Part shown: positions 1-64,000 of the stretch, piece by piece | Layout: the number at the start of each line of letters is the position of its first letter | Position numbering within the stretch: the stretch's first letter is position 1 | Assembly (NCBI RefSeq): GCF_012999535.1 | Contig: NZ_JABBWV010000005.1 | Coordinates: 62,001 to 126,000 of the forward strand | Source of the DNA: Microbispora sp. H11081 | GTDB taxonomy: Bacteria; Actinomycetota; Actinomycetes; Streptosporangiales; Streptosporangiaceae | Length of the DNA: 64,000 nucleotides | Direction of reading: 5' to 3' | The notes under the pieces: model-generated | Database searches by the model: none | What the model was told of the DNA's origin: nothing | The model's input: only the letters and a program-made list of their open reading frames with translations | Position numbers and translations under genes: made by a program

Positions 1-1601
1 CCGGACAGCACCGACGCACCCGGCATGGCCGGCATGACCGCACCGCGGGCGGCCTTGTGCCGCGGGTGGGCCCAGGAGCCGTGCTGGTTCCAGCCGCCGC
101 CCACCTTGGCGCCGCCGAGGCAGCCCGCGGCGGCGTCGCCGAGCACGGCGACCGAGTTGCCGCAGACGTTGATCGGCGCGGTGATCGGGGCGACGATCTG
201 GTTGCCCGCGAGGATCCCGTGCCTGCCCGAGGTGACGTTGCCGCCCGCGCCGGCCCCGCCGCCGAGCACCGCGGCGCCGCCGCGGCAGCCCGCCTGGGAC
301 CGGCCGATGACCGACACCGCGTTGCCGCAGACGTTGATCGGCGCGGTGATCGGCGCGACGATCTGGTTGCCGCCGAGGATCGAGCCGTGACCGGACGTGA
401 CGTTGCCGCCGGCCCCACGGCCGCCGTGCTTGCTCCAGCCGCCGACGACGGTCGCGCCGCCGCGGCAGCCCGCGAAGGCGTCGCCGACGATCGCGATGGC
501 GTTGCCGCAGACGTTGACCGGCACGGTGATCGGCGCGACCACCTGGTTGCCGCCGCCGATGCTGTGCACCCCGCTGGTGCGGTTGCCGCCCGCGCCGCCG
601 CCGGACCATCCGCCGTGGCCGTGACCGTGCCCGTGGTGACCGGGCTTGGAACCGCCCTTGCAGCTGCCCGAGCCGTTGCCGCACACGTCGACCGGTGTGG
701 TGATCGGTGAGACCACCTGGGTGCCGCCGCCCACCGAGTAACGGCCGTCGGTGTCGTGGCCCTTCGAGCCGGGGCGGTGCGAGTGACCGCCGCCGTACCC
801 GCCGTGACCCTTGTGACCGCCGTGGCCCTTGTGTCCACCGTGCCCCTTGTGGCCACCGTGTCCGCCGTGGCCGCCCACGGACGAGCCGCCGGTGCAGCCC
901 GAGAACGCCTTGCCGATGACCGCGACGGAGTTGCCGCAGATGTTGATCGGGGCGGTGATCGGGACGACGACCTGGTTGCCGCCCAGGATCGAGCCGTGGC
1001 CGCTGGTGCGGTTGCCCCCGGCGCGGACGACGTCACGTCCGCCGCCGACGAAGGCGCCGCCACGGCACCCGGCGGTGGCGTCGCCGAACACGGCGATCGA
1101 GTTGCCGCACAGGTTGACCGGCGCCGTGATCGGCGCGACCACCTGGTTGCCGCCGCCGATGCTGTGCACCCCGCTGGTGCGGTTGCCGCCCGCGCTCGCG
1201 CGCTGTCCCGAGCCCTTGACCTCCGAGCCGCCGCGGCAGCTCGCGTCGGACCTGCCGATGACCGACACCGCGTTGCCGCAGGCGTTGACCGGGACGTTGA
1301 TCGGCGCGACCACCTGGTTGCCGCCGAGGATGCTGCCCGCTCCCGAGGTCTTGTTCTGGCCGGCGCCCACGCCCGCGCCCTGCACGGCGGCGCCGCCGAG
1401 GGAGGAGGCCCTGGACTCGCCGACGACCGCGACGGCGTTGCCGCTGATGTCGATCGGCAGGGTCACCGGGATGTCGACCTGGTTGCCGCCGAGAATCGAA
1501 TGGCTGCCGTCGGTGTCCGCGTAAGCCGTACCGCTGCCGAGGGCCATGACGCCGGCGGCCAGAAACGCCGCGGAGGCCGGGCCCTTCGCCCACGTTCGCA
1601 T
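1..1601 (-). CDS. Secreted multi-repeat chaplin-like surface protein (3' end outside window)
   Basis: Open frame of about 533 codons running off the left edge. The ATG at 1601 follows an AGGAGC ribosome site. A signal peptide (MRTWAKGPASAAFLAAG, then a cut near AYA-DT) leads into eight copies of a chaplin-type unit of the form GNQVVAPITAPINVCGN, then AV.V.GD..AGC.GG. Each of copies 2-8 has two cysteines, as in Streptomyces chaplins. Copy 1 (nearest the signal peptide) has neither cysteine, and copy 5 is shortened after CGN. Between copies 4 and 5 lies a Gly/His/Lys-rich linker of GGHKGH-type tandem repeats. Known chaplins carry one or two such domains and coat aerial hyphae as amyloid films, so this one is much longer. 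The C-terminus (possible sortase or wall anchor) is not visible. The family call is firm; the surface role is inferred. Confidence 0.85.
   Translation of the reverse strand, partial: MRTWAKGPASAAFLAAGVMALGSGTAYADTDGSHSILGGNQVDIPVTLPIDISGNAVAVVGESRASSLGGAAVQGAGVGAGQNKTSGAGSILGGNQVVAPINVPVNACGNAVSVIGRSDASCRGGSEVKGSGQRASAGGNRTSGVHSIGGGNQVVAPITAPVNLCGNSIAVFGDATAGCRGGAFVGGGRDVVRAGGNRTSGHGSILGGNQVVVPITAPINICGNSVAVIGKAFSGCTGGSSVGGHGGHGGHKGHGGHKGHGGHKGHGGYGGGHSHRPGSKGHDTDGRYSVGGGTQVVSPITTPVDVCGNGSGSCKGGSKPGHHGHGHGHGGWSGGGAGGNRTSGVHSIGGGNQVVAPITVPVNVCGNAIAIVGDAFAGCRGGATVVGGWSKHGGRGAGGNVTSGHGSILGGNQIVAPITAPINVCGNAVSVIGRSQAGCRGGAAVLGGGAGAGGNVTSGRHGILAGNQIVAPITAPINVCGNSVAVLGDAAAGCLGGAKVGGGWNQHGSWAHPRHKAARGAVMPAMPGASVLS
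111..1487 (-). repeat. Eight tandem chaplin-domain repeats
   Basis: Each coding repeat of about 95-100 bases recurs every 150-190 bases; the plus-strand reading repeats ttgccgcagacgttgatcgg and close variants. Copies sit near 111-206, 277-372, 459-560, 651-730, 890-990, 1060-1155, 1233-1328 and 1395-1487. A second, finer repeat (Gly-His-rich, about 784-876) lies in the linker between copies 4 and 5. The near-identity of several copies suggests recent duplication or gene conversion. Confidence 0.85.
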
Positions 1602-1805
1602 AATGAATGCTCCTAGTGGTTTTCTTAGGGGGTTACCTGACAGCTCGCGACACATGTCCAGGCTGTTCGAGCACAGCGGAGCCGTGGACGGTCACGAGGA
1701 TGGGAGATTCCGCGTCACCCGCGGGAGCCTGCCGCCCGGGCACCACGAGCGAGGGCAGGCGATGGCACCGGTCGCCGTACGACGGGGACCGGCACGAAGG
1801 CGGGA

Positions 1806-2444
1806 TCAGTCAGGAGAGAAAGACGGGTCGTCCGCCGCTGTGCGGACCACCGGGGGAACAACCGCCGCCAGTGGGGCGGGCAGCTTGGTGAAGCGCGGTT
1901 CGATCACGTTCCGCGCGACATCCCCGAACAGGATGTTTCCACCGCTCGACTGCGGGACCAGGCCCTGGTCTGCGGGCGCGTGGTCCACGGTGGAGGGCGG
2001 AGGGAGCAGCGGCTTCGACTGGCTCGTGAGCCCGTCGACCGTGCGCCCCGCCATCGCCTCGGCGTTCACCGAGACGTCGTCCGTCGCCGTGGGGAAACCG
2101 TCGGTGCTCTTCCCATGGGATCCGGCCCCGCCCGGTGAGGACGGCAGGCCGAGATCCGGACCTGAGAGATGGTCGGGAAGAACCGACCCGGCGACATCAT
2201 GTGAGGGTGCGACCCCGGCCACGGACGTGGCCGTGCCGAAGACGCCGAAGATCACGCCGAGCAGCCATCCGGCGGCGATCAGCCCGCCGATGACCAGCAG
2301 GCGGCCCAGACGGGAGCCGGCCACGAACCGCGCCATCCGGCCCCGCCTGACGGAGCCGGGAGACGGGAGGGGAGACGTGACGCGCACGCCGGAAGCGGCG
2401 GAGGGCCTGTCGGCCCCCCACTGCTCCTGCGACATGCGCGTCAC
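1806..2444 (-). CDS. Single-pass membrane protein of unknown function
   Basis: 212 residues. GTG at 2444 is chosen because GGGGAGG lies five bases upstream; an internal ATG at 2435 is possible. The N-terminal ~35 residues are basic and presumably cytoplasmic. One hydrophobic segment follows (about residues 45-70, LLVIGGLIAAGWLLGVIFG). The remaining ~140 residues are Pro/Ser/Gly-rich and low in complexity, probably outside the cell. I recognise no domain. It is 204 bases upstream of the chaplin-repeat gene on the same strand, so it could be co-expressed and serve the cell surface, but only position supports that. Confidence 0.6.
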   Translation of the reverse strand: MTRMSQEQWGADRPSAASGVRVTSPLPSPGSVRRGRMARFVAGSRLGRLLVIGGLIAAGWLLGVIFGVFGTATSVAGVAPSHDVAGSVLPDHLSGPDLGLPSSPGGAGSHGKSTDGFPTATDDVSVNAEAMAGRTVDGLTSQSKPLLPPPSTVDHAPADQGLVPQSSGGNILFGDVARNVIEPRFTKLPAPLAAVVPPVVRTAADDPSFSPD

Positions 2445-2555
2445 GCGACCTCCCCAAACCGATGAGTCGAACAGTCCGCCGGGTCAACCCGCAGCGGATC
2501 CAACCCCCAACGGAGAGTTACTGTAGCGCCACGGCACGTGATCGCAAGAGCTTTC

Positions 2556-3851
2556 TCAGCAGTATTCGAGGAAACGGTCAAGGACCCGAACGCCGAACCG
2601 GAGCGAATCGACCGGAACCCGCTCGTCGACGCCATGGAACATCCCGGAGAAGTCCAAGTCTTCGGGAAGCCGCAGCGGCGCGAAGCCGTACCCGCTGATG
2701 CCGAGACGGCTGAAGGCCTTGAGGTCGGTGCCGCCGCTCAGCGTGTACGGAACGGCCCGCGCGCCCGGGTCCTCCTCGTGCAGCGCGTCCGCCATCGCCT
2801 TGACCAGCGGCCCCTTGAAGGGGGTCTCGACGGCCACGTCGTGGTAGACGAACTCCCTGGTCACGTTGGGCCCGAGCAGCTCGTCCAGGGTCTGGAAGAA
2901 CTCGTCCTCGTACCCCGGCAGGAACCTGCCGTCCACGTGCGCGGTCGCGGCCTGGGGGATGACGTTCGCCTTGTACCCCGCCTGGAGCATGGTCGGGTTG
3001 GTCGTGTTGCGGAGAGTGGCGCCGATCATCCTGGCGAGCGGTCCGAGCGTGGCCACCGCCGCCTCCGCGTCCTCCGCCTTGACCTCCCTGCCGAAGACCT
3101 CCTCGAAGAACGCCTGCACGGTGGGCGTGAGCCTGACCGGCCACTTGTGGCGGCCGATCCTGCCGACCGCCTCCGCCAGCTCGGTCACGGCGTTGTCGTC
3201 GTTGAGCATGGAGCCGTGCCCGGCCCTGCCCTTGGCGGTCAGGCGCATCCAGGCGATGCCCTTCTCCGCCGCCTCGATCAGGTACATGCGGCCCTGGTCG
3301 GTGGTCACGCTGAAGCCGCCCACCTCGCCGACCGCCTCGGTGCAGCCCTCGAAGACCTCCGGGTGGCGCTGGGCCAGCCACTGGGCGCCGTAGTGGCCCC
3401 CGGCCTCCTCGTCGGCCGTGAAGACGAGCACGACGTCCCTGGGCGGCCTGCGGCCCTCGCTCAGCCGCCGCCGCACGACGGCGAGGATCATCGCGTCCAT
3501 GTCCTTCATGTCGACCGCGCCGCGGCCCCAGACGCACCCGTCGGCGATCTCGCCGCTCAGCGGGTGGTGGGTCCAGTCGGCCGCGTCGAACGGCACGACG
3601 TCCAGATGGCCGTGGAGGACCAGGGCGTCCCTGCCCGGGTCGGTGCCCTCAACCCGGGCGACCACGTTCGCCCGCCCGGGGTCGGACTCCAGGATCCGCG
3701 GCTCCAGGCCCACCTCCGACAGCTTGCCCGCCACGTACTCCGCGGCCTCACGTTCCCCTGGCCCCGCGTTGTCCCCCGCGTTGACCGAGTCGATGCGGAT
3801 CAGGTCGCGGCACAGCTCGGCGACCTCGTCCTCCCCGTAGCGTGGGGTCAT
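2556..3851 (-). CDS. M20 family metallopeptidase (ArgE/DapE/ACY1-like)
   Basis: 431 residues, the usual length for the family. ATG at 3851 is preceded by GGAGGAGG. The two-zinc catalytic pattern is visible: LHGHLDVVP (metal His and the Asp two residues on), GRGAVDMKDM (bridging Asp) and TADEEAGG (catalytic Glu pair). A dimerisation domain follows around residues 190-310, with the conserved RAGHGS motif and NVIPQAA. Members hydrolyse N-acyl amino acids or dipeptides in the cytoplasm. The PFDAADW/HPLSG arrangement resembles acetylornithine deacetylase/succinyl-diaminopimelate desuccinylase-like proteins of actinomycetes, but substrate cannot be assigned. It stands alone, with no arg or dap neighbours. 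Confidence 0.9.
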   Translation of the reverse strand: MTPRYGEDEVAELCRDLIRIDSVNAGDNAGPGEREAAEYVAGKLSEVGLEPRILESDPGRANVVARVEGTDPGRDALVLHGHLDVVPFDAADWTHHPLSGEIADGCVWGRGAVDMKDMDAMILAVVRRRLSEGRRPPRDVVLVFTADEEAGGHYGAQWLAQRHPEVFEGCTEAVGEVGGFSVTTDQGRMYLIEAAEKGIAWMRLTAKGRAGHGSMLNDDNAVTELAEAVGRIGRHKWPVRLTPTVQAFFEEVFGREVKAEDAEAAVATLGPLARMIGATLRNTTNPTMLQAGYKANVIPQAATAHVDGRFLPGYEDEFFQTLDELLGPNVTREFVYHDVAVETPFKGPLVKAMADALHEEDPGARAVPYTLSGGTDLKAFSRLGISGYGFAPLRLPEDLDFSGMFHGVDERVPVDSLRFGVRVLDRFLEYC

Positions 3852-4050
3852 TGCGCCTCCTCCTGCCGGCGGGCCCAACCGGGAGCCGGCCCGCCTTTCA
3901 CGTCGTACGGCTCAAGCCTCCATCCTGCCGTCGTACAGGCGCGGCATTCACCCCGGGCTTGCGCGGGCCGATTCCCGGTGTGAAGCACGGCCAAGAGAGT
4001 GCTAACCTGTATCCGCCGACGCCGGATGACGATCCAGCGTGAGGCACCAC

Positions 4051-4136
4051 GTCCGGGTGGCGGAATAGGCAGACGCGCTAGCTTGAGGTGCTAGTGCCCA
4101 GTGATGGGCATGGGGGTTCAAGTCCCCCCTCGGACA
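4051..4136 (+). tRNA. tRNA-Leu (anticodon GAG)
   Basis: 86-base class II tRNA. The acceptor arm GTCCGGG pairs with CTCGGAC. The anticodon stem CTAGC/GCTAG encloses the loop TTGAGGT (anticodon GAG). A long variable arm (TGCCCAGTGATGGGCA) is followed by the T arm GGGGGTTCAAGTCCCCC. The discriminator is A, and CCA is not encoded. Confidence 0.95.
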
Positions 4137-4154
4137 CACAATCAACTGTGGGTT

Positions 4155-4181
4155 GAAGCCCGGTCCCAAGGACCGGGCTTC
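4155..4181 (+). terminator. Rho-independent terminator after tRNA-Leu
   Basis: Perfect 12-bp stem GAAGCCCGGTCC / GGACCGGGCTTC around a three-base loop, 18 bases after the tRNA and followed by ATGCTTTTC. It may also end transcription of the convergent phosphatase gene. Confidence 0.85.
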
Positions 4182-4256
4182 ATGCTTTTCACCCCATGCC
4201 ATCTACGGCCCGACCGGCCCTGTTCCGGCCGGCAGGGCCCGCCCTCTTGACGCGTC

Positions 4257-6806
4257 TTAAGCCGCCTCAGGGACTTCGCCGGATGTCCCGTCCGAGTCCG
4301 GCATGGGGGAAGGCAATGCCTGTTCGCACCAGATTGTCTTGCCATTGGCCGTCTGCCTCGCGCCCCAGCCCTGCGTGAGCCGTGCGACCAGCAGCAGTCC
4401 TCGGCCCCCCTCGTCGAAGACGCGCGCCCGGCGCAGATGCGGTGCGGTGCTGCTGCCGTCGGAGACCTCGCAGATCAGTGTGCGGTCGCGGATCATTCGC
4501 AGCTGGATCGGGCCGGTCCCGTGGCGCATGGCGTTGGTGACCAGCTCGCTCACCACGAGGCCGGTGACGAACTCCATTTCGTCCAGTCCCCACGCGAGGA
4601 GCTGCTCGATGGCGAGCTTCCGGGTGGGCGCGACCAGGGCCGGGTCGGCGGGGATGTCCCACGTGGCGATCCGGTCCGGGGAGAGGGCTCTTGTGCGCGC
4701 GAGGAGAAGGGCCGCGTCGTCGGCCGCGCGGCCGTCGAGCAGGGCGCCGGTCACGGTGTCGCAGGCGTCTTCGAGTGATGCCGCCGGCAGCGCCAGTGCG
4801 CGGCGCATCTCGGCGAGGCCCTGGTCCATGTCACGGGCGCGGGATTCGACCAGGCCATCGGTGAACAGGGCGATGACGGTGCCCGCGGTCAAGCACAGCT
4901 CGATGCTTTCGAAGGGTAGGCCGCCGATTCCGAGAGGGGGGCCCACCGGCCCGGTCACCTGTTCCGTGGTGCCGTCGGGAGCGATCAGAACAGGCAGCGG
5001 GTGACCGGCGGTGGCCGCGGTGCACAGGCGCGAGACGGGGTCGTAGACGGCGTACAGGCACGTGGCGCCCAGCTCGGCGAACGCGGCCGTGTCGCCTTCC
5101 GCCACGCCGGGCTGTTCATCGCTGGTGAGGTGGATGACCAGGTCGTCCAGGTGGGTGAGGAGCTCGTCAGGTGGCAGGTCGACGTCGGCCAGGGTCCGTA
5201 CGGCGGTGCGCAGCCGACCCATCGTGGCGGCGGCGTGGATGCCGTGACCGACGACGTCCCCGACGACGAGGGCGACCCGGCAGCCGGACAGCGGGATCAC
5301 GTCGAACCAGTCGCCGCCCACCCCTGACTGAGGGCTCGCCGGCAGATAACGGAAGGCGACCTCGACCGCCGGCTGCTCGGGCAGCCGCTGGGGCAGCAGA
5401 CTGCGCTGCAGGGTCAGCGCGGTGGTGCGTTCACGGGTGTAGCGGCGGGCGTTGTCGATGACGACACCCGCTTTGGCGGTCAGTTCCACCGCGTAGGACA
5501 GGTCCTCCTCGTCGAATCGCCCGGGGAGGCGCGAACGCCAGAAGCTGATGACGCCCATCCGCATCCCCCGGGCCCGCAGCGGGGTCGTGATCAGGGAATG
5601 GACGCCGCGGGCCAGGATCCGATCGGTCTCTTCCGCGTCAGGGGAACGCCACGCGGTGGAAGCCCGCAGATCGGGCTCGATCACGGCGAGGCCGCCGTCG
5701 AAACTGCGGGCCTGAGGCGTGGACGGGGCCCACGTGATCGGCACGCCGGGCGGGCGGAACGACGCGGTGTCCTCAACGCATCCGACGGCCACCCGGCACA
5801 GGGTCTCGCCCTCGTCCGGCTTGTGGTCATCGCCTCGCAAGACGGCCGCTGTCAGGTCGACCGTGACGAAGTCGGCGAACTCGGGGACCACCACCTTCAC
5901 CAGTTCTTCGGCGGTCCGCCGCACATCGAGGGTGGTGCCCACCGCCGTGCTGGCGTCGTACAGCAGCTTGAGGCGTCTGTGCGCCTTCTCCGTCAGCTCG
6001 CGGCTCTCCTCCAGCGAGCGCCCCATGGTGTTGAACGCGGCCTCGAGTTCGCCGATCTCACCCGCACCGGTTTCCGGCATGCGCGCCGTGAGGTCTCCGT
6101 CGGCGAGCCGGGAGGCGACGGCGGCCGCCTTGCGGATCGGCCGGACGATCGACCGGATCAGGTAGGTGTCGAAGAGAAGGATGAGCACAATAGAGCCCGC
6201 CACACTGACCGACGCCGCCACGGTGGCCAGGACAGCGGCATCGGCGGCACGTGCCTGTCGCGAGGCGAGGGTCTGGTCCTCGAAAGCCACGAAGCGCTGG
6301 AACTGGCTCCTGATCGCGTCGACTCGGCGCTTCCCGTCCTGCGTCACCGCCACCGTGCGGGCGGCTGCCGGGTCTCGCCGCGCGGCCTCCACGACCGGAA
6401 CCGAATAGTCGCGAATGTAGGTTTCGATGGATTGCTTGATCTGGCGCGCCCGGTCGCCCTGCGCGGGGCTGTACGCGCTCGCGAGCCGCTCCAGGGCGGC
6501 CGCCTGCCCGGGGATGGAGGCACGGGCCTGTCTCCACGGCTCCAGCAAGCTCTCGTCCCCGGCGATGATGAACCCCCGCTGACCGGTCTCGAGATCGATC
6601 ACGAGCCTCTGGAGGTGGTTCGCCGTCGTCAGCACATGCCTGGAGTGGTTCGCGAGGTCCACCGCGTCACGAAAACCCGCGATCGCCGGAAGGAGGAACC
6701 CGAAGGCGCTGCTGATGAGGCCCAGGATCAGCGCGCTCACCACGATCATGCGCCGGATAAGTCCGCCTTTTCCCTCACCCCATCGCGTACGCCGCGCCTC
6801 TCCCAC
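4257..6806 (-). CDS. CHASE3-HAMP-GAF sensor with SpoIIE phosphatase and HATPase domains
   Basis: 849 residues from a GTG start. Order: transmembrane segment (about 18-42); extracytoplasmic CHASE3 domain with its hallmark LETGQRGFIIAGDE; second membrane segment (about 190-212); HAMP linker; GAF domain (about 280-440); SpoIIE/PP2C phosphatase (about 465-680) with GGDWFDVIPL, VGDVVGHG and LFTDGLVE metal-binding motifs; C-terminal HATPase of the RsbW/anti-sigma type (about 710-830, with ELVTNAMRHG). Such RsbU-like proteins sense a signal outside the cell and dephosphorylate STAS antagonists, releasing an alternative sigma factor. Carrying both phosphatase and kinase-type domains is common in actinomycetes. 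Its partner is not adjacent; the STAS genes in this window are candidates. Confidence 0.93.
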   Translation of the reverse strand: MGEARRTRWGEGKGGLIRRMIVVSALILGLISSAFGFLLPAIAGFRDAVDLANHSRHVLTTANHLQRLVIDLETGQRGFIIAGDESLLEPWRQARASIPGQAAALERLASAYSPAQGDRARQIKQSIETYIRDYSVPVVEAARRDPAAARTVAVTQDGKRRVDAIRSQFQRFVAFEDQTLASRQARAADAAVLATVAASVSVAGSIVLILLFDTYLIRSIVRPIRKAAAVASRLADGDLTARMPETGAGEIGELEAAFNTMGRSLEESRELTEKAHRRLKLLYDASTAVGTTLDVRRTAEELVKVVVPEFADFVTVDLTAAVLRGDDHKPDEGETLCRVAVGCVEDTASFRPPGVPITWAPSTPQARSFDGGLAVIEPDLRASTAWRSPDAEETDRILARGVHSLITTPLRARGMRMGVISFWRSRLPGRFDEEDLSYAVELTAKAGVVIDNARRYTRERTTALTLQRSLLPQRLPEQPAVEVAFRYLPASPQSGVGGDWFDVIPLSGCRVALVVGDVVGHGIHAAATMGRLRTAVRTLADVDLPPDELLTHLDDLVIHLTSDEQPGVAEGDTAAFAELGATCLYAVYDPVSRLCTAATAGHPLPVLIAPDGTTEQVTGPVGPPLGIGGLPFESIELCLTAGTVIALFTDGLVESRARDMDQGLAEMRRALALPAASLEDACDTVTGALLDGRAADDAALLLARTRALSPDRIATWDIPADPALVAPTRKLAIEQLLAWGLDEMEFVTGLVVSELVTNAMRHGTGPIQLRMIRDRTLICEVSDGSSTAPHLRRARVFDEGGRGLLLVARLTQGWGARQTANGKTIWCEQALPSPMPDSDGTSGEVPEAA

Positions 6807-6985
6807 CCGTATGGCATGCCTCGTGACCAGCAGGGATATCTCTTAATTCGCCATATTACGACCGCGACTCCTTCGCTCCGTGAGAGCCCTGAACGTTCCA
6901 CCATGTCCGGTCTGCGGGGACCGAAGCTCGGCGGGGTCAGCGGAGCGCCGGTTCCGCGACCCGGCGGGCCACCCTGGTGAGGTGG

Positions 6986-7480
6986 TCAAGCGATCGATGC
7001 GGACCTATCCCGGCGTTCGCGGGCGCGGATCGCCAGGGTCACGGGTACGACGTGGCCCAGCACTCCCACTCCCCAGCCGAAGACGGGCCAGATCGGCCAC
7101 GGATACCAGAAGTCCGTCGCCCGTCCGACGAGGAGCCAGACGGCCACCAGGAGAAGTGAGGTCCCGGCGTAGACGCCGGCGTGGATGCGCATGCCGAGCC
7201 TGGCCGCCGTGACCGTACGGGCCCGGCGCCGCGCCCTGTCCCTCGACGTACGGAGCTTCGGCGGCAGGTCGGCGAGGAGTGCGTCGATCTCGGTGCGGTG
7301 ACGCGCCCGCGCGGCGGCGTCGAGACGCTCGTCGAACTCCTCCTTGGTGAGGTAGCCGGTGCTGTAGGCGTCACCGAGCAGGTCGACGGCACGGTCGCGT
7401 TCGGCGGCGCCGACCCGGCGCGCGGCGGCCGGGATACCGGCGGGTTCGGCGCTCAGCACGGCACCGGAGTCGATGTTCAC
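6986..7480 (-). CDS. DUF1707 domain membrane protein
   Basis: 164 residues from GTG 7480, chosen because GGAGG sits five bases upstream; a longer frame extends to 7564 without support. Residues ~25-78 form the DUF1707 (SHOCT-like) domain: RVGAAERDRAVDLLGDAYSTG, then L..EEFDERLDAA..A.....L..LLADLP. Two hydrophobic segments follow (about 108-125 and 132-150), giving a two-helix membrane domain near the C-terminus. DUF1707 proteins are widespread in actinomycetes; no biochemical role is established. It is divergent from the TetR gene downstream. Confidence 0.85.
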   Translation of the reverse strand: MNIDSGAVLSAEPAGIPAAARRVGAAERDRAVDLLGDAYSTGYLTKEEFDERLDAAARARHRTEIDALLADLPPKLRTSRDRARRRARTVTAARLGMRIHAGVYAGTSLLLVAVWLLVGRATDFWYPWPIWPVFGWGVGVLGHVVPVTLAIRARERRDRSASIA

Positions 7481-7611
7481 GAGGGCCTCCAGGGTCGGAC
7501 GGACGATGACCGGACGGGGAGAGACGTGCGACGCGTGCGGGCGGCACGGCCGCCCGCCTGTCACCGGCTTTCCGCGAACAAGGGTAATCCTTACTAATTG
7601 GGATAGCTATA

Positions 7612-7626
7612 GTTAACACTGTAAAC
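7612..7626. promoter_or_regulatory. Candidate TetR operator
   Basis: GTTAACACTGTAAAC is an imperfect 15-bp palindrome (only one mismatched symmetric pair), 24 bases before the TetR start in an unusually AT-rich stretch. The position fits autoregulation; binding is inferred. Confidence 0.5.
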
Positions 7627-7649
7627 ACCAGCCCATGGAAGGAGAGCCG

Positions 7650-8381
7650 ATGGAGGAGCCCGTGACCCCCGGTCCTTCACGGCGCCAGAGGGTCCGCGAC
7701 GCGACGCTGCGTGAGCTGATCTCGGTGAGCCGGGAGATCCTGACGAGCCAGGGGGCCGAGGCGCTGACGATCCGAGCGGTCGCCCGGGAGATGGGCATGA
7801 CCCCGCCCGGCATCTATCGCTACTTCGACAGCCACCGCGCCCTCGTCGACGCCGTCATAGTGGCGATCCTGGACGAGCTCACCGAGTTCGTCGCCGCCAG
7901 GATCGGCGAGGTGGACGAGGCGGACACCGCGCGCCGGCTCGTCGTCGCGAGCAGGGCACTGCGGTGCTGGGCTATCGAGCACGCCAGGGAGTTCCACTTC
8001 TCCCTCGTCGTGGCGTCGCAGGAGCAGGAGAACCCGGCGGTCGCCCGGGCGCGGCGCCAGGTGGGCAGGCTGTTCGCCGACGTCTTCGCCGGCGTGTGGC
8101 GGGACCATGGCGTCGACTCCCCCGCCGGCCGGTCCCGCAGGCCGCGGATCGAGCCGCTGGCCGAACGCTTCGTCCAAGGGCTGGAGATCTCGCTGCCCAC
8201 CACCTCCGCCACGGTTGCCTTCACCCGCGGGTGGCTGCGGCTCTACGCACTGGTCTGCGTGGAGTCGCTCGGCCTCACCCGGGCGATCGGCGACGAGGCG
8301 GGCGACCTGTTCGAGGCGGAGCTGGCCGACCTCGCGCGGGCGCTCGGCATTCCCGATGCCGCCCTGGACCCCGGCCGCTGA
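7650..8381 (+). CDS. TetR/AcrR family transcriptional regulator
   Basis: 243 residues. ATG 7650 is preferred over 7635 because GGAAGGAG lies six bases upstream. The N-terminal helix-turn-helix spans about residues 15-65 (LTIRAVAREMGMTPPGIYRYF, typical of the family). The C-terminal ligand/dimerisation region has the WHG-type pattern (AREFHFSLV..., then FTRGWLRLYALVCVESLG) found in many actinomycete TetR proteins. It is followed after 48 bases by a small membrane protein gene on the same strand, a probable target. A palindrome upstream suggests autorepression. Confidence 0.92.
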   Translation: MEEPVTPGPSRRQRVRDATLRELISVSREILTSQGAEALTIRAVAREMGMTPPGIYRYFDSHRALVDAVIVAILDELTEFVAARIGEVDEADTARRLVVASRALRCWAIEHAREFHFSLVVASQEQENPAVARARRQVGRLFADVFAGVWRDHGVDSPAGRSRRPRIEPLAERFVQGLEISLPTTSATVAFTRGWLRLYALVCVESLGLTRAIGDEAGDLFEAELADLARALGIPDAALDPGR

Positions 8382-8429
8382 CGTCCCGCGCGGCCGACCC
8401 CTCTCGATCATGTCCTTTCAGGAGAGCCC

Positions 8430-8846
8430 ATGACCCCCCTGCAGCTCAGCCAGCCGACCCAGGCGATCGCCGGCGTCGTCCTGCTGACCGTCGTGACCAT
8501 CGAGTTCGGCGGGTGGTTCCTCACCAGGATCGTCCGCGGTCAGGTGCCGATGACGCCCTTCCAGCAGACGTTCGCCCGCGCCGGGCACGCCCACGCGGGG
8601 GTGCTGGTCACTCTCGGGCTGGTCTGCCTCCTCTTCGTCGACGCCACCGATCTCGACGGCGTCGCCCTGTGGACGGCCCGGCTCGGTGTGCCGGCCGCCG
8701 CCGTGCTCATGTCCGCCGGTTTCTTCCTGTCGTCCCTGGAGCGGGGCGCGACCCGGCCGAACCGGCTGATCGTCCTGCTCTGGATCGGCGCGCTCTGCCT
8801 GGCGGCGGGCGTGCTGGCCCTCGGCATCGGCCTGCTGACGAGCTGA
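8430..8846 (+). CDS. Four-helix integral membrane protein, function unknown
   Basis: 138 residues, start ATG with AGGAG seven bases upstream. Four hydrophobic segments are visible (about residues 12-33, 48-72, 80-103 and 110-135). A conserved-looking loop, PFQQTFARAGHAHAGVLV, contains two histidines and may bind metal or haem, but this is not established. Translation probably follows the TetR gene in one transcript, so this protein is likely the regulated product. Confidence 0.7.
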   Translation: MTPLQLSQPTQAIAGVVLLTVVTIEFGGWFLTRIVRGQVPMTPFQQTFARAGHAHAGVLVTLGLVCLLFVDATDLDGVALWTARLGVPAAAVLMSAGFFLSSLERGATRPNRLIVLLWIGALCLAAGVLALGIGLLTS

Positions 8847-8999
8847 GCGGGCACGGGCCGGGCCGAAGGTCCCACGATCACGGGGACTTCGGGGCGCACG
8901 CGGCGTGCCGTACGGCACCAGCGGCGGGACGGGTGATCGCGGTTTGCTTGAGGTGTCAAAGAGAGAGCAAAGACGCGAACACGCTGAAAGGGGCCGGTC

Positions 9000-9602
9000 A
9001 TGGCCATCACCGAAGGGCGCAACCAGAGGAAGCACCGCCTCTACGACGCCGCTCCCGCCGCCACGGTCACGGTCCCCGCCCCCCGTGCGCACACCGAGAC
9101 GCTCCCCGCCGCAGGCACCGGCCCCGCCCGGTTCGCCTGGGCCGCCGCCCGCATCGCCCTCGGCTGGGTGTTCCTGTGGGCCTTCCTGGACAAGATGTTC
9201 GGCTTCGGCTTCGCCACCCCCGCCGCCAAGGCCTGGATCAACGGCGGCAGCCCCACCACCGGCTTCCTCAAGGGCACCGCCGACAACACCCTCGGCGGCC
9301 TGTTCAACGCCCTCGCCGGACAGCCCTGGGTCGACTGGCTGTTCATGACCGGCCTGGCCGGCATCGGCACCGCACTCATCCTCGGCATCGGAATGCGCAT
9401 CGCCGCCACCACCGGCACCCTGCTCCTGCTGATGATGTGGGCCGCCGCACTGCCCCTCACCACCAACCCCTTCATGGACGACCACATCGTCTACGCCATC
9501 GTCCTCATCGGCCTCGCCCTCGCCAACGCCGGCGCCACCCTCGGACTCGGCAAGGCATGGGCCGCCACCCCGCTGGTCCGCCGCCTCCCGATCCTGAAGT
9601 AG
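9000..9602 (+). CDS. DoxX/DoxD-like membrane protein
   Basis: 200 residues, ATG preceded by AAAGGGG. A ~45-residue Ala/Pro-rich N-terminal tail is followed by four or five membrane helices: RIALGWVFLWAFLDKMFG, WLFMTGLAGIGTALILGIG, TGTLLLLMMWAAALPL and DHIVYAIVLIGLALANAG. The first helix with W.F..DK and the FMDDHIVYAIVL segment fit the DoxX superfamily, whose members include the small subunit of thiosulfate:quinone oxidoreductase. No redox partner is adjacent, so the reaction is unknown. It lies alone, 153 bases after the preceding gene. Confidence 0.75.
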   Translation: MAITEGRNQRKHRLYDAAPAATVTVPAPRAHTETLPAAGTGPARFAWAAARIALGWVFLWAFLDKMFGFGFATPAAKAWINGGSPTTGFLKGTADNTLGGLFNALAGQPWVDWLFMTGLAGIGTALILGIGMRIAATTGTLLLLMMWAAALPLTTNPFMDDHIVYAIVLIGLALANAGATLGLGKAWAATPLVRRLPILK

Positions 9603-9615
9603 ACCCCGGCAAGCT

Positions 9616-9653
9616 CCGGTGCCCACCCCCAGCCCCCTGGGGGTGGGCACCGG
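9616..9653. terminator. Bidirectional terminator
   Basis: A long GC-rich hairpin: CCGGTGCCCACCCCCAG pairs with its complement across a short loop. It lies 14 bases after the DoxX-like gene and faces the convergent VOC gene, so it likely serves both. Confidence 0.8.
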
Positions 9654-9769
9654 CATGTCCGGCTGTGCATCGGATCGAATTCCCGGGGTACGCGTGAGCG
9701 GGAGAGTGCGCTACGGGGTCCACGCGGGGCGCGGCGGGCAACCACCGTCACGTCCCGCGTGGCCCCCGT

Positions 9770-10135
9770 TCACCTGTCGTGGACGGTGACCACGTACCCG
9801 TCCGGGTCGCTGAAGGAGAACGTCCGGCCGAACGGCCCGTCGACCGGCGCGGACACGATCGGCACCCCGGCCGCGGTGAGCTCGTCGTGGAGCCGCTGGG
9901 CGTCGTCGGCTTTGAACCACAGCGCCACTCCGAGGCCAGGACGCGGGGCCGCCTCCAGGTCGACGCCGGGCAGCGGCTCGCGCACCGCGAACGGAATGGG
10001 CGTGGTGGCGAACACCACGGCGTGCGGCGGTCCGGCGGAGTCACGCCGCAGCCCGAGGCGCTTCTCGTAGAACGCGGCCGCGGCTTCCAGATCGCGCACC
10101 TGCAACGCCACGAAGTCCACTCCGGTGACGGTCAT
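9770..10135 (-). CDS. VOC (glyoxalase/bleomycin-resistance) family protein
   Basis: 121 residues, one vicinal-oxygen-chelate unit; ATG 10135 has a perfect GGAGGAAT upstream. The N-terminal half has the usual FVALQVRDLEAAAAFYEKRLGL start, and the C-terminal half ends GRTFSFSDPDGYVVTVHDR. In metal-dependent members the His near the start and the Glu at the end bind metal. Here the His position is Val/Ala and the final acidic residue is Asp, so metal binding is doubtful. The gene is divergent from a MarR regulator with two shared operators, which suggests induction by a small toxic or aromatic compound. Confidence 0.9.
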   Translation of the reverse strand: MTVTGVDFVALQVRDLEAAAAFYEKRLGLRRDSAGPPHAVVFATTPIPFAVREPLPGVDLEAAPRPGLGVALWFKADDAQRLHDELTAAGVPIVSAPVDGPFGRTFSFSDPDGYVVTVHDR

Positions 10136-10141
10136 GATTCC

Positions 10142-10167
10142 TCCTATGTCAGAGCTTTGACATAGGA
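10142..10167. promoter_or_regulatory. MarR operator 1
   Basis: TCCTATGTCA-N6-TGACATAGGA, a perfect 10-bp-arm palindrome between the divergent VOC and MarR genes. It overlaps the VOC ribosome site, so binding would block that transcript or its initiation. It shares the core ATGTCA-N6-TGACAT with operator 2. Confidence 0.8.
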
Positions 10168-10173
10168 GACCAT

Positions 10174-10191
10174 ATGTCAGAATGCTGACAT
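10174..10191. promoter_or_regulatory. MarR operator 2 overlapping the marR start codon
   Basis: ATGTCA-N6-TGACAT with the same spacing as operator 1, 32 bases away. The last two bases belong to the regulator's own ATG, so transcription of marR must begin inside or next to the operator with a very short or absent leader. Confidence 0.75.
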
Positions 10192-10636
10192 GAGGCAAGA
10201 AGGCGACGGCACGGACCTCGGCCGCCTGGTGGGCTACCAGCTGAAGAGGGTTCAGGCGACGCTGCGCTCGGCCATGGACGCCACGCTGCGCCGCCACGAC
10301 CTGACCACTCCGCAGTACGCATGCCTGGAGCTGCTCGACCAGCGGCCGGGGCTGTCCAACGCCGAGCTGGCCAGGGGCGCCTTCGTCACCCGGCAGTCGA
10401 TGAACGTGCTGCTCCGCAACCTGGAGGACGCCGGGCTGGTCGAACGGCCGGCGTCCGCGCCGCAGGGCAGAGCCCTGCCCGCCACGCTCACGGCGGAAGG
10501 CAGAGCCCGGCTCGTCGCCGCGCGCGGCGACGTGCTCGAGATCGAACGGCGGTTGACCGCCCACCTCGACGCGGAGCAGGCCGAGCTCCTGCTGGGCCAT
10601 CTGGAGCGGATGACTCGCGCCCTGGACGGCCGGTGA
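10190..10636 (+). CDS. MarR family transcriptional regulator
   Basis: 148 residues with the winged-helix core: LTTPQYACLELLDQRPGLSN, then ELARGAFVTRQSMNVLLRNLEDAGLVERPAS (recognition helix) and the wing PQGRALPATLTAEGR. Long N- and C-terminal helices for dimerisation match the family length. No ribosome site is seen upstream; the ATG lies within an operator, so leaderless translation is likely. Twin operators imply autorepression and control of the divergent VOC gene. Confidence 0.92.
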   Translation: MRQEGDGTDLGRLVGYQLKRVQATLRSAMDATLRRHDLTTPQYACLELLDQRPGLSNAELARGAFVTRQSMNVLLRNLEDAGLVERPASAPQGRALPATLTAEGRARLVAARGDVLEIERRLTAHLDAEQAELLLGHLERMTRALDGR

Positions 10637-10660
10637 CCGCCCACGTGGCACGCCGGAAGC

Positions 10661-10750
10661 GCCCGCACGCAGGGGTGCTTCCGCCTCTACGGCGAGGAGG
10701 ACATGCGGCGCCTGGCGCTGATCAAGCGGATGAAGACCGGCTGGCCCGCG
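10661..10750 (+). pseudogene. Remnant of a MerR-type regulator
   Basis: One frame reads GCFRLYGEEDMRRLALIKRMK, which matches the end of a MerR DNA-binding wing (typically GYRLYTEEDLRRLRLIRRMK). Neither the preceding helix-turn-helix nor the following dimerisation helix is present: the fragment begins after the MarR stop and degenerates after about 30 codons. I read it as a decayed gene piece rather than a small protein. Confidence 0.5.
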
Positions 10751-11044
10751 GCGACGATGGCGCCGGCCCGCTCGCCCGGTTGTGGCTGTTCTAGATGGCG
10801 GGTGGCCGAACGCGCCGACAGGATGCGCGAGCCCCCGCTGGTCGGCGTCGACGGGGTCGCCGGTCGCCTCGCCTCAATGCGATACGCCGCGCGACTCGAC
10901 ACGCCGCATCAATGGATAAATAGGGCGCATCGTTAGAAATACTCAGCGGGCCGGACAGCTGCACGTCGTTCGGCAAATTGCTGAGCCATCCAGATTCATG
11001 GCTGAAGGGCTATGGTGTGTCTCAGTTTGGAGAGGGGACACAGC
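10751..11044. other. No gene seen
   Basis: Apart from the MerR remnant just upstream, I see no supported gene here. The stretch 10880-11010 is richer in A/T than its surroundings and probably contains the promoter of the accessory block beginning at 11045. Confidence 0.5.
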
Positions 11045-12353
11045 GTGACCACTGGTGATGAGGCACCCCTGCCAGTATGGACACTCGCTACAGAGGCCTT
11101 GAGCGTGCCGAACGTGCTGGGTGATGAGGGCATGACACCGGCCCGGCTCGCCGAACTGCGAACAGCCCTGGCAACACTTGCGGATTCCCCCGATCGCCAC
11201 GCTGGAAGCGCATCCGATTTCGACCAGGCGCGATCGGAACGGTGGGATTCCGCTCCATGCGGCCAGTCCTCTCGCGCAGCAGTTGTCGCACCTCGTGGCC
11301 CAGACAGCGAAGTCAGCGCCTCCGACAATGAAGGTCGCCGCCACCGGTGACGTGCTCTACCGAATGGTCGTACCGGCAAGGGTCGCCGCACAGATCGGTC
11401 AGGGACTCGTCCGGCCCATGAAGGCATCTGCCGGAGGTGTTCACAGCGCTCTGATCAACTCCGCCGGCCGCATCACAAACCACGCAAGTTTTGTGCCCGT
11501 TGCCGGTCCCGCTGTCGCAGGTGCCGCGACCGGCTCGGCCGGCACAGCCGGCGTCGCTGCCGCTGCCGGCGGAGCGTTGACCGTGGCGGCGCCCCTTGTG
11601 CTGATGGCCGTCGCGGTCGGCGTCAGCGCCTACGCTGATCAGCAGCGCCAGAAAGCGATCGAGCGGATCACCGACCTCCTGGAGCAGTTACACGAAGACA
11701 ACCTCGAGGACGAACGCAGCGAATTGGACGGTTGCCGTGACGCGATCGACAAGGCGACGTCGATCCTCCTCGACCAGGGCAGGATCGGCCTGTCGTTAGG
11801 GCTGGACACCTCGTCGTACGCGATCAGCACGGCGATCCAACGAGCCAAGCGCCGGCTCATGAAATGGCAAGACGCGCTGACCAAGCTGCCCGACGGCCCT
11901 GTCGATCTTGATGTGTTGACGAAAACGTTCCCCGGCGTCAACGAGGAAGGCGGAGCATTCCGCGCGCACCTGGAGCTGGCACGGCTCGCCATCGCTCTCA
12001 AGCGCCGGGTGCTCGTGCTTCAGGCGGTCGAACACGCTCAACTGTCCGGCACGGACAATCCGTTCAAGAGCTTTGTCGCATCGCTGCACGACGACGAGCG
12101 TCGCGTCGACGAGCTGGAATCAGGCATCAACTCCGTCCTTCTTCGACTGTCGACCCTTGAATTGAAGCGTGATGGCGGTTTCCTGAACATCATGTTCACG
12201 CAGCGCGAGGTGGACGACCTACTCCAAGCCGTATATCGCCTTCGCGCCTTGGGCGATGACCTCAACGTGGGAACCCACCAGGCTGACGTTGCCATCGAGA
12301 TCGAACGAAGCCGCGACGGATCGCTCGTGGTGTTCCCTGCGATCGCCGCCTGA
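11045..12353 (+). CDS. Unknown protein with hydrophobic hairpin and coiled coil; apparent frameshift
   Basis: The 5' end reads from GTG 11045 (GAGAGGGG upstream) through about 47 codons. The rest lies one frame further on, from near 11190 to the stop at 12353. The switch coincides with a run of five C at 11187-11191, so an extra base would explain it. Joined, the product is about 435 residues. Features: a Gly/Ala-rich hydrophobic stretch (PVAGPAVAGAATGS..., then APLVLMAVAVGVSAYA) able to form a membrane hairpin; a helical, charged region (QRQKAIERITDLLEQLHEDN) that looks like a coiled coil; and a helical C-terminal half without recognised motifs. A TTG at 11178 could start a shorter intact protein. 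Function is not recognised; the layout resembles membrane-acting effectors, which is inference. Confidence 0.55.
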
Positions 12354-12536
12354 CCGGACGCCGCGCCACCGGCCGTCGGACGGTCCGTGCCATCGGGCTG
12401 CGCCGAGACTCCCACATCACCTATGGGTCCGACAACCGGTTCTCTTCGGTGGACGACATGGCGCCTCCCGCCTTGCATAAAGTCCTTTTTGTCCATTCTC
12501 CGCAACCTGGCACTGATGAAGTCCACTGTTCGCTAA

Positions 12537-13916
12537 ATGCTTGCGGTTTCACTCCTGGCAGAGCGGGAAGCGATATGGGCACCTGGACTCGTGAACATGG
12601 GGAGGCTGGCGATTCCCGACATCCGGCTGATCACAATGACTGCGTTGGGACCGTTTTCGTGGCGCTGGCCAGACGCGTTTGAATCGTTCGAGCGGGGCTG
12701 GGCAGCCGTGGTCACCATGGACGGCCAGGAGTTCCATATCCGGCATGGAATCGGCCGCAGAAATGTCTATGGCCGCTCGCGCGTGCATTCGGTGACGTGG
12801 GTCGAAGGGAACCCGACGGTCGAGGGCGTCGAGTCTGATGACTTCGATCGCTCCGCCAGCCTGCTGAGCCTGATCAAGACGACCAAACGCCATCTGAGGC
12901 CAGGTGACACGATTCCACCCGACTATGCCTCCTTTCCGGTCGTGGTCATGGCTGAGGAGGTCCGCGGCCCATACAGCCCGCGCAGTTTGGCGGTGAAGCT
13001 GAGGCAAGAAGACATCGACGGATGGGCACGCCACGCATTGTTACGTGCGGTGGCTTGGGACCGTCTGCCTAAAGGCCGCCGTAATCGGTTGTCCCTTCCG
13101 CCCGTCACCGGCACCGGACCGGCCCCTGCTTCCGTGCGACCCCACGATGACACTGAAGTGCGCGCCGCCGTGGTCGCCGCGCTCTTGAAGTACGCAGGAC
13201 AGCACCGTGCCACTCCGCAGACGCCGGCGGTGGACTTCACACCCGACAAGGAGGCGAACGAGTTCATCCGCACGAATAGCTTCGCGTTCCTGGTCGGGGT
13301 TCTGTTCGATCAGGGTGTGTCGGCAGAGCGAGCATGGCAGGCGCCCTGGCATCTGCGCCAGCGCCTCGGTCACCTCGATCCCGAACGGATCGCAGCCGAC
13401 GAGTCCGCCGTTCTGGCGGCCATCAACTCTCCTCCGAAGCTGCACAGATACACCGAGACGATGCCCCGCTGGTTGGTACTCGCCGCCCGTCGGGTGCTGA
13501 CCGACTACGACGGCGACGCCGGGGCGATCTGGTCCGATCAGCCCAGTGCGGACGAGTTACAGGCTCGTTTGGATGCGTTCGTAGGTATCGGCCAGAAGAA
13601 GGCCGCGATGGCTGTGGAGATTCTGGAGCGCGATCTCGGTGTTCAGATCAAGAATCTGGAACGAAGCGACGTCGCCTATGACGTACATCTGCGCCGCGTC
13701 TTCCTCCGTACCCGCCTTGCCGACAGGGACGACCGCGACCACATGATCGCGGTGGCCCGCGAACTGCACCCGACGCGCCCAGGTGAACTTGACTTACCCA
13801 GCTGGCTCATCGGGCGGGGCTGGTGCCGCCCCGGCGTTCCCAACTGCGTCTCGTGCCCGCTTACGCATGCGTGCCCCAAAGACATCGAGCGAGCAGCGCA
13901 GGTCGCCAGTGCTTAG
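12537..13916 (+). CDS. HhH-GPD base-excision glycosylase-like protein with FeS cluster and extra N-terminal domain
   Basis: 459 residues from ATG 12537; GTG 12591 or ATG 12597 are alternative starts and no clear ribosome site decides. About 200 N-terminal residues are unfamiliar. The C-terminal ~245 residues hold an endonuclease III-like fold: FAFLVGVLFDQGVSAERAW, a helix-hairpin-helix LQARLDAFVGIGQKKAAMAVE, the catalytic-region sequence DVAYDVHLRRVFLR, and the cluster signature C-x6-C-x2-C-x5-C (WCRPGVPNCVSCPLTHAC), exactly the EndoIII spacing. Nth normally has Lys in the hairpin (as in VGIGQKKA here) and Asp later; the VAYDVH Asp fits. Housekeeping Nth lacks the N-terminal domain, so this is probably a specialised DNA-processing enzyme. 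Coupled to a DUF6884-like gene. Confidence 0.8.
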   Translation: MLAVSLLAEREAIWAPGLVNMGRLAIPDIRLITMTALGPFSWRWPDAFESFERGWAAVVTMDGQEFHIRHGIGRRNVYGRSRVHSVTWVEGNPTVEGVESDDFDRSASLLSLIKTTKRHLRPGDTIPPDYASFPVVVMAEEVRGPYSPRSLAVKLRQEDIDGWARHALLRAVAWDRLPKGRRNRLSLPPVTGTGPAPASVRPHDDTEVRAAVVAALLKYAGQHRATPQTPAVDFTPDKEANEFIRTNSFAFLVGVLFDQGVSAERAWQAPWHLRQRLGHLDPERIAADESAVLAAINSPPKLHRYTETMPRWLVLAARRVLTDYDGDAGAIWSDQPSADELQARLDAFVGIGQKKAAMAVEILERDLGVQIKNLERSDVAYDVHLRRVFLRTRLADRDDRDHMIAVARELHPTRPGELDLPSWLIGRGWCRPGVPNCVSCPLTHACPKDIERAAQVASA

Positions 13917-14379
13917 CCCTCGCGTCCTGGTCATCGTCCCCTGCGGCAAAGCCAAGATCTGGGACAAGAACCCGCACGCGGGGCCGACGGCAGCCCGGGA
14001 CGCTTACATCGGTGCACCATTCATAGTGAACCGCCGATACGCCGAGCGATTCGGCGACAGGTGGGTGATTCTCAGCGCCAAGTATGGCTTTCTGAATCCC
14101 GACGATCCGGTAGAAGGTCCATACAACGTCACTTTCAAACGTCGCGTGTCGATGCCCATCGCGAAGGCCTCGACCCGGCGGCAGGTTCGAGATCAAGGGC
14201 TCGACAGGTTCGACCAGGTCATCGGCCTTGGTGGAGTGGAGTATCGTGCCGTAGTCGAGCATGCGTTCACCGGTGCCAACGTGGCACTGCACTTTCCATT
14301 CGCGGGCATGCAACTCGGCCTGGCGCTGGCGGCAACGAAGCGAGCTGTCATCACGGGGCAAGCACTATCGGATCAGTGA
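13909..14379 (+). CDS. DUF6884-like protein
   Basis: 156 residues from GTG 13909, overlapping the previous gene by eight bases, so the two are translationally coupled. The sequence has VLVIVPCGKAKIWD at the start, then ARDAYIGAPFIVNRRYAERF and WVILSAKYGFLNPDDPVEGPY, a pattern I associate with DUF6884 and related YaaA-like proteins found in phages, mobile islands and nucleic-acid-modification loci. The catalytic role is not known. Coupling to an HhH-GPD glycosylase suggests a shared function on DNA bases or nucleotides. Confidence 0.7.
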   Translation: MLSPRVLVIVPCGKAKIWDKNPHAGPTAARDAYIGAPFIVNRRYAERFGDRWVILSAKYGFLNPDDPVEGPYNVTFKRRVSMPIAKASTRRQVRDQGLDRFDQVIGLGGVEYRAVVEHAFTGANVALHFPFAGMQLGLALAATKRAVITGQALSDQ

Positions 14380-14843
14380 CTCGGCGCCGGTCTCGCCGTA
14401 CAGCCGGCGATCGCCTCGCTGGGATGCACTGGTCGACGAGCGGACGCGGTCGGCCATGACCTCGCGCAGCCGGTCCGGGTAGTCGGTGATGATGCCGTCC
14501 ACGCCGGCGTCGATCATCGCGTTCATCGTCGACTTCTCCTCGACGGTACACGGGATGACCTTGAGGCCCAGCTCGTGCGCCTCGCCGACCAGCGCCTTGG
14601 TCACGTAGGGCTGTAGTCGGCGTCGCCCACCTCGCCGCCCTCGCGGGTGCCCGGCAGCGGCGAGAACGCCGACGCGCCGAACGACTTGATCGCCTTCAGC
14701 GGGTCGCCGCCGAAGTCCGCGAGGTCGATGCCGCCGAGCCAGATCTCGAGCCCGGGCACGCCGTCGTAGACGGGGTTGGTCAGTGCGACCAGGGGCAACG
14801 GTGACGAACGGCCGGACTCGGTGCAGGGCACTGACGGCGTCAC
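14365..14843 (-). pseudogene. Broken glycerophosphodiester phosphodiesterase fragment
   Basis: The C-terminal portion reads KALVGEAHELGLKVIPCTV, then MIDAGVDGIITDYPDRLREV, which is the end of a GDPD TIM barrel (the DGIITDYP motif is diagnostic). Upstream, in another frame, PVYDGVPGLEIWLGGIDLAD and FGASAFSPLPGTREGGEVGD belong to the same protein. The two halves are separated by a frame change near 14605-14625, and the N-terminal half with the catalytic His/Glu is missing. The remnant abuts the ABC exporter of the lanthipeptide cluster and the accessory block, marking a junction of rearranged DNA. Confidence 0.7.
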
Positions 14844-16582
14844 GCGAGGTCGCCTGCCGGCACATCCCAGTTGCCCACCAGATCGGCGTACAGCGGGGCG
14901 GCGGCGACCAGCTCCTCGTGCGTCCCCAGCACGGCCGACGTGCCGTCGAGGAGCAGGATCCTGCGGGCGCGGCGGGCGGAGCTGATGCGGTGCGCGATCA
15001 CGATGAGGGTGCGGCCCGTGGCGGCGAAGGCGTGCTCCGCCCTGGCCTCCGCGACCGGATCGAGGTGGCAGGTGGCCTCGTCGAGCACGACCACCCGGGC
15101 TGTCGAGACGTAGACCCGTGCGAGGGCGATGAGCTGGCGCTCCCCGGCGGACAGCGCTGGCCCGTCGACGCCCAGCGGGGCGTCGTACCCGCCCAGCCGG
15201 TCCACCAGCGCGCGCATGCCGAGCTCGGCCACCGCCCGGTCGAGCTCGGCCGTGGTCACTTCCGGACGCAGGTAGCCGAGGTTTTCTCGCAGGCTTCCGG
15301 TGAAGACGTACGCCTCCTGCGGGATCAGCGCCATCATGCTCCGCAGGCGGGCCGGGTCTACGTCCGGGAGCGGGACGCCTCCGAGCCGCACGGTGCCGGC
15401 CTCTGGGACGGCCACGCCGGTGAGGAGCGAGGCCAGCGTGGACTTGCCGATCCCACTGGGTCCGACGATCGCCAGGTGCTCGCCCTGGGGGACGTGCAGC
15501 GTGAGGTCGTCGATGACCGGCGCGGCGTGCGGCCCGTACGCGAACGTCAGGCCGGTGACGCGGACCTCGCCGGACTCGGGCCTGGCGTGTCCCCGGCGCT
15601 CGGCCACCGGTGGGCCCTCGCTTGTCTCGGCGAGCCGGTGCAGGAGCACACCCAGTTGCCGGCCCCAGGACGCCACGGTCCCGGTCAGCGAGCGCAGCGC
15701 AGGGTCCAGGGTGCCGACCAGATAGGTGGCCGCGCCCACGAGCTCACCGGAGGTCATCCGGCCCGACCGGAGGAGCCATGGTGCCAGCAGAAGGACCAGG
15801 AGCACCGGCACCGTGCCGCCCAGCGCCATGATCGCGGTCCGGGCGGACGAGGCCCTGGCCATCGCGAGGGTCGCCCGCGCATCAGCTTCCGCGGCCCGCT
15901 CGACGGCCTCGCGGGCGGTCTCGACGGCTCCCGCCGCCACCACGTCACGAAGCCCCTCGAAGGTGCCGGTGGCCACCCGTGCCATCGTCTCCTCCGCGAG
16001 GACCATCTCGCGCTGGCGTACGGCCAGGGCCCGAGTCAACCACGCGAACAGCGCGAGGCTCAGCAGGACCAGTGGAGCGGTGATCGCGGCGACGAACGGG
16101 GCGAGGGCGACGAGCCCGGCCAGGGCCATGAACGACGACGCGACGGCGGGGCGCAGCATCCGCAGCAGTGCGGCGACCAGGTTCCGCACGGTCTCGGCCT
16201 GCCCGCTGAGCCTGGCCACCACGGCGCCGTCCTGTGGCGCGGTCCCCTCCACCGCGCGCCGCAGCGCCCCGTCGACCACCACACGGAATAGCGCGTCGCG
16301 TACCGGCTCCACGATCGCGGCCAGCCAGGGGAAGGTGTTGCGGGTCGCCAGTGCCTGGATCACCATCGCCAGCCCGAGGACCCCCAACCAGGCCAGCCCC
16401 AGCCAGGGCCGCCCGGCCAGGAACCCCTGGTCCAGCGCCGCGGCCACGGTCACCCCGGACAGCAGCGCCGGCAGGGACTCGACGGCCGACCAGACGGCCA
16501 GGAACATCAACGGCCGTCGCCGCCGGGCCAGCTCTCTGAGCAGCAACCGCCAGCCGTCGCGGCTCACCGTACGTCCGGTCAC
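14840..16582 (-). CDS. ABC exporter, fused membrane and ATPase domains (second half-transporter)
   Basis: 580 residues from GTG 16582, whose GTGA overlaps the stop of the preceding exporter gene. Residues ~20-320 hold six membrane helices. Residues ~345-575 form the ATPase: Walker A GPSGIGKST, signature LSAGERQ (a variant of LSGGQ), Walker B RVVVLDEATCHLD and the H-loop VIAHR. Paired half-transporters of this type usually act as heterodimers; with three lanthipeptide precursors upstream in the same transcript, the likely cargo is the processed or unprocessed lanthipeptide. No peptidase C39 domain is present, so leader removal must be done by another protein. Confidence 0.88.
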   Translation of the reverse strand: MTGRTVSRDGWRLLLRELARRRRPLMFLAVWSAVESLPALLSGVTVAAALDQGFLAGRPWLGLAWLGVLGLAMVIQALATRNTFPWLAAIVEPVRDALFRVVVDGALRRAVEGTAPQDGAVVARLSGQAETVRNLVAALLRMLRPAVASSFMALAGLVALAPFVAAITAPLVLLSLALFAWLTRALAVRQREMVLAEETMARVATGTFEGLRDVVAAGAVETAREAVERAAEADARATLAMARASSARTAIMALGGTVPVLLVLLLAPWLLRSGRMTSGELVGAATYLVGTLDPALRSLTGTVASWGRQLGVLLHRLAETSEGPPVAERRGHARPESGEVRVTGLTFAYGPHAAPVIDDLTLHVPQGEHLAIVGPSGIGKSTLASLLTGVAVPEAGTVRLGGVPLPDVDPARLRSMMALIPQEAYVFTGSLRENLGYLRPEVTTAELDRAVAELGMRALVDRLGGYDAPLGVDGPALSAGERQLIALARVYVSTARVVVLDEATCHLDPVAEARAEHAFAATGRTLIVIAHRISSARRARRILLLDGTSAVLGTHEELVAAAPLYADLVGNWDVPAGDLA

Positions 16583-18339
16583 GCCGGCTCCTTCACGAAC
16601 TCGCCCGCGGTGGTGAACATGGCGCGGTAGGCCGGTTCCCGCCACAGCAGCTCATGCGGCCCGGTGCCGCGCACCCGCCCGTTCTCCAGCCATACGACCA
16701 GGTCGGCGCGGGCAGCGGTGGAGGCACGGTGCGCGACGACGATCCGGGTGCGGCCGGCGAGCAGGCGGGTCAGGGTCGCGGTCACCTGGGCTTCCGTCGC
16801 GGTGTCCAGGCTGGAGGTGGCGTCGTCGAGGATCAGCACCCGGCGTTCCCCCACCACGGCCCTGGCCAGCCCGAGCCGCTGCGCCTCTCCGCCGGACAGC
16901 GGCGCACGGTCCAGCGGCGTGTCGTAGCCTTCGGGCAGTCTCCGGACGAAATCATCCGCGGACACCCGCCGCGCGGCGAGCTCCACCTGCTCCCGGGTCG
17001 CCTCCGGCGAGGCGTAGGCGATCGTGCCGTGAACGGTCCCGCCGAGCAGGGCCGGCCGCTCGAACGCGTACGCCACGGCGCGGCGCAGGCTGCCCGGCTC
17101 CAGTTCTGACGGAGGGACGCCGTCCAGGAGCACCTCACCGCGGTCCGGGGCGAGCAGCCCGCCGGCGAGCGCCGCGAACGTGGACTTCCCGGCGCCCGAG
17201 CGGCCGACGACGGCGACCGCGACGCCGGGAGGGATGTCCACGTCCACGCCGTCCAGCAGGGTCTCGCCGTCCACGCGCACGCTCACCGATCGGAACGTGA
17301 TCGCGCCGGGGCCGTCCGGGAGCGTACGCGCGCCCCCGGCGCCGGGCGGCAGGGACAGCACCTCCGCGATCCTGGCCGTTCCCGCCCGCACGTGCGCGAA
17401 GCCCATCAGCGTGTCCACCACGCCGAGCAGGCCAAGCGCGATGCCGACGTAGCCGGCCACCGCTATCCAGGATCCCGGGCTGATCCGCCCGTCCGCCACG
17501 CCCACCCCCGCCGCGGCGAGGACCGCGACCTGGGTGAGCGGGCCGAGCAGCGACACCTTCCAGACCGTGCGGCACTGGGCGTCCCAGGTCGCCCGGCCCA
17601 CCGCGGTCAGATCAGGCAGCGGCGCGAGGACGCGTTCCACCTCCCGGTCCAGGGTCCCCGCGGCGCGGATGGTCCGCGCGCCGGAGATCGCCTCCACCAG
17701 GCGGGCCGACAACGCTCCCTGCAGTTCCTGGTAGCGCGTCATCAACTGCGACGCCTCGGAGACGAACCGCCGGACGAGAACGGCCGCCACCGGCACGCAC
17801 ACGGTGAACACGACCGCGAGGCGCCAGTCGATCACCGCGAGCGCCACCAGTCCACCGGCGGAGAGCACCACCGCCGCCGCCACGGAGAGCGCCGTCGAGA
17901 CCAGCCCGGACGCCTCCGCCGCGCCCGCGACCATCCGGCTGCTCACGTCGCCCGCGGCGAACCGGTGCCGGCCCGCGAGCCCGGCGCGGAGCAACCGCCG
18001 GGTCAGCCCCCGACGCAGCGACAGTTCGACCGCGGTTCCCTGGGCGGAGCCCGCCCACACTCCCAGGACCTCGGCGGCCATGGCCACCGCGAGAAGAGCC
18101 GCGAGCCCGCCGAGCGCCGCCCCGGCCCGCTCTCCCGCCAGCACCGTGTCGACCGACCTGGCCAGCGCCGCGGGCAACGCCAGCGCCGTCGCCGAGCCGG
18201 CCGCGCTCGACATCACCAGCGCCGCGGTCCAGCCGGGCGCCTGCCGCACCGAGAAGAGCAGCATGCCGACCGGCGAGTCCACCTCGGGAGCGGTGACGCC
18301 GTCATGAGCGTCGTGTCCTCTGCCCCGTGACGGGCCCAT
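16579..18339 (-). CDS. ABC exporter, fused membrane and ATPase domains (first half-transporter)
   Basis: 586 residues, ATG 18339 with GGAGGTG upstream. Six membrane helices span about residues 35-310. The ATPase (about 345-575) has Walker A GRSGAGKST, signature LSGGEAQRLGLARAVVG and Walker B VLILDDATSSLD, where the residue after Walker B is Asp instead of the catalytic Glu. That, with the LSAGE variant in its partner, suggests an asymmetric heterodimer with one degenerate ATP site. It lies 42 bases after the third precursor gene. Role inferred: export of the lanthipeptides. Confidence 0.88.
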   Translation of the reverse strand: MGPSRGRGHDAHDGVTAPEVDSPVGMLLFSVRQAPGWTAALVMSSAAGSATALALPAALARSVDTVLAGERAGAALGGLAALLAVAMAAEVLGVWAGSAQGTAVELSLRRGLTRRLLRAGLAGRHRFAAGDVSSRMVAGAAEASGLVSTALSVAAAVVLSAGGLVALAVIDWRLAVVFTVCVPVAAVLVRRFVSEASQLMTRYQELQGALSARLVEAISGARTIRAAGTLDREVERVLAPLPDLTAVGRATWDAQCRTVWKVSLLGPLTQVAVLAAAGVGVADGRISPGSWIAVAGYVGIALGLLGVVDTLMGFAHVRAGTARIAEVLSLPPGAGGARTLPDGPGAITFRSVSVRVDGETLLDGVDVDIPPGVAVAVVGRSGAGKSTFAALAGGLLAPDRGEVLLDGVPPSELEPGSLRRAVAYAFERPALLGGTVHGTIAYASPEATREQVELAARRVSADDFVRRLPEGYDTPLDRAPLSGGEAQRLGLARAVVGERRVLILDDATSSLDTATEAQVTATLTRLLAGRTRIVVAHRASTAARADLVVWLENGRVRGTGPHELLWREPAYRAMFTTAGEFVKEPA

Positions 18340-18381
18340 TCAGCACCTCCACCTGATTCGGCCGTAGACAGCGAGGCGTGT

Positions 18382-18510
18382 TCACGGGGGGTTGGTGATG
18401 CCCGTGCAGGTGATGTAGCAGGTGTCCTCGCAGGTGACCGGCCGGCACGGCCTGAGCCCGGCCGCCGCGGAGGCCGGCAGCGTTTCCAGCACGACGATGT
18501 CGCTCGACAT
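18382..18510 (-). CDS. Class IV lanthipeptide precursor 3
   Basis: 42 residues. ATG 18510 follows GGGAGTGGAAGAA. The leader reads MSSDIVVLETLPASAAAGLR, with the same hydrophobic-x-x-LPA pattern as the two sister peptides, then Pro-Cys and a Cys/Thr-rich core RPVTCEDTCYITCTGITNPP. It has four Cys, and every Cys after the first is preceded by Thr (TC at 26-27, 30-31 and 34-35). It is shorter by one Cys than precursors 1 and 2. Ser/Thr would be phosphorylated, eliminated and coupled to Cys by the LanL enzyme. Not homologous to its other neighbours; the call rests on layout and on the three-way similarity. Confidence 0.85.
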   Translation of the reverse strand: MSSDIVVLETLPASAAAGLRPCRPVTCEDTCYITCTGITNPP

Positions 18511-18603
18511 TTCTTCCACTCCCTGTCGCTTCTTTGTCTCGTTTCCGGCCCTGAGCAGCGCCGGTGGGGGGTGCGGGCGTGGTGTCGCACCCACACCCCC
18601 GCG

Positions 18604-18636
18604 TTTCCTGACCTCCGCTCAGGTCATGTCAGGAAA
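18604..18636 (-). promoter_or_regulatory. Hairpin between precursor genes 2 and 3
   Basis: TTTCCTGAC at 18604-18612 is the exact complement of GTCAGGAAA at 18628-18636, with a 15-base loop. It sits in the 204-base gap after precursor 2. No U-run follows on the transcribed strand, so it may be an RNA processing or attenuation element that sets relative precursor levels rather than a full terminator. Confidence 0.5.
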
Positions 18637-18714
18637 TTTCCGCGATCGGAGGACGGCGTTCCGCAGCGGCGCCTTCTGCCGTCCTTTCTCCTCGGCTTTG
18701 GCGGAAACCGTGGT

Positions 18715-18855
18715 TCACGCGTTGGTGGGGCCGTTGCAGGTGTAGTCACACGTCGGGTAGACGCAGGTGATCCCGCAGGTGATCAACCAGCCGCACGGCG
18801 CGAGCCCGTTCGGCTCGGCCGGGAGCATGTCCAGGCTTCTGATGTCGATCGTCAT
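18715..18855 (-). CDS. Class IV lanthipeptide precursor 2
   Basis: 46 residues. ATG 18855 is preceded by the near-ideal AAGGAGGTGAAAGAA. The leader MTIDIRSLDMLPAEPNGLA is followed by Pro-Cys and a core with five Cys: TCGITC, PTC and YTC units. The leader shares IDI.(A/S)LDMLPAE with precursor 1 almost exactly. The N-terminal LDMLPAE resembles the L..LP.E recognition region of class IV (VenA-like, ALQxL-type) leaders. The core has aromatic residues (W23, Y33, Y38) and ends NGPTNA. Forty-six bases separate it from precursor 1. Confidence 0.87.
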   Translation of the reverse strand: MTIDIRSLDMLPAEPNGLAPCGWLITCGITCVYPTCDYTCNGPTNA

Positions 18856-18901
18856 TTCTTTCACCTCCTTTCCGACCGTTCGGATGCGGCCGTCGCGGTG
18901 C

Positions 18902-19039
18902 TCAGCCGGCCTCGGTCAGCTCACAGGTGTACGTGCACGACACGGTGATGCAGGTGAACAAGCACGTACCGGGGCGGCAGGGGCCCAGGCCCGCGGATTC
19001 GGCCGGGAGCATGTCCAGCGCGCTGATGTCGATCGCCAT
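18902..19039 (-). CDS. Class IV lanthipeptide precursor 1
   Basis: 45 residues. ATG 19039 is preceded by AAAGGAGGTGAAAAGA. The leader MAIDISALDMLPAESAGLG is followed by Pro20-Cys21 and a core with five Cys in the pattern TCLFTC...SCTYTC. Thr or Ser precedes Cys at four positions, so several short lanthionine rings are possible, but ring pattern cannot be read from sequence. It is the first precursor after the protease gene (86 bases). The G-L-x-P-C junction is shared by all three peptides and is the probable leader cleavage region. Confidence 0.87.
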   Translation of the reverse strand: MAIDISALDMLPAESAGLGPCRPGTCLFTCITVSCTYTCELTEAG

Positions 19040-19125
19040 TCTTTTCACCTCCTTTCGTCGCCGTGGTGGAGACCGGACAGGACCGTCCGGCCGGGTTCAT
19101 GGGTCAGGGCGTCGATGCGCGGGGC

Positions 19126-20892
19126 TCAGCCGGCGAGCAGGAACCGGAGCAGGAACCTGGTCAGTTCGATGCCGTGACCGCCCTGGATGGGATCGTGGCC
19201 GCCGGTCGGCGGCTCCAGGTAGACGAAGTCGCGTCCCTCGTGCCGGCCCGCCTCCAGAAGGCGTTCGCGCAGCCGGCGGGACTGGCTCACCGGAATGACC
19301 TCGTCGTTGTCGCTGTGGACGACGAGCAGGCGGGCGGTGATCCGGTCGCAGAGCCGCGCCACGTCCCGTGGACCCAGGTCGTCGCGGACGACGGCACGGC
19401 CGCCGAGACGATCGATGAGGGCGCGTACCGGCGGCGAGCCTTCCGCGTGGAGGCTCTCGCCGGACAGGAAGGGGGACACCGCCACGCAGCGCGACCACAG
19501 TCCTGGGTCGGCGCCGGCGGCCAGCAGCGCGAGGTAGGCGCCGTAGCTGGTGCCATAGAGCATGAGATTCCGGCCTTCACGGCTCAACTGCCGGGCGAGG
19601 TGCCGTACGTCGGCCAGGTCGGGGCCGCCCCAGGCGCCGTGCAGGGCCCGCTGGTGCGGCAGGCCGTATCCCGTGCTGCCCCGGTAGTTGGGGGCGACGA
19701 CGGCGATCCCGGCGGCGGCCATCTCCTGCATGAGCGGGTCGAATTCCAACTGGGTGGCCGCTTCAGGCCCGCCGTGCAGGAACACCAGGACGTGCCGCGA
19801 GGTGCGCCAGTCTCCGTAGACCACCGCCTCGATCGGCCCGTCCGGGCCGGTGAACTCCTGGACCTCGGCATCCGCCCACGTGTGTCCTTCGTCGGCGACG
19901 AGGCTCCACTCGCCCGTCGTCGTGTCCACCGTGGCGACCCCGCTCGGCCTCGTCGGCGAGGAGAACGGGAATCTCAAGCCGTCCATCCCCCAGGCGGCGA
20001 GGCTCTGGACGACCCCGGGCGGGGTGGGGATGGTGCGGACCCGGTCGAGCCGCGGGGTGTAGATCATCAGATGGGATCGCGCACCGCGGTTCACCCGTAG
20101 CGCGACGTGCTCTCCGGTGGGGTCGACGGCCATCGGCGCGACGCTGCCCTCGATGGCGTCGAGGACGTCGGGAAAGCGCGGCTGTGCGGGGTCGCCCGCG
20201 AACGTGTGGCCGAGCCGGAATCCCTCTCCCGCCTTCTCCGCAAGCAGCAGCAGTCCCGACCGCGGCGCGGCGAGGAGCACGTGCTGGCCGGGCGTCGTGC
20301 CGGGGACGGGGCGTACCCGGCCCGCCTCCAGGTCCACCGCGACCGGCCGTACGAGCGCCCCATCCCGCTGCTGGTTGAGCCCCAGCAGCGCGCCGGAGCG
20401 GTCCAGCGGGCAGGGGCCGCTCAGTGTGCCCGCGAGCTCGGCCACCTGTTCCAGCCATGGTTCCCTGTCCAGGATCCGCCAGATGACCGAGGAGCCGGTC
20501 TCGCCCCGCCCGATGGCCAGCGCGAGCGCCCGCCGGTCGGGGGTGGCGACCAGTCGTACCGCCGGCCGGTCGATGGTGACCAGGGTCCTTTCGACCAGGC
20601 CGGTGGCGGTGGGTTCCGCCAGTACGACGTTGTGGTGGCCGCGGCCCGGCCGGGTGAACAGCACCCGGCCGTCGGCCCGGCACAGCAGCTGGGTCCAGGT
20701 GGTCTCCCCGTGGCGGGTGGCCAGGATCCGGCGGTCCGCCGCCGACGCCGTGAACGACCACAGCTCCAGGGCCAGCGGGGAGCCGCCCCCGCCGGTCAGG
20801 CAGGCGGCGTGGCTGCCGTCGTGGGCGAAGGAGAAGCTGATCCGGGTCCGCGCCCGGGCGGCGGCCGGTACGGCCGCTGTGGTCGTGGTCAC
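19126..20892 (-). CDS. S9 prolyl-oligopeptidase-like serine protease
   Basis: 588 residues from GTG 20892, which shares GTGA with the synthetase stop, so translation is coupled. The first ~330 residues have repeated beta-propeller-like strands (for example LLGLNQQRDGALVRPVAVDL). The last ~250 form an alpha/beta-hydrolase with nucleophile motif YGTSYGAYLALLA (Ser in GTSYG), acid in VHSDNDEVIP and His in the GGHDPIQGG region. No signal peptide. Family members cut after Pro; in class III systems such an enzyme (FlaP for flavipeptin) removes leaders after Pro. All three precursors here have Pro directly before the first core Cys, which suggests this enzyme cleaves there. That role is inferred. 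Confidence 0.88.
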   Translation of the reverse strand: MTTTTAAVPAAARARTRISFSFAHDGSHAACLTGGGGSPLALELWSFTASAADRRILATRHGETTWTQLLCRADGRVLFTRPGRGHHNVVLAEPTATGLVERTLVTIDRPAVRLVATPDRRALALAIGRGETGSSVIWRILDREPWLEQVAELAGTLSGPCPLDRSGALLGLNQQRDGALVRPVAVDLEAGRVRPVPGTTPGQHVLLAAPRSGLLLLAEKAGEGFRLGHTFAGDPAQPRFPDVLDAIEGSVAPMAVDPTGEHVALRVNRGARSHLMIYTPRLDRVRTIPTPPGVVQSLAAWGMDGLRFPFSSPTRPSGVATVDTTTGEWSLVADEGHTWADAEVQEFTGPDGPIEAVVYGDWRTSRHVLVFLHGGPEAATQLEFDPLMQEMAAAGIAVVAPNYRGSTGYGLPHQRALHGAWGGPDLADVRHLARQLSREGRNLMLYGTSYGAYLALLAAGADPGLWSRCVAVSPFLSGESLHAEGSPPVRALIDRLGGRAVVRDDLGPRDVARLCDRITARLLVVHSDNDEVIPVSQSRRLRERLLEAGRHEGRDFVYLEPPTGGHDPIQGGHGIELTRFLLRFLLAG

Positions 20893-23684
20893 GAGTCGCA
20901 CCGCCCCTGCTGCTGCCGGCTGTGGTGGGGCCGGATGCCGGGGTGCGGGCGGGTGAGCAGCTCGTCGGGCATCCACAGCCGGGGGCCGCCGTGGCGCAGC
21001 CGCAGGAGGAAGGCCACCGCACCCCCGAAACCGGTGTTGTAGGCGGGGTGGATCTCGGTGCCGGATTCGTCGGGCAGGACCATGAGGTTGTCGCGGAGGG
21101 TGTTCCTGGCGTACATCGCGGTGGCCAACTCGGCGGCCCAGCCGCGATAGCGCTCCTCACCGGTGAATTCGGCCAGGTCGAGCAGGAAGTCGGCGTCGCC
21201 GGACAGCCCGTGGCAGGAGCTGATGCCCGAGTGCCACATGCCCTGGCGGATCGCGGCCCCCGCCTTCTCCGCCAGATCCCGGTGGCGCCGCTGCCCGGTG
21301 GCGGCCCACAGCCGGATCAGGAACGTGCCGACGCCCGAGGAGCCGCTGCACCAGTGCCGCATCCGGGAGCGGGCGGCGTCCTCCTTCTCCCCGCTGGGCC
21401 ACCAGGCCGCGTCGCCCTCCACGTCGGCGACCGCCGCCAGGGTGTCCGCCGCGCGCTGGGCGGCGTCCAGGTATTCGGCGCGGCCCGTGGCGAGCCAGGA
21501 GTACAGCAGGAAGGCGCCTGCTCCGGCCACGCCGTGCGCGAAGCCGTAGTGGACCAGCCCGGCCAGTTCCGACTCGAACGTCTCGGGGATCGGCCAGACC
21601 GTCAGCCCGTCCTCGCGTTCGCGGGCCGCCTTGAGCACGCTGTCCGCGGCGATCACGATGCGGTCGTGCAGTTCGGGGTCGCCGGTCGACAGCCACAGGT
21701 GCATCTGGGTCATTCCGGCGCCGGCCGCACCGTGGCAGACGTCGTGGCTGGGCCAGTCCACCGGGACCTTCTTGGCCAGCTCGATCGCCTGCGCGGCCAT
21801 CTCGTCGTCGTCCAGCAGGCGGGCGGCGTCGTACAGCGCCCAGGCCGTGCCCGACCGGCCGAAGTACAGTCCGGGAAGGACGCGGGGGATGTCGTGCAGG
21901 CGCCGCAGAACCCAGCCGGCCACCGTCGCGGTCGCGTCGCGCAGCCGGTCCTCGCCGAGCAGCCGGGCGCCACGGGTGAGCACGCCCAGGACCCCACCCG
22001 CCCCGTGCTGCACGTTGCACGGGTCGGTGGTCTCGCCGAACTCGCCCGCCGTCCACAGCCGTGGGGCCTGCGGGTCCATCGTGGCGAGGATGTGGCTCAG
22101 CCCGTCGCGGACCAGCCGATCCGCCAGCGTCTCCGGCAGGCGGCCGTCGCCGCCGGGCTCCGTGGGATCGCCGGGCTCGACTGGGTCGCCGGACGTCGCC
22201 GCGGCCAGGAACTCCCGCGCCCTGGTCAACGTCCAGCGCTGCTCGGGGTCGTCCCTCATCAGGCCCAGCACCAGCGGAGACAGGCGCCGCAACGCCGGCG
22301 TGCCTGCCCCGAGAAGCCGTACGAACTCGGCTGTCCGCTCCTCGGTGCGGCGGGTGGCCGGTCTGTCCGCGACGAGAAGCGGATCCACCGCGGACGTCAG
22401 ATAGAAGATCGTCGCACCGAGGCTGTACAGATCCGCCCGTTGGGAGGGCGCCCTGCCGTACTTGGCCGCCGATGTCTGCTCCGGCGCGCCGTAGGCGGGA
22501 GTGAAGGCTTTGTGTACGGGTGAGCCCGCGGCGACCGCCAACTCCAGGTCGATCAGGCGCAGCCGGCCGTCCGGAGTGACCATGAGGTTGTTGGGGTTGA
22601 GGTCCCGAAGCACCAGGCCTCGCTCATGGACCGCCGCCACGGTCTCGACCAGCTGGCCGGCCTTGTCCAGGACCTCGGCCGGCGGCAGCCCCGCGCCCGG
22701 CGTCCGCCCGGCGCGCTCGGCCGCCCAGGCGCGCAGCGTGAGGCCCGGCACCAGTTCCTGCACCAGAAACAGGTTCTCCTGCTGGGTCAGCAGGGCCACC
22801 TTGCGGGGCGCCAGCCCCTCGGGGGCGAGCAGATCGAGGATCTCCGCCTCGTGCCGCAACGTGTCACGCGCGTCGGTGCCGCTCAGCTGACCCATCACGT
22901 GTGGCCGCGCCTGCTTGAGGATGACCTCATCGCCGGTCCGCTGGTCCGTGCCGCGGTAGACACCGCCACGGTAGGAGTGCCTGACGGCCTCCGCCACCAC
23001 GAAGCGTTCGCCGATCAGCACCGGGCCGGGCGCGGCGGCGGGGCTCGCGGCCACCGGCTCCGGCGCGGGCAGCGGCGGCTCCGCCCACGGCGGCGGGCTG
23101 AACCAGGCCAGGCGCTGGTCCTTGTACGTCTTCCCGTCAGGACCGGTCAGCCTCGACTCGAAGCTTCCGTCGTTGGTCAGCACCGGCTTGGCGCCGAAAA
23201 CGCCGAAGCGGTAGTGCACCAGGCTGCCGGGACGCAGCCGCCGGTCGGACAGGATCGCCGGGCCGGGGAGTCCGTCGGTCGCCCGGTCCAGCTCGGCGGC
23301 GAGGTGGCGGAACTGCTCGTCGTCGCTGGGATACGCGGTGACGAACTTCCCTCCGCTGCCACGGTCGACGGTGTTGGACAGCAGGTCGGCCAGCTCGTTC
23401 AGCCCTCGCGCGAACTTGAACGCGCATCCGGCCCGGACGAGAACCTCGGCGGCGCGGGCCAGCACGACCGGCGCGGACAACTGCGTGGCCGACAGGTGCA
23501 GCTTCCACCCCTGGCCGGGTGTCCGGCCCTCCGGGGGCGTCAGCAGGCACCAGAATCTGCCCGGCTCGAACTTCCAGCCGCCACTGCTCTCCCGCGCCAG
23601 GACAGCGAGGGCGATGTCCTGCAGCAGGCGTGAATCGTCCACCGCCGCCGCTTCCCGCGCGCCGTGCGCGTTCTCCACACTCAT
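20889..23684 (-). CDS. lanL: Class IV lanthionine synthetase (LanL type)
   Basis: 931 residues from ATG 23684 (a longer frame to 23750 is possible; neither start has a strong ribosome site). N-terminal OspF-like lyase domain (about 1-210): WKLHLSA, FKFARG, GKFVTAYP and SLVHYRFG. Central Ser/Thr kinase domain (about 225-510) with VILKQA, catalytic LRDLNPNNLMV and the DFG-like LIDLELAV. C-terminal LanC-like cyclase (about 530-930) with seven G-x-x-G helical motifs. It retains the zinc ligands lost in class III: Cys in HWCSGSSG and Cys-His in SSCHGLSG, plus the acid/base His in GFAHGVAGAG. It would phosphorylate and eliminate precursor Ser/Thr and form (methyl)lanthionine. A 285-base AT-richer gap upstream separates it from the SARP gene. 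Confidence 0.93.
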   Translation of the reverse strand: MSVENAHGAREAAAVDDSRLLQDIALAVLARESSGGWKFEPGRFWCLLTPPEGRTPGQGWKLHLSATQLSAPVVLARAAEVLVRAGCAFKFARGLNELADLLSNTVDRGSGGKFVTAYPSDDEQFRHLAAELDRATDGLPGPAILSDRRLRPGSLVHYRFGVFGAKPVLTNDGSFESRLTGPDGKTYKDQRLAWFSPPPWAEPPLPAPEPVAASPAAAPGPVLIGERFVVAEAVRHSYRGGVYRGTDQRTGDEVILKQARPHVMGQLSGTDARDTLRHEAEILDLLAPEGLAPRKVALLTQQENLFLVQELVPGLTLRAWAAERAGRTPGAGLPPAEVLDKAGQLVETVAAVHERGLVLRDLNPNNLMVTPDGRLRLIDLELAVAAGSPVHKAFTPAYGAPEQTSAAKYGRAPSQRADLYSLGATIFYLTSAVDPLLVADRPATRRTEERTAEFVRLLGAGTPALRRLSPLVLGLMRDDPEQRWTLTRAREFLAAATSGDPVEPGDPTEPGGDGRLPETLADRLVRDGLSHILATMDPQAPRLWTAGEFGETTDPCNVQHGAGGVLGVLTRGARLLGEDRLRDATATVAGWVLRRLHDIPRVLPGLYFGRSGTAWALYDAARLLDDDEMAAQAIELAKKVPVDWPSHDVCHGAAGAGMTQMHLWLSTGDPELHDRIVIAADSVLKAAREREDGLTVWPIPETFESELAGLVHYGFAHGVAGAGAFLLYSWLATGRAEYLDAAQRAADTLAAVADVEGDAAWWPSGEKEDAARSRMRHWCSGSSGVGTFLIRLWAATGQRRHRDLAEKAGAAIRQGMWHSGISSCHGLSGDADFLLDLAEFTGEERYRGWAAELATAMYARNTLRDNLMVLPDESGTEIHPAYNTGFGGAVAFLLRLRHGGPRLWMPDELLTRPHPGIRPHHSRQQQGRCDS

Positions 23685-23969
23685 GGGTTCACCCGTCGTC
23701 CGTCTCACGCCGGCCGGGACAGAGGAGATCCGGCGACGTGTTCCACTCATTCATCAGGACCATTCCGCGGGAAACTGGCGCTCGCCGTTCCCGTGCGATT
23801 CATTGATAACCGGGCGTTGTTGCCGGACGGTTGCCACGGCGCTGAAGTGCGGAAACGCTACCGCGCAGGGATTCGGTTTCTCTTTCCTTTTCCGCGCATG
23901 CGGGAAAGGCCGAGCCTTTTCGCTCCTATGAGCGCGACCCGGTCGAATGAATAAGGCGGTGATGCGCGC

Positions 23970-26900
23970 CTAACGGGCGACCGCGAGCGACGGCTCGGCG
24001 GCCCCCGGCGCCGTGGCCCGTCCGAGCAGGCGGGCGATCTGCCGCCGCAGCCGTCCGACGTCGAGGCCGGTGCCGTGCAGACGGGCGTTCTCGTACGCGG
24101 AGGGCGTCACCATGGCGCGGACCAGGGCGTGGGTCTTCTCGTGCGCGGCCCGCTCGCAGAAGGGCACCGGGGTGCCGATCTCCTTCCTGATGTGCTCGGC
24201 GGCGCCGAGCAACTCGGCCGCGAACGCGCCGTCGCCGGACAGCGCGACCGCCCGCGCGAGCGCGTCGACGACGCTCGCCTGTCGCCAGCGGTCGCCGAGT
24301 TCGTGGTGCAGGCTCAGGCTGAGGGCGAGGCGGCGGAGCGCGTGGTCCACCCGCCCGAGCTTCAGGTCCACGAGCGCGAACAGGTTCTCCGCCCAGGCGA
24401 TGCCTTCCTTGAAGCACAGCTCGGAGAACGCAGGAAGCGCCTGGCCGAGGTGGTGCGCGGCGGCGCCGAGGTCTCCGGTGTAGAGCGCCACCGCGCCCAG
24501 GTCGAGCCTGCACCAGGCCAGCCGCTCCCGGTCGCCGACGCGGGTCAGCACCCGGATGGCCGCGCCGGACAGCCGCGCGGCCGAGTCGAAGTCGCCGGAC
24601 AGCCAGGACGCGAAGCCGAGAAGCTGCGAGGCGTGACCGGTGGCCCACGGGTCGCCGCCCCGCTCCGCCGCGGCGAGCGACCGCCGGCCGAGCTCGATCG
24701 CCCTGCCGTAGTCGCCCAGCTCCCTGAAGATCGAGCCGAGCAGTTCCTCCGACCGCGCCACGCCCTCGGCGTCGCGCTCGCCGCCGTACGCCTCGATCGC
24801 GCTTTCCGCCAGCCCGGCGGCCTCCTGGTAGTCGCACTCCAGCGCCGCGAGCCGCGCCGCCGCCCAGTACGCCTTGGCGAGCACCCGGCGAGGCACGGCG
24901 GGCGTCGCCGCCGCGAGCGCGGATCCGAGCCACGCGCGGCCCTCGCCGTACCGTCCTCGCAGGTAGTGGTACCGCCACAGGGACGCGGCCAGGCGGAGCG
25001 CCGACTCGGGGTCGTGCGCGGTCAGCCAGGCCGTCGCCGCCCGCATGTCCTCGTGGTGTTCGGCGATCTCCGCCTTCAGGGCGCCGAGGTCCGGCCCTTG
25101 AAGTCCTCGTTCCGCCGCTTCGGCTCTGCTCAGGCAGTAAGCGGCGTGATCGCGGCGCGCTCGGGTGTGCTCGAGCGGATGGGCCTCCAGCCGCTCGTGA
25201 GCGTGGCCTCGGATCGTCTCCAGCAGCCGGTAGCGCATCCCGGACGGCGTGGGAACGGCCTTGAGCAGCGACTTGTCCACGAGCCTGCTCATCGTCCCGA
25301 GCACCGGGATCCCCGGGAGCACGGCGGCCGCGGCCTCCAGGGTGAAGCCGCCGCTGAGGACGCTGAGCCGTCTGAGCGCGCCGCGTTCCTCCTCGTTCAG
25401 CAGGCCGTAGCTCCATTCGACCGTCGCGCGCAGCGCGCGGTGCTGCGGCCGGGTCCCGCGCGGGCCGTCCACCAGCACCTCGTACGGCTCCCGCATCCGG
25501 TGGGCGATCTCGGGGAGGGTCAGCAGCCGTGCCCGCGCCGCCGCCAGTTCGATGGCGAGCGGCAAGCCGTCGCATCGGGCGCAGATGGCGGCGAGAGCGC
25601 GGGCGTCCGCCGCGGACAGCACCTCGATCCGCCGGATTCCCGCGCGTTCCGCGAACAGGGTGACGGCGTCGTACCCGGCGAGATCCGCGGCGGTGTGGAC
25701 GCGGGCCGGATCCGGCAGGCCGAGCGCGGGCACGACGCGGACCTCCTCCCCCGGGAGGCGCAACGTCGTCTGGCTGGTGGCGAGGATCCGCAGCCCCGGG
25801 CAGCGCGAGAGCAGACGCCCGGCGAGCTCCGCGCACTCGGCCGCGACCTGTTCGCAGTTGTCCAGGACGACGAGGACGCGGTCGTGGCGGATGCGCCCGG
25901 CCAGCTCGTCCGGCATGCGGGAGCCGGCCGACGGCCGCACCTCCATGGCGGCGGCGATCGCGTCCGCGACACCGTCCCCGTCGTGCGTCGCGGCGAGGTC
26001 CACGAAAGCGGCCTCGGTGAAGTCGTCCGCCGCGGCCCGGGCCACCGCGACAGCCAGCCTGGTCTTCCCGCTCCCGCCCGCCCCGGTCAGTGTCACCAGC
26101 CGCGCTCGCCGCAGCGCGGCCCGTGTCTCCGCGATGTCCGCCGTACGCCCGACGAGGCTGCTCACCTCCTGGGGCAGGGTGTGCGGAGCCGCGGGCCCGG
26201 CGGCTCCCGTCCTCGTCTCCGGGGACGGCGCCAGACCGAGCAGCGCCCTCGGCTCTGTGACGCCGCGGAGCACACCGGCCTCGACCTGCCGGAGGCCCTC
26301 ACCGGGCTCCATGCCCAGTTCATCGACGAGGGTGCGGCGCGCGCGCCGGTAGGCGGCGAGCGCGTCACCTGACCGCCCGCTCACCTGGAGCGCGACGATC
26401 AGCAGCTCCCACAGCCGCTCACGCAGGGGGTTGGCGGCGATCAGGCGCTCGGTCCTCTCGGGCTCCGGGGTCAGGCCCGCGGCCAGTCCGGCGGCGAACA
26501 GGCCCTCGTAGGCCTGGATCCTGAGCTCTTCCAGGTACACCTGCTCCGTGACCGCCCAGCCGTACAGGCGGCAGTCCGACAGGGCGTCCCCTCGCCACAG
26601 CGCGAGCCCGCTCTCGAAGCTGCGCGCGGCTTCGGCGAAGCGCCCATCGGCGGAGAGCCGCTGCCCGTTCCTCGTCAGCTCCTCGAACCGGTCCCGGTCG
26701 ATCCGCACCGTGTCCGTGTTCAGCACGTATCCGGGGTCCCGCCGCCGGATCACCCGCTCGTCCCCGCAGTCCGCGAGAACGGCGTTCAGCTTGGCGATGT
26801 GGGCATGCAGGGTACGGATCGCCGTGGGCGGGGGCAGCTCGCCCCACAGCCCGTCCGTCAGCTGGTCGGCCGTCACCACGCCGCCCGCTCTGAGCGCCAG

Positions 26901-27023
26901 CACCGCCAGCAGGCTCCTGCGCCGCGGCGGCAGTGCGACGGCACGCCCCGCGCTACGGACGTCGAGCGGCCCCAGAACGTCGATGGTCCAGCGGTCGGTG
27001 CGGCTGCCCTGATTTCCTGTCAT
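23970..27023 (-). CDS. AfsR/SARP family regulator with NB-ARC and TPR domains
   Basis: 1017 residues. N-terminal winged-helix DNA-binding domain (about 12-95, ending QLTDGLWGE). Bacterial transcriptional activation domain (about 100-250: RFEELTRNGQRL, ELRIQAYEGLFAAGL). ATPase (about 290-560) with Walker A TGAGGSGKTRLAVAVA and VLVVLDNCEQV. C-terminal TPR-like helices (about 640-960). Such large SARPs activate secondary metabolite clusters. It is divergent from a LAL regulator and upstream of the lanthipeptide synthetase, so it is the likely cluster activator. Confidence 0.92.
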   Translation of the reverse strand: MTGNQGSRTDRWTIDVLGPLDVRSAGRAVALPPRRRSLLAVLALRAGGVVTADQLTDGLWGELPPPTAIRTLHAHIAKLNAVLADCGDERVIRRRDPGYVLNTDTVRIDRDRFEELTRNGQRLSADGRFAEAARSFESGLALWRGDALSDCRLYGWAVTEQVYLEELRIQAYEGLFAAGLAAGLTPEPERTERLIAANPLRERLWELLIVALQVSGRSGDALAAYRRARRTLVDELGMEPGEGLRQVEAGVLRGVTEPRALLGLAPSPETRTGAAGPAAPHTLPQEVSSLVGRTADIAETRAALRRARLVTLTGAGGSGKTRLAVAVARAAADDFTEAAFVDLAATHDGDGVADAIAAAMEVRPSAGSRMPDELAGRIRHDRVLVVLDNCEQVAAECAELAGRLLSRCPGLRILATSQTTLRLPGEEVRVVPALGLPDPARVHTAADLAGYDAVTLFAERAGIRRIEVLSAADARALAAICARCDGLPLAIELAAARARLLTLPEIAHRMREPYEVLVDGPRGTRPQHRALRATVEWSYGLLNEEERGALRRLSVLSGGFTLEAAAAVLPGIPVLGTMSRLVDKSLLKAVPTPSGMRYRLLETIRGHAHERLEAHPLEHTRARRDHAAYCLSRAEAAERGLQGPDLGALKAEIAEHHEDMRAATAWLTAHDPESALRLAASLWRYHYLRGRYGEGRAWLGSALAAATPAVPRRVLAKAYWAAARLAALECDYQEAAGLAESAIEAYGGERDAEGVARSEELLGSIFRELGDYGRAIELGRRSLAAAERGGDPWATGHASQLLGFASWLSGDFDSAARLSGAAIRVLTRVGDRERLAWCRLDLGAVALYTGDLGAAAHHLGQALPAFSELCFKEGIAWAENLFALVDLKLGRVDHALRRLALSLSLHHELGDRWRQASVVDALARAVALSGDGAFAAELLGAAEHIRKEIGTPVPFCERAAHEKTHALVRAMVTPSAYENARLHGTGLDVGRLRRQIARLLGRATAPGAAEPSLAVAR

Positions 27024-27177
27024 GGTCCAGACCCGTGATCCTGCGGCGGTACCCGGCGGGTTCGATGTGACAACACGCTAGGCAGGGCGCGATTCGCTCG
27101 GAATCCGGAACGCCTACCTATTCCGGGGTCGCGCGCTACCTATATCTGGAAGATCCGCTCCGTGCCACAATCCGGGC

Positions 27178-29769
27178 ATGGGCGGGCCGATGCTCGAGCG
27201 CGAGCAGGAGTTGGCGGAGCTGAGCGCGGCCGTACGCGAAGCGGCGGGCGGCATGGGCTCGATCGTGTTGATCAACGGCGAGGCGGGGATAGGGAAGACG
27301 AACCTGGCGGGCTCGCTGTCCTCCATGCTTCCGCCGGACGGCCGTCTGCTGGTCGGCTACTGCGACGACCTCGCCACCCGGCGGGTGTTCGGCCCGCTAC
27401 GCGATCTCGCCGGCGAGGTGGGGGCCGCCCTCGCCGAGGCTCTGGAATCCGCTGACCGCACCCGGGTGATCGAGCTGCTCCAGGCGGAACTGGCCGGCGC
27501 GGGCCCGACCGTCCTCGTGGTCGAGGACCTGCACTGGGTGGACGAGGCGACACTCGACGTGCTGCGCTTCCTGGCCCGCCGGGTGTCCACGATGCCGGCC
27601 GTGCTGGTGCTGACGTATCGCGACGACGAGCTGACCCGGGATCACCCGCTGCGGCACCTGCTCGGAGTGGTCGCGAGGACGGAGCGCGTCCGCCGGCTGG
27701 CGCTGCCCCCGCTGTCGCCCGACGCGGTGCGCCGGCTCGGCGACGGTCACGACATCGACGTGGACCGGTTGTACGCGCTGACGGCGGGCAACCCGTTCTT
27801 CGTCGTGGAGGTGCTGGCCGCGCACGACCACGAGAAAGTCCCCGCGACGGTCAGCGAGGCCGTACAGGCCAGGCTGCACAGCCTCGACGTGTCGGCGCGC
27901 GACGCGCTGGAGCTGCTGTCCGTCATCCCGTCCAGCGTGGAACGGTGGCTGGCGGAGACGATCGTTCCCGGCGGCCTGCCGGCGCTGGCCTCGGCGGAGC
28001 GGTCCGGTGTGCTGGTGCTCGAAGCGGACCGCGTGGCCTTCCGGCACGAGCTCACGCGCCGGTCCATTGTCGATTCCATGCCTGTGACACGTCGTGTGGC
28101 CTGCCACCGGACCGTGTTGCGGGCGATGCTCGACGCGGGCCGTTCCGTCGACGTCTCGCGCGTCGTGCATCACGCGGCGGAGGCGGGCGACGACGACATC
28201 ATCGTGAAGTACGGCTGGGCGGCCGCACACGAGGCGGCCTCGGCGGGCTCCCACACCGAGGCCGTCGCGCACTACCGGCGCCTCGTCGAACGCCGGGCGG
28301 CGTTCACCCCGGCGGATCAGGCCGAACTGCTCGAAGGCTACGCCGTGGAGTGCTACACGGTCGGACTGGCCGATCTCGCCGTGGCCGCGCAGCAGGACGC
28401 GGTGCGGCTACGCCGCGAGCTGAGGGATCCGGTGGCGCTGGGACTCGCCCTGCGCTGGCTGTCCCGCATGCACTGGTGGGCGGTCGACCGGCCGGCGGCC
28501 GAGGCGGCCGCGGCCGAGGCCACGGTGATCCTCACCGACGCGGGCGACGCGCGTGCGCTGGCCCTTGCGCTCAGCAACGAGTCGCATCTGCACATGCTGT
28601 CCGGGCGGCTGGAGGAGAGCATCACGATCGGCCGTCGTGCGGCCCGGATGGCGCGGGAGCTGGACGACGCCGCCATCCTGTCGCACGCGCTGACGAACAT
28701 CGGCGGGTCGCTGTGGTACGTCTACCAGTCCGATGCCCGGACGGTGCTGGCCGAAGCGCTGGAGGTCGCGCTTGCGGCAGGCGAGGGCGAGCATGCCTGC
28801 CGGGTGTGGACGGCCCTGGTGTGGTTGCTCATCGACAGCGGCCAGATCGCAGAGGCCGAGACCGTTCTCCGCGACGCTCTGGAGTTCGCCGACGAAGGGG
28901 AGTTCCTCGGTTATCTGCGCCATTTCCGCGTCTGCGAAAGTGTGATCAGTCTTGCCAGGGGCCACTTGCACCAGGCCGAGCGTCAGGCGGAGCTGGCGCT
29001 CGACGCCCAGACGATCACACGCGGAGAGGCGCTGGTCGTGCAGGGACGCGCACGCGTACGCCGCGGCCTGCCCGGCGGGCGCGAGATACTCGACGAGGCA
29101 TGGCAGATCGCCCGGCGACTCGGCGAGGCACAGCGCCTCGCCCCCGCCGCCTCGGCTCTCCTCGAAGCGGCCTGGCTCGACGGTGACGCGGCGGCCGCGG
29201 TCACCGCCGTGCTTCCGTGGTACGAGGAAGTCCGGCGCCACGGCCTCAAGGGCGACCGGGCCGAGCTCGGACACTGGTTGCGCCGCGTGGGCACCCCCGT
29301 CGGGGCCGAGTTCTCCGGACACCCCTACGCGCTGCTCGCGCACGGACAGTGGCGCGAGGCGGCCGAAGTGTGGCAGCGCGCGGGCTACCCGTACGAGCAC
29401 GCGCTCGCGCTCACCGAGAGCGACGACCCCGCCGACCTGCTCATCGCGCTGAGAACACTCGACGGCCTCGGTGCGGAACCGCTCGGACGACGCGTGCGCG
29501 AGCGGCTCAGGGCGCTGGGCGTCAGCCGCGTCCCGCGCGGTCCCATGTCGTCGACGAGACAGAACGCCGCCCAGCTCACCGGCCGTCAGCTGGAGGTGGT
29601 CGGTCTTCTGGCCGAGGGCCTGACGAACGCCGAGATCGCCGCCCGGCTCGTGCTGTCGGTTCGCACCGTGGACGCTCACGTCGCCGCCGTCCTCGGCAAG
29701 CTCCACGCCCGGACGCGGCACGACGCCGTGCGGGAGGCGCGGCGGCTCGGGCTCCTGGACGACAGGTGA
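27178..29769 (+). CDS. LAL-type LuxR family ATP-binding regulator
   Basis: 863 residues, ATG 27178. N-terminal AAA-type ATPase: Walker A INGEAGIGKT (about residues 35-45) and Walker B VLVVEDLHWVDEA. A long helical/TPR middle carries the signal-sensing part. C-terminal LuxR helix-turn-helix (about 800-860) reads LTGRQLEVVGLLAEGLTNAE, then IAARLVLSVRTVDAHVAAVL. Large LALs commonly pair with SARPs at biosynthetic clusters. It shares a 154-base intergenic region with the AfsR-like gene, so reciprocal control is plausible. Confidence 0.92.
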   Translation: MGGPMLEREQELAELSAAVREAAGGMGSIVLINGEAGIGKTNLAGSLSSMLPPDGRLLVGYCDDLATRRVFGPLRDLAGEVGAALAEALESADRTRVIELLQAELAGAGPTVLVVEDLHWVDEATLDVLRFLARRVSTMPAVLVLTYRDDELTRDHPLRHLLGVVARTERVRRLALPPLSPDAVRRLGDGHDIDVDRLYALTAGNPFFVVEVLAAHDHEKVPATVSEAVQARLHSLDVSARDALELLSVIPSSVERWLAETIVPGGLPALASAERSGVLVLEADRVAFRHELTRRSIVDSMPVTRRVACHRTVLRAMLDAGRSVDVSRVVHHAAEAGDDDIIVKYGWAAAHEAASAGSHTEAVAHYRRLVERRAAFTPADQAELLEGYAVECYTVGLADLAVAAQQDAVRLRRELRDPVALGLALRWLSRMHWWAVDRPAAEAAAAEATVILTDAGDARALALALSNESHLHMLSGRLEESITIGRRAARMARELDDAAILSHALTNIGGSLWYVYQSDARTVLAEALEVALAAGEGEHACRVWTALVWLLIDSGQIAEAETVLRDALEFADEGEFLGYLRHFRVCESVISLARGHLHQAERQAELALDAQTITRGEALVVQGRARVRRGLPGGREILDEAWQIARRLGEAQRLAPAASALLEAAWLDGDAAAAVTAVLPWYEEVRRHGLKGDRAELGHWLRRVGTPVGAEFSGHPYALLAHGQWREAAEVWQRAGYPYEHALALTESDDPADLLIALRTLDGLGAEPLGRRVRERLRALGVSRVPRGPMSSTRQNAAQLTGRQLEVVGLLAEGLTNAEIAARLVLSVRTVDAHVAAVLGKLHARTRHDAVREARRLGLLDDR

Positions 29770-29797
29770 CCGGCCACCGGTCCGCCCCCTGAGGCCC

Positions 29798-30820
29798 CTA
29801 CCGGACCGCGGGCGCGGCAGGGGCGGTGGAGCCCCGCACGACGAGCTCCGTGGCGAGCTCGACGTGGTGCGACTCGATGCGTTCCCCCGCCGCCAGGCGC
29901 AGCGCCGTACGCACCGCGACGGCGCCCATCTCGCGCAGCGGCTGCCGCACGGTCGTCAGGGGCGGCGAGGCCATCCGGGCGATCTGGGTGTCGTCGAAAC
30001 CGACGATGCTCAGGTCGTCCGGCACCCGCAGCCCCCGCGCCCTGGCCGCCTCCAGCACGCCGAGCGCGATGTCGTCACAGCCCGCGAAGATCGCGGTGGG
30101 CGCCTCCGACAGGGCGAGCAGCGTCGAACCGCCCGCCAGGCCGTCGTGGTAGTGGAAGTTGCCCGTCTGCACGTACCCCGGCAGGAGCGGCGCCTCCGCG
30201 GCCTCCATGGCCGCACGGTAGCCGTGCAGCCTGGCCTGGTTGCAGGCCGCGGTGGCCGGTCCGCCCAGATAGGCGACACGCCGGTGCCCGAGCGCGAGCA
30301 GGTGCTGCGTCGCTGCCAGGCCGCCGGCGAAGTTCGTTGAGCCGACGCTGGTCACCCGGGCCCGCGGCAGGTTCAGCGGGTCGATCACGACCAGGGGCAG
30401 CCGCGCCTTGGCGAGGGCGGCGAGCTGCCCCGTGGTCAGCTCACCCGTGACGGCGACCAGCGCCCGCCGTCCGGCGGCCACCAGATCGCGCGCCCACCCG
30501 GCGGTGCGGTCGGCGGTGCGCCGGATGCTCACCACGACCGCCACGTCGAGATCGGCCCCGGCCCGCACCGCGCCCTGGACGATCTCGGTGGAGTACGCGT
30601 TGAGGTCCGCGTCGAACTCCACCTCGATCGTGCCGGGCGCGGGCTCGGCCCTGCGCTGCGGCGGCGCGACGTAGTCGTGCTGCTCCAGCAGCGACAGCAC
30701 CAGGGACCGGGTCTCCGGCGCGACGTCGCTGCGGCCGTTGAGCACCTTCGAGACGGTCGCGACCGACACCCCGGCCGAGGCGGCGACCATGGCGAGAGTG
30801 GCCCGCCTACGACTCGGCAT
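29798..30820 (-). CDS. LacI family sugar-responsive repressor
   Basis: 340 residues. The N-terminal LacI helix-turn-helix is clear: TLAMVAASAGVSVATVSKVL with the minor-groove hinge NGRSDVAPETR. The periplasmic-binding-like effector domain covers the rest (for example RRVAYLGGPATAACNQARLHG, AIFAGCDDIALGVLEAARARG, SIVGFDDTQIARMASPPLTTV). It overlaps the GH3 gene by 14 bases in the same operon. The CGAAA-N2-TTTCG palindromes between GH3 and the transporter genes are the likely operators, as for the actinomycete BxlR-type xylobiose repressors; the sugar is inferred. Confidence 0.92.
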   Translation of the reverse strand: MPSRRRATLAMVAASAGVSVATVSKVLNGRSDVAPETRSLVLSLLEQHDYVAPPQRRAEPAPGTIEVEFDADLNAYSTEIVQGAVRAGADLDVAVVVSIRRTADRTAGWARDLVAAGRRALVAVTGELTTGQLAALAKARLPLVVIDPLNLPRARVTSVGSTNFAGGLAATQHLLALGHRRVAYLGGPATAACNQARLHGYRAAMEAAEAPLLPGYVQTGNFHYHDGLAGGSTLLALSEAPTAIFAGCDDIALGVLEAARARGLRVPDDLSIVGFDDTQIARMASPPLTTVRQPLREMGAVAVRTALRLAAGERIESHHVELATELVVRGSTAPAAPAVR

Positions 30821-33239
30821 CTGTTCGTCCCTGCTCGGAACCCGCCGCCGATCGCACCTCCACGGGGGTGACCAGCCGCCTGCCGCGGCCGACGTGCCGC
30901 ACCTCGCCGGTCAGCCGTACGCGGCCCTGGCACGGCAGGTCCGACGCGGAGGTGCCCACGAACACCTCGACGTCACCGGGCTCGACGATCCTGCGCAGGT
31001 CACGTCCGGTGAAGGCGGTCCTGTCCGCGTGCACGGCGAAGGTCGCCCGCGCGCTCTCGCCGGGCTCCAGCCGCACCCGGGCGAACCCGGCGAGCTGCCG
31101 CATCGGCCTTGTCACCTGGGCGAGCACGTCGTGCAGGTAGAGCTGGACGACCTCCTCCCCCGCCCGGCCGCCCGTGTTGCGCACGCGCACCGACACGGTG
31201 AACTCCCCGTCGGTGGGCACCTCGTCGTGGCTGATCTCCAGGTCGTCGACCTCGAACGTCGTGTAGGACGTGCCGTGACCGAACGGGAACAGCGGCGTCG
31301 GGTCGAGGTTGCTGATGCCGTGGCTGTGGGAGCCGAGCGGCGGCTGCAGGTAGGTGCCCGGCTGCCCGCCCGGGGTCCGCGGGATCTGCACCGGCAGCTT
31401 CCCGCTGGGCTGCACCCGGCCGGACAGGACGCCGGCGATGGCCGCGCCGCCCTCCTCGCCCGGCATGAACGCCTGGACGAGCGCGGCGGCCCGCTCGCGC
31501 ACCCGCCCCAGCGCGTACGGCCGGCCCGAAACGACGACCACCACGACCGGCGTGCCGGTGGCGGCCAGCTCGGTCAGCAGGTCCTCCTGCACGCCCGGCA
31601 GCCGCAGGTCCTCCACGTCGCAGCCCTCGCCTGACGTGCCGTTGCCGAACAGCCCGGCCAGGTCGCCGACGACGGCCACGCACAGGTCGGACTCCCTGGC
31701 CGCCCGGAGCGCGGCGTCGAAGCCGGAGCGGTCCTCGTCACGCCAGTCGCAGCCACGCTCGTGGACGATCTCGGTGTCCGGCAGCTCGGCCCGCAGCGCG
31801 TCGAGCAGGCTGGGCGCCTCCAGGCCCAGCCCGAGCCCCGGGTGGCGGGGCAGCACGTGGTTGGGGAACGCGTAGCAGCCCATGAACGAGCGGGGGTCGT
31901 CGGCGCAGGGCCCGACCACCGCCAGCCGTCGCGGTCCTGTCCTCTCACCGTCCAGCAGCGGCAGCGCGGTTCCGGCGTCGAGCAGCACGATCGACCGTTC
32001 GGCCAGCTCGCGGGCGAGCGCCCGGTTGTCCGGCGAGTCGAGGTCCACGGCCTCCGCCCCGGCCACCGACTTCTCCGGCGTCCAGTCCGGGTCGAGCAGC
32101 CCGAGCTCCGCCTTCTGGGTGAGCAGGCGGCGCGCGGCCCGGTCGATCAGCGACTCCGGCAGCTCACCCCGCCTCACCCGCTCGGCCAGGTGCTGGCCGA
32201 AGCCGAGCGTGTCGGGCAGCTCGACGTCGAGGCCCGCGGTCAGCGCGAGCACCCCGGCCTCCTCGTGGTCCGCGGCGACCTGGTGCATCTTCGCGAGGAA
32301 CGCGATCGCCCAGTAGTCGGACACGACCGTCCCGGTGAACCCCCACTCGTCGCGCAGCACCTCGGTCAGCAGCCACGGGTCGGCGGCGGCCGGGACACCG
32401 TCCACGTCGGAGTAGGAGTTCATGACGGAACGGGCGCCGCCCTCGGCGATGGCGGTCTCGAACGTCGGCAGGATCATGTCCATCAGCTCGCGCCTGCCCA
32501 TGGGCACCGGGCCGTGGTTGCGGGCCGCGCGGGAGGCGGAGTAACCGGCGAAGTGCTTGAGCGTGGCGATGACGCCGGCGCTTTCCAGGCCGCGCACGTA
32601 GGCGGCGCCGAGCATCGCGACGAGATACGGGTCCTCGCCTATCGTCTCCTCGACCCGGCCCCAGCGGTAGTCGCGGACCACGTCGAGCACGGGCGACAGG
32701 CCCTGGTGGACGCCCACGGCGCGCATGTCCCGCCCGATCGCGGCGGCCATCCGCTCCACCAGTTCGGGGTCGAACGTCGCGCCCCAGGCGATGGCGGCCG
32801 GGTAGACGGTCGCTCCGTAGGTGGTGAAACCGGTCAGGCACTCCTCGTGGACCAGCGCCGGGATGCCGAGGCGGGAGTGCTTCACCACCTCCTCCTGCAA
32901 CCGCACCACCTCCGCGGCGCCCTCCGCCGCGGTCAGGGGGCCGCTGCCGAAGACCCGCGTCAGATGGCCGAGCCCGTGCCTGGCCGCCTCCTCGATCGGC
33001 ACTCTCCCCGAGGCGGCGAACACGTCCTGCATCGGGGCGACGTTGTGCGCTCCGTCGGGTTCGACCTCTTCGTCGGGTTCCATGTCGTTACCGATCCACC
33101 GGCTGCCGAGCTGGCCTATCTTCTCCTCAAGAGTCATCTCGGCGAGGAGCGCCTCGACCCGGTCGGCCACGGGGAGCTCCGGGTCCTGCCACGCCTGGAG
33201 CGTCCCGTCCGCCGTGTGCGTGCGATCAGGGGCCGTCAT
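30807..33239 (-). CDS. GH3 glycoside hydrolase (beta-xylosidase/beta-glucosidase type)
   Basis: 810 residues without a signal peptide, so cytoplasmic. The TIM-barrel domain (about 30-370) contains VHEECLTGF, ATLKHFAGYSASRAARNHGP and the nucleophile region GTVVSDYWAIAFL (Asp in SDYW). An alpha/beta sandwich and a C-terminal FnIII-like domain (RVRNTGGRAGEEVVQLYLHD) follow. The HEECLTG signature is one I associate with actinomycete GH3 beta-xylosidases such as BxlA. With the divergent ABC importer and LacI gene it forms a complete oligosaccharide uptake and hydrolysis unit. Xylobiose is the favoured substrate; cellobiose or another beta-disaccharide is possible. Confidence 0.88.
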   Translation of the reverse strand: MTAPDRTHTADGTLQAWQDPELPVADRVEALLAEMTLEEKIGQLGSRWIGNDMEPDEEVEPDGAHNVAPMQDVFAASGRVPIEEAARHGLGHLTRVFGSGPLTAAEGAAEVVRLQEEVVKHSRLGIPALVHEECLTGFTTYGATVYPAAIAWGATFDPELVERMAAAIGRDMRAVGVHQGLSPVLDVVRDYRWGRVEETIGEDPYLVAMLGAAYVRGLESAGVIATLKHFAGYSASRAARNHGPVPMGRRELMDMILPTFETAIAEGGARSVMNSYSDVDGVPAAADPWLLTEVLRDEWGFTGTVVSDYWAIAFLAKMHQVAADHEEAGVLALTAGLDVELPDTLGFGQHLAERVRRGELPESLIDRAARRLLTQKAELGLLDPDWTPEKSVAGAEAVDLDSPDNRALARELAERSIVLLDAGTALPLLDGERTGPRRLAVVGPCADDPRSFMGCYAFPNHVLPRHPGLGLGLEAPSLLDALRAELPDTEIVHERGCDWRDEDRSGFDAALRAARESDLCVAVVGDLAGLFGNGTSGEGCDVEDLRLPGVQEDLLTELAATGTPVVVVVVSGRPYALGRVRERAAALVQAFMPGEEGGAAIAGVLSGRVQPSGKLPVQIPRTPGGQPGTYLQPPLGSHSHGISNLDPTPLFPFGHGTSYTTFEVDDLEISHDEVPTDGEFTVSVRVRNTGGRAGEEVVQLYLHDVLAQVTRPMRQLAGFARVRLEPGESARATFAVHADRTAFTGRDLRRIVEPGDVEVFVGTSASDLPCQGRVRLTGEVRHVGRGRRLVTPVEVRSAAGSEQGRTDAES

Positions 33240-33258
33240 CTGCTCTCCTCAAAGAAGT

Positions 33259-33272
33259 TTCGAAACATTTCG
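33259..33272. promoter_or_regulatory. LacI operator (GH3 side)
   Basis: TTCGAAACATTTCG contains CGAAA-CA-TTTCG, a palindrome 20 bases upstream of the GH3 start. The identical element in the opposite orientation lies at 33438-33452, so one repressor should control both transcripts. Confidence 0.75.
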
Positions 33273-33379
33273 GCCTCGGGGCCGATATCTTCCGCAGGTT
33301 TCGGCCGACCAAGATCAGCCGGTATACGCCTGTTCGCCGGTACTTTACACACGCCTCACGCCGAGCTGGAGGGGTCGTG

Positions 33380-33389
33380 AGAGCGCTCT
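33380..33389. promoter_or_regulatory. AGAGCGCTCT palindrome at the transporter -35 box
   Basis: Perfect 10-bp palindrome sharing the GAGCGCTC core of CebR-type operators (TGGGAGCGCTCCCA). It ends on the first base of the TTGACA box, so a bound repressor would block the promoter. Confidence 0.5.
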
Positions 33390-33417
33390 TGACAGTGAGG
33401 TACGGCATATCTAGATT
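33389..33417 (+). promoter_or_regulatory. Sigma-70-type promoter for the sugar ABC transporter
   Basis: TTGACA (33389-33394), a 17-base spacer, then TAGATT (33412-33417). The match to consensus is good for an actinomycete. It is followed by the LacI operator at 33438. Confidence 0.7.
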
Positions 33418-33437
33418 GGCGTGCCACGCGGCTTGTG

Positions 33438-33452
33438 TCGAAATGTTTCGAA
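33438..33452. promoter_or_regulatory. LacI operator (transporter side)
   Basis: TCGAAATGTTTCGAA, with core CGAAA-TG-TTTCG, the reverse complement of the GH3-side element. It lies just after the expected transcription start. Confidence 0.75.
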
Positions 33453-33577
33453 CGAGCTGAATTCAAGAAGGAGTGGACAGTGGCACCGGGGTGCCGATCC
33501 ACGTCGCCCCCTTGCCGCGTCCGAGTCGTTTTCACTGAGCCGCGGCCAGCCTCGGCGTTCGACGTACGGAGATCAGC

Positions 33578-34942
33578 GTGGAGTCCAGGACACCATCCCG
33601 CCGCAGTTTCCTCAGCCTTTCCATGGGCCTCCCCCTCGGTGCCGCGTTGGCGGCCTGCGGCACGTCCGGCCCGGCCCCCTCCGGCGGGGGCGCCTCCGGC
33701 GGAGCCGCGGGCGGCGACGGCGGCGGCGGAGGCAAGGCCACCTACTGGTTCCTCCAGGGCCCGCCCGGCGAGGCCCCCCGCACCGCGGCCGTCGAGCGGT
33801 TCAACAAGGCCAACCCCAACGGCCAGATCGCGATCACCACGATCCAGAACGACGCCTACAAGACCAAGATCAAGACGGCGATCGGCGCGAACCAGGCGCC
33901 CACCATCATCTGGGGCTGGGGCGGCGGCGGTCTGCGCAGCTACGTGCAGGCCGGCCAGGTCGAGGACCTCACGTCGTGGTTCGGCGAGAACGCCGCCGTG
34001 AAGGACCGGCTGTTCCCCGGCGCCTTCGGCGCCGCAACGATCGACGGCAAGATCTACGCGATGCCGTGCGAGACCGTCCAGCCGATCGTCCTGTTCTACA
34101 ACAAGAAGGTCTTCGAGAAGGTCGGCGTGCAGCCGCCGCAGTCGTACGGCGACATCCTGGACCTGGTGAAGAAGTTCAACGACGCCGGCGTCGCGCCCTT
34201 CTCGCTGGCCGGCCAGTCGCGCTGGACGAACATGATGTGGCTGGAGTTCCTCTTCGACCGCATCGGCGGCCCCGAGGTGTTCCAGGCCGTCTTCGACGGC
34301 GAGAAGGACGCCTGGAGCAACCCCGCGTCCATCGAGGCCCTGACCAAGATGCAGGAGCTCATCAAGGCCAACGGCTTCATCAAGGGCTTCTCCTCCGTCA
34401 CCGCCGACTCCAACGCCGACCAGGCGCTGCTGTACACCGGCAAGGCCGCGATGATGCTGCACGGCAGCTGGTCGTACGGCATCCAGCAGGAGCAGGGCGG
34501 CGACATCGTCTCCAGCGGCGGCCTCGGCTGGATGAACTTCCCCGGGGTCGACGGCGGCAAGGGCGACCCGTCCAACACCGTCGGCAACCCCGGCCAGTAC
34601 CTGTCGATCTCCTCCAAGGCGACGCCCGAGGAGAAGGAGATCGCCAAGAAGTTCTTCGCGACCGGCGTGCTCGACGACGAAGAGCAGAAGGAATGGGTCA
34701 GCACGGGTGGCGTGCCGATCGTCAAGGGCTCCGACAGCCTGTTCGCCGGCTCCAAGGACGCCGAGTTCCTGAACTTCATCTACGGCGTCTCCAGCAACGC
34801 CAAGGTGTTCGCCCAGTCGTGGGACCAGGCGCTCAGCCCGACCGCGGCCGAGGTGCTGCTGGACAACATCGCCAAGCTGTTCCAGCTGTCGATCTCGCCC
34901 CAGCAGTTCGCCACGAACATGAACGCGGTTATCGGTAAGTAA
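33578..34942 (+). CDS. Sugar ABC transporter substrate-binding lipoprotein
   Basis: 454 residues from GTG 33578 (CGGAGAT upstream). The signal sequence has twin arginines (SRRSFLSLSMGL) and a lipobox LAAC-G, so it is probably a Tat-exported lipoprotein. A Gly/Ser/Pro linker precedes the type-1 solute-binding fold (AVERFNKANPNGQIAITT, KIYAMPCETVQPIVLFYNKK, GKAAMMLHGSWSYG). It belongs to the extracellular carbohydrate-binding family. It is first in a three-gene transporter operon, two bases before the first permease; no ATPase gene is included, so a shared MsiK-type ATPase elsewhere is expected. Confidence 0.93.
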   Translation: MESRTPSRRSFLSLSMGLPLGAALAACGTSGPAPSGGGASGGAAGGDGGGGGKATYWFLQGPPGEAPRTAAVERFNKANPNGQIAITTIQNDAYKTKIKTAIGANQAPTIIWGWGGGGLRSYVQAGQVEDLTSWFGENAAVKDRLFPGAFGAATIDGKIYAMPCETVQPIVLFYNKKVFEKVGVQPPQSYGDILDLVKKFNDAGVAPFSLAGQSRWTNMMWLEFLFDRIGGPEVFQAVFDGEKDAWSNPASIEALTKMQELIKANGFIKGFSSVTADSNADQALLYTGKAAMMLHGSWSYGIQQEQGGDIVSSGGLGWMNFPGVDGGKGDPSNTVGNPGQYLSISSKATPEEKEIAKKFFATGVLDDEEQKEWVSTGGVPIVKGSDSLFAGSKDAEFLNFIYGVSSNAKVFAQSWDQALSPTAAEVLLDNIAKLFQLSISPQQFATNMNAVIGK

Positions 34943-34944
34943 GC

Positions 34945-35859
34945 ATGTCCGCCATCACCGCTCGAAGGACGTCGTCCGCCGCCGCGTCGCGCGGCGGCGG
35001 CGTCCTGCCCTGGCTGGCGCTGCCGGCCCTGGTGGCCTTCGCCGTCTTCGCGCTGATTCCGCTGATCGGGGTCCTGCTGCTCAGCTTCACGTCCTGGGAC
35101 ACCCTGGGCGAGATCCAGCTGACCGGGCTCGAGAGCTGGCGGCAGGTGCTCACCGACCCCGGCCTGCCCCACGCGCTGTGGGTGACGTTCCTGATCATGC
35201 TGCTCTCCTGGGGCTTCCAGACCCCGGCCAGCATCCTGATCGGGGTGTTCCTGGCGGGCCACCAGCGCTACCGCGAACTGCTCGCGGTGCTGTACTTCAT
35301 CCCGCTGCTACTCAGCTCCGCGGCCATCGCGATCACCTTCAAGGCGCTGCTCGACCCGAACTTCGGGCTCGGCGCCGGGCTGGGCATCGACTTCCTCACC
35401 CAGGACTGGCTCGGCGAGCCGGGCCTCGCCTTCGGCGTCGTGATCTTCGTGGTGTCGTGGCAGTTCATCCCGTTCCACTCGCTCCTCTACCAGGGCGGCG
35501 TACGGCAGATCCCGCGTTCGCTCTACGAGGCCGCGGAACTGGACGGCGCGGGACGGGTGCGCATGTTCTTCAGCATCACGCTGCCGCAGCTGAAGTACAC
35601 GATCATCACGTCCTCGACACTGATGCTCGTCGGCTCCCTGACCTTCTTCGACCTGATCTTCGTGCTGACCGAGGGCGGTCCCGGCGACGCCACCCGCGCG
35701 CTCGCCCTGGACATGTACAAGCGCGGCTTCCAGGCCAACCTCATGGGTGCGGCCTGCGTGATCGGCGTCATCCTCGTCCTCGTGGGCCTCGCTCTGGCGC
35801 TGCTGCTACGCCGTATCGGCGGCCGCGACCCCTACGCCAGTCAGTTGGAAGGGGTCTGA
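34945..35859 (+). CDS. Sugar ABC transporter permease (MalF-like)
   Basis: 304 residues with six predicted membrane helices. The EAA loop reads YEAAELDGAGRVRMFFSITLP (the EAA---G contact with the ATPase). ATG 34945 follows directly after the binding-protein stop, implying coupling. The sequence is typical of the MalF/UgpA family for di- and oligosaccharides. Confidence 0.93.
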   Translation: MSAITARRTSSAAASRGGGVLPWLALPALVAFAVFALIPLIGVLLLSFTSWDTLGEIQLTGLESWRQVLTDPGLPHALWVTFLIMLLSWGFQTPASILIGVFLAGHQRYRELLAVLYFIPLLLSSAAIAITFKALLDPNFGLGAGLGIDFLTQDWLGEPGLAFGVVIFVVSWQFIPFHSLLYQGGVRQIPRSLYEAAELDGAGRVRMFFSITLPQLKYTIITSSTLMLVGSLTFFDLIFVLTEGGPGDATRALALDMYKRGFQANLMGAACVIGVILVLVGLALALLLRRIGGRDPYASQLEGV

Positions 35860-35861
35860 CC

Positions 35862-36764
35862 GTGACCGCGACCCACACATCGAGGGCGGCCAAGCGCCCC
35901 GCCACGTCCGGGGCGCACGGACGCCATCCGGCGAAGAGCCGACAGCGTCCGAACTGGCTGGGTGGGCTGGTGAGCTGGCTCTGGCTGGCCGTGGTGCTCA
36001 TCCCGATCTACTGGATCGTGATCACCAGTCTGAAGACGCAGTCCAACTACTACTTGACCAACCCGTTCGCGCCGCCCGCTGATCCGACGCTGGACAACTA
36101 CCGGCTCGTGATCGAGATGGACTTCCCGCTGTACTTCTTGAACAGCCTCATCGTCGCCATCGGCACGGTGATCCCTTCGGTGCTGTTCTCGTTCATGGCG
36201 GCGTACGCGATCGTCCGGAGCAGCGGCGCCAACCGCTTCCTGCGCGGGATCAACTCGCTGTTCCTCATGGGCCTGGCCATCCCTCTGCAGGCGACGGTCA
36301 TCCCCGTCTACCTGCTGATCATCAAGATGCAGCTCTACGACTCGCTGACGGCGCTGATCCTGCCGTCGATCGCCTTCGCGATCCCCCTGTCGGTGCTGGT
36401 GCTGTCCAACTTCATCAGGGACGTGCCGAAGGAGCTGTTCGAGTCGATGCGGCTGGACGGCGCGTCCGAGTGGAAGACCCTGTGGGGCCTGGCCTTCCCG
36501 CTCACGCGGCCCGCCGTGGTGACGGTGTCGATCTACAACGCGTTGCAGGTCTGGAACGGGTTCCTGCTGCCGCTGATCCTCACCCAGAGCCCCGACAAGC
36601 GCACGCTCCCGCTGGCTCTCGCGGCGTTCCAGGGAGGACCGTACGGCGTCAACGTGCCCGCCGTGCTCGCCTCCGTCGTGCTGACCATCCTGCCGATTCT
36701 GATCCTCTACACCGTCGGCCGCCGTCAGCTGCTCAGCGGCCTGACCGCCGGTTTCAGCAAGTAG
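35862..36764 (+). CDS. Sugar ABC transporter permease (MalG-like)
   Basis: 300 residues from GTG 35862, two bases after the previous stop, with GGAAGGGG upstream. An N-terminal cytoplasmic tail (about 30 residues) is followed by six helices and the EAA-type loop PKELFESMRLDGASEWKTLWG. It completes the importer with the MalF-like subunit. Uptake operon is ended by the hairpin at 36785. Confidence 0.93.
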   Translation: MTATHTSRAAKRPATSGAHGRHPAKSRQRPNWLGGLVSWLWLAVVLIPIYWIVITSLKTQSNYYLTNPFAPPADPTLDNYRLVIEMDFPLYFLNSLIVAIGTVIPSVLFSFMAAYAIVRSSGANRFLRGINSLFLMGLAIPLQATVIPVYLLIIKMQLYDSLTALILPSIAFAIPLSVLVLSNFIRDVPKELFESMRLDGASEWKTLWGLAFPLTRPAVVTVSIYNALQVWNGFLLPLILTQSPDKRTLPLALAAFQGGPYGVNVPAVLASVVLTILPILILYTVGRRQLLSGLTAGFSK

Positions 36765-36784
36765 CCGCAGGTCCCACGCTCCGC

Positions 36785-36832
36785 CGTACGAACGGCCCGG
36801 GCCGGCGAGTCCGGCGCCGGGCCGTTCGTACG
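36785..36832 (+). terminator. Terminator of the sugar transporter operon
   Basis: CGTACGAACGGCCCGG pairs perfectly with its complement at 36817-36832 around a 16-base loop that can itself pair (GCCGG/CCGGC). It begins 20 bases after the permease stop. Confidence 0.8.
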
Positions 36833-36925
36833 ACCAGGCCGGCCGGTCAAGGGCCGCGTAATGATCCGGCCCGCTTTCCGCCGGGGCCGGGACGCGGGCC
36901 CGCGAGCGGGGTAGTGGCACCGTCG

Positions 36926-37312
36926 ATGCCCATCATCCGCGCCCTGCCGCGATCCCCTGGACTCCCGCCGCGCCGGCCCATGCCTGTCGTGGTCACGCTC
37001 GCCGCCGTGCTGGCCCTCGCGCCGGCCGCCGTGCTGGCCCTCGTGCCGGCGACCGCGTACGCGGCGGGGGCCGGAGACGGCAACGGGAACGGCTCGGCCG
37101 TACGCGTGGGCAACGGTTCGGCCAACCGGACGATGGTGACGATCGGCAGCACCCGGCTGCGCGGCGTCCTCCACCAGCTCTCCAACGGAGTGGGCGGGGT
37201 GAGCAGCGTGCAGGGCGGCCTGTGCAGGCCGGGCGGCCGAGCCTGCTCACTGTCGCAGCACATCCGTGCCCGCGGCACCGGCCCGGAGGGCCGCCGGGCG
37301 GCGGACCGCTGA
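36926..37312 (+). CDS. Small secreted two-cysteine protein, paralogue 1 of 4
   Basis: 128 residues from ATG 36926; ATG 36979 is another option and neither has a clear ribosome site. Signal peptide with a long hydrophobic core (VVVTLAAVLALAPAAVLAL) and a cut near AYA-AG. The mature part shares a signature with the next three genes: [LIV]-[GN]-N-G-x2-N-x5-[LIV]-G-S (here VGNGSANRTMVTIGS), a Gln/Gly middle, then C-x6-C-x3-Q-x-I (CRPGGRACSLSQHI). I do not recognise a named family. Its stop overlaps the start of paralogue 2 (TGATG). Confidence 0.75.
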   Translation: MPIIRALPRSPGLPPRRPMPVVVTLAAVLALAPAAVLALVPATAYAAGAGDGNGNGSAVRVGNGSANRTMVTIGSTRLRGVLHQLSNGVGGVSSVQGGLCRPGGRACSLSQHIRARGTGPEGRRAADR

Positions 37313-37701
37313 TGCGCGCGGGTCTCACCCTGGTCGCGGTCACAATGGCCGCAGTGGCCCTCGTCGCGTCGCATCCTGCCGCCGCCGGGCTCGCGGCGGT
37401 CACCGGCACGGCGGGCGACCGCAACGGCAACAGCACCACCGTCCGCCTGGGCAACGGAATGCGCAACGTCAGCGAGATGACGGTGGGCAGCTCCCGCAGC
37501 CGCTCCGGCATCCAGCAGAGGACGGTCGGCGTCAGCGGGGTCGCGAACGCGCAGAGCACGATCTGCGGGCGCGAGTCCCGCTCCTGCCACATGAGGCAGC
37601 GCATACGGGCGTCGGACCGGGAGATCGAGATGACCGGCCCCGCCGAGGAGCGAACCAGGCGTGCCGCCAGAAGGGCCGCCATATCCCCATACAGGGGTTA
37701 A
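37312..37701 (+). CDS. Small secreted two-cysteine protein, paralogue 2 of 4
   Basis: 129 residues from ATG 37312, sharing one base with the previous stop. Signal peptide MRAGLTLVAVTMAAVALVAS, then the family signature: LGNGMRNVSEMTVGS, SGIQQRTVGVSG, and C-x6-C-x3-Q-x-I (CGRESRSCHMRQRI). A basic, Arg-rich tail of about 25 residues follows that the other paralogues lack or shorten. Translational coupling suggests it is made in fixed ratio to paralogue 1. Confidence 0.78.
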   Translation: MRAGLTLVAVTMAAVALVASHPAAAGLAAVTGTAGDRNGNSTTVRLGNGMRNVSEMTVGSSRSRSGIQQRTVGVSGVANAQSTICGRESRSCHMRQRIRASDREIEMTGPAEERTRRAARRAAISPYRG

Positions 37702-37805
37702 CCCTCGATAACGTAGCGTGACGAACGCGCCCTTCCGGGGTAGATGCCCGGCAGGTCCGTACGGGCGGACCTCCATCGGGGACGGCGGGGAAGGCGTAGA
37801 AGACC

Positions 37806-38210
37806 ATGGCTCGTCACACGGGGCGGCGCGCGTCCATCGGACCGGCGGCGCGACTGCTGGCGCTGACCGCGCTGACCTGCGCGGGCGTCTGCCTCGCGCT
37901 CTCCCCGGCGCTCTCCCCGACGGGCGCGGACGCGGCGACCGGCCGCAGGCACGGCGGCGGTGGCGGCGACGGCAACGGCGCCAACTCGCGCTATCTGATC
38001 AACAACGGCCTCAACAACCTGAACTCGCTGTTCCTGGGCAGCCAGCGGAACCTGTCGGGCACCCAGCAGGTCATCACCGGGGTGGACGCGTCGGTGAACA
38101 CCCAGGCGTCCAACTGCATGAACCGGCCCGGCTGCAGGGGCTCCCAGAACCTCTCCGGCCGCAACCAGAGCTCCCCGAGGACGCGCGGCACCGTGATCAC
38201 CGGACGCTGA
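37806..38210 (+). CDS. Small secreted two-cysteine protein, paralogue 3 of 4
   Basis: 134 residues, ATG 37806 with GGGGAAGG upstream. Signal peptide through about residue 43 (cut near ADA-AT). Gly-rich start to the mature protein, then INNGLNNLNSLFLGS, SGTQQVITGVDAS and C-x5-C-x3-Q-x-L (CMNRPGCRGSQNL). It is the most Asn-rich member of the set. Function unknown; cell-envelope or surface role is inferred from the secretion signal. Confidence 0.78.
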   Translation: MARHTGRRASIGPAARLLALTALTCAGVCLALSPALSPTGADAATGRRHGGGGGDGNGANSRYLINNGLNNLNSLFLGSQRNLSGTQQVITGVDASVNTQASNCMNRPGCRGSQNLSGRNQSSPRTRGTVITGR

Positions 38211-38327
38211 CAGGCGGGTGACGAGGGAGAACGTGACGGGACACGCGCGCCGGTGACCACCCGGGCGCCGCCGCGGAGGTTACGGTGTGACCACGCGCGC
38301 CGAGCGGGCGGCGCATGGCGAAAGGCG

Positions 38328-38654
38328 ATGGCGGTGCTCATTCCACGCGGCGCGTCCCGGCTTGTCTCGATGTCCGCCGCCGCGCTCGCCGCGGCGGCCG
38401 CCGCGCAGGCCCTCCTCGCCGCCCCCGTGAGCGCGCGGACCGGGCGTGACCCCGGGGACGGCCCGATCTCGCTCGGGAACGGCACCCGCAACCGCAACAT
38501 CCTCCACCTGGGCAGTCCCCTGCGGAACCGGGGTCAGCAGCACACCGCGGTCAGCACCGCCGGCGGCGCGACCAGCGTGGCGGACGGTTTCTGCCGCCGG
38601 GTCAAGGACTGCGACATCAGGCAGAACATCATGGTCGCCGTCGCGCCGCTGTAG
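38328..38654 (+). CDS. Small secreted two-cysteine protein, paralogue 4 of 4
   Basis: 108 residues from ATG 38328 (AAAGGCG upstream; an upstream GTG is possible but would lengthen the signal n-region). Signal peptide with an Ala-rich core (AAALAAAAAAQALLAAPVSA). Family signature: LGNGTRNRNILHLGS, RGQQHTAVSTAG and C-x5-C-x3-Q-x-I (CRRVKDCDIRQNI). Shortest of the four. All four lie on one strand between the transporter terminator and a convergent STAS gene. Confidence 0.75.
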   Translation: MAVLIPRGASRLVSMSAAALAAAAAAQALLAAPVSARTGRDPGDGPISLGNGTRNRNILHLGSPLRNRGQQHTAVSTAGGATSVADGFCRRVKDCDIRQNIMVAVAPL

Positions 38655-38673
38655 CCGCGCCCGCCGGTCCCGC

Positions 38674-39033
38674 TCACCCGCTCAGAGCGCGTACGGCCTC
38701 TTCCGGACTGTCGTAGAAGGCGAGCAGCCGGTCCAGGCCCATGATCTGGAAGACCCTGGCGATGTCCTGGTCGAGGCCGGCCAGCAGCAGGGCGCCCCTC
38801 GCGTCGTTGGCGCGCTGGTGGGCGGCGACCAGCGTGGCGATGCCGGTGGAGTCGCAGAAGGTCAGCCCGGACAGGTCGATCACCAGGTCGGCGCCGGGGC
38901 CGAACTCGATCTCCTCCAGTGCCCTCCGCAGGTGTGGAGTGGTGTGATGGTCCAGGTCACCGGCCACGACCAGCAGGCGCGGACCGGAGACGTGCGGCTG
39001 AAGGGCGACGGTCAGGTTGTTTTCATGCGGCAC
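38674..39033 (-). CDS. STAS domain anti-sigma factor antagonist
   Basis: 119 residues from GTG 39033 (GGGAG upstream). A single STAS domain with the phosphorylated-Ser motif LTFCDSTGIATLVAAH. Its start overlaps the stop of the SpoIIE phosphatase gene by 11 bases, so the two form an antagonist/phosphatase pair: the phosphatase would dephosphorylate this Ser, letting the STAS protein sequester an anti-sigma kinase. Confidence 0.93.
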   Translation of the reverse strand: MPHENNLTVALQPHVSGPRLLVVAGDLDHHTTPHLRRALEEIEFGPGADLVIDLSGLTFCDSTGIATLVAAHQRANDARGALLLAGLDQDIARVFQIMGLDRLLAFYDSPEEAVRALSG

Positions 39034-40384
39034 CGAGACTCCCTGAGGACGGTGTTCTGGTGATTGGCGGGACGGAAAGGGCGAGGACCGCGGTGTCGTC
39101 CGACACCCCCCTGCCCAGAGCCGTGATCAGGTCGTGCACGGTGGTCAGGAGGGCGTCGGCGCTCGTGGGCCCCGCGGCGGCGAGGTGCGCGGTCAGCCCG
39201 TCCTCGTCGAGCATCGAACCGGTCGGCGTCCGGGCCTCGGTGAGTCCGTCGGTGTACAGCAGCAGCGCGTCACCGGCGTTCAGCCGCGCGCTCACCTGGG
39301 CGAAGTGCGGATCGCGCAGGATGCCGATCAGCTGTCCCCCGGCCGGGTGGATGGGCTCAACGGTGCCGTCGGCCCGCACCGCAAGCGCCGGGGGATGCCC
39401 TCCGGTGGCGAGCGTCACGCCGAACCCGTCGCCGTCCGGCTGCAGGACGCCGAAGACGGCCGTGCAGTACGGCGCGGGGGCGTCGCCGCCCGCGTGCTCC
39501 TGTTGCAGGACCGCGTCGAGGTTGGCCAGCACCGCGTGCGGGTCGGCGTCGTAGACGGCCGCGGCCCGCAGGGTGTAACGGACCAGTGACGTCAGCGCGG
39601 CGGCGCCGGCGCCCTTGCCGCAGACGTCGCCGAGGAAGAATCCCCACCGGTCGCCGTCGAGCGGGAACAGGTCGTAGAAGTCGCCGCCGACCTCGTCGGC
39701 GGACACGGGGTGATAGGCGGCGGCCGCGCGCAGTCCGGGCACCCGGGGCAGCGCCGGCGGCAGCAGGGTGCGCTGCAGGGTGCGAGCCAGCCGTTCCGCG
39801 CCCGCGCGTAACTCCCTTTCGACCTCGACCGTGCGATGGGCCGCCAGCCGTATCTCCAGTTCGTCCATGACCAGCGCGGCCAGGTCCCGCAGGCAGGCGA
39901 GTTCCTCGTCTCCGGCCTCACGGGGGCGGACGTCCATGACGTTGACGCTGCCCAGCGCCTCGCCGTCGGCCGTCGTGATCACCGCGGCGGCGTAGAAGCG
40001 GATGCCGGGCTCGCCGCGCACCACGGGGTCGCCGGCCGCCCGGGGGTCCCGCAGCAGGTCGTCGACGACGTGCGGCCCGCCGTGCCGCACGGCCGCGGCG
40101 CACAGGCCGTCGAGCAGCGCGCTCCGCGGCGGCGGCCCGTGCGCGGCGACGACCCGGACCGTGTCGTCGCCGGCGATCGTCACGCTGGCGAAGGGGGCGT
40201 GGAAGATCCGCGCGGCCAGGGTGGCCACCCGGTCGAACGCTGCGCCCGATGTGGTGTCGAGGGCCGCGTAGCGGCGCACGGCCGCGAGGCGGCCCGCCTC
40301 CACGGCCTCCACGGCGGAGGCGAGGGGCATCGGCCTGCCGGGCGCTTCGTCGACGGTGCTGACCTCTGGCTCCTTCCGTCTCAC
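39023..40384 (-). CDS. GAF and SpoIIE domain serine phosphatase (RsbU-like)
   Basis: 453 residues, soluble. N-terminal GAF domain (about 35-185: DRVATLAARIFHAPFASVTI, GSVNVMDVRPR). A helical linker follows. The C-terminal PP2C/SpoIIE domain (about 215-445) has VGGDFYDLFPL, LGDVCGKGAGAAAL, LLYTDGLTEAR and VSDDTAVLAL, which supply the metal-binding aspartates. It would respond to a small ligand or redox state through GAF and act on the overlapping STAS protein. Confidence 0.93.
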   Translation of the reverse strand: MRRKEPEVSTVDEAPGRPMPLASAVEAVEAGRLAAVRRYAALDTTSGAAFDRVATLAARIFHAPFASVTIAGDDTVRVVAAHGPPPRSALLDGLCAAAVRHGGPHVVDDLLRDPRAAGDPVVRGEPGIRFYAAAVITTADGEALGSVNVMDVRPREAGDEELACLRDLAALVMDELEIRLAAHRTVEVERELRAGAERLARTLQRTLLPPALPRVPGLRAAAAYHPVSADEVGGDFYDLFPLDGDRWGFFLGDVCGKGAGAAALTSLVRYTLRAAAVYDADPHAVLANLDAVLQQEHAGGDAPAPYCTAVFGVLQPDGDGFGVTLATGGHPPALAVRADGTVEPIHPAGGQLIGILRDPHFAQVSARLNAGDALLLYTDGLTEARTPTGSMLDEDGLTAHLAAAGPTSADALLTTVHDLITALGRGVSDDTAVLALSVPPITRTPSSGSLGAA

Positions 40385-40463
40385 GGTCGCCGCCCGGAGA
40401 CCGTGGCCGTTCGGTGATTCGCCCTATCCTACGAAACCGCCGAGCCGTTGCTCGCCCGCCCGG

Positions 40464-41477
40464 CTAACGGGCGACCGGCGGCCACGCGTCGCCCCAGACG
40501 GCGTCGCGCGCCTCGCGGTACGTCTCACCCTGCCGCTTGGAGACCGCGCGGTCGGCCAGCCCGTCCTCCGCCGTGCACAGGCGCAGCGTGACGAGCCCCT
40601 TGCGCTTGAGCGGATGACGCAGGACGCGGCTCTCCGCCCGCGGCCACGGCCGGGCCGAGGCCGCCACGAAGGAGAACTTCTCGTCCTCGAAGCTCAGCGT
40701 GCCGTCCTTGATCCGCCGGTGCAGCGCGGTGCGGTTGAGGCGGACCGCGAAGTGGCACCAGTCCCGCTGCTCCGCGCTGATCGGGCACTCGCCGACGTGC
40801 GGGCAGGGCGCCACCAGGTGCAGGCCCAGCCCGGTCAGCAGCCGCCGTGCCGCCGCGATCCTGGCGTACCCCGCGGGCGTGCCAGGCTCGACGATCACGA
40901 GCATGCCGGCGTTCCGCTCCGTCGCCGATGCCAGCGACTCGACCACGTCCTCCTGGACGGCGGGCGACAGCTCGCCGAGCACGTAGGACATCGTGACCAG
41001 GTCGGCCGTGGGCGCGGGCACGCTCCGGTCGACGACCGCCTGCTGCCAGCGCGCCTCGCGCACGGCGGCGGCGGGCGCGCGGGCGGCCAGGCGCCGCCCG
41101 AAGGCGATGGCGGAGGAGGACTGCTCGATGACGGTGGCCCCGCGCAGCGCGGGCCATACCGCGCTCGCGGCCCACAGCGCGCTGCCCGTGCCGCCGCCCA
41201 CGTCCACCTGGGTCTCCGGCGCGAACCCGGGCGCGAGCAGGGCCACCTGACGCAGCGCGGCGCTCATGGCGCTGTAGGTCGCGGGCATGCGATACCCGGC
41301 GTACGCGGCGACCGCGGCCTCCGAGCCCAACGCGGGCACGCTTCGGTCGAAGCCCTCCCGGTACTGCCGGATGAGCGTCCTGACGCTCCGCGTCAGCTCG
41401 GCCGCGGGGAAGCGTGCGAGCGACTCCTCCAGCGCGTCTTCCAGGTCGTCGGGAAGGATGGACACGGCGTTCATCAT
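40464..41477 (-). CDS. Rsm22-like small ribosomal subunit methyltransferase family protein
   Basis: 337 residues. The S-adenosylmethionine fold is visible: VDVGGGTGSALWAASAVWP (motif I) and MSYVLGELSP. The C-terminal part has the cysteine cluster CPHVGECPISAEQRDWCHF typical of Rsm22/METTL17 proteins, which binds iron-sulfur in characterised members. It assists ribosomal small subunit maturation. It lies 12 bases after the PL8 lyase gene on the same strand; the functional link is unclear and may be chance. Confidence 0.85.
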   Translation of the reverse strand: MMNAVSILPDDLEDALEESLARFPAAELTRSVRTLIRQYREGFDRSVPALGSEAAVAAYAGYRMPATYSAMSAALRQVALLAPGFAPETQVDVGGGTGSALWAASAVWPALRGATVIEQSSSAIAFGRRLAARAPAAAVREARWQQAVVDRSVPAPTADLVTMSYVLGELSPAVQEDVVESLASATERNAGMLVIVEPGTPAGYARIAAARRLLTGLGLHLVAPCPHVGECPISAEQRDWCHFAVRLNRTALHRRIKDGTLSFEDEKFSFVAASARPWPRAESRVLRHPLKRKGLVTLRLCTAEDGLADRAVSKRQGETYREARDAVWGDAWPPVAR

Positions 41478-41489
41478 GCACGGCGCCGC

Positions 41490-43796
41490 TCACGCTGTCG
41501 AAGCGCCCAGCCGCACGGTCACCGTGCAGGAGGCGCCCTCGTGATCGGCCAGCCCTCCGAAGGTGAGCGCGAGCCCCGCGCCGGTCTCCGCGCGCTCCAG
41601 GAGCGGGTGGCCGCGCGTGACCCCGGCCACCGGGCGGTCCCACGTCACGGTCAGCCCGTCGAGCGCCCACCGGGGATCGGCCACCGTCACCGTGGCCGTG
41701 CCGTCGCCGAGGTCGCGTACGAGGACCGAGCACGGCTCGGAGGCCGTCAGGCCCCCGGCCCGTCCGCCCGTCCAGAAGTTGGCCGCGGTGAGGCCCGTCG
41801 ACGCGACCTCGACCCCCTGCACGGCCGAGGTGTTGGCGATCACCCTGACCCGGCCGGGATCGGCGGCGCGCGCGGCGGTCTCGGCCGGGCCCGCCCCCGG
41901 CAGGAGGTGGTAGACGTAACCGGCCTCCTCCGGGTCGATGCCGTGGTCCAGCCACAGCGTCACGTAGGCCCGGGTGACCCCCGCGCCGGTGCGCTCCTCG
42001 CGCAGCGTGCGCGGAGACTGCCCGGCGGGCACGACATAACCGCCGTGGCCGTCCAGGTGCGCCCATCCGTCGCCGGAGGTGAGCCCGGCGCCGGTCCTGC
42101 GGTTGTCCACGACTGTCTCGACCGGCACGCCGTCGCGGCACGTGATGCCCGCGCCCAGGCAGACCACGGCGTCGTCGAGGAAGAACCACGACTTGAACGC
42201 CTCAAGCGTGCTCCCCAGGCCGTACAGATGCTGGCCCACGGCGGCGTACGCGCCGTCGGTCGCGCCGCCCACCCACTCCGCCGGCGGGCGGGTGTCTCCC
42301 CACTCGCCGCCCGCGCCGTCGCGGAGGCGCAGCGTGGAGACCGTCGTGCCCGGCAGGCGGTACGGGTCCACGGTGGGCCAGAAGGCGTCGGAGTAGTGGT
42401 CGCCGTGTCCGCCCGCCCACCAGTAGAGCATTCCCGAGCCGGTGTGCCAGCCGCGCCGGTTCTCGCCGTTGCCGTGCTCGTAGTGCGCGACCCGTGCGGA
42501 GGCCATGCTGAGCGCCGCGCACCAGCCGCGCCCGCGGTGAACGGCGCGCGCGCTCGCGGGGAACAGGCGGTGCCCGGCGGGCTCGGCGGCGGCCGGGACG
42601 GTCGCGTCGTCGAGCACGGCCGACAGGCGCGCGTGGAACGCGAGGTCACCGCCCTGTGCCGCCGCCCCGAGCATGGGCATGGCGGTGCCGCGCACGGCCC
42701 AGCCCTTGACCATGGCCCGCCATCGGGCCCGTTCCGCCGATGGGGCGGTCTCGGCCAGCAGCAGGACAGCGGCGGCGATCTCCCTGCCTCTCCTGTGGTC
42801 GCCGAACGACCGCCTGTCTATGCCGCGTCCGCGTACGAGGTCCATGCACGCGCCGTCGTGGACGAAGGGGGCGAACGACAGGTCCACGGCGTCGAGGACG
42901 GTCCGCGCGGCCGGGTCGGTGATCTCCCACGGCGTGCCGCGCAGCACCGCGAGCAACGTGGCGAGGCCTGTCAGCAGCACCGCGCCGTACCCGCCCTGGT
43001 AGGGGACAGAGCCGTGCTGGATGAACGAGCCGTCCCGATGGAAGCCGTCGCCCTCGGTGACGTAGCGGAAGACCGGGGAGAGCGCGGACGCGGCGAGCGC
43101 GGCACGGCCGGGATCCGCGCCGGCGATCGCCCGCAGCAGCGTCACCGTGCAGAGGTCGACCCGGTTCGCCCCGGTGCTGTTGCCCTCGTAGTCGTCCAGG
43201 CGGCTCTCCGGGACGAACGTGTCCACGGCCGCGCGGAGCGCCTCGCCCTGCGCGTCGGTGAGGTACGGCGCGGCGAGCACGGCGGCGTCGAGCAGCGCCC
43301 TCGGCGTCCCGATCTGCCAATCCCACCAGTTGCCGGTCTGCTCGGCGTCCTCCGCGTACACGTGCCGCGTGTAGTGCCCGATCCCCGTCGCGACCGCCGT
43401 GCCGAGTCCTGGCTCGGCGGTGAGCCCGGTGCCCGGCAGCGCGTACGCGCGGGCCATGGCGCGCAGCCGCGCCGGGGTGGCGTCGAGGGAGGGGAAGGGC
43501 AGGTCGGGCCAGAGAGAGGTCGCGGTGGGCACCATGGTGTCGCGGTGCCGGCGCGCCTGCGCGCCCAGCCGAGCCAGCCGGGTCCGGTACGGCTCCCGCC
43601 CGGGGTCGAACGTCCCCGGATGGCCGAGCGTGATCTCCACCCACCGGCGGCGCAGCGTGGCGAAGGCGTCGCCGTGGGCCTTCCCATCACGGGGAGCGCA
43701 CGCGGCGGTCAGCGCGGCGAGCCCGCTGAACTGGAGAAATAATCGCCGGGAAGGTCGCCTCACGCGTAGATTATCCGCGCGATCGGCCCCTTTCAT
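41490..43796 (-). CDS. Secreted PL8 family polysaccharide lyase
   Basis: 768 residues from ATG 43796 (GTG 43763 is possible). The N-terminus has a Tat-like signal with lipobox (RRLFLQFSGLAALTAAC-A), so it is probably a surface lipoprotein. The PL8 alpha/alpha-toroid supplies catalytic residues: Asn in NWWDWQIGTPRALL, His/Tyr in IQHGSVPYQGGYGAV and Arg in RGRGIDRRSFGDHRRGREIA. A beta-sandwich super-domain follows. PL8 enzymes cut hyaluronan, chondroitin or xanthan; the substrate is not decided by sequence alone. A CebR-type palindrome 21 bases upstream suggests sugar-dependent control. Confidence 0.88.
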   Translation of the reverse strand: MKGADRADNLRVRRPSRRLFLQFSGLAALTAACAPRDGKAHGDAFATLRRRWVEITLGHPGTFDPGREPYRTRLARLGAQARRHRDTMVPTATSLWPDLPFPSLDATPARLRAMARAYALPGTGLTAEPGLGTAVATGIGHYTRHVYAEDAEQTGNWWDWQIGTPRALLDAAVLAAPYLTDAQGEALRAAVDTFVPESRLDDYEGNSTGANRVDLCTVTLLRAIAGADPGRAALAASALSPVFRYVTEGDGFHRDGSFIQHGSVPYQGGYGAVLLTGLATLLAVLRGTPWEITDPAARTVLDAVDLSFAPFVHDGACMDLVRGRGIDRRSFGDHRRGREIAAAVLLLAETAPSAERARWRAMVKGWAVRGTAMPMLGAAAQGGDLAFHARLSAVLDDATVPAAAEPAGHRLFPASARAVHRGRGWCAALSMASARVAHYEHGNGENRRGWHTGSGMLYWWAGGHGDHYSDAFWPTVDPYRLPGTTVSTLRLRDGAGGEWGDTRPPAEWVGGATDGAYAAVGQHLYGLGSTLEAFKSWFFLDDAVVCLGAGITCRDGVPVETVVDNRRTGAGLTSGDGWAHLDGHGGYVVPAGQSPRTLREERTGAGVTRAYVTLWLDHGIDPEEAGYVYHLLPGAGPAETAARAADPGRVRVIANTSAVQGVEVASTGLTAANFWTGGRAGGLTASEPCSVLVRDLGDGTATVTVADPRWALDGLTVTWDRPVAGVTRGHPLLERAETGAGLALTFGGLADHEGASCTVTVRLGASTA

Positions 43797-43816
43797 CGAT
43801 CTTCGGCACAACCCTA

Positions 43817-43830
43817 TGGGAGCGCTCCCA
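43817..43830. promoter_or_regulatory. CebR-type operator TGGGAGCGCTCCCA
   Basis: Perfect 14-bp palindrome identical to the Streptomyces CebR (cellobiose repressor) consensus. It lies in the shared region between the divergent PL8 lyase and Cip1-like genes. No cebR gene is in the window. Confidence 0.8.
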
Positions 43831-43877
43831 TCTGCCGTACCTTACAAGTGCCCTGTCACTGGGAAAAGGAGCACGTC

Positions 43878-44684
43878 GTGCGACGACTGTTATCCGCTGC
43901 CTGCCTGGCCCTGCTGCTGCCGCTGACGGCGGCCCCGGCCGCCTCCGCGAACCCCGGCCCGGGTCAGGGGCCGGGTCAGGGGCCAGGACACGGGCCGGGA
44001 ACCTGCGCGAAGGGCGGCACGCTGTTCTGCGAGGACTTCCAGTCGCTGCCGGTCGGCGGCGCGGCCAGCCTCCGGTGGGGCGTCGACACCAAGCACGGCA
44101 CGGTCACCGTGGAGCACGCGGAGCGCGGGCAGAAGGTGCTGCGCGTGCACACCGAGGGCAACGGGCGGGCGTTCCTCAAGGTGGACGACTTCGCCCCGCC
44201 AGGCAACGGCTTCTACGGCCGCATGCGGCTGCGCGTGAAGGCGTTCCCCACCGCGCCCGACTGGGCCCACTACACGCTGGTCGAGGCCACCGGCGCGGGC
44301 CCGGAGATCGTCCGGCCGCTCGGCGGGCAGTACGTCCCCACGCTGGGCAAGGCCCTGTGGGGAGTCGGCGCGGACGGCGGCCCCACCGGCGACTGGACCA
44401 ACTGGCGCGAGTCGGCCCCCTCCCGGGCCGGGGTGTGGCAGTGCGTCGAGTGGCGGATGGACCCCGCCGACAACAAGATCTCTGTCTGGTTCGACGGCGT
44501 GGCCCAGCCCGACCTCACCGTCTCCACCCGCGACCACGGCGGCAACGACGTCGACTTCGTCTTCCCCAAGTTCGACACCGTCAAGATCGGCTGGCAGCTC
44601 TACCAGGGGAACCCCTCACCCGCGGCGTACGACCTGTGGCTGGACGACATCGCCCTGAGCACCGGCCGCGTCGGCTGCGCCTGA
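43878..44684 (+). CDS. Secreted Cip1-like beta-jelly-roll protein
   Basis: 268 residues from GTG 43878 (AAAAGGAGC upstream). Signal peptide, then a Gly/Pro/Gln linker of repeated PGQG units. The mature domain reads CEDFQSLPVGG, LRVHTEGNGRAFLKVDDFAP, FYGRMRLRVKAFPTAPDW and YDLWLDDIALSTGRVGC. The layout matches the Cip1-type core domain known from cellulose-degrading fungi and actinomycetes, which is related in fold to polysaccharide lyases. The adjacent CebR-type operator supports a role in plant-polymer breakdown. Catalytic activity uncertain. Confidence 0.75.
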   Translation: MRRLLSAACLALLLPLTAAPAASANPGPGQGPGQGPGHGPGTCAKGGTLFCEDFQSLPVGGAASLRWGVDTKHGTVTVEHAERGQKVLRVHTEGNGRAFLKVDDFAPPGNGFYGRMRLRVKAFPTAPDWAHYTLVEATGAGPEIVRPLGGQYVPTLGKALWGVGADGGPTGDWTNWRESAPSRAGVWQCVEWRMDPADNKISVWFDGVAQPDLTVSTRDHGGNDVDFVFPKFDTVKIGWQLYQGNPSPAAYDLWLDDIALSTGRVGCA

Positions 44685-44689
44685 GCGTC

Positions 44690-45697
44690 TCACGCGGTCT
44701 CGGCGCGGCTCTCCCTCTGGCCGGTCAGCAGGCGTAGCGAACCGGCCGCGAGGCCGGTGACGAGCACCACGTGAACGGCCAGGTGGACGGTCATGAAGTA
44801 CGCCGCGAAGAGCAGCCCCCGCTGCCGCCGGACGAAGCCGACCAACTCCGGATCGGCGAGGACGAACCCGGCGACGAACACGGCGGGAACGGCCGGCAGG
44901 AGGGGGTGGAACAGCCCGAACGGCACGCTCAGCAGCACCAGGCCCAGGCTCGCCAGGGCGAGGGCGCAGGAGAGGATGCCGGCCGGGCTGTTGGCGTGCT
45001 CGGGCTTGGCCGCGCCGCGCCGGGTGGTGGTCAGCGCGAGCGGGATCAGCGGCAGGGCCCGCCGCCACTGCTCGGTCAGGATCGGCAGCAGGCGGCTGCC
45101 GTCGTCGTGGCGGCCTACGACCGTGTCGGTCAGCACGATCCGGCTGCGTACGGCGAGCCTGCTGCTGTATTCCACGTCCTCGCAGTCGCGCAGCCGCTCG
45201 TCGAACCTGCCCGCGGCGAGCATCACGTCGCGGCGGATGGCCGCGAGGGCGAACACGACGCTGTTGACCTCGCCGAGGTGGCGGCGGCGCCAGTGCACGG
45301 CGTGCAGGATGCGATACCACTCGACAGGACCGTCGTCGATGAGCGGCACGGTGTCGTAGACGCCGTGGACGCAGCCGACCTCGGGGTCGTGCTCCAGGAT
45401 CTCCGCCGCCTTCGCGACGGCGTCGGGCCGCAGTGCCACGTCGGAGTCGAGGAAGAAGATCAGGTCACCCTTGGTGGCGTCGATCCCCGCGTTCCTGGCG
45501 GCCGACACGCCCCGGTTCTCCGGCAGGCGGACGACCCGGCATCCCAGCTCCTCGGCGATCTCCACCGAGCCGTCGGTGCTCGCGTCGTCGACCACGACGA
45601 TCTCGTCGGGCAGGCGTGTCTGCGCCAGCACCGACTCCAGGCACAACCGCAGCGTCTTGGCGGCGTTGTAGCACGGCACCACCAGCGAGATCATCAC
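44690..45697 (-). CDS. Family 2 glycosyltransferase with C-terminal membrane helices
   Basis: 335 residues from GTG 45697 (GTGA overlap with the GT4 stop). The GT2 catalytic domain covers residues 1-215: ISLVVPCYNAAKTLRLCLES, VVVDDASTDGS, the DxD motif LIFFLDSDVAL and the acceptor-side CEDVEYSSRLA. Two or three hydrophobic segments form the C-terminal ~100 residues and likely anchor it. It is the last gene of the eight-gene glycan operon and would add a sugar to a lipid-linked intermediate. Sugar identity unknown. Confidence 0.9.
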   Translation of the reverse strand: MMISLVVPCYNAAKTLRLCLESVLAQTRLPDEIVVVDDASTDGSVEIAEELGCRVVRLPENRGVSAARNAGIDATKGDLIFFLDSDVALRPDAVAKAAEILEHDPEVGCVHGVYDTVPLIDDGPVEWYRILHAVHWRRRHLGEVNSVVFALAAIRRDVMLAAGRFDERLRDCEDVEYSSRLAVRSRIVLTDTVVGRHDDGSRLLPILTEQWRRALPLIPLALTTTRRGAAKPEHANSPAGILSCALALASLGLVLLSVPFGLFHPLLPAVPAVFVAGFVLADPELVGFVRRQRGLLFAAYFMTVHLAVHVVLVTGLAAGSLRLLTGQRESRAETA

Positions 45698-46989
45698 GTC
45701 GTCTCCGTCCCCGCAGCTGTCGCTGTCGCTGTCGCCTTTGCCGCGAGCACCTCCGCGTAGACGGCGTGCGTCTCCTCCGCGGCCCGGCTCCAGCTCAGCG
45801 TCTCCCGCACCAGCCGCTCGCCCCGCTCGGCGAGCGCCCCGCGCAGGTCCGCGTCCGTCATGACCTCGATCACCCCGTCGGCGATGTCGCCGGGGTCGGC
45901 CGCCCGCACGAACCGCACGGCGGGCTCCTCCGGGTCGCCGAGGAAGATCCGGGAGAAGCCGTCGCCCAGGATCACCGGCCTGGCCAGGGCCATCGCCTCG
46001 GTCGCCACCAGCCCGAACGGCTCGAAGAGCGAGGGGAAGACGCAGGCGTCGGCCATCGCGTAGTACTCCAGCAGCGCCTGCCCCGACACGAAACCGCCGG
46101 AGGTGAGGATCCGGTCACCGAGGCCCGACTCGGCGGCGATCCGCGCCACACCGGCCTCGTCGCCCTCCCCCACGATCACCAGGCGTACGCCGGGCACCGC
46201 CGCGCTGACGCGGGGCATGGCCTCGAGCAGCGGGTAGATCCCCTTCTGCCGCTCGATCCGCCCGACGAACAGCAGCACCCTGTCGCTCTCGGCCAGGCCG
46301 AGCCTGGCCCGCAGGTCCGCCGCGCCGAGGCGCAGCTTCCCGAGGTCGAACGCGGGGTCGGCGACCACCTGCTCGTACGTGCCGCCCAGGCGGACGACGT
46401 CGATCGGCGAACGGTCCCAGCCCGCCGTCAGCAGTTGCTCACGCACCTCGGGGGTGGCGACCACGACCCGCCGGGAGATCCGCGCCAGCCACCGCTCCAG
46501 CGCGGCGAACAGGTTGAGCGGGTCGGCGATGCTGCGCTGCGGTGCGACGCCGTACTCGGTGGTGTGGACGTGGAACACGACAGGAAGGCGCAGCAAATAG
46601 TGGCACAGCAGGCCGCACAGGAAGTTCGTCGAGTCGTGGACGGCGACGAGGTCGGGCCGCCGGTCGGGGCGCAGCCGCCGCAGGAGCAGGAAGTAGCGCC
46701 AGTTGCTCACCACGACGGTCAGCGCGAGCAGGAGGAACTCCACCCCCCGGGTGCGGTTGAGCCGCCTGCGGCGGGCGATCGCGCCGAGCAGCCACCCGAG
46801 CAGCCGCCCGCGCGGGCGGCACACCGTGATGCCGCCGGTCCTCTCCCACACCGGCAGGCGGCCGTCGTTCACCGTGAATACCGCCATCTCCTGGCGCCGG
46901 GCCAGGTGTGGGGCGATCAGCTCGGCGTACCGGCCGAGCCCCGCCGTGATGTTGGGCGGGAACTGGTTGATGACGTGGGCGATCCTCAC
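45694..46989 (-). CDS. Family 4 glycosyltransferase
   Basis: 431 residues from GTG 46989, overlapping the flippase stop (GTGA). GT4/GT-B fold: N-terminal HVINQFPPNITAGLGRYAEL and VFHVHTTEYGVAPQRS; C-terminal nucleotide-sugar domain with LLFVGRIERQKGIYPLLEAM, ADACVFPSLFEPFGLVATEAM (E-x7-E motif) and the usual GDGF loop. A retaining enzyme acting on nucleotide-sugar donors at the cytoplasmic face. Part of the coupled operon 44690-52376. Confidence 0.9.
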   Translation of the reverse strand: MRIAHVINQFPPNITAGLGRYAELIAPHLARRQEMAVFTVNDGRLPVWERTGGITVCRPRGRLLGWLLGAIARRRRLNRTRGVEFLLLALTVVVSNWRYFLLLRRLRPDRRPDLVAVHDSTNFLCGLLCHYLLRLPVVFHVHTTEYGVAPQRSIADPLNLFAALERWLARISRRVVVATPEVREQLLTAGWDRSPIDVVRLGGTYEQVVADPAFDLGKLRLGAADLRARLGLAESDRVLLFVGRIERQKGIYPLLEAMPRVSAAVPGVRLVIVGEGDEAGVARIAAESGLGDRILTSGGFVSGQALLEYYAMADACVFPSLFEPFGLVATEAMALARPVILGDGFSRIFLGDPEEPAVRFVRAADPGDIADGVIEVMTDADLRGALAERGERLVRETLSWSRAAEETHAVYAEVLAAKATATATAAGTETT

Positions 46990-48269
46990 CCGGATACCTC
47001 CGATGCGCCGGCCGGCCGGTAGAGCCGGGTGGAGACGGCCGTCACGACGGCCACGAGGACGAGATTGCTGAGAGCGAAGGCCACCAGGCCGCCGACCAGT
47101 CCCTGCCAGGCGATGAGCGCCGCCTGGCAGGCGAGCGCGAGCGGGGTGCCGGCCAGCAGGCAGCCGATGAGCACCCTGGCGCCCCGCACGCCGTCCATGG
47201 TCAGCGCGACCTGCTGGAGGTTGAAGACCGTGTGCGCGCCGATCCCGAGCGCCGACAGCGCCATCAGGCCCAGCGAGTACGGATACTCGTCCCCCATGAC
47301 CAGGAAGAACACCGTGCTCGCCGCGAACGCGAACACGGCGGTCGCCGCGAACACGGCCGGAGCGAGCCTGGCGATGCGCCGCATCACGGCGGGCTTGTCG
47401 GACGTCGCCAGCATGGGCAGCAGCACCAGGCCGACGCCGTCGGTGAACACCACGCCGAGCAGCCGTTTGGGGAAGCCGTTGTAGAGCGAGTAGACGCCGA
47501 CGTCGGCCCTGGACGCCCAGTGGTTGAGGAAGATGACGTCGATCCCGAACACCACCGCCGTGAGCGCGCCGATGACGGTGACGTACGCGCCGTGCCGGTA
47601 GATCGAGCGGGCCAGCGCCCGCGACCAGGCCCGTGGCACGACCTCGAACCCGGCGAAGGAGACCAGGGCGAAGACCACGTTGGTGGCGATCAGCGCGACC
47701 AGGTAGGGCTCGGCGTCCCGCACGCCGAGGACCAGCAGGAAGAACGCGGCCCCGCCCAGATAGGCGACGGCGACGGCGAGCTTGAGCCCGGCGACGAGGC
47801 GGAACCTCTTCAGCCCGCGCAGGAAGCTCTCGGTGAGCTGGTTGAGCGTCATCGACAGCGCCAGCGCGAGCGCGAAGGCCAGCGTGCGGGTGTCCACGCC
47901 GAGCGCGCCGGTCAGCAGCGGAGCGGCCAGCATCCCCGCGGCGAACACCGCCGCGCCCAGCGCGAGCGTGCACAGCAGCGCCGTCGTCACCAGTTCCGTT
48001 CTCAGCCGGTCCGGACGCGGCGCCGACTCGGCCCGCGGCAGTTCCTGGAACATGACGGAGTTGAGGCTGGTCAGCATGACGACCGTGACGATCAGCGCGA
48101 TCGTGAGGACGACGGTGAAGTGGCCGAACGCCGCGGCGCCGATGCCCCTCGCGATGACGAGCGTGGTGGCGGCGGCCGTGCCGCTGGCCACGGTGCTCAC
48201 CAGCGTGGGCCCGGCCGCCCAGCGGTGGGCGGCCAGGAGCCCGGCCGCCCGGTCGGTCAGCGCGCCCAC
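46986..48269 (-). CDS. Polysaccharide flippase (Wzx/MOP-like membrane protein)
   Basis: 427 residues from GTG 48269, overlapping the nucleotidyltransferase gene by 13 bases. Twelve or so hydrophobic helices with short loops; the N-terminal block AAGPTLVSTVASGTAAATTL and helices throughout fit the MOP flippase superfamily (Wzx/PST). It would move the lipid-linked oligosaccharide across the membrane. No Wzy-like polymerase is evident, so the product may be a short oligosaccharide or be linked differently. Confidence 0.85.
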   Translation of the reverse strand: MGALTDRAAGLLAAHRWAAGPTLVSTVASGTAAATTLVIARGIGAAAFGHFTVVLTIALIVTVVMLTSLNSVMFQELPRAESAPRPDRLRTELVTTALLCTLALGAAVFAAGMLAAPLLTGALGVDTRTLAFALALALSMTLNQLTESFLRGLKRFRLVAGLKLAVAVAYLGGAAFFLLVLGVRDAEPYLVALIATNVVFALVSFAGFEVVPRAWSRALARSIYRHGAYVTVIGALTAVVFGIDVIFLNHWASRADVGVYSLYNGFPKRLLGVVFTDGVGLVLLPMLATSDKPAVMRRIARLAPAVFAATAVFAFAASTVFFLVMGDEYPYSLGLMALSALGIGAHTVFNLQQVALTMDGVRGARVLIGCLLAGTPLALACQAALIAWQGLVGGLVAFALSNLVLVAVVTAVSTRLYRPAGASEVSG

Positions 48270-49012
48270 CGCAGGTATGCCCGCCGCGCGAACGCGAGGT
48301 CGCCGGCCGTGTTGACGCCACGCGCCTCGTCGGGGTCGGTCACCGGCACCACCGTCAGCGGCCAGGCGCGCTCCCGCGACAGGTAGGGCAGGAACGGCAG
48401 GAAGTTGACCTCTCCCGTACGCGCGCCGACGGCCGCCTCGTCCAGGTAGCGCGTCCACGCCTCGTGGAGCCCATCGGTGCTCAGGCAGAACACGCCCACG
48501 TCGCTGAGCCCGCCCGGGCGGCACTCGTCGCCCTCCCGCGACTGGCGCACGCGCAGCAGCGTCCCGTCGTCGTCCAGTTCGTACTCCACGTACGGATCGG
48601 GCATCGGCACCAGCGGGATCGTGAGCCCCTTTTCGTGCGCCTCGACGACACGGCCGGCCGTCTCCGGGGACAGGCCCGCCTGGTCGCCCCAGACGACGAG
48701 GATCGCGTCGTAGGCGTCCCAGTGCGGGGCGGCTCCGAAGATCGCGCCGCCCATGCCGGTGGGCCTGTCCTGGACGCTCACCGAGACCTCGCCGCTCGCG
48801 ATCCGCCCGGCCGCGAGCGCGCGGAACGGCCCCTCGCCCTCGGGCGACATGACGACGTGGATGTGCTCGGCGAGCGGCCGCAGCCGCTGGTAGAGCACGT
48901 CCCACACGGTGACGTTTTCCGCGATCTCCACCATGATCTTGGGGATGCCGAGGCCGAGGCGGGTTCCCCGCCCGGCCGCCGGGATCACCGCGCACACGCG
49001 TTCAGCCGGCAC
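48257..49012 (-). CDS. Nucleotidyltransferase (sugar-1-phosphate NTP transferase fold)
   Basis: 251 residues from GTG 49012. Rossmann-like NTP-transferase start: AVIPAAGRGTRLGLGIPKIM (glycine-rich loop). A later VWGDQAGLSP segment supplies the metal-binding Asp. It would activate a sugar- or polyol-phosphate as a nucleotide donor for the neighbouring transferases. It overlaps both neighbours, and the HAD phosphatase just upstream may prepare or recycle its substrate. Confidence 0.85.
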   Translation of the reverse strand: MPAERVCAVIPAAGRGTRLGLGIPKIMVEIAENVTVWDVLYQRLRPLAEHIHVVMSPEGEGPFRALAAGRIASGEVSVSVQDRPTGMGGAIFGAAPHWDAYDAILVVWGDQAGLSPETAGRVVEAHEKGLTIPLVPMPDPYVEYELDDDGTLLRVRQSREGDECRPGGLSDVGVFCLSTDGLHEAWTRYLDEAAVGARTGEVNFLPFLPYLSRERAWPLTVVPVTDPDEARGVNTAGDLAFARRAYLRWAR

Positions 49013-49664
49013 CGCACACCTCCGGGTCGAGGAGAGAAACGAGCTTTTCCAGGTCGCGGACCGCGACCGCCCCGGGCGCGGGCTCCGCGACGTGGACGTG
49101 CAGGGTCCGCAGGCCCGCGCCGACCGCCGACGCCACTCCGTGCGCGGAGTCCTCCAGCACCACCACCGCGCCGGGGTCGAGGCCCCAGTGGTCGCACGCG
49201 TACGCGTAGAACGCCGGATCGGGCTTGCTCGCCGGGACGTCGTCGCTGGTGAGGACGCCACGGAAGTAGGCGTCCAGCGCGCTCCCCGCGAGCACCCGCT
49301 CGACCGACGCCCGGCTGCCGCTGGTGACGAGGTAGGCGTCGCGGCCGCCCTCCGCCAGCCGGCCGAGCAGCCGCCGCGCCCCGGGGAACACGGCCACCGC
49401 GCCGGCCCGCTCGCGGTAGAGCCGCTGCTTCAGCCGGGCCAGCCGGGCCGCCTCCCCGGTGTCGCCCAGCAGGCGCACCGCCACCTCGCGGGTGCTCGCG
49501 CCCGCGTGGTCGGCGTACCGGAAGGAGGCCAGCAGGCCGGGCGCGACCTCGGCGATGGCCTGCCGGAAGGCGGTCTCGTGGGCGGGACAGGAGTCCACGA
49601 GGGTGCCGTCGAGGTCGAACAGCCAGACGCGCCTGGCACACGCGTCCGCGAGGGCAGCCGTCAT
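49002..49664 (-). CDS. HAD superfamily phosphatase
   Basis: 220 residues from ATG 49664 (ATGA overlap with the CofD-like stop). Motif I WLFDLDGTLVDSCPAHETAF (nucleophile and acid/base Asp), motif II AYLVTSGSRASVERVL, motif III Lys in ASKPDPAFYAYACDH and motif IV VVVLEDSAHGV. The four-helix cap after motif I marks a beta-phosphoglucomutase/phosphatase subclass. In this operon it probably acts on a phosphorylated sugar intermediate. Confidence 0.88.
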   Translation of the reverse strand: MTAALADACARRVWLFDLDGTLVDSCPAHETAFRQAIAEVAPGLLASFRYADHAGASTREVAVRLLGDTGEAARLARLKQRLYRERAGAVAVFPGARRLLGRLAEGGRDAYLVTSGSRASVERVLAGSALDAYFRGVLTSDDVPASKPDPAFYAYACDHWGLDPGAVVVLEDSAHGVASAVGAGLRTLHVHVAEPAPGAVAVRDLEKLVSLLDPEVCGAG

Positions 49665-50863
49665 CGGACCCGCGCCAGGGCCGCCTCGTCGCGGATGGCG
49701 AGCAGGGCCCCGGCCGTACGCTCCGCGTCGTGCACGCGGTCGTGGTGTGCCAGGTCGGCGGTGACCCAGCGGGCTCCCGCCCACTCCCCTCTGGCGAGGA
49801 TCTCCTCCGGCACCGCGGGGGCGTCCGGGCCCGGCGTGCGATGGCTGAGCACGTGGGTCACCGTCCGCCGCTCGTTGCGGGGGTCGTCGAGGTAGGCCAG
49901 CGTGCGGTCCACGAGTTCCGGCGCGCTCAGCCCCCGGATGTCGTGGTCCTCACGGGTGTTGACGACGAACACCTTGGCCGCCGCCCTGCTCCCCGCGACG
50001 GCGTCCGCGACGCCCGGCGTGAGATAGCTCGGCAGCAGCGAGGAGTGCGGGGTGCCCGGGCCGTAGACGACGAGGTCGGCGTCGCGGATCGCCTGGAGCG
50101 CCCGCGGGTTCGGCGTCACCTCGGCGCGCTCGCGGCCCAGGACGCGCCTGGTCCACCCGGGCGGCAGCGATTCGAGCTCGGCCCGCCGCCGCGCGCCGAG
50201 CGGCTCGCGCAGCAGGAACAGGTCGGTGATCACGCCCGGGTCCTGTGGGGCGACGATGTCGGCCTCGTCGGCCAGCAGGCGGCCGTCTCCCCGAAGCGCG
50301 GTCAGGTAGGCGTTCTCCCCGTTGGTCACGTTGAGCAGCCGTACGGGCGAGCCGAACGTGCGGACGCAGGCGTCGACGGCCGCGTTGAAGTCCCGCCCGA
50401 GCCGCAGGTAGGCCCCGGCGAACACGAGGTTGCCGAGCGCGCATTCGGCGAGGTCGAGCCCGTGCGGGTGGTTGGCGAGATGCCGGGCGAACACCCGAAG
50501 GTCCGCCGTGACGGCCTCGCGGGCCGCCTCCGGCAGCGCGGCGAACGGCCCGCGCCGCAGGGCGATCTCCTCGACGACGGCGGTGAGCCCCGCGGGCGTG
50601 GTCCCGCCGGGCAGGCGGTGTTCGATGAGGCCCGCCAGCGCGGCCTGCGCCGGGTCGGCGGGGTCGAGGTGCAGCAGGAGGTTCTTGCGGAAGTCCGACG
50701 GCCCGAGCATCTCCGGCAGATAACGGCGCAGCGCGCCGGTGGACAGGCCGTTGTCGTACCCGTTGATGACCAGCGACAGACCGACGCCGGGGGTGACCAG
50801 CATGCCCCTGGTGATGCTGGCCGCCCCCCGTCCGCCGCAGAACATCGTCACCGCGACGTTCAT
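49661..50863 (-). CDS. CofD/YvcK-like protein in a glycan operon
   Basis: 400 residues from ATG 50863. The glycine-rich start TMFCGGRGAASITRGML replaces the FSGGTG motif of CofD; it continues with NGYDNGLSTGALRRYLP, LGNLVFAGAYLRLGRDFNAA, ADLVVYGPGTPHSSLLPSY and RVLGRERAEVTPNPRAL. CofD makes the F420 precursor bond; YvcK proteins bind UDP-GlcNAc and are linked to wall metabolism. Neither enzyme normally sits between a GT2 gene and a HAD gene. A phosphotransfer or nucleotide-sugar-binding role in glycan assembly is inferred. Confidence 0.78.
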   Translation of the reverse strand: MNVAVTMFCGGRGAASITRGMLVTPGVGLSLVINGYDNGLSTGALRRYLPEMLGPSDFRKNLLLHLDPADPAQAALAGLIEHRLPGGTTPAGLTAVVEEIALRRGPFAALPEAAREAVTADLRVFARHLANHPHGLDLAECALGNLVFAGAYLRLGRDFNAAVDACVRTFGSPVRLLNVTNGENAYLTALRGDGRLLADEADIVAPQDPGVITDLFLLREPLGARRRAELESLPPGWTRRVLGRERAEVTPNPRALQAIRDADLVVYGPGTPHSSLLPSYLTPGVADAVAGSRAAAKVFVVNTREDHDIRGLSAPELVDRTLAYLDDPRNERRTVTHVLSHRTPGPDAPAVPEEILARGEWAGARWVTADLAHHDRVHDAERTAGALLAIRDEAALARVR

Positions 50864-51654
50864 CGGACCTCCTCGGCGACCGCCTCGGCGGTCGCGGCGG
50901 TCTCGTACGGCTCCGGCGTGGTCCTGCGCAGGACGCCCCGGCGCAGCAGCCAGTGGCGCAGGCCGAGATAGGCGACGAACAGGGCCCGGTCGCGGGCGCC
51001 GCGCCAGAAGCGCCAGCCCCGGCTGCCGCCGCCGCGCTCCCGGTGCTCGATGGGCACCTCCACCCACTCGTGCCCGAGTTCGGCGACCCGCGCGGTGATC
51101 TCGGTCGAGCAGTTCATCCCGCCCGACTCCAGCGGCAGCGCGCGGAAGAGCGGGCCCCACACCACCTTGAAGATCGAGTTGAAGTCGCGGTAGCGCGTCC
51201 CGAGGAGCAGGTTGCCGACGGCGCCGCTGGCCGCCGATCCCCACCGGTACGCCAGGCCGTCGGCCTTCCTGATCCGGGCTCCGGAGAACGCCAGCCCCTC
51301 CCCCGCCCGCAGACCCGGCAGGACGCGGTCGAGGTTGGCGATCGGGAACTGGCCGTCGGAGTCCAGCAGCACCACCCAGTCGAGCCGGGTGTGGGCGATC
51401 GCGGCGGCGATGGCCGCGCCCGCGCCGCGGTTGCGTTCGAACGTCACCACGACGAGCCTCGGGCACCGGGCCCGCAGCGCCGCCAGGATCTCGCCGGTCC
51501 CGTCACTGCTCCCGTCGTCGCAGACGACGATCTCCCACTCGCCCACGGCCGGGTTGCCGTCCAGGTAGTCCTGCCACTCGCGCACCACCGCCGCGATGGT
51601 TTCCGCCTCGTTGTACGCGGGCGCGGCGACGGAGACGTTCACGACCGGGCTCAT
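50860..51654 (-). CDS. Family 2 glycosyltransferase (DPM1/GtrB-like)
   Basis: 264 residues from ATG 51654. GT2 motifs: VAAPAYNEAETIAAVVREW, VVCDDGSSDGT, FERNRGAGAAIAAAIAHTR and VVLLDSDGQFP (DxD). No C-terminal membrane helices are obvious. The DGQFP and NRGAGAA patterns are typical of dolichyl/polyprenyl-phosphate sugar transferases, so it may charge a lipid carrier as an early step in this operon's pathway. Confidence 0.88.
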   Translation of the reverse strand: MSPVVNVSVAAPAYNEAETIAAVVREWQDYLDGNPAVGEWEIVVCDDGSSDGTGEILAALRARCPRLVVVTFERNRGAGAAIAAAIAHTRLDWVVLLDSDGQFPIANLDRVLPGLRAGEGLAFSGARIRKADGLAYRWGSAASGAVGNLLLGTRYRDFNSIFKVVWGPLFRALPLESGGMNCSTEITARVAELGHEWVEVPIEHRERGGGSRGWRFWRGARDRALFVAYLGLRHWLLRRGVLRRTTPEPYETAATAEAVAEEVR

Positions 51655-52376
51655 CAGCGGTCACCGGAGCCGTCGCCGGCGCCCAGCAGGCGGCCGATCC
51701 AGCGGTCCAGGGGGAGCAGGTTGACCCCCACAACGAGCGGGACGTGGACGAGCGCGAACACGATCGTCGCGCCGAACGAGATCGGTCCTCCCGTGAACAG
51801 GTTGATGTGCGGCGCGTCGATGACCTCGGGGATGCCGACGGGGTTGACGACGAACCACATCAGGTCGAGGAAGCCCGAGAAGACGATGATGATCCCGCTC
51901 GCCATGATCTTCAGGCATCGGCCGGGGGAGCCCCCGCCGATGCGGTAGGCGGCGGCCACCGTGAGCACGATGCCCGGGTAGAGCAGCAGGTAGAGGTGCG
52001 TGTAGAAGCTGTCGCCCTGGGCCCGCGCGCCGTCTCCGTAGTAGAACCAGCTGATGCGCGGGACGAGATAGCCGGTGAAGAAGACGAACGGGATGTAGAG
52101 CAGCCAGTTCAGCCGGGGCGACACCCACGGGAACACCGAGATCGCCACGCACAGGCAGGCGAACGCGAACAGCTTGGCCACCAGTTCCCAGGGGGATCCG
52201 ATCTCCCTGGTGTGTGGCGTGGCCAGCCACACGAAGGCGAAGCCCGCGGCCCCCACCACCAGAGCGATCCACCACAGGTGGGTCGCCCAGGAGCGGGAGC
52301 CGGCGCGGACCACGTCCACGGGAACGTGTCCGTCGATATGCGGGCCGGACGGAGGACTCTTGCCGAATGCCGTCAT
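51654..52376 (-). CDS. Multi-pass membrane protein heading the glycan operon
   Basis: 240 residues from ATG 52376 (start chosen to follow AAGGAAGG, though the spacing is long). The N-terminal 25 residues are soluble, followed by six or seven hydrophobic segments (for example LWWIALVVGAAGFAFVWLA, LLYPGIVLTVAAAYRIGGG, IIIVFSGFLDLMWFVVNP). I do not recognise the family. Its stop overlaps the next start by one base. Position in the operon suggests a role in lipid-linked glycan handling or regulation of envelope assembly. Confidence 0.7.
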   Translation of the reverse strand: MTAFGKSPPSGPHIDGHVPVDVVRAGSRSWATHLWWIALVVGAAGFAFVWLATPHTREIGSPWELVAKLFAFACLCVAISVFPWVSPRLNWLLYIPFVFFTGYLVPRISWFYYGDGARAQGDSFYTHLYLLLYPGIVLTVAAAYRIGGGSPGRCLKIMASGIIIVFSGFLDLMWFVVNPVGIPEVIDAPHINLFTGGPISFGATIVFALVHVPLVVGVNLLPLDRWIGRLLGAGDGSGDR

Positions 52377-52455
52377 GAAGACGCGGCACCTTCCTTCTGA
52401 CGTGCCCCATGGGCAGGCGTGCCGGATGGCGCTGCGGAGATAGCAGCCAACGCGC

Positions 52456-52467
52456 GGGAGCGCTCCC
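52456..52467. promoter_or_regulatory. CebR-type palindrome GGGAGCGCTCCC
   Basis: Perfect 12-bp palindrome within CGGGAGCGCTCCCA, 80 bases upstream of the glycan operon start. It shares the core of the 43817 operator, so the glycan operon and the PL8/Cip1-like pair may belong to one sugar regulon. Confidence 0.6.
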
Positions 52468-52941
52468 ACGACATTATGGCACTAGATCCGGAATTGCTTC
52501 CGCAATGGCAAATATTGCGCGATAAATATCACCATTCGGGACATATTCGCTGGTCAGAGGCAGTGCGTGGTGGCGAAATTGTACTCGCAAGTAGCTTAAT
52601 ATTGGACTATTTTCCCCATGTTGCGGTCACCGTCAATATTGTTTGCGGACTCACGTCAATATAGGCGCCCGCTTTTCGGTCCGTCCGGAAAGCGGGGTTA
52701 CCACCAGCCCGGGAGTCGTGACCGGCGGCGCGGGCGATCCCTGCGGCCGCCGGGGAGAGGGCACGACTGAACGTCTGGCGGAACCTGGTCGCCGCCCCGT
52801 TAACCGGTTGATCTGTTCGGCCGACTGACGAGCTGGATTCGGAAGGAGCGCACGTATGAGCCACCCCCCGGCGGGCCTGTCACCGGCGCCCTGCCGGCAG
52901 GCCGGTGCGTCGTGGTGCGGAGCGCGCGCTGGAACGGGCCC
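52468..52941. other. AT-rich intergenic region without a supported gene
   Basis: About 470 bases. The part 52470-52670 is strikingly AT-rich for this genome, with many TATT/AATATT stretches, and it includes an 81-codon plus-strand frame with weak coding character. An imperfect hairpin, CCCGCTTT...AAAGCGGG, lies at 52668-52696. I read the block as the promoter region of the glycan operon, possibly a nucleoid-protein target. Confidence 0.5.
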
Positions 52942-53280
52942 TCAGCGGGTCACCGGAACCCGGCCGGCCTCCGCCGTCCCCTGCCGTGTGTCCTGTCGCG
53001 TCTCCTGCCGTGTGTCCCCCGGCTGCCCGGGGCGCGGCACGCCGGGCGCCTGCTCCCGCTCGTCCCGCTGCTCCCGCGCGGGCCGGCCCTCGACCTGCCG
53101 GATCTCCTTCTCCAGGTCCTCCGCGGACGGCGCCTCGATCAGACGCGGCACGATGGCCTCCGACACCCGGGGAACGGCCCAGAAGCGTCCGGTGCGCTCG
53201 CCGTACCAGACCATCCAGCCGGGCACCCTGCCCGACAGCGCCCGCGCGGCGTTCCTGGCCGCGGTCATATCGTCCGCCAT
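52942..53280 (-). CDS. Small hypothetical protein
   Basis: 112 residues from ATG 53280 (GGGAGG upstream). The first ~60 residues are orderly: AARALSGRVPGWMVWYGERT, then GRFWAVPRVSEAIVPRLIEA, a pattern seen in small actinomycete proteins of unknown function. A short helix (SAEDLEKEIRQVEGR) follows, then a tail of RQETRQDTRQGT-type repeats, hydrophilic and probably disordered. Divergent from the DUF6879 gene. No reaction can be assigned. Confidence 0.65.
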   Translation of the reverse strand: MADDMTAARNAARALSGRVPGWMVWYGERTGRFWAVPRVSEAIVPRLIEAPSAEDLEKEIRQVEGRPAREQRDEREQAPGVPRPGQPGDTRQETRQDTRQGTAEAGRVPVTR

Positions 53281-53502
53281 GCCGATCCTCCCGTTCGCCC
53301 GACTACCGGGAACGGGCCCTCTACCCGTACGGGCACGAGTCAAGCAGCCTGCCGCCCGCACGCGCAGGGCGATCGGCGAGTGCGGCAACCTACGAGAAGA
53401 CCCCCAGGTCCCGGGCGGTGATGATGAGGGTTCACGAGCAGGCTGTCCAGGCTCGGCCATCCGGACCAGCGGACGGCCGGGCTCGTCCACGGAGGTCAAC
53501 CC

Positions 53503-54060
53503 ATGTCGAACGTTCCCCCGTTCGCGGAACTCATCGCCGCCACCGAGTTCTCCGCGATCCACCTTGAGATGCGGGACGTCTACACCCCCAAGGGCCCGGT
53601 GTACACCGACTGGAAGGCCGGGATCCCGATCGAGTACGACCGGCACGGCGACTGGGTCCGCCTCGTCGGCGAGACGGTCGGCCGCGGTGTGGACTGGCGG
53701 CGCGCCCGCATCATCTCCGAGCCGGTGACGGACTTCATCGTCTACGAGCACGAGACCACGACCATCGTCAACGTCCCCGCCGGCGAGAAGGTCCGCTGGC
53801 TGCCCCGCCGGCTGGCCAGCGACCTGTTCCTGCCCGGAAATGACTTCTGGGTGTTCGACAACCGCCTCGTCCGCTTCACCCACTTCCACGGCGACGGCAC
53901 GTACGGACCGCACGAGCTGAGCGACGACCCGGAGCTGGTGCGCAGGTGCGTCGAGGCGTTCGAGGCCGTGTGGGCGCGCGCCGTCGACCACGCCGACTAC
54001 GTGCCCGTCGTGAAGGAGGACGAGCCGGTCGCCTGTTCCAACCCGGCCGCCGCCGCCTGA
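53503..54060 (+). CDS. DUF6879 family protein
   Basis: 185 residues, ATG with CGGAGGTC upstream. The pattern AIHLEMRDVYTP, RARIISEPVTDFIVYEH, NVPAGEKVRWLPRR and GNDFWVFDNRLVRFTHFHG matches the actinomycete DUF6879 family. Members usually sit beside a Scr1-type helix-turn-helix gene; here none is adjacent. Role unknown. It ends before a bidirectional terminator shared with the PIG-L gene. Confidence 0.85.
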   Translation: MSNVPPFAELIAATEFSAIHLEMRDVYTPKGPVYTDWKAGIPIEYDRHGDWVRLVGETVGRGVDWRRARIISEPVTDFIVYEHETTTIVNVPAGEKVRWLPRRLASDLFLPGNDFWVFDNRLVRFTHFHGDGTYGPHELSDDPELVRRCVEAFEAVWARAVDHADYVPVVKEDEPVACSNPAAAA

Positions 54061-54069
54061 CTTCCGTGA

Positions 54070-54123
54070 CACGCGAACGGCCCCGGTGATGTCTCGGTGA
54101 TGTCTCCCGGGGCCGTTCGCGTG
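54070..54123. terminator. Bidirectional terminator
   Basis: A perfect 17-bp stem starting CACGCGAACGGCCCCGG pairs with 54107-54123. The loop holds a direct repeat (GGTGATGTCT twice). It separates the convergent DUF6879 and PIG-L genes. Confidence 0.85.
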
Positions 54124-54137
54124 CCCGGCCGGGGGGG

Positions 54138-54869
54138 TCAGATGCCGATGACCTCGAAGGCGATGGCGGGAACGCCGCCGAACCGCTCGCCGAACCTGCG
54201 CACCTTCTGCTCAAGGAAGCCGCGCGCGTCCGCCATCGGGTGGTCGGGCGGGAGGGCGGGCAGGTACGACCGGTGCGCCTCCAGCGCGGCGACGCCCTTC
54301 TCGAACGACGACGACACGTCGACCGCGTGCTTGGCGTACGGGGATCCGCCCACGGCGGCGAAGCGCACGCCGCCCCACGGTTCCAGCCCCCGCTCGGCCA
54401 GTTCGGGGAAGATCCAGCGGTTGCCCGCGTCGCCCGCGGCGTCGAGCAGCGCCCTGCCCACGTTGCGGTGGTCGGGCGAGTTCCAGTCGCCGCCGCGCCA
54501 CCGCTCGTGGAAGTTCAGGGTGACCACGATGTCGGGGCGCTGCTCGCGGATGGCGGCGGCGATGTCGCGGCGCAGCGGCAGGCCGTACTCGATGACGCCG
54601 TCCTGGTAGTCGAGGAACCGGATGTCGGTGACCCCCACGAGCGCGGCGGCCTCGATCTGCTCGGCCTCGCGCAGCCGGCCGGCCTCGGCGGGAGGCAGCG
54701 CGTCGATGCCCGCCTGGCCCCGCGACACCATCAGATAGGAGACCTGTTTGCCCGCGGCCGTCCAGGCGGCGACCGCCAGGGCGGGCCCGTACTCGAGGTC
54801 GTCGGGGTGGGCCACGACCGCCAGCGCGCGCTGCCAGTCGTCCGGCATGGGGGCGTACGGCTCAGCCAT
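54138..54869 (-). CDS. PIG-L family deacetylase
   Basis: 243 residues, ATG 54869. The zinc motif AHPDDLEYGPALAV is at residues ~20-33, and the third ligand region lies in the conserved SPDHRNVGRALLDAAGDAG. Family members remove N-acetyl groups from GlcNAc-type sugars (MshB, GlcNAc-PI deacetylase) or tailor natural products. It is the last gene of the WDEL-peptide operon, 39 bases after the MFS gene; a tailoring role on the product, or a coincidental position, are both possible. Confidence 0.88.
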   Translation of the reverse strand: MAEPYAPMPDDWQRALAVVAHPDDLEYGPALAVAAWTAAGKQVSYLMVSRGQAGIDALPPAEAGRLREAEQIEAAALVGVTDIRFLDYQDGVIEYGLPLRRDIAAAIREQRPDIVVTLNFHERWRGGDWNSPDHRNVGRALLDAAGDAGNRWIFPELAERGLEPWGGVRFAAVGGSPYAKHAVDVSSSFEKGVAALEAHRSYLPALPPDHPMADARGFLEQKVRRFGERFGGVPAIAFEVIGI

Positions 54870-54908
54870 CGTTCACCTGCGTCTCGTCGGGGGTCGTGGG
54901 GAAGGCGC

Positions 54909-56204
54909 TCAGGAGACGGCGAAGCGCGGGCGGGTGCGCTCTGCCCACCGGACGGCCGGGCCGCTCAGGGCGAGTCCGACGGCGAACACCACGGCGAGCA
55001 TCGCCCAGCCGCCGAGGCCGAACCGCTCCGGCAGCAGCGTCACCAGCGTCGGGCCGGCGATCGCGGCCAGCGCGTCCCCCGAGGAGAACATCCCGCCGTA
55101 CTGCCCCTGCGCGTTGTCGGGCGCGAGTTCGTAGCGCAGGCCCCAGCGCGCGCCCTCGCCCCAGATCTCGCCCATCGTGAAGACCGCCATCGCCACCACC
55201 ATGATCAGCGTGGCGACCAGCGGAGACACTCCGGAGGCCAGGCCCGTGACGACGCACGCGATGGCGAGGCTGAGGAACGTCAGCCGCTGCAGGCGCGCGG
55301 CCCCGCGCACGGTGTCGGCGTCGCGGGCCGCCCTGACCTGCAGGAGCACGACCATGACGGTGTTGATGGCCATGAGCCAGGCGGCCAGCGCACGCGGCGC
55401 CTCCGTCTGCGTGACCAGCCAGATCGGCAGGCCGACCGCGGCGACCGTCGGCCCGAGCCTCGCGATGCCCGCCACCTGGGCGACCGCCAGGTAGGGCCAG
55501 TCGCGCAGGGCGAGCCAGCCGCCGCCATCGGCCTTCCTGCCCGCCTCGCGGGTGCCGGGCACCCGGGGCAGCCGCAGATAGAGGACCACGGCCAGGACCA
55601 TGGCGGCCGCGTTGCCCAGCATCAGCGACAGGTACGCCTCGTGCGTGTCGATGGCGATGACGACGCCCGCCCCCAGCACGCCCAGCGTGAACCCCGCGTT
55701 GAACACCGAGCGCAGGTACGCCGAGAGTTTGACCCTGCCCTCACGGCCCATCAGGCCGGAGATCAGCGCCCCTCTCGCCACCTGGCCGCCGCCGTCGGCC
55801 ACGCCGAGCAGGCCGACCGCGAGCAGGTAGGCGGGGAACGACGAGACGAGCGTCACCGCGCACAGCGCCAGGGCCTTGGCCAGCACCAGGGCGATCGTGA
55901 CCTCGCGCGGCCCGAACCGGTCGGCCAGCCAGCCGAGCGGCACGTTCAGCGGCAGGCTGATCAGGCCGACGAGAGACAGGCCTAGGCCCACCTGCGCGGA
56001 CGACAGCCCGACCTCGCGGATGAAGTAGACCGCCGACCCCGAGAGGTAGAGGCCGTTCCCGATGCTCGACACGGCCGAGCACAGCACGAGCATACGGCCC
56101 GGTCCCGGCGGCGGGAGCATCCGCGTGATCAGGCGCTTCAGGGACGACGGCGGGCCGTCGGCCGTCTCCTGTCCTGTCTGCTCGTTCTGCTCGGTGACAG
56201 TCAA
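54909..56204 (-). CDS. MFS transporter
   Basis: 431 residues. Start TTG 56204 is chosen because GGGAGAGG lies just upstream. Twelve membrane helices; the loop between helices 2 and 3 reads GWLADRFGPREVTIALVLAK, the MFS signature (G-x3-D-R-x-G-x-R). Probably a proton-driven exporter. It lies 11 bases after the GNAT gene and would export the peptide-derived product of this operon. Confidence 0.9.
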   Translation of the reverse strand: MTVTEQNEQTGQETADGPPSSLKRLITRMLPPPGPGRMLVLCSAVSSIGNGLYLSGSAVYFIREVGLSSAQVGLGLSLVGLISLPLNVPLGWLADRFGPREVTIALVLAKALALCAVTLVSSFPAYLLAVGLLGVADGGGQVARGALISGLMGREGRVKLSAYLRSVFNAGFTLGVLGAGVVIAIDTHEAYLSLMLGNAAAMVLAVVLYLRLPRVPGTREAGRKADGGGWLALRDWPYLAVAQVAGIARLGPTVAAVGLPIWLVTQTEAPRALAAWLMAINTVMVVLLQVRAARDADTVRGAARLQRLTFLSLAIACVVTGLASGVSPLVATLIMVVAMAVFTMGEIWGEGARWGLRYELAPDNAQGQYGGMFSSGDALAAIAGPTLVTLLPERFGLGGWAMLAVVFAVGLALSGPAVRWAERTRPRFAVS

Positions 56205-56214
56205 GGCCTCTCCC

Positions 56215-57321
56215 TCACTCGTTCACCTGAACGGCCGCGTACAACGTGGTGGTCGTGCAACCGCGCGACCGTTTCGCGGCGATGGTCCCGATGCCGTACC
56301 CGATGGTCCGCACCCCGACGGCGGGGGCGAGCTCGGCCGGCCGGTAGAACATGGTGGCGAAGTAGACGAACGATGCGGCGGGATCGTCGTAGTCGGCGCC
56401 GTTCATCAGCACGGTCCACGCGTCGCCGTCGCGGATGAACGTGCTGAACGCGAGCGTTCTGCCGTCCTTGCGCGCCTCGATGACCAGCAGGTCGTCGCCG
56501 AAGTGGTCGCGCAGGTAGCGCAGCGAGCCCGCCTCGCGCTCCGGGTCGGCCACGCCGCCGTACTTGGCGACGAGGTTGCACCGCAGGCGCACCAGGTCGG
56601 GTTCTTCGTCCCGCACCCCGCGCTCGCGGATCTCGATGCCGCGCTCACGGATCTCCCTGGTCTCGCGCCGCGCGGCCGTACGCCGGTTGCGCGACAGGGT
56701 GGCGAGGTAACCGTCGAAGTCGGTCCAGGTCACCCGCATGTCACAGCGCTCGGCCATCGGCACGAGGCAGGCGCCGTGCGACTGCAGGGCGGCCAGATAC
56801 TCGGGGCGGTCGGAACGCAGATAGAGATGGACGACGCTGCGGATGCCCTGCTCGCGGGTCCAGCGCGTGAGCGCGCCCACGAACTCCTCGGCGGTGAACC
56901 GGTCGCGGGCGTCGCGGCCCGCCGGCACCGTCTCGTAGTTGGGGAACATGACCACGCAGGCGGGGAAGACGTGTTCGGGGTCGACGCCCTTCCACGGATG
57001 CGGGCCCTCGGTGGCGATCTCCACGCCCGGGCCCGCCGACGCCCCGCTGAGCACGGCGTACGGGTCGAAGCGCGGATGCCCGGTGGGGGCGTCCTGGACG
57101 CCGCCGCACAGGCCCATCGTCAGCGTGCCGTCGGGGTCGTACAGGCCGAACGTCCGCAGGCCCCCGGGGACGCGGCCCTCGGCGAGGTTGATCCACCGCT
57201 TGCTCAGCGTCGCGGGCGCCGTCCCTGCCCGCTCGTCCCAGTCGTCCGGCAGCCCGCCGGACACGAGGAACCGCAGCCCGCTTGCCGCGTCCGGCGTCAC
57301 AGTGGTGCTGGCGTTCCTCAC
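56215..57321 (-). CDS. GNAT/FemAB-like acyltransferase
   Basis: 368 residues from GTG 57321, preferred over GTG 57363 because GGGGAG lies six bases upstream. An N-terminal half of unknown fold is followed by a GNAT-type region with LSRNRRTAARRETREIRERG and a C-terminal GYGIGTIAAKRSRGCTTTTLY, as in BioF2-like or peptidogalycan-biosynthesis acyltransferases. FemAB relatives add amino acids from aminoacyl-tRNA; others acetylate. Substrate not known. It lies 48-90 bases after the FAD monooxygenase gene. Confidence 0.72.
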   Translation of the reverse strand: MRNASTTVTPDAASGLRFLVSGGLPDDWDERAGTAPATLSKRWINLAEGRVPGGLRTFGLYDPDGTLTMGLCGGVQDAPTGHPRFDPYAVLSGASAGPGVEIATEGPHPWKGVDPEHVFPACVVMFPNYETVPAGRDARDRFTAEEFVGALTRWTREQGIRSVVHLYLRSDRPEYLAALQSHGACLVPMAERCDMRVTWTDFDGYLATLSRNRRTAARRETREIRERGIEIRERGVRDEEPDLVRLRCNLVAKYGGVADPEREAGSLRYLRDHFGDDLLVIEARKDGRTLAFSTFIRDGDAWTVLMNGADYDDPAASFVYFATMFYRPAELAPAVGVRTIGYGIGTIAAKRSRGCTTTTLYAAVQVNE

Positions 57322-57411
57322 CGAATCTCCCCGGCCCACGTCGTGTGTGGTGATTCTCTTCACTGTCCCGCCGCCGTCCCCGCGCGGACATCTTCCAGAT
57401 TGCGCGGCCGT

Positions 57412-59145
57412 TCAGGCGGCGTGCCCGCGCGGCTCGGCCGCCGCGACGCGGGCGATCTCCTCGGCGTCGGCGAAAGCGACCATGTCGATCCGCCCGGCCA
57501 CGAGCAGGGTGTTGATCTCGTCGCGGGGCAGCCGCCGCGGTGACAGCAGCAGGACCGGCAGGCCCGTCTCGTACCGCAGGCGGTCGGCCAACCGGGTGCG
57601 CTCGACCCGGCCCGCGCCCTCCTGGGCTGGCACGGCGAGGAAGTCGAACCTGGGCGGTACACCTCCTGCGCGGCGCGGGAAGCCGGAGACGAGCAGCCCG
57701 ACGGCGGACGCGCCCGTCGCCCTCAGCCGGCCCGCCACCGCGCTGGGGTCGGCGTGCCTGCCCTCCTCGACGAGCACGACGGACGACGCCCGGTGGCCGA
57801 GCGTCTCCTCCGGCCCGGCGACCTGGCAGCGGTCGTCGCCGCGCGAGGTCGGGAAGAGCAGCGTGCCCGCGTGGCCGTCGAAGTGGACCATGCGACCGGT
57901 GAGGCGGGCATGGCCGATCGTGATCGGCAACTCGGCCGGCTCGGCCGTCGTGGGCCCTCCGGCCAGGACCTCCACGGCCCTGCCGACGAACTCGGGGTCG
58001 CGCTCGCGTAGCCGCTCGAAGGTGTTGGCCTCCCTGCGGCTGCGCAACGCGAACACGGTCTGGTGCCCGCGCAGGCGCTCGCGGCGGCTGAGCGTCTCGA
58101 ACCACCGCTGGCTGTCGTGCGCCTCCTGCTGGGTCCGCCGCAGCACGGGCCTGCGCGTCGCGGCGTACTCCGCGAGGCCCTCGGCGACGGACGGCCGCTC
58201 GGCGAGCGAGCGCGCGAGACAGAGCGCGTCGTCGATGGCGAGGGCGGTGCCCGACCCGATCGAGAAGTGCACGGTGTGCGCCGCGTCGCCGATCAGCACG
58301 ATGTGCTTGCCGGCGTCGTCTCTCCCCGCGGCGTCGTGCACCGTGTGGTGCACCGTGTCGTGCACAGTGTGGTGCCATCGCTCGTTGGAGATCGTCGGGA
58401 AGGCCCGCCATCCCGTGGTCTGGGCGCGCAGGGGCGCGCCGCCGAGTTCGTCGGCGAAGATCTCCGCGAGCGCCCGCTCCACCTCGGGGATCGGCCGGTC
58501 GAGCAGGCCCTGACGGGCGAGCGTCCCGGGATCGGCCTCCACGATGAACGTGCTCTCCCCGTCCGCGTGGGGATAGGAGTGCACGATCAGCAGCCCGCCG
58601 TCCACCGGGCGCAGCACGAAGGTCGGCTCCAGCACGGCCGGCGTGCTCATCCACAGGAACCGGGTGCGACCCGTGGTGGTCCTGGTGCCGAACTCCTTCT
58701 CGTACGGCGCGCGCATCCGGCTGTTCGCGCCGTCGGCGGCGACGAGGAGATCGTGGCCCGCCGGCGGGGTGGTGAGAGTCCGCTCGACGAAGCGCACGTT
58801 GGGCAGCGCGCGCACCAGGGAACGCAGATGCGCGCGGAACGCCCGCCTGCTCAGCCCGAACATGCCGTACGCGCCCGACCAGATGCGCTCTCCTCCCGCG
58901 ACGGTGAGCGTGCGGTCCCAGGTCGCCATGGCCGAGCGCGGCAGGTCGAACGCCCCGGGGTGCGACGCGCCGACCCGCTCGGCGAACTCCCAGGACATCA
59001 CGATGCCCGCGCCGGGTGAGCGGTCCTCACGGTCGTACAGGTCGATCGCCACGTCGGGACGCAGGCGCGACAGTTCCAGCGTGAAGAAGGCGCCGGCGGC
59101 CCCCGCCCCGGCGACGGCCACCCGGTCGAGCGCCCGGGCGCTCAT
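57412..59145 (-). CDS. FAD-dependent monooxygenase with degenerate C-terminal domain
   Basis: 577 residues from ATG 59145 (ATGA overlap with the globin stop). FAD-binding start VAVAGAGAAGAFFTLELSRL, an aromatic-hydroxylase middle (FLWMSTPAVLEPTFVLRPVD) and the GD motif HIVLIGDAAHTVHFSIGSG. Residues ~390-577 do not belong to the hydroxylase core; DEINTLLVAGRIDMVAFADA resembles the end of an old-yellow-enzyme barrel, as in SdgC-type fusions, but the domain is incomplete. An odd His-rich insert (WHHTVHDTVHHTVHD) sits near residue 260. Likely hydroxylates an aromatic ring; with a Trp-rich peptide in the operon, peptidyl Trp is a candidate. Confidence 0.83.
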   Translation of the reverse strand: MSARALDRVAVAGAGAAGAFFTLELSRLRPDVAIDLYDREDRSPGAGIVMSWEFAERVGASHPGAFDLPRSAMATWDRTLTVAGGERIWSGAYGMFGLSRRAFRAHLRSLVRALPNVRFVERTLTTPPAGHDLLVAADGANSRMRAPYEKEFGTRTTTGRTRFLWMSTPAVLEPTFVLRPVDGGLLIVHSYPHADGESTFIVEADPGTLARQGLLDRPIPEVERALAEIFADELGGAPLRAQTTGWRAFPTISNERWHHTVHDTVHHTVHDAAGRDDAGKHIVLIGDAAHTVHFSIGSGTALAIDDALCLARSLAERPSVAEGLAEYAATRRPVLRRTQQEAHDSQRWFETLSRRERLRGHQTVFALRSRREANTFERLRERDPEFVGRAVEVLAGGPTTAEPAELPITIGHARLTGRMVHFDGHAGTLLFPTSRGDDRCQVAGPEETLGHRASSVVLVEEGRHADPSAVAGRLRATGASAVGLLVSGFPRRAGGVPPRFDFLAVPAQEGAGRVERTRLADRLRYETGLPVLLLSPRRLPRDEINTLLVAGRIDMVAFADAEEIARVAAAEPRGHAA

Positions 59146-59678
59146 CGCGGCGTCCCGTCCCAGTGGAAGCGGACGCCCCTGGCGATCGCGGCGCCCCGCG
59201 ACACCGCCATCATCTCGCCGCTGGCGATCTTCATGATGGTCATGAACTCGGTGAAGTAGGGCTCGGGGGCCGACAGCAGCGTGCCGGCCTCCTTCATCAG
59301 CGCCAGCCAGCGCAGCCGCTGCTCCCGGGTGATGAGGAAGTGGCTGTGCGCCTGGTGCATGCGGGGGTCCCAGGCGGCGGTGAGGTCGTTCCTGCCGTAG
59401 ATCTGGATGTAGTGGGCGGCCAGGCGCTCGGCGTGCCGGTCCCAGTCGTGTACCGCGAAGAGCGGGAGCAGCACCTCGTCCCGCGAGACGAGCGCGTAGA
59501 ACCGGGAGGCGAGCGCCCGGAAGAACGCCTCGCCGCCGATGCCGGTGTAGAAATCGGCGACCTTCTTGTCGACGTCGGCGGGCGTCATCTGCTCGGCGGG
59601 CTTGACGCCCTCGTCCGCCACGAGCAGCACCTTGCCGTCGTGGGCCGGCGCGGTCGCGGGGGGCGCCGTGGTGGGCAT
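59142..59678 (-). CDS. Group 2 truncated haemoglobin
   Basis: 178 residues from ATG 59678 (AGGAG upstream). A ~40-residue tail precedes the globin, which begins near FYTGIGGEAFFRALASRFYA and includes the heme-pocket helix region HDWDRHAERLAAHYIQIYG. The proximal His is probably His111 in MHQAHSHFLIT (the family form is RMRHxxF). Truncated globins bind O2 or NO or act as redox partners. Here it is translationally coupled to an FAD monooxygenase next to a short peptide gene, so oxygen or electron supply for a tailoring reaction is inferred. Confidence 0.88.
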   Translation of the reverse strand: MPTTAPPATAPAHDGKVLLVADEGVKPAEQMTPADVDKKVADFYTGIGGEAFFRALASRFYALVSRDEVLLPLFAVHDWDRHAERLAAHYIQIYGRNDLTAAWDPRMHQAHSHFLITREQRLRWLALMKEAGTLLSAPEPYFTEFMTIMKIASGEMMAVSRGAAIARGVRFHWDGTPR

Positions 59679-59936
59679 GGTCGTTCTCCTGTCGGTGGTC
59701 GTGGGCGCGGCCGTCGCGGAGACCGCGCCCTGGGAGGGGTGTCGGTCGATCCCGGGCGGATCGAGAACGGTGGGGAAGGGGTGAGAGACGGGTGCCCGCA
59801 GGTCCGCGACGTGCGGGCGCCTGTCGTCTGCCGGGAATGGCGGAGGTCCGTCCGCCGTGCCGTGGCGCTCCCGGGACGGCTCAGATGCGTCTCCTCTCCT
59901 CTCGGTGCTCGCCGGCCGCCCGGCGCCAGGCGGGGG

Positions 59937-60077
59937 TCAGCGGGGGACCGCGGCGCCCAGCTCGTCCCAGACCTTGAGCTCGTCCCAGACGAGCTGGTCC
60001 CAGACCTCCAGCTCGTCCCACACCTCCAGCTCGTCCCAGACGGGAGCGGGGGCGGGGGCGGTGATCAGGTTGGTCAT
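59937..60077 (-). CDS. 46-residue peptide of five VWD[E/Q]L repeats; candidate RiPP precursor
   Basis: ATG 60077 follows AAAGGGAAAAGAA. The protein is MTNLITAPAPAP, then five units (VWDELE, VWDELE, VWDQL, VWDELK, VWDEL), then GAAVPR. Trp falls at 14, 20, 26, 31 and 37, and spacing is 6, 6, 5, 6. The short leader, repeated core and position at the head of a tailoring operon (258 bases before the globin) are typical of RiPP precursors, yet no known class is recognised: there are no Cys/Ser/Thr-rich core, no YcaO, LanC, rSAM or ATP-grasp gene. The repeat could equally be an acidic amphipathic binding peptide. Underlying DNA repeats are not exact, so codon divergence suggests selection on the amino acids. 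Confidence 0.75.
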   Translation of the reverse strand: MTNLITAPAPAPVWDELEVWDELEVWDQLVWDELKVWDELGAAVPR

Positions 60078-60672
60078 TTCTTTTCCCTTTCTGGATCGGG
60101 ACGTTGTCCGTACCAGAACTGTGCGGCATCGGCGGAGGCGGGACCAGGCGATGGGAAGACAGCAAGTTGCCCCGCCATTACCGCTTCCTGCCACAGTCAG
60201 TGCTTTGCGGCAGCACCGGACCACGGCCCTTTGGGGCCACTAAATGACACCAAACAAGAAAGAGGTTGCATGGCATGTATTATTCGTGAAATGGTCGGTT
60301 AGCGTCGCTTATGCGCAACGCTCGCACATTTGAAGCGCTCCAGTTTCCGCCATGGGAGAACCGGCGACCCGGGCCCCACCGGACCGCCACGCCCGCTCCG
60401 CCCAGGCGTCGCGGGACCGGCACCGAGCCGAGAACCCCTGCGAGACCGGGATTTACCGCTGATCCCGTACCGATCCGGAAGGTCCCGGACACCTCACCAG
60501 AGATCGCCGCGAAACCCCACATCTTTACGTATTTGCCACATTCTGGTGTGCAGGTGGGGTTGGCGGACGGACTCGCATACCATCGACCGTCGCGCATTAC
60601 CGGGAGCTGACACTTCGCCGGGTAGCGTCGTCCAAGACAGTACGCCCGAAAAATATGGATGAAGGCGCGTAT
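60078..60672. other. Intergenic region, no supported gene
   Basis: About 595 bases holding the presumed promoters of the divergent peptide operon and the STAS gene. The part 60180-60300 is AT-richer. A ten-codon frame (ATG at 60270, product MACIIREMVG) has AGAGG upstream but is too short to judge. Longer frames here lack coding character. Confidence 0.5.
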
Positions 60673-61053
60673 ATGACAACGCAGCAGCTCGAGATTACTG
60701 TGAGCGATCACCAGCCGGCCGTCGTGGTCGCGCTGAGCGGTGAACTCGACATCGCCAGCGGGGACACGCTCCGCAAGGCGGTCGGGACTCTTGTCCGCCA
60801 GGGTCGCACCACGATCGTGGTGGATGCGTCCGATCTGCGGTTCTGCGACTCCAGCGGCCTGGAAGCGCTGCTGGATGCCCGGGACGACATCCAGAAGGCC
60901 GCCGGTTCCATGCGGCTCACCGGGGTTCACGGCATCTTGAAGATCGTCCTTCAGGCGACCCGGCTGCGCGACACGTTCGTCATCGACGGCACCCCCGTCG
61001 AGGCAGTCGCGGCCATGGTGGTGACGGCTTCGCGCGACGTCTCCATGGTCTGA
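60673..61053 (+). CDS. STAS domain anti-sigma factor antagonist
   Basis: 126 residues from ATG 60673 (GAAGG upstream; an in-frame ATG at 60655 is less likely). Single STAS domain with the phospho-acceptor motif DLRFCDSSGLEALLDARDD. The strand pattern (VVVALSGELDIASGDTL at the start) is canonical for SpoIIAA/RsbV. It stands alone before a strong terminator. One of three STAS genes in the window. Confidence 0.93.
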   Translation: MTTQQLEITVSDHQPAVVVALSGELDIASGDTLRKAVGTLVRQGRTTIVVDASDLRFCDSSGLEALLDARDDIQKAAGSMRLTGVHGILKIVLQATRLRDTFVIDGTPVEAVAAMVVTASRDVSMV

Positions 61054-61066
61054 CCGTTTGACCGAC

Positions 61067-61097
61067 GGCCCCCGCCCTCACACCGAGGGCGGGGGCC
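61067..61097 (+). terminator. Terminator after the STAS gene
   Basis: 13-bp perfect stem GGCCCCCGCCCTC / GAGGGCGGGGGCC with loop ACACC, 13 bases after the stop. It faces the convergent carboxylate-amine ligase gene. Confidence 0.85.
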
Positions 61098-61105
61098 TCT
61101 GACCG

Positions 61106-61138
61106 CACAGGTCGTTCACAGGTCGTTCACAGGTCGTT
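61106..61138. repeat. Three tandem copies of an 11-bp unit
   Basis: CACAGGTCGTT repeated exactly three times just after the terminator. Not coding in any supported gene. Origin by slippage is likely. Confidence 0.85.
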
Positions 61139-61198
61139 CGAGGGCAGGAACCGCGTTCTTCTCCACCCGCGGCAGCGGAGTGACGAGCGGAGTGAGGA

Positions 61199-62386
61199 TC
61201 AGGCCCAGCAGGAGGCGACCGTCTGCCTCATGAGCAACTCGGCGACCTCGCTCAGGCGGCCGTGCCCGGCGTACGCCGCCCGCTGCCGCGCCGCCCCCGA
61301 TCCGCTGTGCCGTACGCGGTCGAGCTGGAGGGTCAGCGGCGCCCAGTCGCCGTTCTCCTCGAGCACCGGCCGCACGTGCTCGAGCAGGCGGTCCACGAGG
61401 CGCCAGGCCGGCACCCTGCTGCCGTGAACCCCGGCTCCGGCGAACAGGTCGAGGGCCTCCCCGTCCACGCCGTCGCGGGCGGCCCGCCAGTAGGCCGCCC
61501 GCAGCAGGGTGTCCTCGACGTCGGGTGCGGGCACGCCGGCCCGCACGTCCCGCAGCGCCGTCTCGGCCAGCCCTCGGACGAGCCCCGCCAGCATCACGGC
61601 CTCCCCGGCGGTCGGGCACACGTCGGCCGCGCGGATCTCCAGCGTCGGCACGTGCTCCGACAGGCGGACGAGCCAGTAGATCATTCCCCTGTCCATGATC
61701 GAGCCCCCGGCCAGCATGCCGTCGACGAGGCTCTCGTAGTGCCGCAGCGACCGGAAGAACGGCGGCGGCTGCGCGCTCGGCCAGCGGCCCATCATCAGCG
61801 CCCGCCAGCTCGCGTAGCCGGTGTCGCCGCCGTCCGCGATCGGCGAGTTGGCCGCGAGCGCCTGCAGGACCGGGAGCCAGGGCCGCAGGTGGTTGCTGAC
61901 CCGCACCGCCTCCTCGCGGTCCCCTATGCCCACGTGGACGTGGCAGCCGCACACCCCCTGGCCACGCATGACGGCTCCGAACTCACGATGCATGGCGTGG
62001 TAGCGCGGGCACGGCGACAGGGGCGGAACCCCGTCGTTGCCGTCCAGGGGCGTGCCGCACGCGAGGAGCCCCAGCCCCGCGCTCGCGGCGGCCCCGGTGG
62101 CCGCGCACCGCAACGCGAGCAGATCGCCGTGCAGGTCCGCCAGGCTGACGTGCACGGTGCTGTTGCTTTCCAGTTGGAACTGCGTCAGTTCGAACACCAG
62201 CCGGTCCGCCCCCGGCCCTGCCGCCCGCTCGCGGACCTCCCGCGCCGCCGGGACGACCCGTCCGGTTCGCGGGTCGGCGAGCAGGAACTCCTCCTCGACC
62301 CCGAGCGTGAGCGTCGCTGGACGTACGGCTGGCTGCGTGACGACGTGCAGGGTGTCGAACCGGACCTCCCTTGTCACGTCCGCCAT
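61199..62386 (-). CDS. Carboxylate-amine ligase (glutamate-cysteine ligase 2/YbdK family)
   Basis: 395 residues from ATG 62386. Motifs: LGVEEEFLLADP (conserved Glu cluster of the ATP/metal site), FELTQFQLESNSTVHVS, GCHVHVGIGDREEAVRV and ADVCPTAGEAVMLAGLVRGL. The family makes gamma-glutamyl bonds; actinomycete members are often called carboxylate-amine ligases and the true substrates are mostly unknown. EgtA is a relative but there are no egt genes here. Stands alone and convergent to the STAS gene. Confidence 0.9.
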   Translation of the reverse strand: MADVTREVRFDTLHVVTQPAVRPATLTLGVEEEFLLADPRTGRVVPAAREVRERAAGPGADRLVFELTQFQLESNSTVHVSLADLHGDLLALRCAATGAAASAGLGLLACGTPLDGNDGVPPLSPCPRYHAMHREFGAVMRGQGVCGCHVHVGIGDREEAVRVSNHLRPWLPVLQALAANSPIADGGDTGYASWRALMMGRWPSAQPPPFFRSLRHYESLVDGMLAGGSIMDRGMIYWLVRLSEHVPTLEIRAADVCPTAGEAVMLAGLVRGLAETALRDVRAGVPAPDVEDTLLRAAYWRAARDGVDGEALDLFAGAGVHGSRVPAWRLVDRLLEHVRPVLEENGDWAPLTLQLDRVRHSGSGAARQRAAYAGHGRLSEVAELLMRQTVASCWA

Positions 62387-62585
62387 GAGCGATCTTCTCT
62401 GAGGAGGGGTCCAGTCGGTCAGTCCACCCGTCCCCTAAACCATGGGGCGAAAAACCATATATGGCGTTTCTTGGCGTAGGGGCATCTCAGGGGGTCGTAC
62501 ACCCCGGCTACGCGGCGTCACTGCCCTAGACTGGCGGCTGGCCGGAGCCCCGGCCGCGTTGTAGCGTCCGCCCGAGGTGTCTCCC

Positions 62586-62960
62586 GTGACCGCCGCCGTC
62601 GTACTGACCCCCGTGTCCGTCCCCGTCGCCGACCACGTGCTGGTCGCCGCGCTCGACGGCGCCCTGGACTACACGAACGCCGAACGGCTGCGCCTGGACG
62701 TCGAGACGGCCCTCGGCGAGGATCGGGGCGAGCTCGTCCTCGACCTGAGCCTGCTGAGCTTCTGCGACTCCACGGGCATCCGCGTCCTGCTGTCGATGCG
62801 CAAGCTGCTGGCGGAGCGGAACGGCGCCGTGACGCTGGCGGGCATGAACCCGCGGCTCACGAGGATCTTCAGAACCACCGGGCTGATCAACGCCTTCGCG
62901 GTCGCTCCCGGCCTCCCTGAGGCCCTCGAGATGGTCGGCGCCCGGACCACCCCCAGGTGA
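62586..62960 (+). CDS. STAS domain anti-sigma factor antagonist
   Basis: 124 residues. GTG 62586 is preferred over GTG 62577 because GAGG lies eight bases before it. STAS domain with LSLLSFCDSTGIRVLLSMRK (phospho-acceptor Ser). It lies 83 bases before a HATPase gene on the same strand; together they form an antagonist/kinase partner-switch pair. Confidence 0.92.
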   Translation: MTAAVVLTPVSVPVADHVLVAALDGALDYTNAERLRLDVETALGEDRGELVLDLSLLSFCDSTGIRVLLSMRKLLAERNGAVTLAGMNPRLTRIFRTTGLINAFAVAPGLPEALEMVGARTTPR

Positions 62961-63043
62961 AGGCATCGGACGGGCAACAAGACGGTAGCCTCGGAGGCAT
63001 CGGGCGGCAGCCCCAGCCGGGAAGGCAGCGGCGAGGAGGACAG

Positions 63044-63475
63044 GTGGCGGATCACCGCCGGCAGTGGCCGATAACGGATGATCTCGCGGCGCTGCGCGAG
63101 AACATCCAGCGGTACGCCGTGCAGGCAGGCCTCACCGGCCCCCGGCTGGACGACCTCGTCATCGCCGCCAACGAGGCCGCCATCAACGTGCTGGAGCACG
63201 GTGGAGGCACCGGCACGCTCGCGATCTCCTGCGACGGCGGCGTGGTCGCCGTCGACGTCGCCGACCGTGTCGGCGTGCTGCGGCCGGGTTCGGTGCCGGG
63301 CGAGCGGCCCGGCGGTCGCACCGACCGCGGCTTCGGACTGTGGCTCATGGGCGAACTGTGCGACTCGGTGACCATCGACCATGTCCCCGGTCAGTCGACC
63401 GTCAGGCTGTCCATGCGGGTGGACGACGATCCGGCCGCGGGCGCCACCTCCCTGCGTGGCGCCCACTCGGGCTGA
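63044..63475 (+). CDS. HATPase anti-sigma/serine kinase (RsbW-like)
   Basis: 143 residues. GTG 63044 has an ideal AGGAGGA four bases upstream; the frame stays open to 62957 but the upstream part is low complexity. N box: LDDLVIAANEAAINVLEHGG (Asn for Mg-ATP). G boxes: VADRVG near residue 80 and TDRGFGLWLMGELCDSV. It would bind or phosphorylate the STAS protein upstream and hold an unknown sigma factor. No sigma gene is in the window. Confidence 0.9.
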   Translation: MADHRRQWPITDDLAALRENIQRYAVQAGLTGPRLDDLVIAANEAAINVLEHGGGTGTLAISCDGGVVAVDVADRVGVLRPGSVPGERPGGRTDRGFGLWLMGELCDSVTIDHVPGQSTVRLSMRVDDDPAAGATSLRGAHSG

Positions 63476-63620
63476 GCGGGCGGCGCGGACCCAGGAAACC
63501 ATCCCGGCCTGCCCTTGGTTGACCCCGGGGATCGTCCCGATCCCGTAAACCTGGTCTCCAGGGCTCTCCGGCCGTCTTAACCTGGGTCCGCGACCACCTT
63601 TCCTCAAGGCTGCTGGACGG

Positions 63621-63809
63621 CTACCTGAGGTATGCCCATGACGCGGCGGCAACCGCGATCAGGGCGCAGAGGCGGATGGTCCGGGGTGTGCTGTCAACCA
63701 CGTCCCGGACCGCTCTGGCCACCTCGGCGATCCACGAGCCGAATTCCGGGTCGTGAATGCGCCCTTCGATACGGCGTCCCGCGCTCGCGCGGGGCCTGAT
63801 AGCAGTCAT
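63621..63809 (-). CDS. Small membrane-anchored hypothetical protein
   Basis: 62 residues, ATG 63809 with GGGGAGGGGG upstream. A hydrophilic N-terminal half (SWIAEVARAVRDVVDSTPRT) is followed by one hydrophobic C-terminal helix (IRLCALIAVAAASWAYLR), so it is probably a tail-anchored membrane protein. Coding status rests on the ribosome site and the helix; no family recognised. Confidence 0.5.
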   Translation of the reverse strand: MTAIRPRASAGRRIEGRIHDPEFGSWIAEVARAVRDVVDSTPRTIRLCALIAVAAASWAYLR

Positions 63810-64000
63810 CGGGGCCCCCTCCCCATGTGCGCTGTCCGGGAACGACTCCCGGACGTCTCGATCGGCCCGATCAGGAATCCGTTCCCAGCCGGTACGGAGC
63901 GCTCCATGGGCGGAATCCCCGCCGCCGCAGCGCCGCCGACCCGGTTGGAGGGATTCCGGACCTTTCCCCGATGTTCACAGGTGAGCCGCCGTGCACGCAA

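Follow-up and report, generated by a model that had tools for sequence, protein, structure and literature searches.

Organization of the gene cluster

In the window, which is the whole 64,000-nucleotide stretch of Microbispora sp. H11081 DNA that we analyzed, a repeat peptide gene is followed on the same strand by genes for a truncated globin, an FAD monooxygenase (FMO), a GNAT-fold protein, an MFS transporter and a PIG-L family protein. The features are as follows.

60085..60091, minus strand: GAAAGGG, ribosome-binding-like, before the peptide ATG
59937..60077, minus strand: repeat peptide gene, precursor candidate of 46 residues; MTNLITAPAPAP, then five VWD units
59958..60041, minus strand: V-W-D array, five units, with positions obtained by counting along the sequence
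59142..59678, minus strand: truncated (group II-like) globin, PF01152
59142..59145, minus strand: ATGA overlap of the globin stop and the FMO start, found in 7/7 loci
57412..59145, minus strand: FMO of the VioD / salicylyl-CoA 5-hydroxylase type, PF01494
57466..57615, minus strand: C-terminal stretch of the FMO, weakly like NF006101, with no Pfam match
56215..57363, minus strand: Fem-like GNAT-fold protein, candidate aminoacyl-tRNA-dependent transferase, PF04339 (FemAB_like) above cut-off
54909..56204, minus strand: MFS transporter, candidate exporter, PF07690, found in 7/7 loci
54138..54869, minus strand: PIG-L family de-N-acylase, LnmX-like, PF02585
53503..54060, plus strand: DUF6879 protein, convergent to the run, PF21806 (E 1.1e-49)

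The window coordinates confirm the initial annotation in that six same-strand genes are headed by the 46-residue repeat ORF. Its mention of several ATGA overlaps was overstated; the window has a single one, between the globin and FMO genes, and at the remaining four junctions the genes stand 10, 39, 48 and 258 bases apart. It had also described the run as lacking a class-defining RiPP enzyme, and indeed none is found among the seven cluster proteins with Pfam and NCBIfam, nor does Pfam match a leader-binding domain in the cluster proteins of the window. PADLOC assigned none of six cluster proteins to a defence family. Elsewhere in the window, approximately 30 kb from the cluster, a class IV lanthipeptide synthetase is encoded. 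It is not among the genes recurring in relatives, a comparison that used the window from position 40000 on, with the synthetase outside that part.

Recurrence in related genomes

The enzyme set occurs in six further loci, five in genomes and one on a Streptomyces plasmid. The seven loci compared (the window, G172, G185, G197, G031, the Streptomyces plasmid and G768) include a close pair, G172 and G197, with FMOs that are 94% identical, and are therefore not seven independent events. By the measure used, only the globin, FMO, Fem-like GNAT, MFS and PIG-L genes recur in all six groups of loci. The DUF6879 gene stands alongside the cluster in 6/7 loci, not being found in the 30-kb plasmid stretch, and a TrmO-like gene is present in three. 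Across the loci, the cluster is accompanied by no recurrent protease or leader-binding protein, and class-defining enzymes of the lanthipeptide, lasso, YcaO, radical SAM, MNIO and P450 types are absent from the recurrent set. The mean pairwise identity is 75% for the globin and 62% for the FMO (seven rows), and 74% for the PIG-L protein and 64% for the GNAT (six rows); the value for the globin indicates that it is under strong constraint.

A VWD-repeat peptide accompanies the enzyme set in all seven loci, at differing places and on differing strands. The peptide gene lies upstream of the globin gene in two loci and upstream of the GNAT gene in two others; in the remaining three (G172, G197 and G031) it lies at the far end, adjoining the PIG-L gene, on the strand opposite to that of the globin and FMO genes. 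The linkage has therefore outlasted rearrangement. The initial annotation, which would have been undermined by related genomes keeping the globin/FMO pair with the peptide missing or not conserved, proposed looking for the peptide upstream of the pair in other actinomycetes. A VWD-repeat peptide is present in each of the six other loci found with the pair, so the association holds. At every one of the seven loci, a conserved candidate gene for a ribosomal precursor adjoins candidate modifying enzymes, as is expected of a RiPP-type arrangement. With five Trp codons in its short ORF ahead of the run, the window peptide would also suit attenuation, in which a leader peptide senses tryptophan and thereby controls the genes downstream. 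However, the location at the other cluster end and on the opposite strand in G172, G197 and G031 speaks against this, as do the 14–16 Trp residues spread over 98–125 residues in three precursors and an Asp that is as constant as the Trp, and we consider attenuation extremely improbable.

The VWD-repeat peptide

The units of the window peptide are VWDELE, VWDELE, VWDQL, VWDELK and VWDELG, with successive Trp residues spaced by 6, 6, 5 and 6 residues. The composition of its ORF is of the coding type (GC3 0.96, GC2 0.40), the GAAAGGG lies 7 bases 5′ of its ATG, and all eight peptide genes compared have purine-rich sequence ahead of the chosen ATG. The precursors of the six other loci contain 4–16 Trp residues each. 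Over the seven precursors, Trp is followed by Asp in 74/74 cases and preceded by Val in 72/74, with variation in the number of units, in most of the spacer residues and in the short N-termini. The repeat VWD[E/Q]L given in the initial annotation is too narrow across the loci, where only V-W-D is constant. The Val codons are a mixture of GTC and GTG and the spacers differ while V-W-D stays, which argues that a protein motif, not a DNA repeat, has been kept. Between G172 and G197, residue-changing codons fall on 2/48 VWD positions and 6/77 of the remainder, so that VWD is not clearly better kept in this pair.

With the chosen starts, 4–17 residues precede the first VWD; they are unlike one another and share no common motif. 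Leaderless RiPPs exist, and multi-core RiPP precursors are known from the cyanobactins, the fungal dikaritins and pheganomycin. The present loci resemble the latter systems in their repeated short cores, spacers, and tailoring genes and exporter alongside; they differ in that the core consists of the three residues V-W-D and the recurrent set is without the class enzymes of those systems. Neither a VWD-repeat peptide nor a globin-containing RiPP cluster was found to be described in the open-licence literature.

The almost absent leader, the W-D constancy and the variable unit number also fit multivalent binding. In that case the peptide would be an unmodified scaffold, inhibitor or carrier that binds the globin, the FMO or a product through its repeated Trp-Asp, and the enzymes would act on a small molecule, which at some loci would be made by the neighboring polyketide genes. 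We regard this as unlikely overall, but as an alternative to be weighed seriously. One same-genus genome, G216, bears on it by keeping the peptide without a globin or FMO match. In this single orphan, 5/12 Trp residues stand in VWD compared with 72/74 in the cluster precursors (Fisher p = 4.7e-6), and 9/12 in WD compared with 74/74 (p = 0.002). Such drift of V, W and D fits a lost substrate and equally a lost binding partner.

The specificity of the arrays was assessed with DNA patterns; some of the genome scans scored the best four or eight first-look candidates per genome. A DNA pattern for a pair of VWD units matched 12 of 297 family genomes and gave more than one match in only six, these being the five that carry the enzyme cluster and a further genome of the same genus; the backward control matched three genomes (8, 2 and 1 matches). 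Having more than one match is associated with the cluster at a Fisher p of 3e-10, a value for which the cut-off was picked afterwards and kinship was ignored. Relaxing the search to a TGGGAC triple gave matches in 76 of 394 class genomes, and many were matched by the backward control too, so that this pattern was too unspecific. Other W-D or F-D repeats occur in relatives without the cluster. The commonness of WD-type repeats, seen in both of these observations, would favor a neutral coding minisatellite that adjoins the enzymes by chance. Against it stand the rarity of multiple matches to the stricter pattern, which include all five cluster genomes, and the mixed Val codons and differing spacers around a constant V-W-D; this explanation appears very improbable.

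When plasmids were searched by tblastn with the G768 peptide, 19 records were returned, including the Streptomyces plasmid at E 3e-4. The 18 others, of which 15 are enterobacterial and several have better E values, were dropped as repeat noise; in the three that were inspected, no stop-free stretch contains more than one [VIT]WD. Searches of viral contigs and phages gave nothing.

The globin and the flavin monooxygenase

The globin belongs to the group II truncated globins, with a match to PF01152 and with H111 invariant in 7/7 loci and aligned with the His of its closest solved structures, T. fusca haemoglobin (2bmm) and M. tuberculosis HbO (1ngk). The pocket residues are H111, Y61, F74 and W124 (alignment A5), and the His, Tyr and Trp positions align with those of the solved haemoglobins. 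The globin differs from 2bmm and 1ngk in an N-terminal extension of approximately 38 residues, which has conserved stretches and lies outside the solved relatives, and in its coupling to one FMO at all seven loci. The recurrent ATGA overlap fits the two proteins acting as one unit, as judged from gene arrangement. A class-wide globin search of 394 genomes, limited to the best-scored candidates, returned the genome itself and two weak unrelated globins, and a scan of genome contigs based on two N-terminal patterns of the globin alignment matched the Actinoallomurus contig (G185) alone, an outcome that does not imply absence from other contigs.

The nearest solved relatives of the FMO are structures of VioD of violacein biosynthesis (3c4a, E 2.7e-46, and 8gqr), aligned over profile positions 6–352. 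The GxGxxG, DG and GD residues are invariant in 7/7 loci (alignment A3), which places the protein with the VioD-type class A flavin monooxygenases; it scores below the equivalog cut-offs of the NF006101 and VioD models. In contrast to VioD, which acts in a small-molecule pathway, the FMO here is approximately 150 residues longer and its gene overlaps a globin gene. Its C-terminus weakly resembles the second half of bifunctional salicylyl-CoA 5-hydroxylase/oxidoreductase (NF006101 positions 670–718, E 0.00041), with E values of 0.00011 and 0.025 in two relatives. The structure model of the FMO, with a mean pLDDT of 62, was too poor for structure search. In seven regions with distant long-coverage FMO homologues (L036–L042, 11.7–20 kb), tblastn detected no relatives of the globin, GNAT, MFS or PIG-L proteins, and none of the regions showed a WD array.

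The W-D conservation and the VioD-like FMO both fit Trp as the residue that would be modified, a reading drawn from sequence comparison. The named relatives of the FMO act on small aromatics or CoA esters, which favors the peptide as a binding partner of enzymes with a small-molecule substrate. The resemblance to salicylyl-CoA 5-hydroxylase, with its weak remnant of the second half, would also be expected if the cluster served aromatic-acid degradation or detoxification and the peptide were unrelated. We judge this highly improbable: the loci share neither a recurrent CoA ligase nor a recurrent ring-opening enzyme, and the peptide, the Fem-like protein and the LnmX-like enzyme would be left unexplained.

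The Fem-like and PIG-L proteins

The GNAT of the window scores 37.5 bits against PF04339, above the cut-off of 27, and those of two relatives score 19.8 and 24, below it. With its AlphaFold model, which is of moderate quality (mean pLDDT 73.7), the first Foldseek hits are FemX, Sbb17/Sba18 and MprF, at E 7e-10 to 2e-9 for FemX and Sbb17. For the GNAT of the initial annotation, a candidate role as a FemX-type aminoacyl-tRNA-dependent transferase is preferred to that of an acetyltransferase. Natural-product transferases of this FemABX type include Sbb17, Sba18, VlmA, DhpH-C, PacB and Orf11. A review that describes the natural-product group mentions neither 'RiPP' nor 'globin' in its text (PMC12945691). 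FemABX transferases are the first matches here, yet the identity is 11–16% and the TM-scores on the query over the first ten hits are low (0.36–0.38, with one at 0.34). A GNAT relative on a Nocardia plasmid (29% identity) was set aside as part of a different pathway; it occurs with an MFS gene and a lysine 2,3-aminomutase gene and has no WD array. Pfam and NCBIfam give no LanB-like domain, as in the peptide aminoacyl-tRNA ligases of the pearlin (PEARL) pathways, in the window set, where the candidate for tRNA dependence is the Fem-like protein.

The PIG-L protein has the motifs HPDD and DHR(N/H)VG (alignment A6, six rows). Its role needs changing, since the nearest solved relative is LnmX of the leinamycin cluster (5bmo), which matches the PIG-L alignment over the whole length (E 1.5e-87). 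The setting differs from that of LnmX in that no polyketide genes recur with the set in all loci; they adjoin it in some.

Neighboring biosynthetic genes

Polyketide- or acyl-carrier-type genes adjoin the set in 3/7 loci. The set of G185 is split into two halves by sugar genes and a modular polyketide synthase, and that of G768 has a ketosynthase domain immediately upstream. On the plasmid, the adjoining genes are of the ACP, AMP-binding and phenylalanine aminomutase types. The plasmid also has, 3.3 kb past its MFS gene, a gene for a TOMM leader-binding protein, which is not recurrent. No polyketide synthase was found among the scanned window neighbors or as a recurrent gene in the 20-kb stretches of G172, G197 and G031, so the set can stand alone there. 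The neighbors in the three other loci suggest that the enzymes may serve a larger product and, together with a PIG-L protein nearest to LnmX, favor the peptide as a binder beside a small-molecule pathway; the loci where the set stands without a polyketide synthase oppose it. The proposal of an unclassified RiPP pathway gains comparative support from seven loci; that the pathway is self-contained is not certain.

Proposed pathway

The recurrence of the repeat peptide with the enzyme set points to an undescribed natural-product route from a ribosomal peptide. Judging from sequence, we lean towards a RiPP-type set that matches no known class, in which the Trp residues of a near-leaderless, multi-core VWD precursor would be oxidized by the globin and FMO. 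The precursor would consist of V-W-D cores parted by freer spacers, with almost no leader. The coupled pair would oxygenate the Trp in every unit: the indole would be attacked by the VioD-type FMO, while the heme globin would supply O2, gate it or activate it itself. Cleavage by ordinary proteases may then release many copies of a small product derived from VWD or WD. A charged tRNA would be the source of an amino acid added by the Fem-like enzyme, an acyl or aminoacyl group may be removed by the LnmX-like PIG-L enzyme, and the MFS protein would export the product. A bolder form, which we hold to be rather doubtful, is a new ribosomal class in which the globin is itself catalytic with the VioD-type FMO on peptide Trp, for example opening or hydroxylating the indole, along a leaderless VWD string that is then aminoacylated by the FemX-type enzyme and in some loci may be joined to a polyketide; the cluster would then be a RiPP pathway in which a globin and a Fem-type ligase replace any known class enzyme.

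If the oxidation of peptide Trp is correct, the globin would be, to our knowledge, the first member of its fold that is dedicated to a pathway of this kind. The cluster would give bacteria a further route to oxidized-tryptophan compounds, based on a many-copy three-residue unit and leader-independent enzymes. With 4–16 units, free spacers and no leader, the system would make a convenient peptide-modifying tool, and the role of many bacterial truncated globins would become testable in a defined system.

The gene set in the window

The candidate precursor is a short peptide built from VWD repeats, encoded in the window at:

59937-60077, (-), VWD-repeat peptide gene, 46 aa, five VWD units

The gene is accompanied by a ribosome-binding-like stretch and has a coding-type third position (GC3 0.96, GC2 0.40). 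Five genes follow on the same strand, for a globin, an FAD monooxygenase (FMO), a Fem-like GNAT, an MFS protein and a PIG-L protein. A 46-residue repeat peptide heading six same-strand genes, as proposed in the initial annotation, is thereby confirmed; of the several ATGA overlaps claimed there, only that between globin and FMO stands.

Distribution and layout of the related loci

An FMO search of 297 family genomes at E 1e-30 returned matches in 120, the window's own genome included. Four others hold clear orthologues (G172, G185, G197 and G031; 63–67% identity), matching over nearly the whole length at E 5.5e-196 or better; the next-best match has E 1.3e-55 and 39% over residues 8–420. Some weaker matches of 28–33% span most of the length; these lie in unrelated gene contexts and were rejected. 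The globin has its sole strong match across 394 class genomes in the window's own genome, and the genus-level searches found it in 3/11 genomes of the genus of G172, 1/8 of the genus of G185, 1/15 of the window's genus and 1/392 of genus g85 (G768). Genomes are shared among these searches, so that counts are not additive. In the plasmid collection the globin turned up in a single record, Streptomyces sp. NBC_01003 plasmid NZ_CP108708.1. Seven loci were compared, with G172 and G197 forming a close pair; the G185 contig corresponds to an Actinoallomurus MAG contig, JAOPYG010000377.1.

Peptide, globin, FMO and MFS genes occur together at all seven loci, and GNAT and PIG-L at six. The G185 GNAT, PIG-L and DUF6879 genes share a 99-kb contig with the rest of the set, at a distance of about 52 kb, and a mis-join of this MAG is possible; on this basis all seven loci possess GNAT and PIG-L. 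DUF6879 is present in six loci, the exception being the plasmid, whose 30-kb stretch showed no copy. The peptide gene precedes globin in the window and G185, precedes GNAT in the plasmid and G768, and stands at the far end beside PIG-L, on the strand opposite globin and FMO, in G172, G197 and G031. Beside the FMO, three loci carry a TrmO-like methyltransferase gene on the opposite strand:

8317-8769 of the G185 stretch (L033)
17003-17455 of the plasmid stretch (L081)
12247-12681 of the G768 stretch (L111)

With G172 and G197 merged, the seven loci form six groups with 433 coding-like ORFs in all. The only genes that recur in every group are globin, FMO, GNAT, MFS and PIG-L, plus shadow frames of these; no recurrent protease or leader-binding protein was found. 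G185 and the plasmid have TrmO-like, AraC, response-regulator and two sugar genes in common, and another MFS gene is common to G185, the plasmid and G172/G197.

The repeat peptide

With the starts chosen, the precursors measure 30, 46, 70, 85, 98, 125 and 125 aa; the open frame extends further upstream in five of them, and for G031 a start at the ATG two codons upstream is equally likely. The seven contain 4, 5, 10, 10, 14, 15 and 16 Trp residues. Every Trp is followed by Asp (74/74) and 72 are preceded by Val, the exceptions being one Ser and one Thr; in two additional units Phe replaces Trp. Trp–Trp spacing is 5 or 6, or 10, 12 or 15. Val codons are a GTC/GTG mixture in every precursor, and the Asp codon is GAC in 70 of 72 VWD units. 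In the long arrays of G172 and G197, entropy is 2.6–3.3 bits at the three positions after Asp and 0–0.64 bits at V, W and D, and a comparison of these two genomes shows no clearly stronger protection of the VWD positions than of the remaining ones. Shorter arrays hold certain spacer positions constant too (for example Leu in the window). The 4–17 residues ahead of the first VWD share no common motif in the seven precursors. Since only V-W-D is constant across loci, the sequences suggest a product of about V-W-D size.

At least four VWD units in a span of 40 residues occur in 45 of 136 compared sequences (window and loci, overlapping and many chosen for the motif, hence no independent control), and each of these is a copy of one of the seven clusters or of G216, a same-genus genome. 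Of sixteen other three-letter motifs, 13 were found in none and 3 in one sequence. Permitting Thr or Ile besides Val added two among 131 sequences: G129, with an AGTWDR repeat inside a long frame, and G148, of the genus of G172, with GTTWDSAP units near a contig end and no cluster genes in that stretch:

near base 500-870 of L131 (G148:C85), GTTWDSAP repeat peptide, preceded by a hydrophobic N-terminal part

Separately, a 545-residue open frame in stretch L119 (G203:C9) contains six VFDGL(A/T) units.

Association of array and enzymes

A two-VWD-unit pattern matched 12 of the 297 genomes, and its backward control three (8, 2 and 1 times). More than one match was seen only in the window's genome, G031, G172, G185, G197 and G216; the six single-match genomes show no array in 4.8–18 kb around the match. 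Array and cluster thus counted occur together in 5 genomes, array only in 1, cluster only in 0 and neither in 291 (p = 3e-10, with the cut-off picked after seeing the data and kinship ignored).

The exception, G216, shares a STAS and glutamate-cysteine-ligase-like flank with the window. It gave no FMO match in the family search and no globin match in the own-genus search, and its only GNAT is a distant one elsewhere in the genome. Its 129-aa peptide has 12 Trp, of which 9 belong to a WD and 5 to a VWD, against 74/74 and 72/74 in the seven precursors (Fisher, p = 0.002 and 4.7e-6). We read this peptide as decay following enzyme loss, although it is one genome and the peptide may have another use there. 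In tblastn against 15 same-genus genomes it found itself and the window's genome (E 9e-7), and otherwise nothing better than E 0.008. The G768 peptide, searched against 11 genomes of G172's genus, found the three cluster genomes at E 9e-16 or better and weak matches in six more (best E 1.9e-4 to 0.0013). Related genes, terpene-synthase-like by eye (71% over 749 residues), lie beside the repeat peptide in G031 (L035:14684-17230) and about 7 kb from the G216 peptide (L082:803-3088).

The enzymes

The globin is group II-like, with an N-terminal extension beyond the matched part of solved relatives; its heme-pocket residues H111, Y61 and W124 have aligned counterparts in these relatives. Averaged over all pairs, identity reaches 75% in the globins and 62% in the FMOs (seven rows), and 74% in PIG-L and 64% in GNAT (six rows). 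By far the nearest solved relative of the FMO is VioD (E 2.7e-46 and 1.1e-43; next 4.9e-10). The NCBIfam bifunctional salicylyl-CoA 5-hydroxylase/oxidoreductase model matches the FMO in its FAD part, and the FMO keeps a weak remnant of the model's second half. PIG-L is nearest to LnmX (E 1.5e-87), and its HPDD and DHR(N/H)VG motifs are present in 6/6 aligned sequences.

Against the FemAB_like profile the window GNAT scores over the cut-off and two relatives under it. Its AlphaFold model is of moderate quality (mean pLDDT 73.7), and the predicted fold first matches FemX, the streptothrisamine-binding synthases Sbb17/Sba18 and MprF, with low TM-scores. GNAT-fold aminoacyl-tRNA transferases of natural products are described in a review (PMC12945691). 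A Nocardia sp. NBC_01327 plasmid (L110, 9968-14811) carries a distant relative of the window's GNAT, accompanied by a separate MFS gene and one for a lysine 2,3-aminomutase; our guess is that this pathway adds beta-lysine.

Biosynthetic neighbours and a proposed pathway

Between the two half-sets of G185 lie a modular type I polyketide synthase and nucleotide-sugar genes, with a dTDP-glucose-dehydratase-type gene immediately after PIG-L and a halogenase-type flavoprotein, which may belong to the cluster there, close to the MFS gene. Plasmid neighbours include ACP, AMP-binding, phenylalanine aminomutase and sugar genes. The features are:

L128-L130 (G185 contig C417, 24-82 kb), polyketide synthase and nucleotide-sugar genes
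L033:2425-4092, (-), tryptophan-halogenase-type flavoprotein (PF04820), 4.7 kb from FMO
L111:6577-8178, ketosynthase domain upstream of the G768 gene set
L081:22117-24339, (-), annotated TOMM precursor leader peptide-binding protein, 3.3 kb past the plasmid MFS

An 83-aa hypothetical gene adjoins the last of these. Three of the seven loci (G185, G768 and the plasmid) therefore have other biosynthetic genes alongside the set. Among the neighbours scanned in the window, the only such genes found were those of a class IV lanthipeptide cluster (14840-23750, (-)), which lies about 30 kb from the set:

14840-18339, (-), two ABC transporters
18382-18594, (-), candidate precursor, 70-aa ORF
19126-20976, (-), S9 peptidase
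20889-23750, (-), LanL (NF038150, 1102.9 bits)

The window also encodes a hyaluronate-lyase-like polysaccharide lyase family 8 protein (41490-43811, (-)).

On the main rival explanation, the enzymes tailor a small molecule and the peptide is their unmodified partner. What the sequences show are the gene facts; with the peptide as a multi-core precursor, the pathway would probably run as follows. A ribosomal peptide would be synthesised as a string of V-W-D units, and the globin and FMO, from overlapping genes, would jointly act on the indole. Because no protease recurs, we propose that housekeeping peptidases cut the chain. The Fem-like enzyme would add an amino acid, PIG-L would take off an acyl group, in maturation or for activation, and the MFS protein would be the exporter. 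Where polyketide genes adjoin the set, the unit may be attached to a larger product, or the enzymes may serve that product instead. In its general logic the VWD set resembles RiPPs, but it matches none of the known classes in the class tests; a literature search found no description of such a system, and there is a real chance that the set represents a new class.
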